A stretch of 51,630 nt of DNA, from the IMG/VR virus record IMGVR_UViG_3300024255_000035, positions 1 through 51,630 of that record; one strand, given 5' to 3'. Positions 1 through 51,630 of this stretch are shown here, one piece after another. This DNA is from a virus. Made by a program: the position numbers and the translations under genes. The stretch's first letter is position 1. Each line of letters starts with the position of its first letter. The notes below the pieces were generated by a model, which saw only the letters and a list, made by a program, of their open reading frames with translations, was not told the DNA's origin and did no database searches.

Positions 1-216
1 ATTCGCACCAGTACCAATACTAATTGCAGGTAAAGAGATTGATCCTCCGTCGCCTGCTGAAATAGATCCACTATCTCCTAAAAATATTGTACTACCACTC
101 AAATGAAGTGATTTCCATTTCTTTGTCGGTGACCCTAAATCATACGCAGAATCAGCATCTGGAATCCAAGATCCATGCGGCGTTAAATTAGCTAATGATC
201 TACCTTTAGTTGACAT
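1..216 (-). CDS. Tail fibre/structural protein, N-terminal part (runs off the window)
   Basis: An open frame begins with ATG at 216 and stays open for 72 codons to the window edge, so only the N-terminus is seen. The segment YDLGSPTKKWKSLHLSGSTI (about residues 28-47) closely matches a segment of the 4549-residue fibre gene (LYDLGSPTAAWKDLYISGST). This is a common trimeric-fibre motif that precedes a beta-structured shaft. A TATAAATA late promoter lies 32 bases upstream at 248-255. It is probably another tail fibre or tail-associated structural protein. The exact role cannot be given because most of the gene is missing. Confidence 0.7.
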   Translation of the reverse strand, partial: MSTKGRSLANLTPHGSWIPDADSAYDLGSPTKKWKSLHLSGSTIFLGDSGSISAGDGGSISLPAISIGTGAN

Positions 217-247
217 ATTTAAATTCCGTTGCTATGTTACTTAACTC

Positions 248-255
248 TATTTATA
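248..255 (-). promoter_or_regulatory. T4-type late promoter (TATAAATA)
   Basis: The minus strand reads TATAAATA, the T4 late promoter octamer. It lies 32 bases upstream of the ATG at 216 and overlaps the stop region of the preceding gene. The same octamer recurs at comparable distances before many other genes in this window, which supports it as real. Confidence 0.7.
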
Positions 256-2884
256 CACTTTTAACACTATAACTATTTTTGGTTTCAAACGTTTGGGCCG
301 AACTTTTAGATGTTGATGAAGAACTAACTCTGCCAGTGATATTAAATTTATCTCCTCCAGGCCACCAAGATATTCCATGCGCTTCTGCGCCTGCAGGAGA
401 AGCAACAGCATAAGAATTTGAATCAACTGTACTATTATGCAACAAATCATTATCTAAATTAATTTGAAAAATTCTATTTGTACCACTTACATTAAGTCTT
501 CCATTTGAATCAGCAAAAGTCATTCCAGTAATATTAGCTATAGGAATCCCAGCCGATGATGAATCTAAAATATAATTCCAACTGCTATCTTTAGACATTC
601 CATCTAAACCAGAATCATAACTATACGTGTATTTCTGAATAATATCATCTCCTCCAATATAAAACTTGGCATTAATACTGTCAGTCCAATCTATTTCTAA
701 ACCTGCAGGATTAATATTGCTATCAAGCGTTATAATTTTTTGGGTATATTCTCTTACAGCTGTTGCAGGATCATTTAGAGTATTCATTTTCCATTGTGAA
801 ATAGTACCGGTCTCGTCATGGATATATAGTCTATCATTTAAAGTATTAACACTTGAGATATTATTATTATTTGTCATACTTGAATTTGGATCAGATTTTA
901 CTAAATTTGATACTAAATCAAATGAATTTAATTCAATTGTATGAATATACCTATTACCAGAAACAAACATTTTGTTTGAATCTACAATATTAATACTATG
1001 AAAAGTATCTAAATCATCACCAAGTCTAGAATTAGCTGAGTCTAAAGTGTTCAATAATATTCTTAAATCATAACCTCCATTACTAAATTCTTTACTAACT
1101 GAAGAAATAGGAGTAGTCAAATTGTATATACTATATTCGCTATCTGCAAGCGGCGCAGGTATATTATACTGATATATTTCATTATCTTTTTTATTTAAAA
1201 CGTAAAACTTAGAATCATCTGGACTAAATCTTATACTTTCAGGTCCATGCGGTAATCTAGTATTAGGATAATTGAAACTTGGATTTTCAAACCGTCTACT
1301 AGCAGTTGGAGTTCCAATTTTATGCATACCTGGCGGAGATCCAGTAAGAGTTGGTCCAATAGCTGGTCCAGATGATTGAAATGTCCACTGATTTGTACCA
1401 TATGTATTTCTAGGATTGTTTCTTGAAGAAGGATCCCATGGTATAGATAAACGATATTCAACAAATCTTCCGTGAGTAGCTGCTATTGTTTCACCAATAA
1501 TCATTCTAGTACCAGAAGAGTTAAAACATATTGATTGTGGTAAACCATGATGAATATATCTTGCCCAGTTCTGTGTAACTAATTCAAGCTCGAACGGGTC
1601 ACGGCTTATTACTACATTATACCGTTTAAGCCACAAATACGCTCCATTTTTATGGTTTTGTTGGAAATAAGTAATCCAATTATTAATCGGGCCCTCTTCA
1701 AATATTCTTTCGTAGCCTGGAACTGTTTCTGAAATTATAGTGTTATCTGAATCGACAGACAATGAGTATATTTGACTTGAATCTTCTAAACTATATCTAT
1801 TAATTGTTCCACCATTTATAACTTGATTATATTGAAGATACCATGGACTACCAGTTTGCGCTGCAATACTGGGCTTTTCAAGAGTATAATAGTATTTTCC
1901 ATCTGGACTTATAAATCCATCTGCTCGATTATTTAATTTTGAAAAATGATTTTTGAAATTATCTTTTCTATATGCAGTGTGTAAATCATACGCATTAGTT
2001 AACCAATATTCTGCTATTTGATTTTTAGTTTTATCAATTACAAATAATTTTAAACCAGTAAGTTCGAATTTAAAGGCTGATGCATCAGATGCTCTCCAAG
2101 TATCATTATATAAATTTAATTTTTTTTCTGTCTCGTGGTCGATAGTAGATACGTCGTATGGTATAGTTAGTTCGTATGACAAGACTTGGTTTTTTCTTCT
2201 ATCTAAGAAAAATACTATACTTCCATTTAAATTAAATTGCAAATCCACATGCTGTTCAGTAGTAGACTTTGTTGTTTTTTCTGCTAAATATTGAATTAGT
2301 GGTACTGTGAAAGTGCTCATGCTTAATAGTACATCGTCGTTATAGCTAGAAAGTTCTGCTGTTTCCCAATTATAAAAATAGTCTAATTTAAGCGAATTTA
2401 TAAAATTATCATTGTAACCTAAAGAATCTATAGTAAAACCAGAATCAACAATTCCAGTTGAATTAATTAGTTTAAACTTTGGACATGAATCTACTCCAGT
2501 AGGATTTACTGTTCCTTCAAATGAAATAATTGCAGACAACAATTCGTCTCCAGCTTGTTTTCTTGGAACAAACGAAAACTCTGGGCTATTACCAGTAATA
2601 GCTACGATAGGAGAACTAGAAGAAGAAACCCAGTTAATGGCATTACCATCACTATCAGTTGCTGTCAATTGTAATTGTGCGATAATAGCATTTTGTAATG
2701 GATTAAAAATAGAATCATAACTAGATTGTATACCAATTATAGTATTATAAGATGAATCTATTTTTTCATTAACCAACCCAACAGTAACCCAAGTATTAGT
2801 TATTTTACTAAATTGATAAATTTTGTTATTGCCTCTAACATAAACTCTTCCTGCATTATTTTTTATATAAGTTAGATCGGTCAT
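251..2884 (-). CDS. Propeller-like tail-associated structural protein, 877 aa
   Basis: The protein has repeated segments of the type 'SPDGKYYYTLEK' and 'SPDDSKFYVLNKKDNEIYQY' (around residues 330 and 560). They alternate with 'MFVSGNRYIHTIEL', 'LYIHDETGTISQWKM' and 'FYIGGDDIIQKYTY'. These read like blades of a beta-propeller (YncE/NHL-like). The N-terminus (residues 1-30) repeats a 'VYVRGNNKIYQF' unit, and residues 60-115 look like an Ig/cadherin-like 'LTATDSDGNAINW' domain. The start overlaps the stop of the 1701-residue gene (ATGA at 2884-2881), so the two are translationally coupled. Asp-Ser dipeptides are unusually frequent (at least 19). It is most likely a distal fibre or adhesin subunit. 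No enzymatic motif is seen. Confidence 0.6.
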   Translation of the reverse strand: MTDLTYIKNNAGRVYVRGNNKIYQFSKITNTWVTVGLVNEKIDSSYNTIIGIQSSYDSIFNPLQNAIIAQLQLTATDSDGNAINWVSSSSSPIVAITGNSPEFSFVPRKQAGDELLSAIISFEGTVNPTGVDSCPKFKLINSTGIVDSGFTIDSLGYNDNFINSLKLDYFYNWETAELSSYNDDVLLSMSTFTVPLIQYLAEKTTKSTTEQHVDLQFNLNGSIVFFLDRRKNQVLSYELTIPYDVSTIDHETEKKLNLYNDTWRASDASAFKFELTGLKLFVIDKTKNQIAEYWLTNAYDLHTAYRKDNFKNHFSKLNNRADGFISPDGKYYYTLEKPSIAAQTGSPWYLQYNQVINGGTINRYSLEDSSQIYSLSVDSDNTIISETVPGYERIFEEGPINNWITYFQQNHKNGAYLWLKRYNVVISRDPFELELVTQNWARYIHHGLPQSICFNSSGTRMIIGETIAATHGRFVEYRLSIPWDPSSRNNPRNTYGTNQWTFQSSGPAIGPTLTGSPPGMHKIGTPTASRRFENPSFNYPNTRLPHGPESIRFSPDDSKFYVLNKKDNEIYQYNIPAPLADSEYSIYNLTTPISSVSKEFSNGGYDLRILLNTLDSANSRLGDDLDTFHSINIVDSNKMFVSGNRYIHTIELNSFDLVSNLVKSDPNSSMTNNNNISSVNTLNDRLYIHDETGTISQWKMNTLNDPATAVREYTQKIITLDSNINPAGLEIDWTDSINAKFYIGGDDIIQKYTYSYDSGLDGMSKDSSWNYILDSSSAGIPIANITGMTFADSNGRLNVSGTNRIFQINLDNDLLHNSTVDSNSYAVASPAGAEAHGISWWPGGDKFNITGRVSSSSTSKSSAQTFETKNSYSVKSV

Positions 2885-5800
2885 ATTGTTAAGCCTCCAA
2901 CACTGTCTATAATATTAAATAATAACCCACCTTCTTGATAAGAATCGAATGAACTTATACCATCTGTTGCAAATCCTCCTTGAGGAACTCGAGTTAATGT
3001 AGCAAATTTTAAAATATGATCAGTAGACATATTAGTAATATTAAAATTATTTCTGTCATAAGTAAAATCTAATTTAACTGGCAATTGAGATTTATTTGGT
3101 ATCTTATCAATATAAATTGCTGGATTACTGTCAGTATATCTATTTTTGCCAGTTATACTTCCAAATACTATTGATGGTCTTGCTTCAAAAGAATCTTCGG
3201 GACTGTGATAATCGTTAAAATAAAAATTAGTATGACTGTATTGGCTATCTCTAGTAGTTTCTACAATCGGTTCAAATAGCTGCGAAGTCGACACTTGCCA
3301 ATCTATCCAATTATTATCATTATCTTTATTAAACATAGACATTTTTACTTGCAATCCCGGAGTATATCCAATATCTCCGGATTCTTTTAAATCTTCCCAA
3401 AATGGAAAATCACTATCTGGCCTTAAAATCACAATTTCATCAAAAGCATTTTTAGTTACTATTCCACTTGCATTTAAATCTACATTTTCAGTATTGATTA
3501 TGCTCTTAGTAAACCATCCTATCGATGATACATCAGTAGTTGAAAACGGAGTAAAATTATCAATTGAAACACTATCACCAGTAAACCCACCATTTAAGTT
3601 TAAAGTGCTTGCAACATTATTTAAAATTCTGCTTCCAGCTTGTGTTGTTGGCAATATGCTACTGCTCTGGTTAGAAAGTAAAACTGTATTTCCAACTGCT
3701 GTAGTTTGAGCTGTTGTAAATGGCTCGAAGCTATCAGCAAATTGTAATCCAGTTTGAATTCTAAAATCTTTTAAATATCCGTTATATGATTTAAGTTGAT
3801 TTGCGGTTTGCGGGTCTTTTAAACTACCAAAAGTTCTACCTTTTACTTGGTTACCAGCACCAATATACAATTTAGCATCTCTTATAGAAAGGTGTTTTGT
3901 ATATATTGGTCCAAATGCACTATCGAATTGACTACCGTCTCTCCATATTCTTATCTTATCTGAATCTACTGTAATTGCATTATGAATCCATTTAGGATTT
4001 TTATTCATAGAAATAGAGCTAGAATCTTGAGCCCGATATGTTGCCATTTCACGTTGATCAACTGAATAGTTATAATTTGCATTTCTTGATACTACAATTT
4101 GACCTAATGTATCAAGAGAAAGAAGAGTTCCACCTTTAAATTCTCCGCCTCCTTGAGCTTCAATGCCACCCATTATTTTAAGTGAAGAATCTATTGAAGC
4201 ATATCCAGATAAATCGTTATTCCAACTATTTAAATGATAGGTTGAATAGCTATCGTTTGGCAATCCAAAATGCTGATGTAAATTAGGTGGATGACTATAT
4301 GAGTAAATTATATATGAATCAGCTTGATTATGAAAATTGTTTCCTGAATTAACTATATTCCATCCACCAGATCTCTGCGAATCGGCGCCGGCTCCAAAAT
4401 CTGCAATTCTATTATCAGCTATATCGTCATACAGATGAAAATCTTTCATATATCCTTTAAACTGAGAAGTTATAATATTTGAATTTTTAACACCACTAAA
4501 ATCATTGTTATTCCACCATGGTTCTAACGATGTATGTCTATATGTATCGATAGATGTTCCATTTAGTATATCATCAGCAACCCCGCTAGCCTTTGAAAAT
4601 ATAGGATCGATAACTTGTATGTTAGATCTAAAATTAATAGAGCTTCCACCTATAGTCGCTGAGGCTTCTTCTTCAGCAGTCACATAATTTGAAAATACAC
4701 ATTTATTAAATGTTGTTTTTGATCCTAAAATAGAAGTTGTTTGTGCAGTATTATCAAACATATATGCCCAAGTAAACCTAGCTACTCCTGATAAATCAAA
4801 AAGAACTTTATATGCGCTTGGGCCGGTTGATTGAAAAGATAATGCAGTATGACCTAGTAGAGGATTATTAGAATTATTATCAAATTTCTTAAACGTTAAA
4901 AATGCTAATTCAGTATTTTCATTTTGATTAGGTCCAAATACAGGAGCAACAACATCACTTACTCCGCCTGTATAATTAATATGAACAAGTTTAATATCAT
5001 TAGTATTTCCACAAATCATAATATTTTTTGTGCCAAAAGGTGTTTTAACAGAACTAACATGAGTTCCCATTGTAGTAGTGATACCCCACGCTCCGCCGTT
5101 CACTGCAGTTACTGAATAATTACCTGGTTCTAATAATAAACAATCTCCATTAGTCATACCTGCTATAGTAGAGGTAATATCACCAGGTGTTGAATAGCTA
5201 ACAATTGATCCACCTGTTTTTAAAATATATGCTCTAGCCTTATTAATTCCGTGTTCAGACCCTTCATATTTAGCTAATCTTCCGGCCCAACTTACATGAG
5301 AATTTTTGTATTCATCAGTTTCACCTAGTAGCGTTTTATTAGTATCGTTAGTTATAACTGGAGTATAAGCTTCTTTGTAATATAATAAATGACTGGCTAA
5401 AGGCCATTCACGACTACCCGATCCATATGAATCTCTGTTAAAATAATAATTTCTTACATTTTCGTTAGGCATAATACTAGTATCAATAAAGGGATTTATA
5501 TTATGCGGTTCTGATAAACCTGTGCTAGAATAATAAATACCATCATTTAAAAATAGATCTATACCTAAAGAAGCTCGAGCGTTATTTACTAACTTTACTG
5601 GATCATACACCCAATCTTTTTTAATTAACGCAACTTTCAGTTCGAGCTGCTGTTTTACAGTTGCATCTTCAAGCCATCCTCTATACGATCCTACGTAATC
5701 AGTTCCGGCTCCGTATGTCGCACCTAATTTTGTTAATGTCGTTGCAGCGATTGGATTAGTTAAAGGATTATTATCTATACCTGCAGGTACTCCCAGGACA

Positions 5801-7986
5801 CCTGCACTAACATAGTTAATCAGTTTACGATAATCCCACCTATTATCAAATTGAAATCCAAGTTCAAAGCTAGTATCTGCTCCTATATTTGAAGTAAAAT
5901 CGACACTTGAAACATATACGCCATCTTTATACGCATGCATTTGACCAGATTGTTCATCAATAATATAACTGGCGATAGCGTGTTGTAAACTTTTTGTAGA
6001 ACTTATTGTTGGAAATTTATATGAATTAGGATAACCAATATGATCTAGAATTGTAGATCCAGCTCCGGCCATGATATTTTTAACATTAAAAGTATCTGCA
6101 GAAGTACTTGCTGTTAGCTGATGCACCATATTACTTGATGTTAAAAATGGTGTAATTTTTTCTAGTCCAAACATGCTTGCAGGTAAGACATTATCTAAAT
6201 TGCCAGCCGAACCCTGATGTTGTATTTCAAAATATATTATTCTACCATTAACGTTTAAACTTGAACTAGTTCCACAATTAGACAATACTACATTATCGTT
6301 TAAACCACCATCGCTACTTAAAACAGAATAGCCTTCTACTCTTTTTTCTCCTAATCTTAAAAACAGATTTCCTTCAGCATCAGTTCTAAATGGATCAGGA
6401 CCAGGTGGCCCCCATGCCAATGTCTGAGGTGAGAATGTGCTATAGATTCTTCTATCACCTTCGTGTTTTGTTCCCATATTTGGCTGGTTTTTCCAAACTT
6501 TAAATTCTGAAACACCGCCTAGACCGCCTGCCGCCCATCTTAATAAACCACTGATATTATCAGGTTTATGATTAGCGATTTGTATATCATCTTTTCCATT
6601 TGGAAAATAGCTTTGATTTGATTGGTAATAGCTTGGTAAGTTACCAATCTTCTTAGTCATTAATGTGATTTCAGCAGGCTGTAATTTAACTGACATTCTT
6701 ACTTCATGCCATCTATTTCCTCTTCGCCTTGGAGTACCGGTATCGGCTTCAAGTTGATTCCAAGGCATAGGTAAACTGCACGCTAAATAACCGTTGCCAG
6801 CTGAAAGATGTAAGTTATTGCCACTTACTTTTAATTCTAAAGCCTCATCATCATTACCAACTTTGAATAATGTTTTATTATTAATTGGCGAACTATCTAA
6901 CCAAAAGTATCCAGCAAATGTAGCATCGTTGTATGTGTCAAAATTATCTGTAATTATATTTCTTTTTCCAGTAAGATAGCTGCTATTAATATTGTCATTT
7001 GTTCGATATAATCGATCTGAATCTGGATATAAGAAAGCTCCTTTTTTATATTCATAAGTATTAATCATATCATTAATAGTAAGATAACCCATTTTAGGTG
7101 CTGTTAAATCTATATCAGTAGTGATATTTTCCCAATTTAAATGTTTTCCTATTTGATAAGCGCCTAATTCTGTACTATCATAATAGGACCAATCTAATCC
7201 TCTAATACGAATTCCATTAGTATGAACCATTGCTATATTGTCTAAACCGTCATCTATACTTTGGTAAGAAAAATTTGAAGTAGAATAACTGTGGTTATTA
7301 TATCCTGAAATCGTGGCTTGAGCTTGAGGGTCATTTTTTCTATACCACCCGCCCATAGATATATGAGTAGATTTTGATGAATCTAAAACATTAAGAGAAG
7401 ATATAAGATATGATCCAGAATCAGTTCCATATGCAGATGCTCTTTCTTCTACAGTAGTTGTAGAGGACGTACTAGAAGGAGAAGAATATGCACCAGATGG
7501 ATGTGAAATAGTTCCATGCTCAGGGTCACCAAATAAATAAGAACTTCCTCCATAACCGCTTCTATATGGAGTTATTCCTCTTGCAATTTGTGGATTACCT
7601 CCGACATGTGCAATAGAAGATTGACTTGGAATTAAATTTACGGCTTGTGGAACACTTGAATCTTTTTCAACTATATCAAAGAAAATTTCTGCATCAGTAT
7701 TAGTGTCTGATAAAGTATATTGTTGAAAGTCTATGCTAAATTTATCTTCGATAGCATTATCATATCCAGTATTTGGAAATTTAAAAGCGCTATCCATTGA
7801 CAAGTGCGCGCCAAGAAAGTTACTTGATGTATGCCCAGCAAAAAATAAACTATTACTGACAGAAACATTTAAGTCTTTTTTAATTACAGTTGAGCCTGTT
7901 TCTTTTACAAATGCTTCTTCGTCCAAATCAACAGGATCACTTGTTGATGACAATTCACTTGTTAAATCTTTGATATATTTGACCAA
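2881..7986 (-). CDS. Large tail fibre/adhesin with LamG-like and beta-helix-like segments, 1701 aa
   Basis: Several stretches resemble laminin-G/concanavalin-like lectin domains. Examples are 'ISMGGWYRKND' (about residue 210), 'FAGYFWLDSSPINNKTLFKVG' (about 355), 'QSGQMHAYKDGVYVSSVDF' (about 680), and 'DKIRIWRDGSQFDSAFGPIY' followed by 'YNGYLKDFRI' (about 1340-1415). A middle part (about 930-1150, with 'GMTNGDCLLLEPGNYSV') resembles the start of a right-handed beta-helix of the pectate-lyase type. Such combinations are typical of glycan-binding phage fibres. A late promoter lies 29 bases upstream (8015-8022), and the stop overlaps the start of the 877-residue gene. The role as receptor-binding or decorating protein is inferred; no catalytic residues are recognised. 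Confidence 0.6.
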   Translation of the reverse strand: MVKYIKDLTSELSSTSDPVDLDEEAFVKETGSTVIKKDLNVSVSNSLFFAGHTSSNFLGAHLSMDSAFKFPNTGYDNAIEDKFSIDFQQYTLSDTNTDAEIFFDIVEKDSSVPQAVNLIPSQSSIAHVGGNPQIARGITPYRSGYGGSSYLFGDPEHGTISHPSGAYSSPSSTSSTTTVEERASAYGTDSGSYLISSLNVLDSSKSTHISMGGWYRKNDPQAQATISGYNNHSYSTSNFSYQSIDDGLDNIAMVHTNGIRIRGLDWSYYDSTELGAYQIGKHLNWENITTDIDLTAPKMGYLTINDMINTYEYKKGAFLYPDSDRLYRTNDNINSSYLTGKRNIITDNFDTYNDATFAGYFWLDSSPINNKTLFKVGNDDEALELKVSGNNLHLSAGNGYLACSLPMPWNQLEADTGTPRRRGNRWHEVRMSVKLQPAEITLMTKKIGNLPSYYQSNQSYFPNGKDDIQIANHKPDNISGLLRWAAGGLGGVSEFKVWKNQPNMGTKHEGDRRIYSTFSPQTLAWGPPGPDPFRTDAEGNLFLRLGEKRVEGYSVLSSDGGLNDNVVLSNCGTSSSLNVNGRIIYFEIQHQGSAGNLDNVLPASMFGLEKITPFLTSSNMVHQLTASTSADTFNVKNIMAGAGSTILDHIGYPNSYKFPTISSTKSLQHAIASYIIDEQSGQMHAYKDGVYVSSVDFTSNIGADTSFELGFQFDNRWDYRKLINYVSAGVLGVPAGIDNNPLTNPIAATTLTKLGATYGAGTDYVGSYRGWLEDATVKQQLELKVALIKKDWVYDPVKLVNNARASLGIDLFLNDGIYYSSTGLSEPHNINPFIDTSIMPNENVRNYYFNRDSYGSGSREWPLASHLLYYKEAYTPVITNDTNKTLLGETDEYKNSHVSWAGRLAKYEGSEHGINKARAYILKTGGSIVSYSTPGDITSTIAGMTNGDCLLLEPGNYSVTAVNGGAWGITTTMGTHVSSVKTPFGTKNIMICGNTNDIKLVHINYTGGVSDVVAPVFGPNQNENTELAFLTFKKFDNNSNNPLLGHTALSFQSTGPSAYKVLFDLSGVARFTWAYMFDNTAQTTSILGSKTTFNKCVFSNYVTAEEEASATIGGSSINFRSNIQVIDPIFSKASGVADDILNGTSIDTYRHTSLEPWWNNNDFSGVKNSNIITSQFKGYMKDFHLYDDIADNRIADFGAGADSQRSGGWNIVNSGNNFHNQADSYIIYSYSHPPNLHQHFGLPNDSYSTYHLNSWNNDLSGYASIDSSLKIMGGIEAQGGGEFKGGTLLSLDTLGQIVVSRNANYNYSVDQREMATYRAQDSSSISMNKNPKWIHNAITVDSDKIRIWRDGSQFDSAFGPIYTKHLSIRDAKLYIGAGNQVKGRTFGSLKDPQTANQLKSYNGYLKDFRIQTGLQFADSFEPFTTAQTTAVGNTVLLSNQSSSILPTTQAGSRILNNVASTLNLNGGFTGDSVSIDNFTPFSTTDVSSIGWFTKSIINTENVDLNASGIVTKNAFDEIVILRPDSDFPFWEDLKESGDIGYTPGLQVKMSMFNKDNDNNWIDWQVSTSQLFEPIVETTRDSQYSHTNFYFNDYHSPEDSFEARPSIVFGSITGKNRYTDSNPAIYIDKIPNKSQLPVKLDFTYDRNNFNITNMSTDHILKFATLTRVPQGGFATDGISSFDSYQEGGLLFNIIDSVGGLTI

Positions 7987-8014
7987 CTATACATTCCTTA
8001 ATAGTATTTTTTAC

Positions 8015-8022
8015 TATTTATA
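8015..8022 (-). promoter_or_regulatory. T4-type late promoter (TATAAATA)
   Basis: TATAAATA on the minus strand, 29 bases before the ATG at 7986. It lies in the short gap after the Gly-rich fibre gene and so starts a new late unit for the 1701- and 877-residue proteins. Confidence 0.75.
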
Positions 8023-8025
8023 TAA

Positions 8026-9399
8026 TTAATTCCAACCAAAAGATCCATTTCCAGTGAAGCTATAATATGTATAAGTTCCAGCCGTTGTTATTGTAGGAGA
8101 TCCGGTCACATTTTGTGGTTGTGTTTTTGCAGTTAACACTCTAAATCTTACTGTCCCATCAGCGCCCGGTGCTGGTGATCCACTACTATTAAACATACCA
8201 CCGCCGCCTGAGCCTGTATTTACTGCACCTGTTGATGCTGTAGCTGCTGGACCACTTGTACCACCAACTCCTGATGCACTTGTAGTTGTTCCATATTTCT
8301 GTGATCCAGAGCCACCAGCCGCATACCAATTTCCATCTACCCATTGTTTACCAATACCACCGGCACCACCATTATTATGAGAACCATCACCACCTGCCCC
8401 TCCAGCACCACCACCGCCACCAGAACCCGGATCGCCGCTAGTAAAATTACCACCAGTATTTCTATAACCAGGTGGAGTCTGAAGATCAGTTGGAGTTCTA
8501 AGATTTGCAGCTGGATTACTACTACCGCCAGTAGAACCACCATCACTTACTGCAGCTTGATAACCATAGCCAGGACCAGCACCACCGCCGCCAGATTGTA
8601 TGTCTGTAGATGCATCGGATGCTAATACTCGACTTAATGTTCCTGGATATGCTGGACCTTGCGCGCCACTCCATCCAGTAACGGCAGGGCCGCCAGTTCC
8701 AACTGTAACAGTATATGTAACACCTGCAACTGGAACTAATGTGCTTTCTCTATATTCGCCGGCGCCACCGCCACCACCGTGTCGCATAGCTCCAGATCCA
8801 CCTCCACCAACAACTAATAAATCAATTGTTGGTATGAATGCTAATGTAAATGCACTTATAGTACTAACTGATCCATTAATTCCATCATTAACATTAAATG
8901 TAATGCTAAAAGTCCCCGCATCAGATTCTGATGAAGATGGAGTTATTGTAAATACATTATCAGCCTGAGCCACTGTTGCTGTACTACCAAGAGAACCCGT
9001 TGTGACAGCATAAGACCAAGTTAAAGCAAATCCTTCAGGATCAGTAGAAACAGCAGTAATTACGGTTGGAGTGGCATCTTGCGTTAGTGCATACGTAGCA
9101 TCAACTCCAGTAATGGCAGTTGGAGATGCATTTGTAACAGTAGCAATAATAAACCAACCAACTCCATTATAAACATATATTTTATTAGTAGCGGTAACTA
9201 ATACTGTATCACCAGTATTCATTCCTGTCAGTGTTGCAAGATCATTAAATGATGCTACCACAGATTGTCCACTTGCACCTGCACCCATACCTGCTGAAGA
9301 TATTTTTCTATTAGAAGCCGGTGTTGAAGCTTCAGCTACTGATGCTAAAGCTCCAGATTTTCCAAATGCTCTTGAGATAAGAGATGCTCTCGATACCAT
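8026..9399 (-). CDS. Gly-rich tail fibre protein, 457 aa
   Basis: The N-terminus (residues 1-45) is Ala/Ser-rich. It is followed by 'DLATLTGMNTGDTVLVTATN', a 'KIYVYNGVGWF' segment as found in many phage fibres, and a cadherin/Ig-like domain ('DPEGFALTWSY', 'TFNVNDGINGS', about 95-185). From 'IDLLVVGGGGSGAMRHGGGG' (about 192) the rest is a Gly-rich domain with many Gly runs, matching the glycine-rich fibre domain known from marine phages. Poly-Gly sheets of this kind form receptor-binding tips in some T4-like adhesins. The ATG is preceded by AAAGGAC, a good ribosome-binding site. The gene follows the giant fibre gene by 12 bases, so the two are probably co-transcribed. Adhesin function is inferred. 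Confidence 0.7.
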   Translation of the reverse strand: MVSRASLISRAFGKSGALASVAEASTPASNRKISSAGMGAGASGQSVVASFNDLATLTGMNTGDTVLVTATNKIYVYNGVGWFIIATVTNASPTAITGVDATYALTQDATPTVITAVSTDPEGFALTWSYAVTTGSLGSTATVAQADNVFTITPSSSESDAGTFSITFNVNDGINGSVSTISAFTLAFIPTIDLLVVGGGGSGAMRHGGGGGAGEYRESTLVPVAGVTYTVTVGTGGPAVTGWSGAQGPAYPGTLSRVLASDASTDIQSGGGGAGPGYGYQAAVSDGGSTGGSSNPAANLRTPTDLQTPPGYRNTGGNFTSGDPGSGGGGGAGGAGGDGSHNNGGAGGIGKQWVDGNWYAAGGSGSQKYGTTTSASGVGGTSGPAATASTGAVNTGSGGGGMFNSSGSPAPGADGTVRFRVLTAKTQPQNVTGSPTITTAGTYTYYSFTGNGSFGWN

Positions 9400-9411
9400 T
9401 ACTTTTGTCCT

Positions 9412-12400
9412 TTATTTTTCTGTGAATAACCAACCGTTAGCCACATTATAATATACTAATCCAAATGCTGCTCTATTAACATCAATTGTTAAATCTGAAT
9501 CTCCGCCTTCAATTTTATGACCATTTCTTCCAATTGTAATAGCATTTGTAGCAGCTTGTCCTGTTCCATCAATAATTCTAACTTCATCTCCAAGCGTTGC
9601 TGTTGCTGGAAGATTAACGGTTTTAGCAGTACTGGTATCAACAATTAATCTTTGACCACCAGTTAATGTTAATGGTGTTGTAGTAACTTCTATCCAAGCA
9701 TTAGGAGCAGTTGATGCTGGAGTTCTTGCTGCAATATATGCGCTATCAACTAATCCAGCAAGCGCTGCAGCATCTACCGTAACATTTGAAGCTTTATTTT
9801 CAATTGTAGTAATTGTAATTTCATCAGATGTTGAAGCACCAGTTGTTAGCGTAATAGTATTAGTTATTGGATTAGATGTAAAGTCATCTGAATCCATAAG
9901 TTTAATACCATTTTGGAATACATTAAAGTTACTCGAATCAATTCCTAATGTCTTTGAATTAGCATCTGTACCAGTAAATGATGTTTGACCGCTTGTAGCA
10001 ATAAACTTAAAGGTATTCATAAATGTATCACCAACAACTATATGTGAAGTTGTAACAGTTTGTGATAAAGTATTAATTACGAGATCATCGCCTGAGTCAG
10101 CAGTAAATCCATTTAGAGTTAATGAATTTGCAGCAGCATTAACTGTATAATCTACACCAGATACTAATCGAATACCATTATTAAATACTTGATAATTAGC
10201 AGTATCAATTGCAAGAGCCGCACCGTTAGCATCGTTTCCAGAGAATACTGTTTGACCAGAATCTGCTATATAATAATAATTAGCAAAGTTAACAGCATTT
10301 GTAAATGTTCCACCCGAAGCTCGAGCTGCAACGTAAGCGCTATCAATCATTCCTGTTACAGCAGCTGAGTCTGTACCTGCTGGTAACACGCCTGGAGCCC
10401 AATAACTATTTCCATTATCCCAAATTAATATCTGACCTTCAGTCGGCGCAGTTGTATGGACATCAGCTAATGAAGTAATTGAAGATGTATTATCTAATTT
10501 TGTTCCAAGAGCTGTAGCTGTAGTAGTAGCATAATTTGCATCATCACCAAGTGCTGCAGCTAATTCATTCAGAGTATTTAATGTAGCAGGAGCAGCATCT
10601 ACAAGAGCAGCAACTGCTGAATCAACTGAAGATGTGACTGCAGCTCCAAGAACTGCTCCAACTGATCCAGTTGTTAAAGTTTGTATAATTACATCGTCTG
10701 AATCAGCGGCACCTAGTAATAAAGTAACAGTATTAGTGGCAGAATCTACGCTATAATCTTCAGTTCTATTTAAACGAATACCGTTTATGAATACTTGATG
10801 ATTATTAGCAGTCAAAGATAATGATTGTGAATTAAGATCATTACCAGTAAATGCAGTCTGACCAGCAGTTGCTCTGTATTTGTAATCTTTAAAGTTGGCT
10901 TGACCTGCAATAATATAATTACCTGCTGATCCACTACTGATATTAGTTATGACTAAATCATCACCAGCATTTGCTCCAGTAGTAAGAACAACAGATGTTG
11001 TTCCAGATACAGTATAATCAATATCTTTAAGAAGATGAATACCGTTTAAGAATACCTGAATTCCAGTAGCAGTTACAGCTAAAGTATTGCCAGCAACATC
11101 AGAACCACTAAATGTGGTTTGATTAGAAGTAGCTGTAAATCTAAAGTTAGAATATTCGGATGTAACAACTCCGCCGCCGCCGCTTACAGTTACTCTTGCA
11201 CTTATATAATCACTATCAATTAAAGCTATAATAGTCGCGCTATCAGCAGAACCTCCTCCTGAAGCAGCTCCAGCAATCCATTTGCTTGTTGCTGTGTCAT
11301 ATACTAATGCTTGACCATTAGTTGGACTTGGAACATTTACATCTGCAAGAGCACCAAGCGTTGTGACACCAGCCGAAGATCTTGCAAGGATATAGTCACT
11401 ATCAATTAACTGAAGAACTTCACCAGAATCGAATGTTGATATGGTTTGACGAGCTTGAACATAATCAGAATCAATACTTGCGAAAGAAACTCTTGCTTGA
11501 ACATATGCTGAATCGACCATTCCAATTACGGCAGAACTATCAATACCTTGTGGAACAACTCTTGCTTGAACATATGCTGAATCGATAAGAGTAACTGCTT
11601 TATCCGAATCTAATTTTGATCCAATAAGAGCAGTAATTGTAGTTGAGAAGTTTGCATCATTTCCAAGAGCTGTAGCAAACTCGTTAAGAGTATCCATTGC
11701 AGCAGGAGCGCCGTCAATCAGATTATTAATTGCTGTTGTAATGTCAGCGCCTGAAGCAAGATCTACCCAAGAACCAGCATGAGCAAAGTATGCTTTACCA
11801 GTTCCATGTACATGAGCAAACATACCATGATAAGATGAAGCACTTGGGAGATCAGCTAAATTAGAATACACGTTAGAATATAGGATTTTATTTGTTCCCA
11901 TATCTAAATCTTTACCAGTTACATTGCTATCAACTTTAGCATCCGTGTAATTCCACCCTTGAGATAATATGTTGCTATCAACTCTAGCATTTGTGTAATA
12001 AAGATTTGAACCTTCGGACAATTCACCGGTATTTGCTCCACTTAAATTAAGTGCAGTAGCAACTCCAAGAGAATCAGTAGTAAGAAATACTCCACCACTA
12101 TCTTTAAGTCTTAAACCACCAAGATGGATAGTTGAACCACTTATATACAAATCTTTCCATGCAGCGGTTGGGCTACCAAGATCATATAACTTATCTCCAC
12201 CCGGAAGAATAGTATTGAATGTTACGTTAGTATTTTCTAATGGAATAGCAGTCCAAGATCCGCCTTTAGATATTCTTGCTTTATTATCACTTGTTGTCAC
12301 TGCAGTCATACCAGGATATGTTACTGGATTAGGTAATGAACCAGCACTAGCACCTACAGATTTGAAGCTAATTTGATGTGGGCCAAAATCAACAGATCTA

Positions 12401-15400
12401 CTGCCAATTCCTGTTATTAGATCAACATGAGCACTATCAACGATGCCTTTAACATAAGCAGAATCAGCTACAAATTTGATATAATCGCTATCAACAATTG
12501 ATTTGACATAATCTGAATCTGCAATCGACTTAATATAATCACTATCAGCAATGCCTTTAATATAATCACTATCTGCAATCGACTTAACATAATCGCTATC
12601 AGCAATGCCTTTAATATAATCACTATCAGCAATTGATTTGATATAATCTGAATCCGCTATGCCTTTAATATAATCACTATCAGCAATAAGTTTGATATAG
12701 TCACTATCAGCAATCGACTTAACATAATCTGAATCCGCTACAAATTTGATATAATCACTATCAGCTACAAATTTGATATAGTCTGAATCTGCGATCGACT
12801 TAACATAATCACTATCAGCAATCGACTTAACATAATCGCTATCAGCAATAGACGTAATATAATCTGAATCAATAATAAATTTAAAATGAGCAGAATCAAG
12901 TTTACCTGCAGCTGTTAAATCTTCTTTTTGGACTCTAATATTAACAAAACTGGAATCTAATACCGATGTAAAAATATCTTGACCATCAATATAATATGAC
13001 ATGCCTGCTGCAACATTAATACCGTCTTTTAATCCACCACCAACAATATCTGTACCAACATTGATCGCATATAAACTACCAGGAGAATTATGATCAATAC
13101 CAATACCAGATCTGCTACCGGTTGCAGCTGGTAGATATACTGTACCACCAAAAGTTTGTACTAATGGAGATTCAGTTTCTAATTTAACAAAACTACCATT
13201 TGGTTGCTTTATTTTAATATCGCCATCTACTTGAAGATCTCCATCAACAATATTGACAATACCTTTAATATTCATGGTATATGCAGGATCGTAGTTAGTA
13301 CGTACACCCATTCTAAATAAGTTAGATGGTTCTGACGCTTTCTGTGAAACATTTTTCTGGAAAGCATAATTTGATGTTTCAGTTGCAATTAAAGCTATTG
13401 CTTCAGCAGAATCTAAGAATCTATCGGCATCAACTAAAGCATTAATATAATCTGCATTAATTACACCTTGATATGTTTCAAATTGATTAAATCCATAATT
13501 TTGTTGTCTTGCAAAAATATAATCAGAATCAAAGAAATGTGTTGCAGAATCAGGACCTATAAAGAATTGAGCAACCTGGTGTGTAAGATAAACTTGATTG
13601 CCTTGATTTGAATCAAGAATTCTATCTCCCTGCCAATACAAGGATTGTACATTAAGACTACCATTAACATCTAAATTATATCCAGGTGTAGCTGTGTTAA
13701 TACCAACTCTTGGAGCAGTCGTGTGAAGATAACCAGATCCAGCTGTGTTATAAAAATACTGAGATGCTGGCATACTTGTGCGATAATGCGCTGTATTAAT
13801 ATGTGATTGAACATAAGTAGCATTAGCATTTGCTCTAATCCATGCTTGGTTAGCAACGTCTTGTTGAATATATTGATATAATGGTTTGCTTAGAGGACCA
13901 ACATTTAAATAATTTGTAAAGTTTGCTCTATCTTGAACATCTAATCCAAAGGTTGCTCCAGCAGCTACTTTACCAATTGCTACTGCACCGCCCATAATAG
14001 ACATCGTGTTATTAGCAGTTACAGTTTCAATATTTTGATCTAACCCAATTCCAATAGAATTTTCACCAGTGACTTGAATTTTTGTACCAATCGCGACAGA
14101 TCCAAGGGCAGTAGCATGTACTTCGGTACCTAATGTAATACCACCATTTGCAGCTACAGTTTCTTTACCAAAGCCAATGCCACCTAAAGTTGCTTGGTTT
14201 AATTCACCGAAACCATACGCTTTTGCACTAGTACCATCAATAATATTGCCATGGCCATAAGCAAAACCTTCATCATCAACAGTATTAGAATGGCCAAACG
14301 CATAACCAAAATCAGTAATAGTGTTTGCTCTACCATATGCATCGCCACCTTCAGTCACAGTATTACTAGATCCGTAAATATTACCATTCTTATTAAGAAT
14401 ATTTGATGCACCGAAGATGAATCCACCTTGAGATGAATTATTCCCGGAGATACCTAAACCTGTATTTGCATTACCATATACATTAACATTATAGAAGTTT
14501 TTATTGTCATTACCATACACATTAGATGCAACTTTAATGTTTTTATTTCTATGACCATATACATTCTGTACAGAATTTATAGTTTCATTTTCCGAACCAT
14601 AAACTCTTGATGATTTTGATATAGACTTATTCTGATCACCTATTACAAAAGATTGATCAATACCAACAATGTTTGATCTTCCAGCAACAAAACTAGTTCG
14701 TGAAGGTGAGTTATTTTTTCCATAAATATATGAGCCTTCACCAGAGCTATTACCTGTACCAAATGCTACAGCGTTCTTGCCACTAATAGTCTGATTCTTG
14801 CCGATAGAAATGCTACCTTGGCCTGTAGCCGATGAACTTAAACCTATACCAATACCATTCTGTCCAGAAGTGACATTGTAACCAATAGAAACTCCGCTTT
14901 GACCTGTACTTGTATTTTGACCTATACTTGTGCCGCTTTGGCCAGCTGTGGCTGTACTACCAATTGCAACCGCATTATTACCAGCCTGAGAATTTTTTCC
15001 GATTATGACTGAATTTTGTTGGACGCCTGTTGTATTGTCTCTACCAATATTAAGACCGCCTTGCGCACTAACGAGATTATATCCTATAACAACAGCATTT
15101 CGTGAGTTGTTAGTAAGCTTATTACCAATAGCAGTATTTTTAAAATAATCGTTATGATTACCAGGATCACCAGTAATTTCTTTACCAATTACAACACCAA
15201 CACCAGTAGTAAGATCTTTACCGATAGCAATTCCGCCGTCAAGTGTAATTCCAGTCCCGGTTCGACCTGTGTTTGTAATTTCAAGACCAATAGATACTGA
15301 TTTTTGCTTATTGCTGTTTGTAATATCTTTACCAAGACCAACACTAAATTGACCTGGATTAGTAACAGTATGACCTACTGAAACTGATGCAGTAGTATGA

Positions 15401-18400
15401 AGAGGACCTTTTGCTATTCCAACATAAGATACATTACCAGCATTTGCGTCATAACCAATAGCTGTTGAATAATCAGTAGCTAAAGTATTATAGCCAATGC
15501 CTTGTGATTGGAATCCAACTTCATTACTATCCCATGTTACGTTTGTTCCATCAACTTCACCTGCTCTGAAAGCGCCATATTCTGGAATCCACATAAGTCT
15601 TGAACCAGCACCAATTTGAGTACCAGTTTTACTTAATGGAACAACGCCTGCTTTTGGATGTTGACCAATAGTCGCAACATTCGAACTAAGGAATAGTACA
15701 TTTCCAGAATCTACTGCAAATCTTGTTGTTCCATCATTTGGATGAATAGTATTTGCTTGACCAACAATTACAGAACCTTCTTCGTCATAATAAATTTGTT
15801 GATTACCACCTGCAGGACCTATTCTATTCCAAGGAGTAATTAATCTTTCGCCAATATAAGTTGAGTCTATAACTCTCATAAGGTTAGAATCGAAAGATCT
15901 TCCAACATAAGGATTAACTAAATTAAAACCTAGTGCTGAATCGTAAGAAGATGGATAATAAGGGCCGAAATAGAATTCAGCGCTTTCTCCGGCTGTCATG
16001 GTTTTATTAGTATTATCCCAAAGTAGTCCGCCATTAATTACTCTATAATCAGAATCAGCTCTGCGAGTACCACCAAATAACAAACCACCGTTTTGTATTT
16101 TAGCGATTTTACCGTCTACAGTAAATCCAGTTTTAAATATAGCACTATCATTAAATGTAAATTGAGTATTGGCTTGAGCAGAACCACTATCTTCACCAGT
16201 AGCACTTTTGCTACTGGTAATATTAAGATTACCACTTAAAGTAATAGCCGGATTTTCTAATTGAAAACCTGCACCGATTGTAAGAGGACCTCTAACTGTA
16301 AGTGACGCATCATTCTTTTTACTTCTTGCTTCAACTCTAATTACATCATTTAATTTTAATCTTGTATTTGCGGTAGAGTCAAAGATATGAATAAGACTAT
16401 TAGATACTTCTTCCCATTTTTCTCCATTTGATTCAAGTTCAACACCATTAATATATACTCTTGTTAGACCATTTTTAACGTAGCTAAGAATTTTACTTGG
16501 GCTTGAGTTGTCACTATCTTGAAGTCTCAAAGCACTAAGATTTGGAGTACCTACTTGATGCAGTCCTCTATTATCAATTCTAAGATCTGTTACACTAGAA
16601 CTATTCAATCGAGGTGAGCCTGTACCCCATTGAGGAAGCGATGCTAGCCTTAATTCAATAGTATTAGTTCCAGTTACTACAAAATCTCCGGTTTGAACGC
16701 CAAGAGCTGCGCTTCCTGTACCATGTTGGAAAGAATGGTCTGAATCGCCTGCAGACCAAGTACCAGGTCTAAATGATACTACAATATGACTATCATCTAA
16801 AGGTGGACCAGGTATTGGAGTTATAGTAATTGAAGAATCACCGAGTGGTAAATGGTCATTTACTCCTGCTACGCTTCCAAGAAGTAGTGATAAAGCTGAA
16901 GTGCCCGAGGTATTATCAAGAGTTAAATGATCTCTTGAAACAATATAGCTATCAGCGTGATCAATCGTAGGATCTTGATTATCAATAAAATTAAATATAA
17001 ATGTATCGTCTGGTGTTATCGTATGTCCTTCAATAAGACTATGCCCACCAGCGCTAAATCCAGAATCAACTCTTACATCACCTTTAACGTATAATCTAGA
17101 TCCTGGATGATCGATAGGAGCACTATCTGCACCAATTGCAACTTGAGTATCAGTATTAAATCCAACTCCACCAAAATAGAGAGTATGACCATCAGCAGAT
17201 CTTCTCCAATGTGAACTATCATTAGCATTATGAAGAATATAGTTAGGACTAATAACAGTTTTCAGATAACCAGAATCGATAACAGAAGCAATGACCGACG
17301 AATCAATGTTCATTCTATCTTTTACATAATCATTAGTAACAATTGTTGCAATATAGTCTTGAGTTGGCCAAGCGACCTGAGTACCTTGAGCAGATGTAGT
17401 AATAATAGGAGATTTATGATCAATTGCGGCTTGTAAAGAAGCATTATCTTCTGCAGGCCTATTTCCTAAAGATGCGCCTGCTACCTGATAATTTGGAAGA
17501 TCAATACGAGCTTTACCAAGAACATCAAGCGAAAATTTCTTATAATCTATTCCATCAATATTATCTTTATAAGATGCATCACTTACAGTAACATCATTTC
17601 TAGCAATTGTAACAGCATTACCTTGTGGAATGTCTGCAGCAAGAGATGCATCTGCTTGAAAGTTAATAAGTTGATCGCCATCTTTTAAGGCCCAGAAGTT
17701 ATCAATAGAAACTCTTGCTTGAACATATGCCGAATCAAGATGATTTTCTAGAATTGGAATAAGTCCACCAGTTGGTCTTACAACAAAGCTGTCAAACGAC
17801 ATTCTTTCGCCAGTACCAGGATTATCACCGATTGTAAATACACTACCTGAAACAGATTGTCTAAAATGAACTGAGCCTTCTACAGTAGCGCTATCAGCTA
17901 CAGTTAGTTTTCCGAGTATATTTAAATCAGCACTCGGTGTGGCTTGTACAGTTGGAACGACTTGAGCATAAATTGCTAATGATGTATCAAATGTTCCGCT
18001 GTAATCTGTGGTAGTAACTGGTTGAGTTAATGCTTGATCATGAAATAATTCAAATTTATTAGTATCAGTTATACTTCCAGATCCATTATCTGGCCCAGTA
18101 AAGAAAGTAATTGCATCAATAATACCAGCAGGTGATGTAATACTAACTCCTTGGAATCGAACAGCATCACCTACTGTTAAACCGTGAACGCCGCCAACCG
18201 GTAAAATAACTTCGGTTTTTGTGCCTGATGCAGAAATAGTAAAATTTGATACTAAAGCCGCAACAGTTACAACTTCATAAGTGCCAGTGGCCGGAACAAA
18301 TATATTAGGTTCGCTTGACATATCAGGTGCTGTAGTACATGCTCTATCAGTAAATAAATTAAATGTATTCGCATCAACCGCCGCAACGAAATATATATTA

Positions 18401-21400
18401 TCGTCTGTACTATTATAGTTAAAACTACTAGCAGTTCCAGAAGTGTTATCAGTCTCAATATTAACAAATTTAATAGCTAATCCGCTACCTGCACCACCAG
18501 CGGTAGCCATCGCACCGCCTGCTGCAAGTTTATGACCACCATTACCACTATTACCAGAATAGATTGTAGATGCAGTCACACTTGCATTAGTTGTGTTAAT
18601 AGTAAATGTGTCGGCCGCAGGAAATGTAGAAACTGGAGTTGTAAATGATGTGGTTGTAATAACAACAATAGGTTCTGTGCCTTTAATAAAATCTTTAATA
18701 TTAACATTACCAATATAAAGTGTAGCACCGCTATCAATATTTACATCACCATGAATATCAAGAGTATAATTTGGATTAAATCCAGAAACATATTTTGCAG
18801 CATTATTATGAGGTGTTTTCGCAGTTTTACCAATCATAATATTAGTATTGTTTAAACCCTTGTTTACAAGGTTACTATCAAGAATACTAGTACCGGCATC
18901 GTTAAATGTCTCTGGCTTCATAATTACGATGCCATTACTTAATCCGGTTGGAATAAATGTATTACCACCAATAAACATAGTATTAGTAGCAGTACCACCT
19001 ACTGCAGTTCCACCATACTGCGCATTTACTCCAGCTGTGTGTGAATCTTTCCAACCCGCACCAATTACAATATTATCAGTATTAGTGTTATTAATAAAAC
19101 TATTATCTTTACCAAATATTAAATTATTTTCAACACCAGTACCATCTAATTTATTATCTTTACCAATTAGATAATTGTTATCTCCAGCATTATCAAGTAT
19201 ATTACCGTCACCAATAGCAAATGATTTATTAGTAGCACCAGTTGATGTATTAGCTAATCCAAATTTATTATCAATACCAAATGCGTAAAGTTTAGTTCCA
19301 GTACTACTTGAGTCTTGCACGTTACCTTCACCAAGGAACATGTTTTGATCTGTTATAATTTGGTTATCTTTACCAATTGCGACACTATACTTACCTTGAC
19401 TAGTAAGACCGTATGTAGAAGCTCTAAAGAGAATATCTCCTTTAGAAGTCCTTTGTCCAACTTTATTTTTTGAACCTAAAGATATAGAAGAAAACCCTCT
19501 CGCATATGGTTCTTGACCCATACCTATAGAAGTAATACCTAAATCAGAATTTTGATGTTCAGCAAGTAAAATTTCACCAGCTCTAATAAGTCCAGCTCTT
19601 GAGCTGTACATAAACATATTGTCATATTCATTACCAGGAAATACTCCTGCAGAATCGAATATTGCTGAATCAGTAGCAGAATAAGTTAAAGTTTTTAAAC
19701 CATCAACTTGGAAATCACCACGAACATCAAATTCTGTATTTGGTGTTGTTTTTTGTACACCAATATTTCTTGGTGTTTCTTGAATAATAAACTTTCCATT
19801 ATCAACAAACGCATTACCTGCAATAGGAGCTCCACCATCTGGGTTCCACTGCATAAATGTGCCGCCGTAAAGAATATTACCGCCAACAAATAAGTTACCA
19901 GCTCCATCAACAGCTGGATTAAACATATCGGATTCTCTACCAATCGATACGTTACCACCTTGAATAGCCATGAGGTTATCATCTACAACAACACCTGGTA
20001 TTGTTCTATTTGGATTATTAAGTAAATCGGCCCCAGCTCCATATGTAGGAGCAGTCGCGACCATTTGAAAATTTATGCTTTTATTAGCAGTACTAGCAAT
20101 ATGACCATTCATACCAAATGCGTAAGAAGATTGTCCTGAGACTATATTTTCTCTACCAAACGCAAACGCATCGCCTCCACCAACTTTATTATAAGAACCA
20201 ATTGCAAACGATAAAGCACCACCAACAGAATCTTCCACTCCAAAAGCATAACCAGCATTACTTTGAGCTCTGTTGTTTTGTCCTATTAAAAAATTAAAAT
20301 TGCCGCCAGCAGATTTATTGTCAAGACCAATAAATACCTGTTGGAAACCGCCATTTGATACCACATTATTTTTACCTAAAATAAAGGTATCATCACCCAT
20401 TGCAGTGTTTCCTGCGCCAAGTAAAATATTTCTATCACCGCCATCAGAATTGCTTGCTCCAATACCAACAGAATATAAACCAGTTATTTTATTTTTGAAA
20501 CCCATAGCAATTGAACTAATACCGCCAGCTTGGCTACTATCACCAGTTGCAAAACTACCTTGACCAGATGCTTTAACATTTCTACCGAAAGCCGCTGAAA
20601 ATTGACCTAAAGCACCCCAAGCAAAATCATTATGGTTTGTAAAGTATCCACCGCGTGTTGATGCTTTTCCTGGAACAAACGAAAATCTGGATCCTTTATC
20701 TGAATCAGCAAGAGCGCTTAGTGTTGGATCACCGTAATTAATTACAAGATCATTTGCCATAGAAATCTCGCCAGAGACTTTATCATTATAGCTAGCATCA
20801 AAAGTTTGACTACTTCCTGCTAAAGGACCCTTTACTTGAAATGGCCCGCCATGAACTTCAAACCTAGATTTAGGTTTATCTGTACCAACCGCAATTCTAC
20901 CAAATCCACCATATGGATAAGTTGCTGAAAAATCTCTTGGAGCAAAATACGCATCATCTGTAGCTGTAGCCGTAAATAATCCGCCACCTGTAAATGGTAC
21001 ACCATTTTGTAAAAGTTCGCCAGTAAAGTTAATACTACCATCTTTATGAACTTCGAATAAAGAACTATCTTCAAGTGATATAGCTCTTATTAAAACTGAA
21101 ACGTCTGAATCATTAGCACTAGTACCATCACCTGGAAATCTTCTAAGATCTCTTCCACTGTCTTTATGTAAATCACTTTTAAAATAGTTAATAGGTAAAG
21201 TAGAAGTTAATGAATATTTACGCCCCGCAAATTCGGTTGAGTCGCCATTAGTAGTTACTGTTAAACCATAAAATTCTCTTAATTGAGCTGAATCTGGATA
21301 ATATATTGAATTTGGATCAATTGTTCTTAATCCAGGTTTTGAAGCATAAGAACCTAATCTAACTCCTGCAGCATCAACAACTCCAGTATTTTTATCAACA

Positions 21401-23061
21401 ACAAATCGAAACCAGCCAGAATCTTGTATAATTTGTTCTGCAACCATAAGACCGAATCGAGTACCATTAGCTCTATCGGTTTTTTCACCGTAAAATAATT
21501 CGCCGCCTTGAATAGAGTCTAAATTGCCAGAAGTTAAAACTGAACCTGGAAGTAAATCTGTAACTCTTAATTTTTGAAACATTGCTGGAGAATATGATAC
21601 TATTTCTCCGGTTGGTTTAATAGTTAAACCTGTAAAGTTACCTTGAGTATGCCCAATTTTTAATCCATTGGTCGAATCATACATAAAGTCTGAATCGCCG
21701 CCGAGTGTTTTGTCTGCATTAACAAATGGAACTGTACCAGGAGCAAGTGACGTACCTGGCGCATTAAATTCTAGTCTATTGACTCTAAGAAAATCAACAT
21801 CACCAGAATCTGCTCTAAAGTATTTAAAATATGCTGAGTCAGCTTGTAAATCTTTATTATAAAAAAGTCTATTTGTTGTCCAATAATTTTCGTATTGTGT
21901 TCCAGCAGCACCGGCTTGCCAAGTAATAGTTGCACCTACTGGTCCACCTACTGTAATGCCTGCTCCTGATGCCCATGCTGAGTCAGCAGCATTATCAGCC
22001 ACAACAATGTTTTTATCTACGATCGTAACTGTTTCAGATTGAATTGATGTTGTCGTACCTTGCACATTAAGATTACCAACAATATTAACATCACCTGCAA
22101 CATCACCAAACGGAAATGGATCGATGTTAATTGTAGCTGGACCGCGATATTCTGGACTATGCGCAATACCAAAACTATGATATAAAGAATGACCGCTATC
22201 CACATCAAGTTGACTAATATATGCATTTGTTATTTTTGCAGAGTCAGCATCAAATTGGCCAATATAACCGCTATCAGCATCTATTCTTGAAATATAAGCA
22301 CTATCGACATCTAACTGACTAATATATGCAGAGTCAACCATTAGTCTTGAGATATATGCAGAGTCAGCATCAAATTGGCCAATATAACCGCTATCAGCAT
22401 CTATTCTTGAAATATAAGCACTATCAACATCAAGTTGAGAAATGTACGCACTATCGCCTTTTAATCTAGAAATAAATGCAGAGTCAACATCAAGTTGACT
22501 AATATAACCACTATCAACATCAAGTCTTGAGATATATGCACTATCAACATCGAGTTGAGAAATGTATGCAGAATCAACCATCAAGCGACTAATATAACCA
22601 CTATCAACATCAAGTTTTATAATATGTGCTGAGTCACCAGTGAGTCTTGAGATATAGCCAGAATCTACATCTAACTTCCACATGAATGCTGAGTCACCAG
22701 TGAGTCTTGAGATATAGCCAGAATCTACATTAAGTTGGCTAATAAATGCTGAGTCTGCTTTAAGTCCGTGTGTATATAAGAAATCAATGGCACGTTCTGA
22801 GTCAAGAAGTAAAAATTTATCGCCAATCGCAACTCCAGGATTTCCTGCAGCTTGCATAAGAGTCATGAATTTTTCACCACCTACCGCAGCTACTCTACTT
22901 GCCATTTGAGGAACTACAAGCGAATCGACTGCTGGACCTACACCAACGAATAATGTTCCGCCTGCTACACTGTCATAATATGAATATGCAAGCTCGCCTA
23001 ATGCTAAACTTGAAGGGGTGGCTAATTGGCCTGATCTCTTAATCTGGATTATAGATGCCAT
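9412..23061 (-). CDS. Giant modular tail fibre protein, 4549 aa
   Basis: One uninterrupted 13.65-kb gene. The N-terminus 'MASIIQIKRSGQLATPSSLA' followed by 'LGELAYSYYDSVAGGTLFVG' is the fibre-attachment start seen in T4-like marine phages. Next come 10-residue repeats (about residues 102-285) and shaft modules of the type 'FDVRGDFQVDG' / 'LDIHGDVNID' / 'LDVNGSLNVQ'. Three segments resemble the YadA head, with 'SVAIG' or 'AFG' units about every 14 residues (about 815-990, 1175-1365, 2515-3005). Sixteen 9-residue 'ADSDYIKSI' repeats lie near 3400-3545, and four copies of an about 75-residue 'F.ATSGQT.F.G.D...VF.NGI.L' module near 3970-4425. The C-terminal domain ends 'GLVYYNVANGWLFTEK'. A late promoter lies 41 bases upstream. 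It is most likely a trimeric long fibre for host attachment. Asp-Ser is strongly enriched throughout. Confidence 0.85.
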   Translation of the reverse strand: MASIIQIKRSGQLATPSSLALGELAYSYYDSVAGGTLFVGVGPAVDSLVVPQMASRVAAVGGEKFMTLMQAAGNPGVAIGDKFLLLDSERAIDFLYTHGLKADSAFISQLNVDSGYISRLTGDSAFMWKLDVDSGYISRLTGDSAHIIKLDVDSGYISRLMVDSAYISQLDVDSAYISRLDVDSGYISQLDVDSAFISRLKGDSAYISQLDVDSAYISRIDADSGYIGQFDADSAYISRLMVDSAYISQLDVDSAYISRIDADSGYIGQFDADSAKITNAYISQLDVDSGHSLYHSFGIAHSPEYRGPATINIDPFPFGDVAGDVNIVGNLNVQGTTTSIQSETVTIVDKNIVVADNAADSAWASGAGITVGGPVGATITWQAGAAGTQYENYWTTNRLFYNKDLQADSAYFKYFRADSGDVDFLRVNRLEFNAPGTSLAPGTVPFVNADKTLGGDSDFMYDSTNGLKIGHTQGNFTGLTIKPTGEIVSYSPAMFQKLRVTDLLPGSVLTSGNLDSIQGGELFYGEKTDRANGTRFGLMVAEQIIQDSGWFRFVVDKNTGVVDAAGVRLGSYASKPGLRTIDPNSIYYPDSAQLREFYGLTVTTNGDSTEFAGRKYSLTSTLPINYFKSDLHKDSGRDLRRFPGDGTSANDSDVSVLIRAISLEDSSLFEVHKDGSINFTGELLQNGVPFTGGGLFTATATDDAYFAPRDFSATYPYGGFGRIAVGTDKPKSRFEVHGGPFQVKGPLAGSSQTFDASYNDKVSGEISMANDLVINYGDPTLSALADSDKGSRFSFVPGKASTRGGYFTNHNDFAWGALGQFSAAFGRNVKASGQGSFATGDSSQAGGISSIAMGFKNKITGLYSVGIGASNSDGGDRNILLGAGNTAMGDDTFILGKNNVVSNGGFQQVFIGLDNKSAGGNFNFLIGQNNRAQSNAGYAFGVEDSVGGALSFAIGSYNKVGGGDAFAFGRENIVSGQSSYAFGMNGHIASTANKSINFQMVATAPTYGAGADLLNNPNRTIPGVVVDDNLMAIQGGNVSIGRESDMFNPAVDGAGNLFVGGNILYGGTFMQWNPDGGAPIAGNAFVDNGKFIIQETPRNIGVQKTTPNTEFDVRGDFQVDGLKTLTYSATDSAIFDSAGVFPGNEYDNMFMYSSRAGLIRAGEILLAEHQNSDLGITSIGMGQEPYARGFSSISLGSKNKVGQRTSKGDILFRASTYGLTSQGKYSVAIGKDNQIITDQNMFLGEGNVQDSSSTGTKLYAFGIDNKFGLANTSTGATNKSFAIGDGNILDNAGDNNYLIGKDNKLDGTGVENNLIFGKDNSFINNTNTDNIVIGAGWKDSHTAGVNAQYGGTAVGGTATNTMFIGGNTFIPTGLSNGIVIMKPETFNDAGTSILDSNLVNKGLNNTNIMIGKTAKTPHNNAAKYVSGFNPNYTLDIHGDVNIDSGATLYIGNVNIKDFIKGTEPIVVITTTSFTTPVSTFPAADTFTINTTNASVTASTIYSGNSGNGGHKLAAGGAMATAGGAGSGLAIKFVNIETDNTSGTASSFNYNSTDDNIYFVAAVDANTFNLFTDRACTTAPDMSSEPNIFVPATGTYEVVTVAALVSNFTISASGTKTEVILPVGGVHGLTVGDAVRFQGVSITSPAGIIDAITFFTGPDNGSGSITDTNKFELFHDQALTQPVTTTDYSGTFDTSLAIYAQVVPTVQATPSADLNILGKLTVADSATVEGSVHFRQSVSGSVFTIGDNPGTGERMSFDSFVVRPTGGLIPILENHLDSAYVQARVSIDNFWALKDGDQLINFQADASLAADIPQGNAVTIARNDVTVSDASYKDNIDGIDYKKFSLDVLGKARIDLPNYQVAGASLGNRPAEDNASLQAAIDHKSPIITTSAQGTQVAWPTQDYIATIVTNDYVKDRMNIDSSVIASVIDSGYLKTVISPNYILHNANDSSHWRRSADGHTLYFGGVGFNTDTQVAIGADSAPIDHPGSRLYVKGDVRVDSGFSAGGHSLIEGHTITPDDTFIFNFIDNQDPTIDHADSYIVSRDHLTLDNTSGTSALSLLLGSVAGVNDHLPLGDSSITITPIPGPPLDDSHIVVSFRPGTWSAGDSDHSFQHGTGSAALGVQTGDFVVTGTNTIELRLASLPQWGTGSPRLNSSSVTDLRIDNRGLHQVGTPNLSALRLQDSDNSSPSKILSYVKNGLTRVYINGVELESNGEKWEEVSNSLIHIFDSTANTRLKLNDVIRVEARSKKNDASLTVRGPLTIGAGFQLENPAITLSGNLNITSSKSATGEDSGSAQANTQFTFNDSAIFKTGFTVDGKIAKIQNGGLLFGGTRRADSDYRVINGGLLWDNTNKTMTAGESAEFYFGPYYPSSYDSALGFNLVNPYVGRSFDSNLMRVIDSTYIGERLITPWNRIGPAGGNQQIYYDEEGSVIVGQANTIHPNDGTTRFAVDSGNVLFLSSNVATIGQHPKAGVVPLSKTGTQIGAGSRLMWIPEYGAFRAGEVDGTNVTWDSNEVGFQSQGIGYNTLATDYSTAIGYDANAGNVSYVGIAKGPLHTTASVSVGHTVTNPGQFSVGLGKDITNSNKQKSVSIGLEITNTGRTGTGITLDGGIAIGKDLTTGVGVVIGKEITGDPGNHNDYFKNTAIGNKLTNNSRNAVVIGYNLVSAQGGLNIGRDNTTGVQQNSVIIGKNSQAGNNAVAIGSTATAGQSGTSIGQNTSTGQSGVSIGYNVTSGQNGIGIGLSSSATGQGSISIGKNQTISGKNAVAFGTGNSSGEGSYIYGKNNSPSRTSFVAGRSNIVGIDQSFVIGDQNKSISKSSRVYGSENETINSVQNVYGHRNKNIKVASNVYGNDNKNFYNVNVYGNANTGLGISGNNSSQGGFIFGASNILNKNGNIYGSSNTVTEGGDAYGRANTITDFGYAFGHSNTVDDEGFAYGHGNIIDGTSAKAYGFGELNQATLGGIGFGKETVAANGGITLGTEVHATALGSVAIGTKIQVTGENSIGIGLDQNIETVTANNTMSIMGGAVAIGKVAAGATFGLDVQDRANFTNYLNVGPLSKPLYQYIQQDVANQAWIRANANATYVQSHINTAHYRTSMPASQYFYNTAGSGYLHTTAPRVGINTATPGYNLDVNGSLNVQSLYWQGDRILDSNQGNQVYLTHQVAQFFIGPDSATHFFDSDYIFARQQNYGFNQFETYQGVINADYINALVDADRFLDSAEAIALIATETSNYAFQKNVSQKASEPSNLFRMGVRTNYDPAYTMNIKGIVNIVDGDLQVDGDIKIKQPNGSFVKLETESPLVQTFGGTVYLPAATGSRSGIGIDHNSPGSLYAINVGTDIVGGGLKDGINVAAGMSYYIDGQDIFTSVLDSSFVNIRVQKEDLTAAGKLDSAHFKFIIDSDYITSIADSDYVKSIADSDYVKSIADSDYIKFVADSDYIKFVADSDYVKSIADSDYIKLIADSDYIKGIADSDYIKSIADSDYIKGIADSDYVKSIADSDYIKGIADSDYIKSIADSDYVKSIVDSDYIKFVADSAYVKGIVDSAHVDLITGIGSRSVDFGPHQISFKSVGASAGSLPNPVTYPGMTAVTTSDNKARISKGGSWTAIPLENTNVTFNTILPGGDKLYDLGSPTAAWKDLYISGSTIHLGGLRLKDSGGVFLTTDSLGVATALNLSGANTGELSEGSNLYYTNARVDSNILSQGWNYTDAKVDSNVTGKDLDMGTNKILYSNVYSNLADLPSASSYHGMFAHVHGTGKAYFAHAGSWVDLASGADITTAINNLIDGAPAAMDTLNEFATALGNDANFSTTITALIGSKLDSDKAVTLIDSAYVQARVVPQGIDSSAVIGMVDSAYVQARVSFASIDSDYVQARQTISTFDSGEVLQLIDSDYILARSSAGVTTLGALADVNVPSPTNGQALVYDTATSKWIAGAASGGGSADSATIIALIDSDYISARVTVSGGGGVVTSEYSNFRFTATSNQTTFSGSDVAGNTLAVTATGIQVFLNGIHLLKDIDYTVSGTTSVVLTTGANAGDDLVITNISSGSAGNYIIAGQANFKDYKYRATAGQTAFTGNDLNSQSLSLTANNHQVFINGIRLNRTEDYSVDSATNTVTLLLGAADSDDVIIQTLTTGSVGAVLGAAVTSSVDSAVAALVDAAPATLNTLNELAAALGDDANYATTTATALGTKLDNTSSITSLADVHTTAPTEGQILIWDNGNSYWAPGVLPAGTDSAAVTGMIDSAYVAARASGGTFTNAVNFANYYYIADSGQTVFSGNDANGAALAIDTANYQVFNNGIRLVSGVDYTVNAAANSLTLNGFTADSGDDLVINTLSQTVTTSHIVVGDTFMNTFKFIATSGQTSFTGTDANSKTLGIDSSNFNVFQNGIKLMDSDDFTSNPITNTITLTTGASTSDEITITTIENKASNVTVDAAALAGLVDSAYIAARTPASTAPNAWIEVTTTPLTLTGGQRLIVDTSTAKTVNLPATATLGDEVRIIDGTGQAATNAITIGRNGHKIEGGDSDLTIDVNRAAFGLVYYNVANGWLFTEK
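9795..11150 (-). repeat. Four tandem-like copies of a fibre module (coding)
   Basis: Within the giant fibre gene, four copies of a module of about 75 residues start near 11147, 10895, 10280 and 10010. Each has the pattern Y/F-x-F/Y-x-A-T/D-S/A-G-Q-T-x-F-x-G-x-D, then VF-x-NGI-x-L, then D-D/E-x-x-I-x-T. Copies 1-2 and 3-4 are paired, with a different fibre segment between the pairs, which suggests duplication of a two-module unit. Confidence 0.75.
12431..12872 (-). repeat. 27-bp coding tandem repeat (about 16 copies)
   Basis: About sixteen consecutive 9-codon units encode variants of ADSDYIKSI (also ADSDYVKSI, ADSDYIKGI and ADSDYIKFV). Units are near identical in DNA and show higher-order alternation of SI and GI forms, pointing to repeated slippage or unequal recombination. 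They lie inside the giant fibre gene and keep the frame. The heptad-like spacing of I/V suggests an alpha-helical or beta-roll rod. Confidence 0.9.
14040..15515 (-). repeat. YadA-head-like beta-roll repeats (coding)
   Basis: Consecutive units of about 14 residues with a conserved S/AIG step (for example AVAIGSTATAGQSGTSIGQN) run through this part of the giant fibre gene. Later units change to 'NVYGN', 'AYGRANT' and 'AFGHSNT' forms. This is the pattern of the left-handed beta-roll head of trimeric autotransporter adhesins such as YadA. Confidence 0.7.
18960..19545 (-). repeat. Second YadA-head-like segment (coding)
   Basis: Units such as SISLGSKNKVG, SVAIGKDNQI, MFLGEGNV, SFAIGDGNIL, YLIGKDNKL and LIFGKDNSF recur at about 14-16 residue steps within the giant fibre gene. 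They are less regular than the segment at 14040-15515. Confidence 0.6.
20090..20615 (-). repeat. First YadA-head-like segment (coding)
   Basis: Units such as AAFGRNVKASGQGSFATG, SIAMGFKNKI, SVGIGASN, FLIGQNN, YAFGVEDSV, FAIGSYNKV, FAFGREN and YAFGMNG recur at about 14-16 residue steps in the giant fibre gene. The pattern is the same as in the two later segments. Confidence 0.6.
22195..22757 (-). repeat. 30-bp coding tandem repeat (about 18 copies)
   Basis: About eighteen 10-codon units encode DSAYISRLDV or variants (DSGYISQLDV, DSAFISRLKG, DSGYIGQFDA) near the N-terminus of the giant fibre. An exact 69-bp direct repeat occurs at 22237-22305 and 22357-22425 (offset 120 bp). A further run of about 44 bp recurs at 22627-22670 and 22687-22730. 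These mark recent in-frame duplications. Confidence 0.9.
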
Positions 23062-23101
23062 GAAATAAACAACCTATCTAAATGCTTTTATTATTTAATC
23101 T

Positions 23102-23109
23102 TATTTATA
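23102..23109 (-). promoter_or_regulatory. T4-type late promoter (TATAAATA)
   Basis: TATAAATA on the minus strand, 41 bases before the ATG of the giant fibre gene at 23061, in the 76-base gap after the small 72-residue gene. Confidence 0.75.
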
Positions 23110-23137
23110 TGTTTTTAGAAGGTATCTCCACCATCTA

Positions 23138-23356
23138 TTATTTGCCCTTGATTAAATGTTTTACAGCTGTCCACAATTCTGTTTCAGCATCAAATGCAAT
23201 CATTGTTCCGCCTGGAATTTGTCCTGCCGGGGCAATCGCAGTATCGCTCACATCTCTAAGACTGTTTCTAATTTTAATTTCTTTAATAGCTGGAAGCGGG
23301 GTTCCAACTTTAATGTTTTTAACGATGGTACGATTTGATGTTATTTTAATTGCCAT
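23138..23356 (-). CDS. Small phage structural/tail-associated protein, 72 aa
   Basis: The protein starts 'MAIKITSNRTIVKNIKVGTP' and ends with 'GGTMIAFDAETELWTAVKHL'. The 'GGTMIAFDAETELWTA' phrase is the kind of 'property over a payload' motif common in phage fibre and fibre-attachment proteins. Its ATG is 9 bases after the stop of the 129-residue gene, so both are likely read from the promoter at 23781-23788. Small proteins of this shape are found just ahead of fibre genes in T4-like marine phages. The function is not known. The complementary strand is also open here, but lacks context. Confidence 0.7.
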   Translation of the reverse strand: MAIKITSNRTIVKNIKVGTPLPAIKEIKIRNSLRDVSDTAIAPAGQIPGGTMIAFDAETELWTAVKHLIKGK

Positions 23357-23365
23357 ATCGTTACC

Positions 23366-23755
23366 TTACGTTGTTACTTGAGGTGATAGCGTTAACTTAC
23401 CTTCAAGTATTCTTTCAACCACGCCTAAACCAGTATTGCTATCTGTTCCTTCTAACTCTACATCATATACATATCGCCCAGCTTTCATGCGGGTTGTTTG
23501 TATATTAGTTAATGATATTTGTAAAAGATTTTCTTGATTAGCTGGATTATAAGCAGTACATGAAAATAGTTCAGCTGAATCAGTGGAGTTATAACTCTTT
23601 TTGATTTTTCCACGCATAATGTAATAAGATCCAAATGACCCTGCATCAGAGTCCCAATTAATCAGGAGTTTTCTGCTACCATCTGGATTAAACAACTCAA
23701 GTTGAATTACGACATCGGCTCCCTGATCAATATTTAAGTCTTCATAATGTGCCAT
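23366..23755 (-). CDS. Virion structural protein, beta-sandwich type, 129 aa
   Basis: The N-terminus 'HYEDLNIDQGADVVIQLEL' is followed by 'NPDGSRKLLINW', a polar middle part, 'MKAGRYVYDVELEGTDS' and the end 'VERILEGKLTLSPQVTT'. This layout (IDQGAD, later 'aGrYvYDve' and 'V.RilEG..t.sP.Vt') is that of a small structural protein frequently found next to fibre genes in T4-like marine phages. It resembles fibre-docking (BppU-like) N-terminal domains. It is probably co-transcribed with the 72-residue gene. A late promoter lies 26 bases upstream. The assignment to the virion is from family pattern and context. Confidence 0.75.
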   Translation of the reverse strand: MAHYEDLNIDQGADVVIQLELFNPDGSRKLLINWDSDAGSFGSYYIMRGKIKKSYNSTDSAELFSCTAYNPANQENLLQISLTNIQTTRMKAGRYVYDVELEGTDSNTGLGVVERILEGKLTLSPQVTT

Positions 23756-23780
23756 CCTCGACCCTCGTTTTAGTTTATAC

Positions 23781-23788
23781 TATTTATA
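23781..23788 (-). promoter_or_regulatory. T4-type late promoter (TATAAATA)
   Basis: The minus strand reads TATAAATA 26 bases before the ATG at 23755. It separates the modification cassette upstream from the fibre block downstream. Confidence 0.75.
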
Positions 23789-23842
23789 ATATAAAAACAG
23801 ATTGCGCGTCATCTATATTCATAAATTAAATCTTAATATTGC

Positions 23843-23850
23843 TATTTATA
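23843..23850 (-). promoter_or_regulatory. Second TATAAATA in the same intergenic gap
   Basis: A second TATAAATA on the minus strand lies in the 157-base gap between the oxygenase gene (stop at 23913) and the 129-residue structural gene. It is 88 bases before the ATG at 23755. The gap holds no credible gene. The tandem promoters may give strong late expression of the fibre block. Confidence 0.55.
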
Positions 23851-23912
23851 CTATTTACATTTATAGCAAATTGTTGTATAATAAAGAGTAATCTTTAAAC
23901 GGAGGGTAGTAC

Positions 23913-24479
23913 CTAATTATTACTAAGAAATATATCAACTGGAACAGCTAATCTAAGATTAGCCTGATAAGTTTTTACCAAATGATATACATATCCAGGC
24001 ATGATTATTACATCACCGGTATGAGGAGTATATTCGATAGGGTTAAACATTTCAGCTGTTTTTCCGAAATATCCTCGATTAGCATTTACTCTTGGATCAT
24101 ATGCTACTAATTCTCCGCCCTTATCTATTTCATCAGCAAGTACATAAAACACTGCAGCAAACTGAGCTCCTGAATGATTATGAATATTCATAGAGTATCC
24201 CTTTTGAGATCCTGTTAACCATGAACTAAAACTATGAGATATATCATTTAAATTACTATCAAATACTTCTTTAAAAAATTCCGTATATTTTTCTATAGCC
24301 AAATCTTTTAACAATGGAATTTTATCTGTGAGCGAACCACTATCGTATTCAGCTTGTGGTTTCATAATACTTGCATTAAGTAAAATCTCTTGAACTAATT
24401 CTTCGCATTGATTTAAAGTAATTTGAGTTTTAAATATTGGAGTTGACCAACAATCATTAATACCCAATTTCAACATCAT
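23913..24479 (-). CDS. 2-oxoglutarate/Fe(II) oxygenase-like protein, 188 aa
   Basis: The C-terminal half has the double-stranded beta-helix pattern of the phage 2OG-Fe(II) oxygenase family. It shows 'MNIHNHSGAQFAAVFYVL' (H100, H102), 'GGELVAYDPR' (121-130), 'GDVIIMPGYVYHLVKTY' (distal H166) and 'LRLAVPVDI' (R176, the likely 2-oxoglutarate contact). The first ligand motif is H-x-H rather than the textbook H-x-D, as in the TIGR02466-type family. Such enzymes hydroxylate peptide side chains or small molecules; the substrate here is unknown. The ATG at 24479 (a second ATG follows at 24476) lies inside the upstream gene (23-base overlap), with AAAGG ahead of it. It is the last gene of the cassette and a paralogue of the gene at 26471-27082. 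Confidence 0.75.
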   Translation of the reverse strand: MMLKLGINDCWSTPIFKTQITLNQCEELVQEILLNASIMKPQAEYDSGSLTDKIPLLKDLAIEKYTEFFKEVFDSNLNDISHSFSSWLTGSQKGYSMNIHNHSGAQFAAVFYVLADEIDKGGELVAYDPRVNANRGYFGKTAEMFNPIEYTPHTGDVIIMPGYVYHLVKTYQANLRLAVPVDIFLSNN

Positions 24480-24861
24480 AATATCCTTTTATATCACTAA
24501 CCATGCCATGAATTATCATCAATGGCCAATCTATATTGTTAAGTATTCTATCGTATATTTCTTTACTACTATCATATGTTTGAAAATACGGATCGTTTCC
24601 AGCTAAAAGCATTGGATCATTTAATAGATCATAAAAGTCTTCGTTAAAATCTTTACTAATCCAATGTGCATAACATATTGCTACAACATAACTCTTAGCT
24701 GGATATAGCCATTCATCTACTTTTTCATTAAAGTGTCGAATAGCATTTTTAATAATAACCTCTTGATTATCATCAAAAACTATTTTTACTTTATTCAAAT
24801 CATCTGAATGATTTTTATTTAATCTATGGTAAACTTCTTGTTTAACTTGCCATTCTTTCAT
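24457..24861 (-). CDS. Unrecognised cassette protein, 134 aa
   Basis: I do not recognise this protein. It is acidic, probably mostly alpha-helical, and has no signal peptide, membrane segment or metal motif. Notable phrases are 'EWLYPAKSYVVAICYAHWIS' (about 50-69) and 'FYDLLNDPMLLAGNDPYF' (about 76-93). It overlaps the upstream radical SAM gene by 20 bases and the downstream oxygenase gene by 23, so it is translated with them. It may be an accessory or binding protein for one of the neighbouring enzymes; that is only inference from position. Confidence 0.6.
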   Translation of the reverse strand: MKEWQVKQEVYHRLNKNHSDDLNKVKIVFDDNQEVIIKNAIRHFNEKVDEWLYPAKSYVVAICYAHWISKDFNEDFYDLLNDPMLLAGNDPYFQTYDSSKEIYDRILNNIDWPLMIIHGMVSDIKGYYDVEIGY

Positions 24862-25750
24862 GATACCAATCCAATAATCCTCTATATCCGTTACAGCTAT
24901 TATCTAAATCTTTGACATATCGATAATGCTCTGTTAAGCAGTTTCCAAAGTACGTGCAGGACGCACATATAGGACTTATCATTTCTTCTTTTTCTTTATT
25001 TGTCCAATCAATGTATTGTTCCCAAGAATCCAATTCAAGAAAGAATTCTTTATCCTCTTCATCAAATTCCAAGACCCCAAACTTGCCATTAGGTGTGATA
25101 TATACGTGATCATCTGAAAATGCATTATATCTTCCTTTCGTTGATTCTATAATTCTATCTTCATTTACAAATTCAAACTTCATAGTGTCTTTTAACTTAA
25201 GCCACTTTATAACAAAATCTTCAAAGTCTTTGTGCGTCACATTATGGGCATTTGCTTGATTAATTGAATATGGTTTAATCTCAACAGACGTAATTGACGA
25301 ACACATATTTAACATGTTAATCATTTCAGATACATCTTTTTCTAGCACCTTTGGAGATGCTAAAACTAAAACCGCAATAGGTACTGTACTCATTAACATA
25401 TTTTGAAATACAAGTTCAGACTTTTCTCTTGCTTCAAAATCATATGATACAGAAAGATACACATCATCATCAAAGAAACCTGGATGCATCATAGAATAAT
25501 TTGTGTTGATGCTAATTTCACCTAAATAATATTTTCTTATAATATCTTTAATGCCATAAAAATACGACTTTTTCATTGCACCAACTTCACCACCATATAG
25601 GTCAATATGTTCTATATCTGGTACTTGAGATAGCAACTCATCTAATTTATCAAATGAAATTTGTTTTTGATCTCCAAGTTGCTTAGTAGATAGGTAACAA
25701 AAGTCGCATCTAAAATTACAAAAATATGAAGGATTAATCGATACGATCAT
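24842..25750 (-). CDS. Radical SAM protein with SPASM-like C-terminus, 302 aa
   Basis: The radical SAM motif CNFRCDFC (C11, C15, C18, the CX3CX2C that binds the catalytic 4Fe-4S cluster) is at the very N-terminus. It is followed by 'IEHIDLYGGEVGAM' (the GGE-type SAM-binding motif). The C-terminus has 'CASCTYFGNC' (C262, C265, C271) and C286, a reduced SPASM or twitch-like auxiliary cluster site. Together they resemble peptide-modifying radical SAM/SPASM enzymes. The start overlaps the stop of the 234-residue gene (ATGA), and the end overlaps the 134-residue gene. The substrate is not evident. The lack of one or two of the usual SPASM cysteines suggests a single auxiliary cluster. Confidence 0.8.
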   Translation of the reverse strand: MIVSINPSYFCNFRCDFCYLSTKQLGDQKQISFDKLDELLSQVPDIEHIDLYGGEVGAMKKSYFYGIKDIIRKYYLGEISINTNYSMMHPGFFDDDVYLSVSYDFEAREKSELVFQNMLMSTVPIAVLVLASPKVLEKDVSEMINMLNMCSSITSVEIKPYSINQANAHNVTHKDFEDFVIKWLKLKDTMKFEFVNEDRIIESTKGRYNAFSDDHVYITPNGKFGVLEFDEEDKEFFLELDSWEQYIDWTNKEKEEMISPICASCTYFGNCLTEHYRYVKDLDNSCNGYRGLLDWYHERMAS

Positions 25751-26451
25751 TTTGTAGACCTAGGTAATTTTTTAAATTTATTTAGTAACTCCGCTAAACT
25801 TTTTTTATTGAATATTAAATATATTATTCTATTTTTTAGATTGGTTAAATTAAATTTAAAATAGATATCATCTTTATTAGTAAACATATTGATTTCTAAA
25901 AAATAATAACGAGGATACTTTCTTAAATACATATTATTTATGTCTTCAGCTTCGGCATCAACATCTACAACAGTCCTAGTCTCTATAGTTTTTAATTGAT
26001 TACCATCCTCATGCCAAACTATAGTATTATTAGCGATTGAATTTTTCTTTGTGACTTTACAACCTATAATATGCTCGACTTCATTTTCTATAACTTTTAA
26101 TTCATTCTTACAAGGAGAGGCTAATGTAACATAAAAATGATCGCCCATTCTATCTTCGTGTCCTTCACAACAACTCATAGTAAAATAATTTTTATTAATT
26201 AAACACTCTATAAAAGGCCATACACCATCTTCTATCTGCGACCTAAATTTAGGATTTATAGGACTAACGGATATAGCAACCACACCATCTTCATATAATC
26301 CATCACAGTTAATTCTTCCATCGAAATTCATTCTATTTGGCGCACGAGTCAAAGCATAGCTTTTAGGACTTTCTTCCGAAATTTTAATTTTAATTTCTTC
26401 TGAAGGATTTTCAATATTCTGATAATATGGGGCTAAGAAATCTAGTTTCAT
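25747..26451 (-). CDS. Unrecognised cassette protein, 234 aa
   Basis: I do not recognise this protein. The middle contains 'FTMSCCEGHEDRMGDHFYVTLA' (about 93-114), with two adjacent Cys and three His that could bind metal. The C-terminal part is basic ('NLKNRIIYLIFNKKSLAELL'). No secretion signal or membrane segment is seen. The ATG follows the 2OG-oxygenase-like gene by 19 bases, and the stop overlaps the start of the next radical SAM gene (ATGA). Position makes it part of the modification operon. A role as partner or metal-binding protein is possible but not shown. Confidence 0.6.
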   Translation of the reverse strand: MKLDFLAPYYQNIENPSEEIKIKISEESPKSYALTRAPNRMNFDGRINCDGLYEDGVVAISVSPINPKFRSQIEDGVWPFIECLINKNYFTMSCCEGHEDRMGDHFYVTLASPCKNELKVIENEVEHIIGCKVTKKNSIANNTIVWHEDGNQLKTIETRTVVDVDAEAEDINNMYLRKYPRYYFLEINMFTNKDDIYFKFNLTNLKNRIIYLIFNKKSLAELLNKFKKLPRSTK

Positions 26452-26470
26452 AAAAGTTTAAAACCGATCA

Positions 26471-27082
26471 TTACCTGTACGGAAAGGAAATATTCATTAC
26501 TACTGCAAGTCTATCTTCTTCACCATAATAAGGAGTTACTTCATGCCATACATGAGCTGGAACAATAATTATTGTATTTTTTTCAGTCTCAATAGACATT
26601 TTAGATTTAGGTCTTGTTTTTATAACCTGATTAAATGCTGGGTCATGAAAAATTAATTTGCCGCCATCTTTGTCATTATCTACACAGTCTAAATAATAAA
26701 CCGCTACCATTGAAGCACCACTATGACAATGCAAACCTTTATAATCGCCATTTCTCATAAAGGGCAATCTTCCAGTGGTCTGTTCCATACGTTCTAAAAT
26801 TTCGGTGTGTGTAATTGATTCATCATATTCATTAGCTAGTTTTAAAAATGACTTTGCAAAAAAATCGTGTAAATTTTTGATTTCATTATAATTTTTAATA
26901 TTATCATCAGTAAACAATGGGATGTGCACACCATCATCTCCACCATCTTGATATGAAAGCCCTGCCATAGCTAAATGATTTCTAAATATTGCCTGACATA
27001 CCGAATTAAGTGTACTACTTTCTTCTTCATTAATATTATGTAACTCATGTAACATTTTTATTGGAAAAATAGTTTTTATCAT
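26471..27082 (-). CDS. 2-oxoglutarate/Fe(II) oxygenase-like protein, 203 aa
   Basis: It shows 'GLHCHSGASMVAVYYL' (H118, H120), 'GGKLIFHDPA' (140-149), 'IIIVPAHVWHEVTPY' (distal H180) and 'DRLAVVMNISFP' (R191). This is the same layout as the gene at 23913-24479 and like the TIGR02466-type 2OG-Fe(II) oxygenases, again H-x-H in place of H-x-D. The ATG overlaps the stop of the upstream radical SAM gene (ATGA), and a TATAAATA octamer lies 41 bases upstream inside that gene. It is probably a peptidyl or small-molecule hydroxylase. The alternation with radical SAM genes suggests that both act on one pathway. The substrate is unknown. Confidence 0.8.
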   Translation of the reverse strand: MIKTIFPIKMLHELHNINEEESSTLNSVCQAIFRNHLAMAGLSYQDGGDDGVHIPLFTDDNIKNYNEIKNLHDFFAKSFLKLANEYDESITHTEILERMEQTTGRLPFMRNGDYKGLHCHSGASMVAVYYLDCVDNDKDGGKLIFHDPAFNQVIKTRPKSKMSIETEKNTIIIVPAHVWHEVTPYYGEEDRLAVVMNISFPYR

Positions 27083-28113
27083 GCGTATTCCCTCTCATAC
27101 GGCGTCAACTGTCTATTGATGCTATTTATACTGATTATATCAGATGCTAAAGTTTTCATATGCTCACAATGATCTTCTACCATATTATGTTGTTTTAAAT
27201 CTTTAATAGTTTTTTTACATCCATTACAAATTTCAAACATCGGGCAAGTATAGCACGCATTTTTCAAACTCATTAAATTTAAATCTGTCGCAAGCGGTGT
27301 TGAGAATCCACCATTCATTTCGTAATCAAAATCAATAGCCTTATCTAAATCATCACCAAACGCACCACAGGAATAGTAGTCACCTTCAGGCTGAAGCGTT
27401 CGAATACCAGAATCACATGTTCTTGATTGAGGGCATATAGTAGATTCTCCTCTTAATCGTACCATCATTTGCTGAGTATTATGTTCCCAATCGCTTAAAC
27501 CGGCTTTCCATATTTCGACATAACGTTCATATATTTTTGATAATTGATATGGAGCTGATTGTGATCCTGATGCCATTGCATAATTCACTTTACATATTAC
27601 ATCCATCTTCTTTGCGAGTTCAACGGTTTTAATATGAGTATCTTCGTTCTCTTCAACGATTACAGCTATGAAGGATGGTCTATATCCAACATGTTCTAAC
27701 ATCGCATCTGAACATCTCCAGAAATCTTCTTCTGTAAACTCACTATAATCGCCCTTTAATCTTCCACCACCATATTGAAATGACGTAGCCACACCTACCC
27801 TCGGATGGTTGAATAGTTCTTTCCATTTTAGTGGCTTGGTAAGAAACGGGTATAAATTTGTTGTAAGTGATATAGACGCTGGCATATCATGCTTATCAAG
27901 AAACTCTATAATTTTCCAATAATAATTTGGCTTCATCATTAATGGATCACCACCATTAACAATAATTGTTTGTGTATCTGGAAAACGTTTTAAAAACTTA
28001 AATATCTTATTTAAATCAAGAGTGGCTGTATTATCTTCGAACGTAATTTTAGATGATGAACAAAACGAACATTTGAAATTACATAGTTCGGTTGGTTTAA
28101 CAATTAAGTCCAT
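27079..28113 (-). CDS. Radical SAM/SPASM protein, 344 aa
   Basis: CNFKCSFC (C11, C15, C18) gives the radical SAM cluster, and 'TIIVNGGDPLM' (about 50-60) the SAM-binding GGD motif. The C-terminus has a SPASM-type set: 'CYTCPMFEICNGC' (C287, C290, C296, C299) and C316. Upstream cysteines lie in 'CPQSRTCDSG' and 'GDYYSCGAFG'. SPASM enzymes mostly modify ribosomal peptides or proteins (thioether, C-C or ether cross-links, or formylglycine formation). The start overlaps the end of the upstream oxygenase gene by 10 bases, and the stop overlaps the next oxygenase start by 4. It is sandwiched between two oxygenase-like genes. Confidence 0.85.
   Translation of the reverse strand: MDLIVKPTELCNFKCSFCSSSKITFEDNTATLDLNKIFKFLKRFPDTQTIIVNGGDPLMMKPNYYWKIIEFLDKHDMPASISLTTNLYPFLTKPLKWKELFNHPRVGVATSFQYGGGRLKGDYSEFTEEDFWRCSDAMLEHVGYRPSFIAVIVEENEDTHIKTVELAKKMDVICKVNYAMASGSQSAPYQLSKIYERYVEIWKAGLSDWEHNTQQMMVRLRGESTICPQSRTCDSGIRTLQPEGDYYSCGAFGDDLDKAIDFDYEMNGGFSTPLATDLNLMSLKNACYTCPMFEICNGCKKTIKDLKQHNMVEDHCEHMKTLASDIISINSINRQLTPYEREYA
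27123..27130 (-). promoter_or_regulatory. TATAAATA late-promoter-like octamer inside the radical SAM gene
   Basis: The minus strand reads TATAAATA within the 3' end of the radical SAM gene, 41 bases before the ATG at 27082. The spacing equals that before the giant fibre gene. It could give internal late transcription of the second half of the cassette. A chance match in AT-rich coding DNA cannot be excluded. Confidence 0.5.
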
Positions 28114-28649
28114 GGAGAATCGCTAACATTAAACCCAAAATTCATAGTGATTCTGTGCATATCAGGATCTCTAAAGTGTTCAACTCTATGTTCAAACTGT
28201 TTATCTTGGCTTCCTACTACCACATCATATTTTTGAGGTAAATGAAAGGCCGTGATTCTATTATTTTGTGATATATTCCTAAACATAATCTCGCCGCCAG
28301 CATCATTATCCATATCAGTAAAATATAGAAGAAACATTATATTTGCGCCTTCACAAAAATCATTATGCCAATGACATGAAGTTTGTTCAGTGCCATTCCA
28401 ACAATGATAATAAATCAAATCTTGTTTTTTTGAATATGGTTTTAAATAATGATTAAAAAGATAATCAGCGGTCAGCAACATTTTCTTTCGCATACCTAAC
28501 ATATAATAATTTAAAGGGAATCTATAATCTTTTCTATTGCCAACACCTCTAAGCCATTTTATATTAGGAATAGTATCTTCTAGATATTGAAACGCTAAGA
28601 CGTTATTTTCTGTATAAAACCCATCATCCATTTTCCAACCATTTTTCAC
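28104..28649 (-). CDS. 2-oxoglutarate/Fe(II) oxygenase (prolyl-hydroxylase-like), 181 aa
   Basis: This is the most canonical of the three oxygenase-like proteins. It has 'CHWHNDFCEGANIMFLLYF' with H95-x-D97, 'NDAGGEIMF' (115-123), distal H154 in 'EHRVEHF', and R166 in 'HRITMNFGF', where 2-oxoglutarate would be held. The likely reaction is Fe(II)- and 2-oxoglutarate-dependent hydroxylation; the substrate is unknown. The start is a GTG at 28649 that overlaps the TGA of the upstream radical SAM gene (GTGA), with AAGGT ahead of it. An ATG at 28631 is the alternative. The end overlaps the next radical SAM start by 10 bases. Confidence 0.8.
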   Translation of the reverse strand: MKNGWKMDDGFYTENNVLAFQYLEDTIPNIKWLRGVGNRKDYRFPLNYYMLGMRKKMLLTADYLFNHYLKPYSKKQDLIYYHCWNGTEQTSCHWHNDFCEGANIMFLLYFTDMDNDAGGEIMFRNISQNNRITAFHLPQKYDVVVGSQDKQFEHRVEHFRDPDMHRITMNFGFNVSDSPWT

Positions 28650-29791
28650 AGCATTTTTACCTTTTGTCTAAAACCATATGACAGATCATCTTCACCATCA
28701 CGTTTTGGTTTAAATCCCTTTGTTTTTTTAACATAATTAAACGTTTCTTTAAAAACACATTCTTCCATATCATTGTGATCACCTGGCATATCAGCTTTTA
28801 CAAAACATGTAAATGGGCAGTTTTCATAATATTCACACTCAAAACAATTATATTTTTTTAAAAACTTTTCTACTATCTCTCCTGTTTCAAAAGGTGTTTC
28901 ACCAGTTTTTTTATCTCGTTGATACGCTACACCACAACATCCACCAGGCGAAGAACCGTCAGGCTGAATAGTTATTGAATTACCTCTTGTACACATCATT
29001 GCACCAGTCTGATTCAATGGATCATGAAACGCGTCCATGTTTTCGCATTCAGGATAGTTATCTATTAAATATTTATTGAATGCTAATAACTCGCTATCTT
29101 TAGGAATTAATTTTGCATCTGTTTTAATCAGTGGCGATGGCATATAAGCATCAAAATCAACCGGAAAGTTTTTATACAAATAATCAAAAGTGCTTTTATC
29201 ATTGCTCTTTATAATCGTCTGTACATTTTGGCTAGTAGTAACAATTGAAACATTTCTAATATAATCCTTAAAAGTCTCTACATTCTCTAAGAATATTTCC
29301 TGTTGACCTTTATTGAAACGTCCTCTTGGATCATAAGATGTTGAAAGTTTTATATCGTGTTTTTTACAAAAGTCCATGACTTTACTAGAGTTCTTTTTAT
29401 CAAACATAAAATTAGTAAGATAATTGAAATAAATTCTTTTGTCACCAATGTTAATCTTGGATCTGACTAAATCCATAAATTCGTCATATACGTCTAAAAA
29501 GCCTTTTTCAATCCATAGATCTTCAAATAATTCTCCACCTAATAAATGTAATTTATAGTCTTTTGATCTTGGTGAATTGTTAATGAATTTAGCAACAGTA
29601 TCGCTTTTTGCTAAAATTTCTTCTCGAGTAGCTCCGACCATTGAGTTATGATCTTGTGGACAGAATACACATTTTAAATTACAATGTTCAAAGAATATTA
29701 TAACAAGCTCACTTGATCGAGTGATCTTGCTTCCTAAAATTTTGTATATATCAAAATCAAGTGGAGCTGGATTAATAGGTGCTACAGACAT
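28646..29791 (-). CDS. Radical SAM/SPASM protein, 381 aa
   Basis: An N-terminal extension of about 35 residues precedes CNLKCVFC (C37, C41, C44), followed by 'LHLLGGELFEDL' (GGE-type SAM motif). The C-terminus has 'IQPDGSSPGGCCG' and then 'CFECEYYENCPFTC' (C316, C319, C325, C329) and C345, a full SPASM-like set. This predicts auxiliary 4Fe-4S clusters and action on a peptide or protein. It starts 10 bases inside the end of the B12-type radical SAM gene and is coupled by GTGA to the next oxygenase gene. A TATAAATA octamer lies 50 bases upstream. The substrate is unknown. Confidence 0.85.
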   Translation of the reverse strand: MSVAPINPAPLDFDIYKILGSKITRSSELVIIFFEHCNLKCVFCPQDHNSMVGATREEILAKSDTVAKFINNSPRSKDYKLHLLGGELFEDLWIEKGFLDVYDEFMDLVRSKINIGDKRIYFNYLTNFMFDKKNSSKVMDFCKKHDIKLSTSYDPRGRFNKGQQEIFLENVETFKDYIRNVSIVTTSQNVQTIIKSNDKSTFDYLYKNFPVDFDAYMPSPLIKTDAKLIPKDSELLAFNKYLIDNYPECENMDAFHDPLNQTGAMMCTRGNSITIQPDGSSPGGCCGVAYQRDKKTGETPFETGEIVEKFLKKYNCFECEYYENCPFTCFVKADMPGDHNDMEECVFKETFNYVKKTKGFKPKRDGEDDLSYGFRQKVKML

Positions 29792-31452
29792 TCTTTACTT
29801 ACCTCTGACATAATTATATGTCTATTTTTTTCTATAAATTTATTTATAGTATTTGCTCTAAACTCTTGATTTAAAACTTTAATGCTTTTTGGTTGAGAAT
29901 TTGGATTAAATATATCTCTTATTTCAGAATATATATCATCCCAACTATCTAATTTACTTATAGCTTCATATGCTTTTTTAGTAAAGACAGACGGTGATAC
30001 ACTATTTTCAATCATAGGATAAAAGTGTTGCAATAAATAATTTCCAGCACTATTCATAAACCACATTTCATGCATTTCTTCAATTGTAAACGAAAAGCAA
30101 GATGATATAGTTTTAAAATATGATTTCTTATTTTTGTATAAATTATTCCAACTATCTATTCCTTGTTCATCTGCAATATCAGTGTAAACTTCAACTGTTC
30201 GAATATCATATTTAATTTTATATTCCTGAGAATTAAGAGCTGAATCAGGAAGAAACATATAATCGTGTCTATAAGAACCAAACGATTTGAAATTCCAGAT
30301 ATATTCCATTTCATTATAAAAATCATCTATCGTAGAACCCGGCATTGCAAGTATCATTTCTAAATTAGGTATTGGAAACCCATGCTTTGAACATTGTTCA
30401 TTAATGTGTTTGCTTAATTCCAATTTATCTTCTGTATTTAAATCAACTCTTTCAGCTATTTTCATTGCAATGTCAGAACTGCTTTGAATAGATACCGATG
30501 GAACTATTGATATATTAGCCATCTCACTCCACATGTTTTTCCCGTTTTTCATATTTGGAGAAGCATAATTTGTTCCAACAATTTCAAAATACTTATCAAT
30601 CAATTTTTTTCTTCTACTTAAATCTTTAGATTTCATAGTAGAAATATCGGTTAAATTAAAACCGTTTGTCCAAGCATATTCAAAAATTTCAAAGTCTCTT
30701 TCAAAAAAAGCTCCAAAGTTTGCATCATTTAAATATGCAGATCTATAACCGGCTTTCAACATAGCAGTAATATCACGTTTCACTATATCTAATGATTTCT
30801 TATAAATCTTTGTATTAATGCCACCGCCCCATTCACAAAATACACACTTATAAGGACAGCCTCTCGTTGTCTCTAAAACAATAAATGGTTCCATTTTATA
30901 CTTGCGGGCATACTCAAGTAATTTTGTAAGATATTCTAAATGATCTTCGTATACCGAATAGTCTTCTTTTGATATATCATGTATGACTTTTACGTCTGAC
31001 CTTAATTCCCATGGAATACTTGTTGGATCGATTTTGTTTTCAATAAACTGATCTATAAGTTCAGCCATAAATGGTTCACCTGGTTTAGTAGGTCTACAAA
31101 TTAAATCATACTGAGGACGAGAGGCTAATAGTTCAGGTTCATTAGTTCCTATATGTGGACCACCCAAAACCAATATTTTTTCTGGATATTCATTTTTAAT
31201 TTTATTAGAAATTTCATCACATATCATATAATTCCAAGTATATGAAGAAAACATAATTACATCTGCTGCAATTATTTCATCTACTACTTCATCATACGAT
31301 TTATAGCTATTCCATTTATATGGTGATTCTAACCATTGCACTTTTTCGCTATATTTTCCATACCGTGCATAATAACTTTGCATCAATAAAAATGTAAAAT
31401 TATTTGCTAATGACCAGTCAGCGTGAGGAGGATTGACAAATGATATAATCAT
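29782..31452 (-). CDS. Radical SAM protein with B12-binding-like N-terminal domain, 556 aa
   Basis: Residues 1-140 have the Rossmann-like layout of the B12-binding domain of class B radical SAM enzymes: 'MIISFVNPPHADWSL', 'AADVIMFSSYTWNY' and 'KILVLGGPHIGTNEPELLAS'. The radical SAM motif 'CPYKCVFCEWGGGI' follows (C199, C203, C206), then 'AYLNDANFGAF' and 'MILAMPGSTIDDF'. There is no SPASM cysteine set at the end. The DxHxxG motif that coordinates cobalt in some B12 proteins is not evident, so cobalamin binding is uncertain. In peptide biosynthesis such enzymes usually methylate unactivated carbons or rearrange residues. It lies 33 bases after the 376-residue gene. Confidence 0.8.
   Translation of the reverse strand: MIISFVNPPHADWSLANNFTFLLMQSYYARYGKYSEKVQWLESPYKWNSYKSYDEVVDEIIAADVIMFSSYTWNYMICDEISNKIKNEYPEKILVLGGPHIGTNEPELLASRPQYDLICRPTKPGEPFMAELIDQFIENKIDPTSIPWELRSDVKVIHDISKEDYSVYEDHLEYLTKLLEYARKYKMEPFIVLETTRGCPYKCVFCEWGGGINTKIYKKSLDIVKRDITAMLKAGYRSAYLNDANFGAFFERDFEIFEYAWTNGFNLTDISTMKSKDLSRRKKLIDKYFEIVGTNYASPNMKNGKNMWSEMANISIVPSVSIQSSSDIAMKIAERVDLNTEDKLELSKHINEQCSKHGFPIPNLEMILAMPGSTIDDFYNEMEYIWNFKSFGSYRHDYMFLPDSALNSQEYKIKYDIRTVEVYTDIADEQGIDSWNNLYKNKKSYFKTISSCFSFTIEEMHEMWFMNSAGNYLLQHFYPMIENSVSPSVFTKKAYEAISKLDSWDDIYSEIRDIFNPNSQPKSIKVLNQEFRANTINKFIEKNRHIIMSEVSKECL
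29841..29848 (-). promoter_or_regulatory. TATAAATA late-promoter-like octamer inside the B12-type radical SAM gene
   Basis: The minus strand reads TATAAATA 50 bases before the ATG at 29791, inside the 3' end of the preceding gene. It would allow late transcription of the radical SAM/oxygenase genes independent of read-through. Confidence 0.5.
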
Positions 31453-31485
31453 ATTTCATTCTATACATTATAAATTAAAAAATAT

Positions 31486-32616
31486 TTAGACTGTCACATA
31501 TTTAGCAATAACAGTTTTATCAGAAATAGAGTTAGCGTGTAGCAGTGAATGAACTAAATAATGATTTACTGTTTCAAGCTCTAAAGCAAAGAATTTTTCA
31601 GGTTCTTTGTCATATGATGATTCAATTAAGATAAGTCTATCCAACAACTCATCTGTTAATTCAGTAGTAATTGCTGGTAAGAATTCTAATATGATATCAT
31701 CTCTTAAAGTAAAATCAGACCATTGACTTTCTATAATAGCTACAAACTCTTTAATAGTATTGAGATCTGAATCAGAAATGTTTTCAAATATTATATTATC
31801 ACTACTAGAAGCACCACTTAAATATTTTATCGACCACATATCATCTTTAATAAACACTTGAGCAAATTTAGAAGTATCTGTAAAAATGTCATTAATATTA
31901 TTTAATGTATAAGTTTTGTCTAAACTTAATTTATCAGCAAAAGGTTTAGTTAAGAAATGTTGGAAAAATACTTCTTTTAATTCGTAAAGATATTGTTCAA
32001 ACACCTTTTTCAGCAAAGGTCTGACTGCGCTTTTTAACTCGGCTTTTGAAGATTTGTTATTGAGATAATTCGCTAGTAGATGTTCAACACTTATTGTATT
32101 TTTATATTTTGTCATAAAAGCTTTTTTCTTAGCTGCAGATGGAGCTTTAACGCTGTCATAAATGGTCTTGAAATTTTCTACTTTTAAAATTTCACCAGCT
32201 CCTAATTTTGCGTTGTTGCTTGAAAATCTGCCTCTAAAAAATGTATTGAATTTAAAAGCATGTGCTCTTACTAATGATTCGACTGAATCAGCTGTAGGAG
32301 TTTTTAAAATAAATTTATACCACGTAGACATAATAAATTGCAATGCTGCATTGTCACAATAAACGACGATTCTTTTATTTGTAGCATCACATTTAGTAGC
32401 TAATTGATCAAAAAGAGTTGAAGCATCTTTAAACGTTTTATCTTTTCCTAAAATATCATCCCATTCAAGTCCATATGCGATAAGTTGACCAGATAAGATT
32501 TTTTGGAGATCTTCTAAAAGATTAAAACCGTTATTCTGCGATACAACAATACGATCAAATTTTGGATCGATGATATTATCTGTTGTTACATAAATTTTCT
32601 TAAACAGATGTATCAT
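31486..32616 (-). CDS. Unrecognised cassette protein, 376 aa
   Basis: I do not recognise this protein. It begins 'MIHLFKKIYVTTDNIIDPKF', then has 'GQLIAYGLEWDDILGKD' and 'KRIVVYCDNAALQFIMSTWY' (about 81-100), which read as a small alpha/beta domain. The rest is mainly helical. No iron-sulphur cysteines, signal or membrane segment is present. Its ATG overlaps the stop of the 215-residue gene (ATGA), which itself overlaps the CHSS-tail gene, giving a three-gene coupled unit. It could be a recognition or scaffold protein for modification of the CHSS-tail protein; that is inference from gene order only. Confidence 0.65.
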   Translation of the reverse strand: MIHLFKKIYVTTDNIIDPKFDRIVVSQNNGFNLLEDLQKILSGQLIAYGLEWDDILGKDKTFKDASTLFDQLATKCDATNKRIVVYCDNAALQFIMSTWYKFILKTPTADSVESLVRAHAFKFNTFFRGRFSSNNAKLGAGEILKVENFKTIYDSVKAPSAAKKKAFMTKYKNTISVEHLLANYLNNKSSKAELKSAVRPLLKKVFEQYLYELKEVFFQHFLTKPFADKLSLDKTYTLNNINDIFTDTSKFAQVFIKDDMWSIKYLSGASSSDNIIFENISDSDLNTIKEFVAIIESQWSDFTLRDDIILEFLPAITTELTDELLDRLILIESSYDKEPEKFFALELETVNHYLVHSLLHANSISDKTVIAKYVTV

Positions 32617-33260
32617 AACTGTTCTCCTGTGGCGATTGCGCTTGTTAGTAAAAACATTGGGTTATTAACATTTGCCCAATAGCTAAATAAATTATTTCCT
32701 TTAAACATATACTCATTAAAGTATGATTTATAATATGTTTTATGATGTTCAATTACATTAGCATAAAACAGATAGAATCTTTCATGCTTAAGTAAGCTTA
32801 CAAAATTTATTCCGGTCAAATCTTTGGTATCATCTTTTGGAAATGCTTTGACATAATCTTTTAATTCATCTGATTCAACAGTATAAAGATTATATAATGA
32901 AAGAGAATCTAATTTTTTAGTCCACGTTGTAAGTATATCAACATTATCATCTATAAAGTTTTTTTCTGTTAGCTCTACTATACCTTTCATTTGAAGTAAC
33001 AAATTAATTACTCTTTCTTCAAGGGTCGGTACATTTATAATAAAATTAGCTAAAAGATATTCTTTAGTCATATGATCAAAGTCTTCTTGACTATCAATTC
33101 CAATATCACATGGCAGTTCTAAATTGCTAAGATACGTTAATAGCTTTGTTCCTTGTAATTGAGAATTTTGGTAATCAACCATATAAAAAGTTTGATCATC
33201 TTCAAAATACAATTTTAGATCTTCAATACTGAACGGCGCAGTAACATCAATAACTTTCAT
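32613..33260 (-). CDS. Unrecognised cassette protein, 215 aa
   Basis: I do not recognise this protein. It is acidic and predicted mostly helical, with a short alpha/beta-like start ('MKVIDVTAPFSIEDLKLYF') and aromatic-rich C-terminus ('YYKSYFNEYMFKGNNLFSYW'). Its ATG overlaps the TGA of the CHSS-tail protein (ATGA at 33260-33257), and its own stop overlaps the next ATG in the same way. Such tight coupling suggests it is made in fixed ratio with the CHSS-tail protein and acts with it, for example as a binding partner. No enzymatic motif is visible. Confidence 0.65.
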   Translation of the reverse strand: MKVIDVTAPFSIEDLKLYFEDDQTFYMVDYQNSQLQGTKLLTYLSNLELPCDIGIDSQEDFDHMTKEYLLANFIINVPTLEERVINLLLQMKGIVELTEKNFIDDNVDILTTWTKKLDSLSLYNLYTVESDELKDYVKAFPKDDTKDLTGINFVSLLKHERFYLFYANVIEHHKTYYKSYFNEYMFKGNNLFSYWANVNNPMFLLTSAIATGEQL

Positions 33261-33820
33261 CGTCTTCCTCGCGAACCATGACAGCTGCTATGACAACTGC
33301 TGTGACAAATATTAATAGTTACAGTAATAGTATTAGATACTAACGAATTAAATCTTGTTTGTAAATCAGTAAATTTAGCTTCTAATCCAGTATCAGTAAT
33401 TTGTGTTCCAGATGATAACGTAACACCAGCTGCAGATAAAGATTGCACATAACTACTGCTTAGATAAGCTTTTTGTGTTTGATTAAAAATTAAGCCTGGG
33501 GTTTGGTATGTACCTATATTACTTGTTACACCTGTTACGTTTTGCCTTGCATTTAAATTTCTAATTTGACTATATGCCGCGGTTTCATTTTCAATTGCGG
33601 TATTAATAGTAGCAGCATTAATTGGATTTCCGGCTATAGTAGATCCGCTAATTCCAATGCTTCTCCCAGCAGTCGTTCCACCAAAATAGCTTGTAGAAAA
33701 TCCACTGAACGGAACAGAGTTGGTACCCCAAACAATCCCAGAATTTGCACTTGCTGGAGCAAAATCCGCAAATCTATCTATTATATTCTGTGCTGTAATT
33801 GGACTTGTTAATGTAGCCAT
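33257..33820 (-). CDS. Candidate modified substrate protein with C-terminal CHSSCHSSCHGSRGRR tail, 187 aa
   Basis: Residues 1-170 are Cys-free and look like a small folded or structural-type domain: 'MATLTSPITAQNIIDRFADF', then Gly/Ser/Thr-rich 'SYFGGTTAGRSIGISGST', a helix 'AATINTAIENETAAYSQI', and 'TVTINI'. The final 16 residues (172-187) are CHSSCHSSCHGSRGRR: three Cys, each followed by His and Ser/Gly, then a basic end. They are encoded by three 12-bp repeats. The tail contains a His-Xaa-Ser unit in each repeat, as in HxsA-type radical SAM substrates, next to Cys as in sactipeptide cores. It follows a SPASM radical SAM gene, has its own late promoter 27 bases upstream and a GAGGAATGAA ribosome-binding site. 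Alternative: the Cys/His tail simply binds a metal. Confidence 0.7.
   Translation of the reverse strand: MATLTSPITAQNIIDRFADFAPASANSGIVWGTNSVPFSGFSTSYFGGTTAGRSIGISGSTIAGNPINAATINTAIENETAAYSQIRNLNARQNVTGVTSNIGTYQTPGLIFNQTQKAYLSSSYVQSLSAAGVTLSSGTQITDTGLEAKFTDLQTRFNSLVSNTITVTINICHSSCHSSCHGSRGRR
33272..33307 (-). repeat. Three 12-bp repeats encoding C-H-S/G-S units
   Basis: Read on the minus strand, the units are TGTCACAGCAGT, TGTCATAGCAGC and TGTCATGGTTCG, encoding CHSS, CHSS and CHGS. Differences are mostly at third positions, so the peptide pattern is better kept than the DNA. That suggests selection on the peptide rather than a fresh duplication. Confidence 0.85.
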
Positions 33821-33846
33821 TTCATTCCTCTTTCGTTATATAGGTG

Positions 33847-33854
33847 TATTTATA
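33847..33854 (-). promoter_or_regulatory. T4-type late promoter (TATAAATA)
   Basis: The minus strand reads TATAAATA 27 bases before the ATG of the CHSS-tail gene, overlapping the stop of the upstream SPASM gene. The spacing is identical to that before gp25, a bona fide late virion gene, so the CHSS-tail protein is expected to be expressed late. Confidence 0.75.
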
Positions 33855-34869
33855 CATGTTTTGCTAGTTCTATCATTAAACTTTTAGGAGCTCCGCAAAT
33901 ATCGCCATCCCATCCTAGTTGATGACAATCTCCTCCGCAAAATCTAGAAACAGGACATTCTAAACAAAGAGGATTTCTCATTTTTTCTTCTAATATAGTT
34001 CTTATTCTTTTAGGACTTTTTAGTAATATATCGATAGAATCATCTAGACTTCCAAAGGCTTGTTCAGGAGCGCTATTTGGACATCCTGCGATAGTTCCAT
34101 CACCATTTATTGTAAATAGTTTTTGCTCACAATCTCTACAAAATGTTCCGCATGTAGTCATAGTCTTTTCAAACTTAGCATAAACATTTTCTAAAAAGTC
34201 ATTTTCAAACCAATCTCGTGCTCCATGCTCTTCACTTTGAATATGCATTTTTAAAAAATATGAATCGAGTTCTGCATTGCTTGGAAAGATTTCTGATGCT
34301 TTTCTTGCACTACCATTATTAGTTAATCTTTCAAGAGAAACTTCTTGAACACCTAATCTCCTACACCATCTTAATAGCGTTATAGGATCTTTAGCAAGAG
34401 TATCTTTAGTGAGACTAATAAACAGGCGAATAGTTACTCCTTCAGCAAGCAATGTTTTTACATTTTTATGCCAAAGATTATATTGGGTATTATTTTCAAA
34501 TCGTATCTTACGATCCCAAGATGTACCTAATCTATTACCGAGCGGCCCTTTAATAAATTCTTTATGTTCATCTTTTAATTTAAATACTAGATTAGTTGTT
34601 GCACCCCAAGACATCTGATCCCATAGACCATCGCATGCGTCGTATACCTTTCGCATTTGGCCAACCGGTACAAGAAACGGTTCACCACCATGAAATTCCA
34701 TATGTATAGAATCTTGGGTCGCAGGTTTTTCTTTTCTAAATCTATGAATCCAGTCAACTAGCTTATCAGTATTCCAATAAATCTTTTGACCGCTTCTTCC
34801 GCTCGTAAAACAATGCGCACAATTAAGCTGACATGTTTCTGTTGTTTTGAGATACATCAGCCAGTTCAT
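33850..34869 (-). CDS. Radical SAM/SPASM peptide-maturase-like protein, 339 aa
   Basis: It has 'CQLNCAHC' (C13, C17, C20), 'MEFHGGEPFLVP' (SAM-binding GGE motif, about 58-69) and a complete SPASM domain: C247 and C263 ('CEQKLFTINGDGTIAGC') and 'CLECPVSRFCGGDC' (C302, C305, C311, C315) plus C324. This is the classic anSME/peptide-maturase layout with two auxiliary clusters, and the best textbook SPASM enzyme here. It lies directly upstream of the CHSS-tail gene, which is therefore its most likely substrate. The ATG at 34869 lies inside the upstream cupin gene (47-base overlap); M5 is an alternative start. Confidence 0.9.
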   Translation of the reverse strand: MNWLMYLKTTETCQLNCAHCFTSGRSGQKIYWNTDKLVDWIHRFRKEKPATQDSIHMEFHGGEPFLVPVGQMRKVYDACDGLWDQMSWGATTNLVFKLKDEHKEFIKGPLGNRLGTSWDRKIRFENNTQYNLWHKNVKTLLAEGVTIRLFISLTKDTLAKDPITLLRWCRRLGVQEVSLERLTNNGSARKASEIFPSNAELDSYFLKMHIQSEEHGARDWFENDFLENVYAKFEKTMTTCGTFCRDCEQKLFTINGDGTIAGCPNSAPEQAFGSLDDSIDILLKSPKRIRTILEEKMRNPLCLECPVSRFCGGDCHQLGWDGDICGAPKSLMIELAKHV

Positions 34870-35350
34870 TATTAATTTTATCCTCTGTATAATTTTCTAA
34901 ACCAAAGCTCAGTGTCAATGCTTCATCTTTATTTAATGCTTGATGAGGAGTATAAGCTGGTATATGTATATATTCTCCTGAACTAATAGTCAATAGCTTA
35001 TCATTAATTATTAAAGACTTAGATCCTTCACAACAATATATAATAACATCATCTGGGTCGGTGTGCATGCCAAAAGAATAAGACCCAGCTGATGCAAAAA
35101 ATAAATGACATGTTACATGTTGTTCATGTTCCCAATCAGTTTTTACTTTCCAGCAATATTCGTATATTGCTGAATTAAAATTTTCCATACGTTCAATTTT
35201 TATAGAATGGTTTTGTTTTTGTGCTTTGCAAAAATCACTAAAGCTAGTAATTAGTTGTTCACGACCCTGTTCATCTATAGCATAAACCATGTTTTGTTCA
35301 TACATATGATTTGCAGTAAGTGCAGATATGAGTTGAGATTTATTAATCAT
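34823..35350 (-). CDS. Cupin/JmjC-like Fe(II) oxygenase candidate, 175 aa
   Basis: The C-terminal half has 'YSFGMHTDPDDVIIYCCEGS' with an H96-x-D98 motif and 'GEYIHIPAYTPHQALN' with distal H136. This is the HxD...H iron triad on a cupin fold as in JmjC-type 2-oxoglutarate oxygenases (ribosomal oxygenase YcfD is an example of the fold). The 'SGEYIHIPAYTPHQA' phrase is characteristic. A plain non-catalytic cupin is possible, since the 2-oxoglutarate-binding residue is not evident. It is the first gene of the cassette, starts 43 bases after the stop of the 591-residue fibre gene and overlaps the SPASM gene by 47 bases. No TATAAATA is seen directly upstream. Confidence 0.7.
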   Translation of the reverse strand: MINKSQLISALTANHMYEQNMVYAIDEQGREQLITSFSDFCKAQKQNHSIKIERMENFNSAIYEYCWKVKTDWEHEQHVTCHLFFASAGSYSFGMHTDPDDVIIYCCEGSKSLIINDKLLTISSGEYIHIPAYTPHQALNKDEALTLSFGLENYTEDKINNELADVSQNNRNMSA

Positions 35351-35379
35351 AATTTAATTATATACTATTTTTAATTAAA

Positions 35380-35397
35380 TGTAAACAGTTATTTACA
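35380..35397 (-). terminator. Weak hairpin at the fibre/cassette junction
   Basis: TGTAAA and TTTACA pair around a six-base loop, overlapping the stop of the 591-residue gene and followed by TTTAATT on the minus strand. The stem is short and AT-rich, so at best it is a leaky terminator or mRNA-end stabiliser between the fibre gene and the cassette. Confidence 0.25.
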
Positions 35398-37168
35398 CTT
35401 TTAATACACATTCTATTAATTTTTCTTCAACTGCAGTAGACGATTCTAAAGCAATACCTATTATTTCAGCATGAGAACCATCTGGTGCAAAGCCATTAAA
35501 CTCTTTACCTGCGCATCCATTATGGTGAGCATATACAGGATCACCTTTATTAACAGCTCCAACTATTCTAACTGGAACACGTCCTTTAAGAGCAAGTGCT
35601 TGTCCATCTATATCTGCGTTCATTAAATATGCGGGATCAGCTGAAACCACACCCATTGGAATTCCATTTGCAGTACATGCTACTGTTTCTTCAGTTTCGT
35701 TTGACGATATCATCATTACTGTTCCAACTGGATGCTCTTCGCTTGTAGTATATTTTTCTGCAAGGTCAGCATAATTTGCAGACGTTGCATTACCAGCAAA
35801 AGTTCCTGCGGTCAATGTATGTGATGATGGATTATATAGTAAATGATCGTTATCTGTATCAATATATGGTCGCTGGTAACCTGCGCCGTTATTATCACTA
35901 AACAATATTTGATAATTTACGTCATCATTTTTTTCATCTACATTAATATTATCGGCATTAGTAGCCAGTGTTACATCACCACTCGCAAGAGTAACTACTC
36001 CAGCATTAGTAATTGTAGCATCTCCACTTAACGTGGCCGCAGTAAAACCAGAGCCATTACCAATTAAAATTTGTGCATCTCCTACTGCAACATCTGATGG
36101 TACACCTGCAGTAGCTGCATTTCTAACTTTAATTGTACTAGCTGCCATATTACTTAGTTTTGCATTTGTTACATTACCATCTAATATTTTATCAGTAGTG
36201 ACGGCATTATCTGCAATTTGTCCAGTTGCTACTTGAGCTGCTACCACATCACCAGCAACTCTTCCAACTACCGTATTTACTGGCACAGCAAAACTTACGA
36301 GATCTCCTGCAGCTCGAGCAACAACACTATTAGTAGAAATCGATAAGTCATCAATATTTGCAGTACCTACTCTTGCAAGAAGAGTATTACTATCTAATGC
36401 TAAGTCAGTTGGATTTTCAGCGCCTGCCGTAGCATTTACCTTAACTGTATTAGCTGCCATATCGTTTAGTTTTGCATTCGTCACCACATCTGGTTGGATT
36501 GTAACAACACCAGCATTTGTCATAAGAACATCTTGAGATAAAGCAGCAGATGTGAAACCAGTTCCATCACCAATTAAAATTTGCTCATTAACAACAGCTT
36601 TATTTGACGATGCTCCAGCTGTATTTGCATCTCTTACTTTAACTGTATTTGCTGGCATATCTTCTAACATAAGACCATCAGCTTCTTGAGTTAATCCATG
36701 ACCACCTGCAACATTAAATACACCAGATGAATCATCTATAGTAGATTTACTTATACCAAGTCCTGCAGCGTAATTTGTAGTCGGAGGAATAGCCCAAGTA
36801 AATGTTCCATCTCCATCAGATCTTAAAAACTGATATTGAACACCTCCACCAAGGAGAGAATATCCGCCCATACCGCTAACAGCTAAGTGATGAGAAGTAA
36901 TAACATCTGAATCAATATTACGGCCAGAGATCGCATGTGTATCTATATGATATTCTTTAAGCTGGTTTGAATCTATCCATGCCATATCATGTAAGTGGTT
37001 CATCGCTGATACATAACTAGAATCATGACCAGTAAAACCAGGAGATCCTGTTTGGCCACTACCGGTAGTCAGCTCATCTAAGTCTCCTCCTTGTTCACCA
37101 ATGAGGTTGGTCTTCTGTCTCCAACTATTAATTGTATCAGTTAGATTTACGATTACCTGTCTAGCCAT
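35393..37168 (-). CDS. Tail fibre protein with C-terminal chaperone-like domain, 591 aa
   Basis: The N-terminus 'MARQVIVNLTDTINSWRQKT' is followed by a shaft with repeated phrases 'MPANTVKVRDA', 'GDGTGFTSAALS', 'NAGVVTI' and 'NAKL', typical of phage fibres. The C-terminal domain starts 'ATSANYADLAEKYTTSEEHP' (about 465) and continues 'GTVMMISS', 'GVVSADPAYLMN', 'ALKGRVPVRIVGAVNKGDPV'. This is the conserved end of many T4-like marine phage fibres and is related to Peptidase_G2/IMC-like chaperone domains. The ATG overlaps the end of the 76-residue gene by 8 bases. It is the last structural gene before the modification cassette. Fibre identity is firm; position in the virion is inferred. Confidence 0.8.
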   Translation of the reverse strand: MARQVIVNLTDTINSWRQKTNLIGEQGGDLDELTTGSGQTGSPGFTGHDSSYVSAMNHLHDMAWIDSNQLKEYHIDTHAISGRNIDSDVITSHHLAVSGMGGYSLLGGGVQYQFLRSDGDGTFTWAIPPTTNYAAGLGISKSTIDDSSGVFNVAGGHGLTQEADGLMLEDMPANTVKVRDANTAGASSNKAVVNEQILIGDGTGFTSAALSQDVLMTNAGVVTIQPDVVTNAKLNDMAANTVKVNATAGAENPTDLALDSNTLLARVGTANIDDLSISTNSVVARAAGDLVSFAVPVNTVVGRVAGDVVAAQVATGQIADNAVTTDKILDGNVTNAKLSNMAASTIKVRNAATAGVPSDVAVGDAQILIGNGSGFTAATLSGDATITNAGVVTLASGDVTLATNADNINVDEKNDDVNYQILFSDNNGAGYQRPYIDTDNDHLLYNPSSHTLTAGTFAGNATSANYADLAEKYTTSEEHPVGTVMMISSNETEETVACTANGIPMGVVSADPAYLMNADIDGQALALKGRVPVRIVGAVNKGDPVYAHHNGCAGKEFNGFAPDGSHAEIIGIALESSTAVEEKLIECVLKV

Positions 37169-37391
37169 TTGATTCTACCATTTTTTCTGTTAATTGCGCT
37201 AACATTTTTTTTATTTCACTTACATCATTTTTTAATTCAACAAGTTCTTTTTCTTTAGCAGCGTCTAATTTCTTTTTCATTCTAGCCATATTTATAGCAT
37301 CGTTATCAATATTTAATATTGCTCCACTAGCTAAATCTTTAACTAAATTAGGATGACCATTTACTTTTACACAATTAATATTACTTCTCAA
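37161..37391 (-). CDS. Small coiled-coil structural protein with TTG start, 76 aa
   Basis: The first half, 'NGHPNLVKDLASGAILNIDN', is the pattern of a small protein conserved next to fibre genes in T4-like marine phages ('LV+D..SGA..N.D'). The second half (about 37-72, 'MARMKKKLDAAKEKELVELK' and on) is a charged coiled coil. The start is an unusual TTG at 37391, supported by the ribosome-binding site AGGAG seven bases upstream (AGGAGTTTAAAA-TTG). The next ATG would remove the conserved part. The AGGAG lies across the stop of the 1767-residue gene. It may help assemble the fibre encoded next. The function is not established. Confidence 0.75.
   Translation of the reverse strand: MRSNINCVKVNGHPNLVKDLASGAILNIDNDAINMARMKKKLDAAKEKELVELKNDVSEIKKMLAQLTEKMVESNG
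37289..37296 (-). promoter_or_regulatory. TATAAATA octamer inside the 76-aa gene
   Basis: The octamer is exact, but it lies 121 bases before the ATG at 37168, within coding sequence (codons for A-I-N-M). It is further from a start than the other octamers and could be chance in AT-rich DNA. It is listed at low confidence. Confidence 0.3.
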
Positions 37392-37393
37392 TT

Positions 37394-40300
37394 TTAAACT
37401 CCTAACGCTATAACTCTTAAATCTTTAACTGTAGGAACTTTTGAACTGTTATTAGCAAAAAATACAATTTTAATTTGGAATGTAGTAAAGGCTGGAATAG
37501 ACCCTCCAACGCCGCCAATTAAATAGCGATATTCTTTATAAGAATAGATATTATCTGAAGTAGAAACAGGTGCTTCAAGTTCAGCTATTGTCCAGTCAAT
37601 ATCAGTTAGTATTGTATCTTCTGTACCAGTTTTATAATATACATCAAATAACGAGCCTGTAGGTCTGTTAGCAGCTAATAAAACTTTTAACCCTACTGCA
37701 GTATTTGTTAATGTCACTGGCTTTGTAATATGTTTAGCAAGAGCACTTCCACTAAACGGAGTAGTTTCTGCAGCATAATCAAAGATCACATTATGACCAG
37801 AAGTAGCTGATGCTGCTGGTCTATCTATTTCATTTTTAGTAAGTACTAATGAACATCTTTGCAAATCAATAATAGGCGAAACAAAAGAGCTAGTTGTACT
37901 CATTGAGAGTCTTAAAGAACCAGTATTAACTCCACCTAATCCGCCAGCACCTGTTGCAGTATCTTCTTTTACTGCATTTGCTACCATTATTGGAGTCTCA
38001 AAATAATTTTTTTGATTAAGCGCAATATCAGTATATCCTCCTGCTGGCGCAACATATGGAGTTTCTAACGCAACATTCGAATATCCGGAATACAGGCTTG
38101 CTTTTGGAATTATACTTGTATTAGGAGGATCAAGAGTTTGAACAATAGGATATAAAGTATTTCCTTGAATATTTTTAGTTGCAAATATTTCACTTCCACC
38201 GCCTTGAGCTGCTGAAGTCGCTGATCCTGCAGCTAATGTAATTTTATAGCCTGTAGGATCAATATGGGTTATTGTATGAGTAGTGTTAAGTTGAGAAGCT
38301 GTAACGCCTCCAACCGCAGTTGCTCCAGTAATAGCAACTTTATCTCCAACAAATAAATTATGATTCTTATGGAAAACTCTTATTGAAGTTGGAGCTGAAG
38401 TATTTGTTAAAATAGGATTAAGACCTAATTGAGCAAGTGGTAAATCTGCTGTATTAAGTTGAGCAACTGCTTGTATATTAGTAGCAAAATCAGCTCTATA
38501 TAATGTAAATTTCATATCCTGTTCTTGAGAAGCTTCCCAAGTTGTACTGTTTTGTGACTTAAAGAAAGATCCTAAAAATGGCTGTTTTGTAATTCTTCTT
38601 GAAGTAGATCCTAATTCCCAGTCACCCATAAATGATGTCCATAATAAATAATCTGTATTGTCGCATATACAAACAATTGCGTATTCTGTTCTACCAGATA
38701 AGTAGATTGGTTCATCAAAAGTAAATGTTGTTGAAAGACTTGCGTCATTAGAAATTGCAACATCACCAGGGGCTAAATATTTTCTAGATCCTGGTACAAT
38801 TGTATTTGATGCTGGATAGCCATTTACAAGAGGTCTTAATTCAATCCATACTGGTAGCGTAGCATGTTTTGTTTTAAAATATAAATCAACTTTAGTTACA
38901 AATATACCTTCGTCTTGAGGAACACGAAACGATTGAGCTAATGGATCCCAATCAACTCCGCGCACTCCATCTGGAGTAGGATTATCCGGACCGTCATCCC
39001 CACCATTATTAATAGGTTGTGGCACAGGTTGCAATCTAGATCCAGTTACTACTCTACTAGTACTTGAAACTCTATTTCCAACTACTGTAAGATGTCGAGT
39101 AGATAATATTTCTTCTTGCCAAGTCTGTAGAGCACCTGTAGCGTTATATGATGCTACTGCTCGTGATCCTGGCAAACCACCGTTGTTCGCTGTTTCTGTA
39201 ACGTCAAGTAACATAAAATTAGCGTTACCAGTTCTAAATTTAGTTGTACTATTATTAGGAATAAAAAAAGATCCTGCGACACTACCCTTTGCATCTGTAA
39301 GTAATGCGCCACTTCCATCTGGATGTGTTGTAAAATTATTTGGCGATTCATATTCAACTCTTGAGGAATTAATTCTATCAAAATTTCCGGTGTTTCTGAC
39401 AAAACTATCCATTTTTACATTATTAAAGTAAGCAAAATGATATGCATCGGGTCGTAATCCAATCGCTTCGAAGCTAATTTTTCTACTTCTCATGAATGGT
39501 ATAACTGCTACATCAATAATTTTAGAACCCAAAGAAGTTCGAATAGTTTCAGAAGCCACTACTCTATTTACAATTGAACTTGTAGTTTGGTCAAATCCCC
39601 AAACTGTTAATCTTCCACTGGTCTGAGAGAATGCTCGACTAGATGTCGTTGTAGCTGATGCTACTGTAGTTTCATCCCCTACTTCCATTCCTTCAATGTC
39701 GTTACCTAACCAACCCCACTCTGATTGATCAAAAAGAAGCGCTTGATTGAGATTTAATCTTGTTCCACCGTCAATCACTTTTGCAGCAGCAATTTGATCA
39801 ACTTTCCATTCATCTGACTGAGGAGATAACGTCATTGATCCACTATAAATGGAAATCATATATGGATTAACATTTTCTGTACGTGATACAACTGATTGTG
39901 TAATATATGCAACTTCAGTATGTTTAATATAAATGTTATCTCCTTTTAAAACGGTGTCTGGTGTATCTACTCCGCTTACAGTCCTCGAAGAAGAAGTTGC
40001 TGCATCGTAAATAAGCCCTACATTATATTCAGTAAAAGGTGGATGTAAAGTCATAGTTTTTGGATCAATAGAAGCTTTATATTCAACTGAATTAACATTA
40101 GCGTGAAAAAGATCTTTAAAATTATCTACAAGAAATCCAGATTTAGTTCTATTATTACCTGAAGCATCAATAACTTCCAACGCATTAGTATCTAGTTCTA
40201 ATAAACTAAGAGCTACAGTTTCTTCTAATAAATCTACTCGCTTATCGATTTTACCAATATCTTTCATGGTATAACCTTTATTTTCAATAAATTTAACGAC

Positions 40301-42697
40301 CATGTCAGAAGGAGAAATTGTACCACCGTTAAGTGACGATCTATATAATTCTAAAGATTTAGGTGGTTGAGATGGTAATACTGGATTATCTGCTGGTGTT
40401 CCTTCTAAGTTTTCTAAAATACCTTCAGAATTTATAATGATTCTATCTTGTCTTGGAAGATAATGCTCAATTCTCACGTCTATAAGTGTATCATTTTGAG
40501 GTAATTCATTAACTACACCACCAGTCGCTCCTCCAGTATCATTAAATACTGAACCGCCAGGTGCTATAGCTGATCTGAAGTCCATTACGTCTCTGAGTTG
40601 AACTACTGTTCCATCTCTCATGATATATTCTGGAATATCACCATATCCAGCCGGAAGACCTGGATAAGATCCTACTGCAAAACATACACCGGCTCCATGT
40701 TGATAATATGTAAATTCTACATAAACATTACCAGTAAGACCGCTCGTAGATTTTCTTATTAATTTTCCTAGTCCGTAGAATCCGTCTCGTTGTCCGTTAT
40801 CGACTACAAACTGATCACTTACATCAGGTCCACTTGATGATCCTTCTTTAATCATTGTTACTGCAATAATATCGTTTTGATCAAGATCTACAGTTCCAAT
40901 ACCACCGCTAACAACAATAGCAATAGTTTCTTGTTGATTAGTTGAAACCGTTTTTGATCTTACAGAAATGTTACTTGATTTTTTAACATATGCCAATACT
41001 TCAACAGCATTAGTAGCATGTGGTAAGCCAGTAATTTGAATAGTCTGACTACCTGGAGACCCTATTGTTGCAGCAGTAGTGACTGTACCTCCTTGCATTA
41101 TAATCCAATCACCAGTATTATCAAATATTTCTCCAGATAAACCAGTAAGTGTTATAGAATTACTTGAAGGAGTTCCTGTAAATTTACGCATTACAGTCAT
41201 ATTAACAATTGCAATATCTTTTGGTCTATTATACGGAACTTCAAAGAATAAATTATTATCATTTGCTTCTTTAAGAACTGCTCCAGCAGGGCTTCCTTCT
41301 AATACTAATGTTGAATAAACACTTGTACTAGTACCAATTTTAACTGCATCTCTAAAGCTATTTGTACCTGTCATTACTACATCAAATATAAAGACTCTAA
41401 AGTTCGAACCAAATGCTGCTGGTGCATCTACATGGCGTACTCTACAAGTTCCTAACACTGAATTATCAGCTTTGTAAATATTAACTGATGGAAATGTAGT
41501 TTTTTGATTACCACTTGGTGAATCCATAGGTAATGCGCCAACAAATGCCGATACAATTACATAACTTCCGTATTCTGCAGGAATAGAACTAATATCGCCA
41601 GTCGAAGTATTACCAGCAAAGGTAGTTGCTTTATTAACCGAAATCTGTGTTCGAGTTGGTAGATTAATTCTATGACCATTTACATATGCTTTACCTGGAC
41701 TTAATTCTGCTTTTAAGGTTGTACTACTACCAGAATCGTATGTCAAATAAAATGGATCTACAACATAATTACCAGATTCTTCAGATGTTCTTTGAGCGAT
41801 TAGATCATTAATTTTATTATATTGATTAAATCCTGTCGCTTGTTCTACTATAACTGAATTAATAATATTAGCAATATACATAAATGTAGTTAAACCAGGA
41901 GTAGAAGGCTTAACTGCAAGTGTTAAAGTTATTCTATAACGGTCAGCACCAGGTGCTGCAATATTTGGAAATTGTCCTTGATTGTCAAATAACGCCTCAT
42001 TATCAGATGCTGTGACTATATCCTGAACTACATTAAATCCTACCTGCCCTGTAAAATCATTGCTATATTTTGAAACAATTATTGATTGAGATGGAGCAAA
42101 ACAAAAATGACCTTGCGTAAAATAATCACCTGATGCGACTGATAGTCGTACACCTTGACCGTACGATGGATTTGATTCAGTATGATTAGCTTTAATTTTA
42201 TACGATTCACTGCCGTTATCTATTTGAATCGTTTCATCTGGCAAAAATCTTAAGGTAGAGGTTCCAGCGGTCTGCGATCCACCACTTCGATACATAATAT
42301 AAAGTGTAGGAGGATTTTCAGCTGTTCCATCACCGTCTTCAACGCAGATAATCTCAGCACTAATACCAGAAGTTAATCCGTTAAAAATAGCTCCAGGCAC
42401 AGCCAGTGTGTTTGCTGCGAATGCAGTAGTAGGAGCTTGCAAAATGCCTGGCTGCAATTTAACAAATTGAATATTAGGGTTTAAACTAATTCCACCTGGA
42501 TTAACCATCGCTCCTTCTTTGAAGATATTTCGACCAAACCGCTCCATATCTTTTTGAATAATAGTTTGGGATTGCGTTAATTCTCTTGCTTGTAGCGCTC
42601 TACGCGGATTAAAAAGAATTCTTTTGTACCCAGCGCTATCGGAAAAATCATCCTTATAGGTAGAATTCATCAAGTTTTCTGAAAAGCTTATTGGCAT
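37394..42697 (-). CDS. Giant DUF4815-type baseplate/tail structural protein, 1767 aa
   Basis: The N-terminus 'YKRILFNPRRALQARELTQS' followed by 'QTIIQKDMERFGRNIFKEGA' (about 24-63) is the signature of DUF4815, found in large structural proteins coded just after gp8 in T4-like marine phages. A later part has 'DGVRGVDWDPLAQSFRVPQD' (about 1240-1260), a known internal signature of the same family, followed by a carbohydrate-binding-like region ('GRTEYAIVCICDN'). It also has a 'HNLFVGDKVAITGATAVGG' ring-like module (about 1440). It lies 15 bases downstream of gp8. It probably forms part of the baseplate periphery or a fibre. No enzymatic motif is seen. Confidence 0.75.
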   Translation of the reverse strand: MPISFSENLMNSTYKDDFSDSAGYKRILFNPRRALQARELTQSQTIIQKDMERFGRNIFKEGAMVNPGGISLNPNIQFVKLQPGILQAPTTAFAANTLAVPGAIFNGLTSGISAEIICVEDGDGTAENPPTLYIMYRSGGSQTAGTSTLRFLPDETIQIDNGSESYKIKANHTESNPSYGQGVRLSVASGDYFTQGHFCFAPSQSIIVSKYSNDFTGQVGFNVVQDIVTASDNEALFDNQGQFPNIAAPGADRYRITLTLAVKPSTPGLTTFMYIANIINSVIVEQATGFNQYNKINDLIAQRTSEESGNYVVDPFYLTYDSGSSTTLKAELSPGKAYVNGHRINLPTRTQISVNKATTFAGNTSTGDISSIPAEYGSYVIVSAFVGALPMDSPSGNQKTTFPSVNIYKADNSVLGTCRVRHVDAPAAFGSNFRVFIFDVVMTGTNSFRDAVKIGTSTSVYSTLVLEGSPAGAVLKEANDNNLFFEVPYNRPKDIAIVNMTVMRKFTGTPSSNSITLTGLSGEIFDNTGDWIIMQGGTVTTAATIGSPGSQTIQITGLPHATNAVEVLAYVKKSSNISVRSKTVSTNQQETIAIVVSGGIGTVDLDQNDIIAVTMIKEGSSSGPDVSDQFVVDNGQRDGFYGLGKLIRKSTSGLTGNVYVEFTYYQHGAGVCFAVGSYPGLPAGYGDIPEYIMRDGTVVQLRDVMDFRSAIAPGGSVFNDTGGATGGVVNELPQNDTLIDVRIEHYLPRQDRIIINSEGILENLEGTPADNPVLPSQPPKSLELYRSSLNGGTISPSDMVVKFIENKGYTMKDIGKIDKRVDLLEETVALSLLELDTNALEVIDASGNNRTKSGFLVDNFKDLFHANVNSVEYKASIDPKTMTLHPPFTEYNVGLIYDAATSSSRTVSGVDTPDTVLKGDNIYIKHTEVAYITQSVVSRTENVNPYMISIYSGSMTLSPQSDEWKVDQIAAAKVIDGGTRLNLNQALLFDQSEWGWLGNDIEGMEVGDETTVASATTTSSRAFSQTSGRLTVWGFDQTTSSIVNRVVASETIRTSLGSKIIDVAVIPFMRSRKISFEAIGLRPDAYHFAYFNNVKMDSFVRNTGNFDRINSSRVEYESPNNFTTHPDGSGALLTDAKGSVAGSFFIPNNSTTKFRTGNANFMLLDVTETANNGGLPGSRAVASYNATGALQTWQEEILSTRHLTVVGNRVSSTSRVVTGSRLQPVPQPINNGGDDGPDNPTPDGVRGVDWDPLAQSFRVPQDEGIFVTKVDLYFKTKHATLPVWIELRPLVNGYPASNTIVPGSRKYLAPGDVAISNDASLSTTFTFDEPIYLSGRTEYAIVCICDNTDYLLWTSFMGDWELGSTSRRITKQPFLGSFFKSQNSTTWEASQEQDMKFTLYRADFATNIQAVAQLNTADLPLAQLGLNPILTNTSAPTSIRVFHKNHNLFVGDKVAITGATAVGGVTASQLNTTHTITHIDPTGYKITLAAGSATSAAQGGGSEIFATKNIQGNTLYPIVQTLDPPNTSIIPKASLYSGYSNVALETPYVAPAGGYTDIALNQKNYFETPIMVANAVKEDTATGAGGLGGVNTGSLRLSMSTTSSFVSPIIDLQRCSLVLTKNEIDRPAASATSGHNVIFDYAAETTPFSGSALAKHITKPVTLTNTAVGLKVLLAANRPTGSLFDVYYKTGTEDTILTDIDWTIAELEAPVSTSDNIYSYKEYRYLIGGVGGSIPAFTTFQIKIVFFANNSSKVPTVKDLRVIALGV

Positions 42698-42712
42698 GTT
42701 ATTACTCTACTC

Positions 42713-44125
42713 TTATAATTGTATTATTACTTTAATATCTTCTGACTGATTTGCAGTACGAGAAACTGCTACTCGATTATCTAAATATAAAACTTCACCA
42801 GATAATCTGTCCACTTCACCTGGATTATTATGTGTTTCAATAACACCTTCACCATTTCCGTTTGTTTCTGCAATAGTTTCACCAGTTTGAAATTGTTTAA
42901 AACCAGTTTCAGGAGACTGATGGTAAAATAATCTTGATCCTAAAGTTACACTTGAATCTACATTATCTATATAAGCTTTAGCTCCACTACTTACACCTTC
43001 AATAATTTTATCTTTATTAAATGCAATAGTATAACTTGATAATTTAATATTTCTAGATGCTATACCAGTAAGAGCAATAAAGTCACCTGCAGAATCTCCG
43101 GCGCTTGGATTTTTTATAAGACCTATTTGTCTAAAGTCTTGAGATAAAATAAAATCATCATCAACATCTAAAATTTTGCTTCTAAACATTAAAGCATTTG
43201 CTTTTAAATCTTTCCTTGCATCTCTGCCAAATCCTGGCGTTGGCCCGATGATAGGTCTTGCTTGAGCACTGTCACCGCCAGATCCATCTGGAGAAATTGT
43301 AACAGCACCGAAATCATAGCTATCTAAATAGCTTAATGTATTTCCAGAAGCAGAATTAGTATTAATAGCAGTAATTGTTCCGGCATTTGAATCTATAACT
43401 GCAGTTACAAAATTTGTAGCAGAATCACCGAACGATAACGTTCCATTCCCACGAATAACGATATTTGGCAAAACTCCAGTAGTTCCATATCCATTGCCAC
43501 CGTTTGTCATTACGAATGAAATAATTCTACCTGGCTTAGCATTTTGTTGAATTTCCCACTGCTTAATTTCAATTCCTGTTGAGTTTGAATCTGGAGCTGT
43601 TTCTTGAATATGAACAGGCATATACTGAGATGACAAAAAGAAATTAGCTTTTAGAGCACTAACAGTATAAAGAAACTTCCATACATAACCATCTGATGTC
43701 GAGAATGGATCAACGTTCTCGTTTCCACTTGGTTTTACAAGAGATGGTTGCACCACTCCTTGTTTATTTCTGCCGGTCCGTAAACAAATATATACTCCGT
43801 AATTATCTGTTAAAACATAATACCTAGTTCCAACACTTAAACTACCTTGTCTTCTATCATCCCATTGAGGGTAAATTGTTCCGTATGTCCAATCTTGTCT
43901 TGGTACAACGAAACTAGCTGCTTCTACTTTTTTTACGGATTGCAACCGTTCTTTAAAATCTATTATATCAAATTTGGCATTAATCGGAGTAGTAGCTGCA
44001 TCATTACTATCCCAAATTTCAGATCTTCCAACACCAATATAATATTCTGTGCCTGAGGTATTATAATCGCCCAGTAAAGCGCTTAAGATGTTAAATTTTA
44101 AATCATCAGTGACGATAGCTGTCAT
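42713..44125 (-). CDS. gp8: Baseplate wedge protein gp8
   Basis: Clear T4 gp8 signatures occur in order: 'YYIGVGRSEIWDSND' (about 28-42; T4 has FGRSEPW), 'VVPRQDW' (73-79; T4 VIPRRDW), 'DGYVWKFLYTVS' (T4 DGYVWEYLFEIP) and the C-terminal 'RLSGEVLYLDNR' (T4 RHSGEMIYMENR). Length is 470 against about 334 in T4. The extra residues include a Gly/Ser/Asp-rich beta segment in the middle (about 200-300). In the virion gp8 bridges wedge proteins of the baseplate. A late promoter lies 65 bases upstream, and the DUF4815 gene follows. Confidence 0.9.
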   Translation of the reverse strand: MTAIVTDDLKFNILSALLGDYNTSGTEYYIGVGRSEIWDSNDAATTPINAKFDIIDFKERLQSVKKVEAASFVVPRQDWTYGTIYPQWDDRRQGSLSVGTRYYVLTDNYGVYICLRTGRNKQGVVQPSLVKPSGNENVDPFSTSDGYVWKFLYTVSALKANFFLSSQYMPVHIQETAPDSNSTGIEIKQWEIQQNAKPGRIISFVMTNGGNGYGTTGVLPNIVIRGNGTLSFGDSATNFVTAVIDSNAGTITAINTNSASGNTLSYLDSYDFGAVTISPDGSGGDSAQARPIIGPTPGFGRDARKDLKANALMFRSKILDVDDDFILSQDFRQIGLIKNPSAGDSAGDFIALTGIASRNIKLSSYTIAFNKDKIIEGVSSGAKAYIDNVDSSVTLGSRLFYHQSPETGFKQFQTGETIAETNGNGEGVIETHNNPGEVDRLSGEVLYLDNRVAVSRTANQSEDIKVIIQL

Positions 44126-44189
44126 ATTTCTTTCCTAACTTAATATGTACTCAAATTGTAATAGTAAAAATATTAATATTTGTTAACTA

Positions 44190-44197
44190 TATTTATA
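44190..44197 (-). promoter_or_regulatory. T4-type late promoter (TATAAATA)
   Basis: The minus strand reads TATAAATA in the 85-base gap between the gp7-like gene and gp8, 65 bases before the gp8 ATG. Confidence 0.7.
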
Positions 44198-44210
44198 TAC
44201 TTTTTTTAAC

Positions 44211-45389
44211 TTATCCTACAATATCAGAATCATATAGCGGATAAAGTTGAGTCATATCTGAATCAGCTTCAAAGAACGCCGCGCCTTGTTCTGCATATGC
44301 AAGAGATGTAGTAATAATAGATGGATACGGCTTTGTCATATACGATGGATTATCTCCAGTGCCTACATAGAAGGATGGATACGTGCCATGATAACCATAA
44401 GAATCGATACCATTTCCAAGAGAAAGCGTTGGGTTGCTATCACTTCGAATAAACGATGCGCTATCTGCTGTAGTATTCCAAATTTCTCTTGTTTGTGCTG
44501 CCCAAGCATAAGTAGTAGGATACGCAGCCTCGAGCTCAGTGATAGTTCTATTAAGATATATATCATTTCTTAATGGTTGTGTATGTAATCTAAGATTATA
44601 AACATTTCCATTAAAAGTTTCTGATGTAAGTGAAGTAATATCTAATTCTTGGAAAGTCTGAGCTGTTAGTCTTGAACCAAGTGAATCATAAAAATAATTT
44701 TCAGATATTGAAGCTTCACCATGAACAGCGAATGGTTGTATATCAAATATTTTAGCAGTTACACCAGAAATAATTGAATTGATTGCTGGCTCTTGTATTA
44801 CTATTTCAGCGCCTAAGAAAAATCCGGCTGGATGTACAAACTTTTTATATAATTCTTCCCAACTAGGCATACCAACATCTGTTCTAATTAGATGAGATAG
44901 CAATTGATAAATTTTTCCATCTTGTAATACTTTTTGAGCATCAACTCCAATTGGAGAAGAGGAATCATTAAGATAAAATAAATCGTTTTTAGGATAATGA
45001 ACAACTGCATCTGTAGCAAAAAAAGCTCTAAAGAAACCTTCAGCCGAATACTTAGATCCTTTTACTCTATAAAACTTTGCAAAATTACGAATAATTTCTC
45101 TTGGTACTTTTGGAAACTTTAAAACACCAGTTGATAATGCAAATTCATTTAACATTAAATCTAACTGTTCTAAAGAATTATCTTCAACATCTCTACACGT
45201 ATAAACATCTTTTACTAAAGATCCAAAACTTTTAGCATCTAAAAATTCGTAGTAGTATTCTAAAAATAATATGATACTTGGATATTCATCAACAAAATAT
45301 TGAGGCAAAACTTCTTTAACTGAGCTCTTATGCATCTCTATCGGTAATCGATTAAAATCTCTTAATGTATGCTCTAAACCTTTTACCAT
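44211..45389 (-). CDS. gp7: Baseplate wedge protein, gp7 C-terminal-like, 392 aa
   Basis: It contains 'DEYPSIILFLEYYYEFLD' (about 33-50), 'PREIIRNFAKFYRVKGSKYS' (about 96-115), 'AEGFFRAFF' and 'FVHPAGFFLGAEI' (about 184-196). In the T4 gp7 C-terminal part the matching order is a 'F..Y..YL' helix, 'ARFFESRSYDFYSTKG', 'F.F' and 'FVHPVGFGF'. T4 gp7 has about 1030 residues; this protein corresponds to the C-terminal third plus an unrelated acidic, Asp-Ser-rich tail. It lies between gp6 and gp8, where gp7 lies in T4. gp7 is the largest wedge arm protein, so the short form implies a slimmer wedge. Confidence 0.7.
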   Translation of the reverse strand: MVKGLEHTLRDFNRLPIEMHKSSVKEVLPQYFVDEYPSIILFLEYYYEFLDAKSFGSLVKDVYTCRDVEDNSLEQLDLMLNEFALSTGVLKFPKVPREIIRNFAKFYRVKGSKYSAEGFFRAFFATDAVVHYPKNDLFYLNDSSSPIGVDAQKVLQDGKIYQLLSHLIRTDVGMPSWEELYKKFVHPAGFFLGAEIVIQEPAINSIISGVTAKIFDIQPFAVHGEASISENYFYDSLGSRLTAQTFQELDITSLTSETFNGNVYNLRLHTQPLRNDIYLNRTITELEAAYPTTYAWAAQTREIWNTTADSASFIRSDSNPTLSLGNGIDSYGYHGTYPSFYVGTGDNPSYMTKPYPSIITTSLAYAEQGAAFFEADSDMTQLYPLYDSDIVG

Positions 45390-45393
45390 TCTC

Positions 45394-47238
45394 TTAGTAA
45401 CCTAACACTATATTGGTATCTTGATAATCGATATTAACACCAACTGTTAGATTATTTTCAGATACACTTAATACGTAATTTCTAAGAGGTTTAATTACTG
45501 TTTGATCTTGAGGAATAGCTTTAATTTTGACAGAACCTGATCCATCTATAATGGCTCTTGGTGCAAATCCGTTTAACTGGACTAAACCGCTTTGCGGAAA
45601 ATATGTTCCTAAAGTATCTACTATTACCGAACTATTTGCATCAACAATTTGAAGTATAGTAGTACCTAGTTGATTTCTTATTCTCGCAATAACGTTATTA
45701 TCACCATACGTAAATGTGCTTGATTCAATACTATATCTATCCTCAGATGGATTTTCCAGTCGCACCGGAAAATATAATTTATACGAATCTTCTAAATTGA
45801 GTGTTGGCTGAAATTTTATTTGAAGTTTAACATTCATACTAGAAGAAAGAACAGATGGGTCATAAGCATCGATCTTTGTTAACAATGATGATCTTCTAAA
45901 AGTTTTACCAAATCCAGCTAATAGTGTATCAAAATGTGTTTTAATAAGATTTTTTGTTCTAGCTTCGATATTACCTGACTTTAATCCAGTAAGATTAGGG
46001 TCCCATTGAATATTTGCATCGATTAAAAAATCAAGAGAAATTGGCTCTACAAATTTTGTACTTATAGCCATAATGCCAAGATTGTTGGTGTATATATTAA
46101 CTATATTCGACTTTATATTTATTTTTTCTTCTTCAGTTACACCAGATCCATAATCTAAGCTGATATATACACAACCATAATCAACTGGAATATTATCTTG
46201 ACTTCCCCAGGCTGCAACTGATTGAATAGCTGGGAAATTAGCTTTAATCATTGATTCGTAATCTAAAGCAGTAACAAGTCTTTGTTGTGTACTAAAAGCA
46301 ACAGGTGCTAACTGCTTTATAGTGTCAATAGATTGTAAATTAGATCCACTAATTGATTTTGAAAGTGGTATTACATTTACTGGATAGCTTGTGCCTAATA
46401 TAGATATTTGATTATTTGCGGTAAATGCAATTCCTCCATTACCAGCTTCGCCTGCTGTACTTAAATAGCTCACAACAATCTTATTACCAGCTGTCGGTGA
46501 TTTGCCAAAAGTTACTCCATCGCCAAAATTAATTTCATAAAAACCATTTGGCGTTTCTCTTATCGTATAATACGTTGAAGTAGAATCGACTGTAACAGCT
46601 CTATCTAATTCAGTATAAGTTTCATAAGATGCAGATGTTGTAGAATTATATACTGTTACACTAGCGGTTTTAACGTCGATATTTTTATCTGGAATAACAT
46701 ATACTTGTCTATCTGTAGTTGCTCCTACTATAAATGTCTTATTAGTAATTTTACCTTCATAGGCAATAATTTCAGACGCACCAGTAGATGAATTAAAAGT
46801 ATAAACTCCGTTAGATTCTACACCAGTGTATCTTTGTCTAGTATGAAATTCATACGAATTCCCATCAATAGTAGTACTAAATGTAAATCCAGGTGGAAGA
46901 AGAATAGATGTAGGACGATTAGCTATTAATCCAGTATTAACCGTAGCTTTTAAAGCTACTCTTGAAGATGTTTTAGAAGCAATATCTAGACCTAGCATTT
47001 CAGCATGAGATACTACAGAAGGTCTTAACTGAGCAGTATTTAAAAATGATTCGTTTAATGCAAAATTAGCAATAAGACCGTTATAATGTGTGTTATATGC
47101 TAAGACATCTAGTATGTTACTTAAACCAGAAGCTTCAAAGTCATAGTCAGTAAACTCTGATTTTTCTTTAAAAAATGTCTTAAGAGCACTTTTTATATTT
47201 TCAAAATCAAGTTGGGTTGATGTAATATTTGTTGCCAT
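45394..47238 (-). CDS. gp6: Baseplate wedge protein gp6 (J-like)
   Basis: A 614-residue protein (T4 gp6 has 660) with the family start 'TSTQLDFENIKSALKTFFKE' and 'LSNILDVLAYNTHYNGLIAN' (about 45-64). It also has 'ALNESFLNTAQLRPSVVSHA' and 'YEINFGDGVTFGKSPTAGNK', the gp6/baseplate-J core phrase. gp6 dimers form the inner ring of the baseplate and join wedges. The ATG directly follows the gp25 stop, and the gp7-like gene starts 4 bases after the gp6 stop, so gp25, gp6 and gp7-like form one unit from the promoter at 47709. Confidence 0.9.
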   Translation of the reverse strand: MATNITSTQLDFENIKSALKTFFKEKSEFTDYDFEASGLSNILDVLAYNTHYNGLIANFALNESFLNTAQLRPSVVSHAEMLGLDIASKTSSRVALKATVNTGLIANRPTSILLPPGFTFSTTIDGNSYEFHTRQRYTGVESNGVYTFNSSTGASEIIAYEGKITNKTFIVGATTDRQVYVIPDKNIDVKTASVTVYNSTTSASYETYTELDRAVTVDSTSTYYTIRETPNGFYEINFGDGVTFGKSPTAGNKIVVSYLSTAGEAGNGGIAFTANNQISILGTSYPVNVIPLSKSISGSNLQSIDTIKQLAPVAFSTQQRLVTALDYESMIKANFPAIQSVAAWGSQDNIPVDYGCVYISLDYGSGVTEEEKINIKSNIVNIYTNNLGIMAISTKFVEPISLDFLIDANIQWDPNLTGLKSGNIEARTKNLIKTHFDTLLAGFGKTFRRSSLLTKIDAYDPSVLSSSMNVKLQIKFQPTLNLEDSYKLYFPVRLENPSEDRYSIESSTFTYGDNNVIARIRNQLGTTILQIVDANSSVIVDTLGTYFPQSGLVQLNGFAPRAIIDGSGSVKIKAIPQDQTVIKPLRNYVLSVSENNLTVGVNIDYQDTNIVLGY

Positions 47239-47682
47239 TTATCTTAACCTTGCTACTGAAGTTTCTATAACTTCTATTGTTCCTGTAGATAATACTAAAA
47301 ACTCTATTCTACAAAAAATGTTATTTAAATCGGGTCGAATCGTAGATTGAACATTTAATATTTTTGCTCTCGGTTCCCAGTTTTTTACTGCCATTGCGAC
47401 TTCTTGGTTAATATCATCTTCTAACAAATCATCAGCTAATTCAAAAAGCAATCCAGTCAGATCAGCTCCAAAAGAGTGCTGAAAAGGTTTTTCAAATTTG
47501 TTAGTCATTAATAAATTTTTTACAGCCTGTTTAACTGCAGCTGCTTCTGTTTTTTTAAAAATATCACCATTAGTTTTTAAGTTAAACAATAGATTAATGT
47601 CTTTACTCTCTCGAATACCAGAAGTGATAATACCTGCAGTTGAAAGATTTCCATCTTCTGTTGAGAATGCTCTTGTTACCAT
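47239..47682 (-). CDS. gp25: Baseplate wedge protein gp25
   Basis: The 147-residue protein contains the gp25/GPW family core: 'FQHSFGADLTGLLFEL' (about 64-79), then 'EVAMAVKNWEPRAKILNV' (about 88-105) and 'CRIEFLVLSTG'. T4 gp25 has 132 residues. The protein sits at the sheath-baseplate interface and nucleates sheath assembly together with gp6. A late promoter lies 27 bases upstream. Confidence 0.92.
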   Translation of the reverse strand: MVTRAFSTEDGNLSTAGIITSGIRESKDINLLFNLKTNGDIFKKTEAAAVKQAVKNLLMTNKFEKPFQHSFGADLTGLLFELADDLLEDDINQEVAMAVKNWEPRAKILNVQSTIRPDLNNIFCRIEFLVLSTGTIEVIETSVARLR

Positions 47683-47708
47683 TTTATTCTATCTTCTATT
47701 GTTTATTC

Positions 47709-47716
47709 TATTTATA
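47709..47716 (-). promoter_or_regulatory. T4-type late promoter (TATAAATA)
   Basis: The minus strand reads TATAAATA 27 bases before the gp25 ATG, in the short gap after the hub gene. Confidence 0.8.
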
Positions 47717-47737
47717 CATTTATTTGTTAATTATTTG

Positions 47738-50700
47738 TTATTTTAAACTCCAATTAAGGCTTCCTCGGCCTTGCGATTGCGGCACTATAGAATCCTCTAG
47801 CCCCACTCTAATAGCCATATACATTGGTCGATCAGCTGAAATTGCTCTGCTTACATAAACTCTATATTTAATAGGACCATGGAAGTCACGTTCATTATAT
47901 CCGACTTGTTTAAAGAATTCCTTTTCGCCTTCAACATCATGGAATATTAGAGTACTTCCTGGAGCATGTTTGCCAGCTTTTGCTGCAGCTTCTAATTCGT
48001 CAATGCTTCCATACGTGCCATTCGGTAGTTTTGTTTTTGTCCCGGCTTTCTTCGGTTCTGGTTCCTTAACAACTTTTGGAGTTTCTTTTTCTTTAACTAT
48101 TTCAGCTTTTGTTTCAGCTGTTTTATATATTTCGTTTGATCGAGGAGCTGGAATCGATCCGCCTTCTTCATCTCTCATTGTAAATAGACTTGCATCTTTA
48201 TAAATGTTAAAATCTCCTCCCCAACCCAATCCAAAAGATCTAGCAATTTCTGCGATGGCGTCTGGAAAATCATGAACAAGAGTAGTACCCTTTAAATTCT
48301 GAGAAGCATTAATGTTTATACCTAAACCAGACGCATTAGAAGTCCATAAATCCTCTCCTTTGTATTCATCAGGAAGATTTGAATATCTCTGTGTAGTTGT
48401 AGAATATCCTTCTAATGTTTTAATTGTATAATTATATTCTGGCCCTTCAAGTTTGTTAATAAATCCTTGAAGATTATCCCATACTACAGCTGATACCATG
48501 GCATAAAACCCGCTTTTAGTTTTAATTTTCTTTAACCCTTCCTCAGTAATAGCTGGAGCTGTTACATCTTCTAATTCAATTGCTCCTGTTTCACTTAAAG
48601 TTATTTCAATTAAATCTTTAGCTGATTGCAACTCATCATTAAAAATAGTTTCTAGCTCTTGTTTAAATGTAATTTTATAATTCTGTGGTATTTCTGGCAT
48701 AGTAACTATAATTGAACAATATAATATTTTTTCTCCATTTGATAATTCATCTACTTCATATGTATCGTAAGATAATATTAATTTATCAAATTCTGCATTG
48801 TCTTTTAAATAACTAGCTAAGTCAAAAGTTACATCAGGAGACAGCTCACCAGTTCTACCATTTCTAACTTCAAATGCAACTACCCTACCAGTACTTGATA
48901 ATTTTGTAATAGAGTCTTCTGGGGCAGATTTGTCAGTTGGCCCTAATTTTTGAACACCCTCAACTATTTTTACATTAAATCCATCCATAAATTTAGGAGC
49001 TTTTACTAATTTTAATAGCTTAACACTACCAACTAAATTCCTTGCTACTCTATGTCTTTCAATCTGACTCATATGATTCATTGTTTCAGAATTTGGAAAG
49101 AATTTTGCGATTGGTACGCCAGCTGAAAGAAGAGTTCCCATTTTAATAGTTTTAATATGGTTTGGATTATATTGTGCTTCAGGTACAATAAATTTAATTT
49201 GTTTTTTAGATGTATCGCTCGCTTTATATCTAGTAATTACGGTGGTAGGATCAACCGCACCGATGACTTGCCCTCCCATTCTAGATTGAGTTTTCTTTCC
49301 GACTATACGATCTATATGTGGAGGAACTTTTTCAGTATATGAAGAAGACAATACCCCAGCCGCGATTTGCTCTTGAGTAAACGATAAATTATTTTTATTT
49401 GCTGGATTACGCATTTTAATTCTTATTTCAGCCGTAGTAAGAGGTTTCTCTGTAACTCCTGCTGTTGTAACGGTTTTATCCATATAATTATAGATTCCAT
49501 CATCTTCATCTACAAAAACTGATTGTACCATATATGCAGATTTATCTAAGAATATAGAAGAAGTAGTTGCGGTTGGTAATGGCTTTAAATTATCTAATCC
49601 ACTTGGCCCAAAATCATTATCAGCATCAGTTGGCCATTTCTTTGGTCCCTTTGTAGTATTTGGCGGAATGTCAGCAGTTGTATCTGATGCTACAGTATAA
49701 CCAAGCGGTGATCCAGTATTACCGCCACTTCCAGGATGAGTATCTGGATCGCTATAATTTTGAGAATTTGTTACATCAGCAGATTTAGCAAATTCAGCTG
49801 TGCCTTGTAAATCACCGTATACAACTGGAATATTCATATGACCTGTTGTCACTTGAGTATCATTATAGATAGTTGCAGTTGTTACATTGTCAAGTGCGTT
49901 TATTGAATGGCCAGTAAACATATTATAGTTATACATTACAATATTCTCACCACCAATAGTTCCAGTATTACCTGTAGCAGTCAAATCCTGAGCAACAATA
50001 TTGATATTAGGAGAACTTAAAGATATTTCAGTTTGTGATGTAAGAGTTGTAGATCCTTTGTGATTATAATCTGCTTCACCTCTCACAACAAACTCATAAT
50101 CTGCTTTTACTGAAGTGCTTAGTTTTCCAAGAAATGTATTTGTAACATCTTTTAATACAGTAGTACTTTTTACTTTTTGAATAGTTTCAGCCATCATGCC
50201 AATAATTCGTTTAGTATAAGACCCAAAGACGTTTACGATCCAATGACCTCCAACTTTTAGATTATAATTTCCTCCAACATCAAGATTAAAATCTCCACCG
50301 ATATTCATATTTAAGTCACCTGAATAAGTAAGATTGCCATTTCCTTCTGTAAATAGATGATGATTACCAGTTATCAAATCTACTCTATTACCTCTTGCAT
50401 TAACAATAATAGAGCCATCTGGTTTCATTTCAACTCCAGCGCCTGACATATGCTTAAGTAGAATTCTTTCGCTGCCTATAGTATCATCATAAAGAATCAC
50501 ATGGCCTTTCGGTGTCGTCTTAATTGATACTTCAGTTGCAGAAGATGGAACTTCATGTACAAGAGATATATCTTCACGACCTACTGTAACAGCAACGTCT
50601 GTTTCTAGGTTATGAATTGTTTCTCCTCTTGTACTTTTTTCCGTTCCTGGTTGATAAAAATATTCAGATCGAGGTAATTCTCCGGCTGGATCTTCAAATC

Positions 50701-50779
50701 CAGTACCTAAAGTTTTACCTTGTAATGTCGCTTGTCTATTCTTATCGATTAGAGTATCAAGATCTGATCTTAAACTCAT
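47738..50779 (-). CDS. gp5: Baseplate hub protein, gp5-like beta-helix with degenerate M15 peptidase domain, 1013 aa
   Basis: Residues about 60-300 form a needle-type triple beta-helix pattern ('GGDFNLDVGGNYNLKVGGHW', 'GSIIVNARGNRVDL'), as in gp5/VgrG spikes. Residues about 755-880 match the M15 peptidase layout of marine T4-like hub proteins ('VVWDNLQGFINKLEG', then S814-N-A-S-G-L-G-I-N-I-N, then 'SFGLGWGGDFNIYKDASLF'). The zinc ligands are missing: SxHxxGxAxDI has lost H (no His) and D (Asn), and DxxHF is DASLF (862-866). The C-terminus is basic. The true start is ATG at 50779, overlapping the amidase stop (ATGA), with GGGGGAG ahead; an upstream TTG is unlikely. The hub role is inferred. 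Confidence 0.7.
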   Translation of the reverse strand: MSLRSDLDTLIDKNRQATLQGKTLGTGFEDPAGELPRSEYFYQPGTEKSTRGETIHNLETDVAVTVGREDISLVHEVPSSATEVSIKTTPKGHVILYDDTIGSERILLKHMSGAGVEMKPDGSIIVNARGNRVDLITGNHHLFTEGNGNLTYSGDLNMNIGGDFNLDVGGNYNLKVGGHWIVNVFGSYTKRIIGMMAETIQKVKSTTVLKDVTNTFLGKLSTSVKADYEFVVRGEADYNHKGSTTLTSQTEISLSSPNINIVAQDLTATGNTGTIGGENIVMYNYNMFTGHSINALDNVTTATIYNDTQVTTGHMNIPVVYGDLQGTAEFAKSADVTNSQNYSDPDTHPGSGGNTGSPLGYTVASDTTADIPPNTTKGPKKWPTDADNDFGPSGLDNLKPLPTATTSSIFLDKSAYMVQSVFVDEDDGIYNYMDKTVTTAGVTEKPLTTAEIRIKMRNPANKNNLSFTQEQIAAGVLSSSYTEKVPPHIDRIVGKKTQSRMGGQVIGAVDPTTVITRYKASDTSKKQIKFIVPEAQYNPNHIKTIKMGTLLSAGVPIAKFFPNSETMNHMSQIERHRVARNLVGSVKLLKLVKAPKFMDGFNVKIVEGVQKLGPTDKSAPEDSITKLSSTGRVVAFEVRNGRTGELSPDVTFDLASYLKDNAEFDKLILSYDTYEVDELSNGEKILYCSIIVTMPEIPQNYKITFKQELETIFNDELQSAKDLIEITLSETGAIELEDVTAPAITEEGLKKIKTKSGFYAMVSAVVWDNLQGFINKLEGPEYNYTIKTLEGYSTTTQRYSNLPDEYKGEDLWTSNASGLGININASQNLKGTTLVHDFPDAIAEIARSFGLGWGGDFNIYKDASLFTMRDEEGGSIPAPRSNEIYKTAETKAEIVKEKETPKVVKEPEPKKAGTKTKLPNGTYGSIDELEAAAKAGKHAPGSTLIFHDVEGEKEFFKQVGYNERDFHGPIKYRVYVSRAISADRPMYMAIRVGLEDSIVPQSQGRGSLNWSLK

Positions 50780-51630
50780 GCGCCGCTCCCCCAAAATTTA
50801 AAGTCATCTACAGTCTCAATTACTTTTCCAGCTTTATCTTTAATTTCAGTAGCAGCATTAGTAGCGTCTTCAAGATTTAAGCCCTGTTTTAAATAATCTC
50901 CTACACTTTGATTATTTACACCGACTCTCAATACCTCATCTGGAATAACATCAAACGATTTTATAACGTCTCCGGCTTTTAATTTTTTGTCATTAAGAAG
51001 ACTTACAATTTCATCATATCCATGAACTGCAACTGGAATTTTTTCTGGAAGAGGTATCGCGGTTTTTACTTGTTCTTTATCTACTACATTCGGTGAGACC
51101 GCTGGCGCCGGTGTAGGAATAACATTTGGAGCATTATACTGTGTCAGAGCATCTGATGCCATAGGCGATTCTCCAACTAAAGCATCCTGATCCATTGCTG
51201 GAAGACTAGGATCTGTTTGATTAGTTTTCTTATATCTATTTTTTAAATAACTACCTACATCGAATCCAGGATCTAATTCTTGATCTTGCAATTCGTTATG
51301 ACCGAATATACTGCAACCTGGCCAAATAGTATAAAATGCTTTACACATCATATCAAATGAAATATATTGTGATGATGTCAACGATTCTCTTCCATACACC
51401 CAGTTCTCTTTTTTTTCTGAGGAATATGAATTCAATCCTCCTATAAATGCAATACCAATGCTGTATTTATCGTGACCCGGAGCGTGTTCTCCTTCTATAT
51501 ATACCGGCCGTCCTCTTTCTATTTGTCCATTCTTTTTTATGATATAATGATAGGAGCATCCTTGATGATTTAATGCTATTGATCTAGCATGAACTTCCGC
51601 TGCTCCGGAATGCGCCTGATCTAAAAAATG
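50776..51630 (-). CDS. AmpD-like N-acetylmuramoyl-L-alanine amidase (5' end outside the window)
   Basis: The frame is open to the window edge, so the gene starts beyond 51630; 284 residues are visible. They read 'HARSIALNHQGCSYHYIIKK' and 'NGQIERGRP', then 'HAPGHDKYSIGIAFIGG' and 'IFGHNELQDQELDPGFDV'. This is the Amidase_2/PGRP fold, with the distal zinc ligands H (GHNE) and D (DPGFDV) of the AmpD type; the first His lies outside. It would cut the MurNAc-L-Ala bond in peptidoglycan. A Pro-rich linker and a small C-terminal domain ('GDVIKSFDVIPDEVLRVGVN') follow. It is coupled by ATGA to the hub gene, so it is probably a tail-associated wall-cutting enzyme carried with the spike rather than an endolysin. 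Confidence 0.85.
   Translation of the reverse strand, partial: HFLDQAHSGAAEVHARSIALNHQGCSYHYIIKKNGQIERGRPVYIEGEHAPGHDKYSIGIAFIGGLNSYSSEKKENWVYGRESLTSSQYISFDMMCKAFYTIWPGCSIFGHNELQDQELDPGFDVGSYLKNRYKKTNQTDPSLPAMDQDALVGESPMASDALTQYNAPNVIPTPAPAVSPNVVDKEQVKTAIPLPEKIPVAVHGYDEIVSLLNDKKLKAGDVIKSFDVIPDEVLRVGVNNQSVGDYLKQGLNLEDATNAATEIKDKAGKVIETVDDFKFWGSGA

Follow-up and report, generated by a model that had tools for sequence, protein, structure and literature searches.

A reading frame in a viral genome record ends in three short units that each contain Cys and His, and it adjoins a gene for a radical SAM (rSAM)/SPASM enzyme. This raises the question whether the tail is a substrate of that enzyme and where the finished protein might be used. 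The window analyzed here comprises 51,630 nucleotides (IMG/VR record IMGVR_UViG_3300024255_000035, positions 1 to 51,630), and the original prediction, made from its letters, had proposed a late-expressed or virion-linked RiPP with a long leader and a short repetitive core.

The Tail Gene and Its Surroundings

The features considered in this work are listed in Table 1. Reading of the tail ORF from its ATG start showed that the first Cys does not occur before residue 172, which agrees with the Cys-free N-terminal domain of about 170 residues described initially, and that the protein ends in ...TINICHSSCHSSCHGSRGRR. The three units of the tail are encoded by TGT-CAC-AGC-AGT, TGT-CAT-AGC-AGC and TGT-CAT-GGT-TCG. 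They had been regarded as 12-bp repeats which differ mostly at third positions; this is correct for units 1 and 2, whereas unit 3 deviates in two codons at first and second positions as well. The stop codon of the tail gene overlaps the ATG of geneB (33260), and the large ORFs around the tail gene are located on the minus strand. Judged from gene content, this region presumably houses the late structural genes of a T4-like myophage.

A strong late promoter had been postulated in front of the tail gene. The sequence TATAAATA, which we take to be the T4-type late -10 element, is indeed present in exact form at the position given in Table 1, but its total number in the window is not above chance (11 vs. 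12.9 expected), all 11 copies lying on the coding strand. Among 132 unique 60-nt regions upstream of tail genes the element was present in 18, compared with one of 132 control stretches inside genes.

Table 1. Features of the window referred to in the text
Feature	Position	Strand	Remarks
oxy3, putative 2OG-Fe oxygenase	23913..24479	-	profile matches so-annotated proteins of Burkholderia phage SURPRISE13
geneG, small cassette protein	24457..24861	-	found in bacterial cassettes too
rSAM_F, radical SAM protein	24842..25750	-	
oxy2, 2OG-FeII_Oxy_5 oxygenase	26471..27082	-	PF13759
rSAM_D, radical SAM protein	27079..28113	-	best NCBIfam match DynA, 50.8 bits (cut-off 450)
oxy1, putative 2OG-Fe oxygenase	28104..28649	-	conserved HxD..H..R; no Pfam match
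rSAM_C, radical SAM protein	28646..29791	-	CxxxCxxC and further conserved Cys
B12-binding radical SAM protein	29782..31452	-	KedN5-like, far below cut-off
geneC	31486..32616	-	often after geneB
geneB (phrog_20767)	32613..33260	-	usually next after tail gene; confident predicted fold
CHxS-tail protein gene	33257..33820	-	187 aa; Cys-free N-domain (predicted folded) and C-terminal tail
Codons of the 16-residue tail CHSSCHSSCHGSRGRR	33260..33307	-	C-terminal end of CHxS-tail protein
TATAAATA, exact	33847..33854	-	26 nt before tail-gene start codon
rSAM_A, radical SAM/SPASM enzyme	33850..34869	-	constant partner of tail gene
Cupin/JmjC-like putative oxygenase	34823..35350	-	H, D and H invariant (73 sequences)
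Tail-fibre-like protein	35393..37168	-	C-terminal domain = fibC; fibC genes recur upstream of cassette or tail gene
DUF4815 protein	37394-42697		gene content of window
Baseplate-like gene	45394-47238		gene content of window

Distribution and Conservation of the Tail

The CHxS-tailed ORF noticed in the window proved to be real. It is conserved in homologues, all 13 close to moderate relatives found by a homologue search having kept the tail, and it is matched by pattern in viruses and genomes. For the identification of further members a DNA pattern was established in which only C, H and R of the tail and the stop codon were fixed. It was present in at least 120 viral stretches and in 19 stretches of bacterial or archaeal genome contigs, three of these 19 probably being accidental. 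In total, 183 ORFs ending in the tail, of which 159 are unique, were obtained from all loci collected, pattern finds included. As several loci share one contig (L047/L010, L070/L006, L085/L007, L095/L011, and, judged by length and sequence, L049/L015), locus counts do not equal counts of independent phages. L144 and L151, without a strict tail ORF, and L145, whose tail ORF of only 29 codons is counted among the 159, were assigned to chance because rSAM_A is absent from their genomes. The genome-collection matches L141, L146, L148, L149, L153, and L158 may be phage contigs that were binned into MAGs.

When 55 divergent members were aligned, the only columns to be invariant were those holding C, H and R of the tail; in pattern-found loci this invariance is fixed by the search pattern itself. 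Columns left free by the pattern are conserved as well: in 73 sequences the fourth unit position is Ser or Asn in 96%, and a Gly stands between the tail Arg residues in 143 of the 159 unique ORFs. Pairwise comparison (700 pairs, 73 unique single-copy loci) gave a median identity of 81% in the tail (57% in its free columns alone), 28% in the N-domain and 49% in rSAM_A. Codons of the conserved residues vary freely (TGT 301 and TGC 255 for Cys, CAC 255 and CAT 294 for His), so the tail is conserved at the protein level, and an RNA or nucleic-acid feature was dropped as its cause. The N-domain is free of Cys in 107 of 150 unique proteins, and 21 of the at least 120 pattern loci carry two tandem tail ORFs of about 130 aa each.

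Near-invariance of this kind would also fit a docking tag, i.e., a recognition handle at which the enzymes bind in order to modify the N-domain or a neighboring fibre protein, and a fibre gene is often nearby. However, conserved residues that could serve as targets are scarce in the N-domain, where just two Gly, an Arg and a Thr are nearly invariant in the 55-member alignment, while the tail itself consists of repeated reactive Cys, His and Ser, and the changes of repeat number and spacing in bacterial members (see below) suit a substrate better than a tag. We therefore regard a mere handle as unlikely and treat the tail as the candidate substrate in the following.

Relatives of known function or structure were not recovered by profile search against Pfam and solved structures, in which no credible relative of the tail protein appeared; a homeodomain match (E 0.0034) was judged to be due to chance. 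Among the PHROG families, the tail protein of the Burkholderia phages corresponds to phrog_35144 (annotated as unknown function), and other members match its C-terminal part only. In the phage collection, tblastn with the full tail protein (E ≤ 0.01) or with its last 25 residues (E ≤ 10) gave no match, though the tail occurs there.

Linkage of the Tail to Radical SAM Genes

The original prediction implied that the C-H-x-S pattern should be found adjacent to a SPASM gene, and this held when the search was started from either side. Starting from the enzyme, a profile of 25 rSAM_A sequences was used and the best 80 of 368 confirmed viral relatives were inspected; the profile seeds were taken from tail loci, though the test itself does not presuppose the tail. 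A tail ORF was detected in 74 of 74 testable loci (six of the 80 end too early), immediately downstream in 70 and further on in four. Together with the viral pattern matches this led us to drop chance repeats as an explanation. In the search from the tail side, 79 single-type loci offered 700 nt or more of upstream sequence; rSAM_A abuts the tail ORF in 67 of them and lies within 2 kb in 72. The seven exceptions are L048, L051, L054, L122, L125, L127, and L088, the last of which has an over-long ORF start with rSAM_A at -394. In 18 of the 21 two-copy loci the second tail ORF is joined by a different rSAM gene, rSAM_X, which overlaps or abuts it; in two loci the distance is 1.8 kb, and in one the sequence ends.

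Phages with the tail but without any radical SAM gene, which would have spoken against the original prediction, were not encountered among 26 records selected because no rSAM_A adjoined the tail: 25 contain a Radical_SAM domain (PF04055, E ≤ 0.001; 22 over cut-off), and the 26th, an 18-kb fragment, has rSAM_X-type matches. In one MAG (G043, locus L150) the tail is present at a contig end and rSAM_A is absent, and in another genome (G117) no tail-like ORF was seen within the 14 kb inspected.

As a control, fibC, the C-terminal domain of the tail-fibre-like protein, was used as bait. Tails were absent in 76 of the best 80 of 596 fibC loci, 14 of these 76 having less than 3 kb downstream. Among the 66 loci with at least 3 kb downstream, tail and rSAM occur together in four and are both missing in 51; 11 have an rSAM-type match but lack the tail, and the reverse case, a tail without rSAM, was not seen. 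Six of the 11 were opened, and their best rSAM matches reached 28.7-65.9 bits, compared with, for example, 371-557 bits for true rSAM_A in bacterial genomes, so that these six carry other rSAM types. With the baseplate gene as bait (15 of 80 loci, those on contigs of at least 18.8 kb), rSAM_A and tail were found in one locus and neither in 14; this control is weak because the single positive, the L002 contig, hardly differs from the window, and the remaining records may be fragments. Taken together, the tail and rSAM_A are linked in a nearly one-to-one manner, and a putative ribosomally made precursor stands beside a putative modifying enzyme with conserved pairing, as in RiPP-type systems.

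With three Cys and three His within 12 residues, the tail could alternatively be an unmodified metal site, in which Cys and His bind metal like the HxH motif of T4 gp37 and the rSAM genes would have another purpose; iron sites of the HxH type at fibre tips are described in a published account (PMC11705849). Such a site, however, needs neither a constant SPASM partner nor the conserved Ser and the R-x-R-R end, and the variant tail CHSSHSSHSSHSSRGRR keeps one Cys only. A simple metal site thus appears quite unlikely to us.

Enzymes of the Cassette

That the tail gene directly follows a SPASM gene was borne out, as rSAM_A adjoins it upstream and exceeds the cut-off of the SPASM model TIGR04085 (32.8 vs. 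27 bits). The CxxxCxxC motif and the SPASM Cys residues of rSAM_A are invariant in 25 sequences, and CxxxCxxC motifs are conserved in alignments of the cassette rSAMs. The nearest curated models of rSAM_A are DynA, TIGR04083 and PapB, each with 36-38 bits against cut-offs of 300-450. With the rSAM/SPASM maturases (DynA, PapB, TIGR04083, anSME) it shares the radical SAM core plus SPASM, aligned over most of its length, and it differs from them in its presumed substrate, a protein of about 125-360 aa with a C-terminal tail.

The second enzyme upstream of the tail gene is over the cut-off for Cupin_2 and JmjC_2 (PF08007, 31.4 vs. 22 bits). Its H-x-D...H metal residues are invariant in 73 sequences, as is expected for a JmjC-like cupin dependent on Fe(II) and 2OG. 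Hydroxylation by JmjC_2 proteins of the RoxA/NO66 type takes place on Arg or His, and both residues occur in the tail. The enzymes encoded downstream of the tail gene (rSAM_C, rSAM_D, rSAM_F, the B12-type rSAM and several 2OG oxygenases) vary between phages, and these other cassette enzymes may have substrates other than the tail. For geneB, fold search yielded no close PDB match (none at E ≤ 0.001; VIA best Z 3.9 over residues 1-56), and a PDB profile search with geneC gave no credible match.

Three of the rSAMs show weak pVip matches, and weak NCBIfam viperin matches were obtained as well, which might indicate an anti-defence or viperin-like cluster with the tail protein as a bystander. The pVip matches of 17-28 bits are restricted to the N-terminal radical SAM region, and tail and rSAM genes are almost never apart. 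Viperin-type defence was dropped on the first of these grounds, and a bystander role of the tail protein is hardly credible; the cassette enzymes are discussed below as tail-modifying candidates.

Bacterial Cassettes and Relation to the Hxs System

The gene rSAM_A was also identified in 13 of 129 genomes of the class to which one Bacteriovorax genome belongs, plus MAGs of Bdellovibrionaceae. One of the bacterial cassettes lies on a contig of 4.15 Mb, and two others are flanked by genes for thiolase and 3-hydroxyacyl-CoA dehydrogenase or for cytochrome oxidase; the bacterial cassettes were therefore taken as chromosomal. Bdellovibrio-type bacteria live as predators. In nine of 13 bacterial loci examined a companion protein of one family is encoded near the cassette; all five scanned companions, from four loci, contain a Peptidase_S74 domain (PF13884), and two of the five a prepilin N-methylation motif. 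A relationship of the bacterial WVKVK companion to fibC was considered on the basis of one match (E 6e-4 in a small set) and dropped, as hhalign gave 17%. S74 fibres of Bdellovibrio have been described as predator-prey contact proteins related to phage fibres (PMC10769870). Bdellovibrio MAT fibres, as described in that article, and phage S74 tail fibres have the S74 chaperone in common with the S74/pilin-like proteins near the bacterial cassettes; the main text of the article does not contain the term 'radical SAM'.

The bacterial tails vary in repeat number and spacing (YCHGNFPPPCHGSRGRR, YCHTNVPTPPPCHASRGRR, YCHSNHCSHSNHGSRGRR, WCHSSHSSHSSHSSRGRR), and the variants keep the H-x-S-R-G-R-R end. 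An affinity to Hxs systems, in which short His-x-Ser repeats are the presumed rSAM target, had been suggested for the window, and H-x-S/N indeed occurs in its three units. The tail WCHSSHSSHSSHSSRGRR of L258, the single-Cys variant mentioned above as CHSSHSSHSSHSSRGRR, has four HSS and matches HxsA2 with 23.9 bits (cut-off 48), HxsA with 15.9 (cut-off 121.65) and HxsA3 with 11.7, in the repeat only and always below cut-off. Because of the matches of WCHSSHSSHSSHSSRGRR the C-H-x-S unit can be said to grade into H-x-S repeats as in Hxs targets. Membership in Hxs, however, did not follow: TIGR03979 was over cut-off in none of 11 genomes or records, the tail protein of the window has no HxsA match, and the maturase models are far from reached (rSAM_A vs. 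HxsB 30.9 of 370 bits; rSAM_D vs. HxsC 30.2 of 267.9). The two systems have His-x-Ser repeats and more than one rSAM protein in common (Hxs: HxsA/A2/A3, HxsB, HxsC; TIGR03979, NF038296, NF038309, TIGR03978, TIGR03977). They differ in the Cys present in the units of most members, the R-x-R-R end, the cupin and 2OG oxygenases, and the phage context. The CHxS cassette is hence not an Hxs member.

Predicted Structure and Association With the Virion

A structural model of the tail protein, built on the 55-sequence alignment, has a mean pLDDT of 86 with low values in the tail (blocks of 62 and 51). According to this model the N-terminal part looks like a conserved folded domain and the tail is likely disordered. 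Fold search of the PDB gave nothing at E ≤ 0.001, and of 191 chains compared none reached Z ≥ 2; in BFVD there were four matches at E ≤ 0.001, including gp170 of Agrobacterium phage Atu_ph07. In contrast to the long leader assumed originally, such a domain would likely be kept in the mature protein and not be disposed of.

The same point bears on a classical RiPP pathway, in which cleavage would set the tail free as a small RiPP that acts as an antimicrobial, a signal or a superinfection factor. A repetitive C-terminal core with an rSAM/SPASM neighbor is typical of RiPP loci, and the bacterial tail that bridges to Hxs is in keeping with it. On the other hand, in addition to the folded N-domain, a fibre-like gene lies upstream, and neither a peptidase nor an exporter was recognized in a scan of 10 window proteins, nor did the analysis bring up any protease, transporter or RRE. 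Release of the tail is thus improbable in our view, and a tail that stays on its protein is preferred.

Relatives of rSAM_A turned up in seven records of the phage collection, which represent six phages: Agrobacterium phage Atu_ph07, Sinorhizobium phage Phosso, Burkholderia phages SURPRISE13, FLC6 and FLC8, and Pseudomonas phage pPa_SNUABM_DT01. These cultured jumbo phages were located via rSAM_A and then confirmed by ORF reading and the tail pattern. All six have the gene order cupin - rSAM_A - tail protein, with the tail protein annotated as 'hypothetical protein', and exactly one tail site per genome, whereas the reversed control pattern gave zero. In Atu_ph07 the tail protein is gp170, the RefSeq numbering matching that of the paper at gp122/123, 125, 132, 140, and 141. 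The published particle proteome of this phage describes three clusters of virion proteins, one of which, defined by MS, is CDS 170-215 (PMC6102473). This cluster, as given there, starts exactly at gp170. Presence of gp170 in particles is suggested by its place at the cluster start, although a boundary is not proof, and the tail protein would accordingly be assembled into the virion.

The neighborhood of fibre genes points in a similar direction. Of 90 testable loci, 67 have a gene with fibC, which matches a PHROG tail-fibre family, at most 4 kb upstream, whereas the other 23, including the Burkholderia and Pseudomonas jumbo phages, have none within this distance. A fibre ORF abuts the tail ORF in 25 of 139 loci. 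Since fibC is common in phages without the tail, this link is one-sided: it places the cassette near fibres and does not predict it, which slightly weakens the proposal made below.

Proposed Function of the CHxS Cassette

Our proposal, made with moderate confidence, is a late phage protein that is probably associated with the virion and its fibres and whose tail would be modified by the SPASM enzyme encoded next to it and the JmjC-like cupin, perhaps with contributions from further rSAM and 2OG enzymes. In this protein a folded N-domain that evolves fast would be followed by a flexible tail composed of C-H-x-S/N units and the R-x-R-R end. The tail would be the substrate of rSAM_A and the cupin, which would probably cross-link and hydroxylate it at Cys, His, Ser or Arg; additional modifications may come from the other enzymes of the cassette (rSAM, B12-rSAM and 2OG oxygenases). 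Both the modification of the tail and the types of bonds are what we infer from the enzymes encoded. The finished protein would accompany the tail fibres on the particle and be involved in the contact with a Gram-negative host, this attachment role being the most speculative part of the proposal. Some Bdellovibrio-type bacteria would use the same cassette near a pilin-like protein with S74 chaperone domain.

A more far-reaching idea, which we put forward tentatively and consider doubtful at present, is that rSAM and 2OG enzymes convert the CHxS tail into a rigid, possibly metal-holding ligand on an attachment fibre, mimicking a natural ligand (e.g., a metallophore) of Gram-negative outer-membrane receptors, and that phages and predatory bacteria have this in common. 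Siderophore microcins of the MccE492 type carry a Ser-rich, conserved C-terminal tail on variable proteins, which is modified by enzymes and docks to outer-membrane receptors. Their enzymes and residues differ from those of the CHxS system and they are not virion proteins, so the comparison is an analogy only. A docking ligand that possibly binds metal would be in keeping with the Ferrojan-horse idea (PMC11705849). If the assumption is true, a post-translational natural product would be the docking part of a virus.

Radical SAM genes are not new to phages. A marine T4-like viral genome with 12 of them has been reported (PMC5332604), and those of marine phages were interpreted as auxiliary metabolic genes (PMC7150976); the excerpts of both articles considered here name no protein substrate for them. 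For FLC6 and S13 (in their annotations) and for the marine T4-like genome (PMC5332604), the literature, as far as its excerpts go, notes the enzymes only, and no description of a CHxS tail was found among the literature matches listed. With the tail protein a substrate candidate can be named for one phage rSAM enzyme, linked to it in every testable locus of the enzyme-first search. The candidate is directly testable because it is linked to rSAM_A and present in six cultured phages.

The findings suggest that these phages complete the tail of a particle protein of theirs by chemical modification. If this is true, it would constitute a layer of virion maturation without description among the literature matches listed, and Bdellovibrio-type bacteria would own the same tool.

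Radical SAM cassettes beside fibre genes and tail genes

Downstream of fibre genes that carry fibC, the C-terminal domain of the window's fibre-like protein, other types of radical SAM gene were found. At L399 and L412 a gene for a 67-68-aa protein lies 3' of the fibre gene and immediately 5' of a different radical SAM gene, and these small proteins represent a second candidate phage radical SAM substrate. In four further loci (L348, L364, L390, L416) the fibre gene is followed by a protein of ~310 aa, together with ~280-aa proteins in pairs and a distant radical SAM protein; this is another recurring, putative enzyme cassette which is fibre-linked and lacks the CHxS tail (C-terminal C-H-x-S/N units). 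In a number of two-copy loci, among them L021, L044, L053 and L072, three or four consecutive paralogues of the radical SAM type rSAM_X are located 3' of the tandem tail genes.

Coordinates and sequence characteristics of the features
Feature	Location	Strand	Characteristic	Basis
67-68-aa protein	L399:10485-10688	+	C-terminal end TVCECQCQCDCSRGTL	ORF reading of fibC loci
67-68-aa protein	L412:10417-10623	+	C-terminal end TVCECQCACACGRGTV	ORF reading of fibC loci
Fibre-like protein	window 9412-23061	-	4549 aa	sequence
geneB	window 32613-33260	-		
Tail variant	L258:4286-4918	+	CHSSHSSHSSHSSRGRR	sequence

Further features of the window and predicted folds

The 4549-aa fibre-like protein contains DSDYIKSIADSDYV-type repeats in long runs. 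All 11 exact sites of the promoter-like element TATAAATA in the whole window are on the minus, i.e., coding strand, and several (8015, 23781, 33847, 47709) are situated shortly 5' of late genes. For geneB, usually next after the tail gene, a very confident fold was predicted (pLDDT 95.5), alpha/beta at the start and helical in the remainder, for which no close match was found in the PDB. The predicted fold of the tail protein (model m2854662eda17, BFVD search) is shared by Myoviridae sp. ctijX18 proteins of 504-660 aa.

Bacterial loci

In the Bdellovibrio-type loci (L241-L252, L159) a set of companion proteins is encoded near the cassette. One is prepilin-like and carries an S74 chaperone at its C-terminus, another has ~200 aa and terminates with RHWVKVK or a similar sequence, and part of the loci additionally have a small TAT-like protein. 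The combination of a prepilin-type N-terminus and S74 in one protein looks unusual. The tail variant of the bacterial locus L258 is a putative bridge from the CHxS-tail family to the His-Xaa-Ser repeat proteins HxsA2/HxsA.
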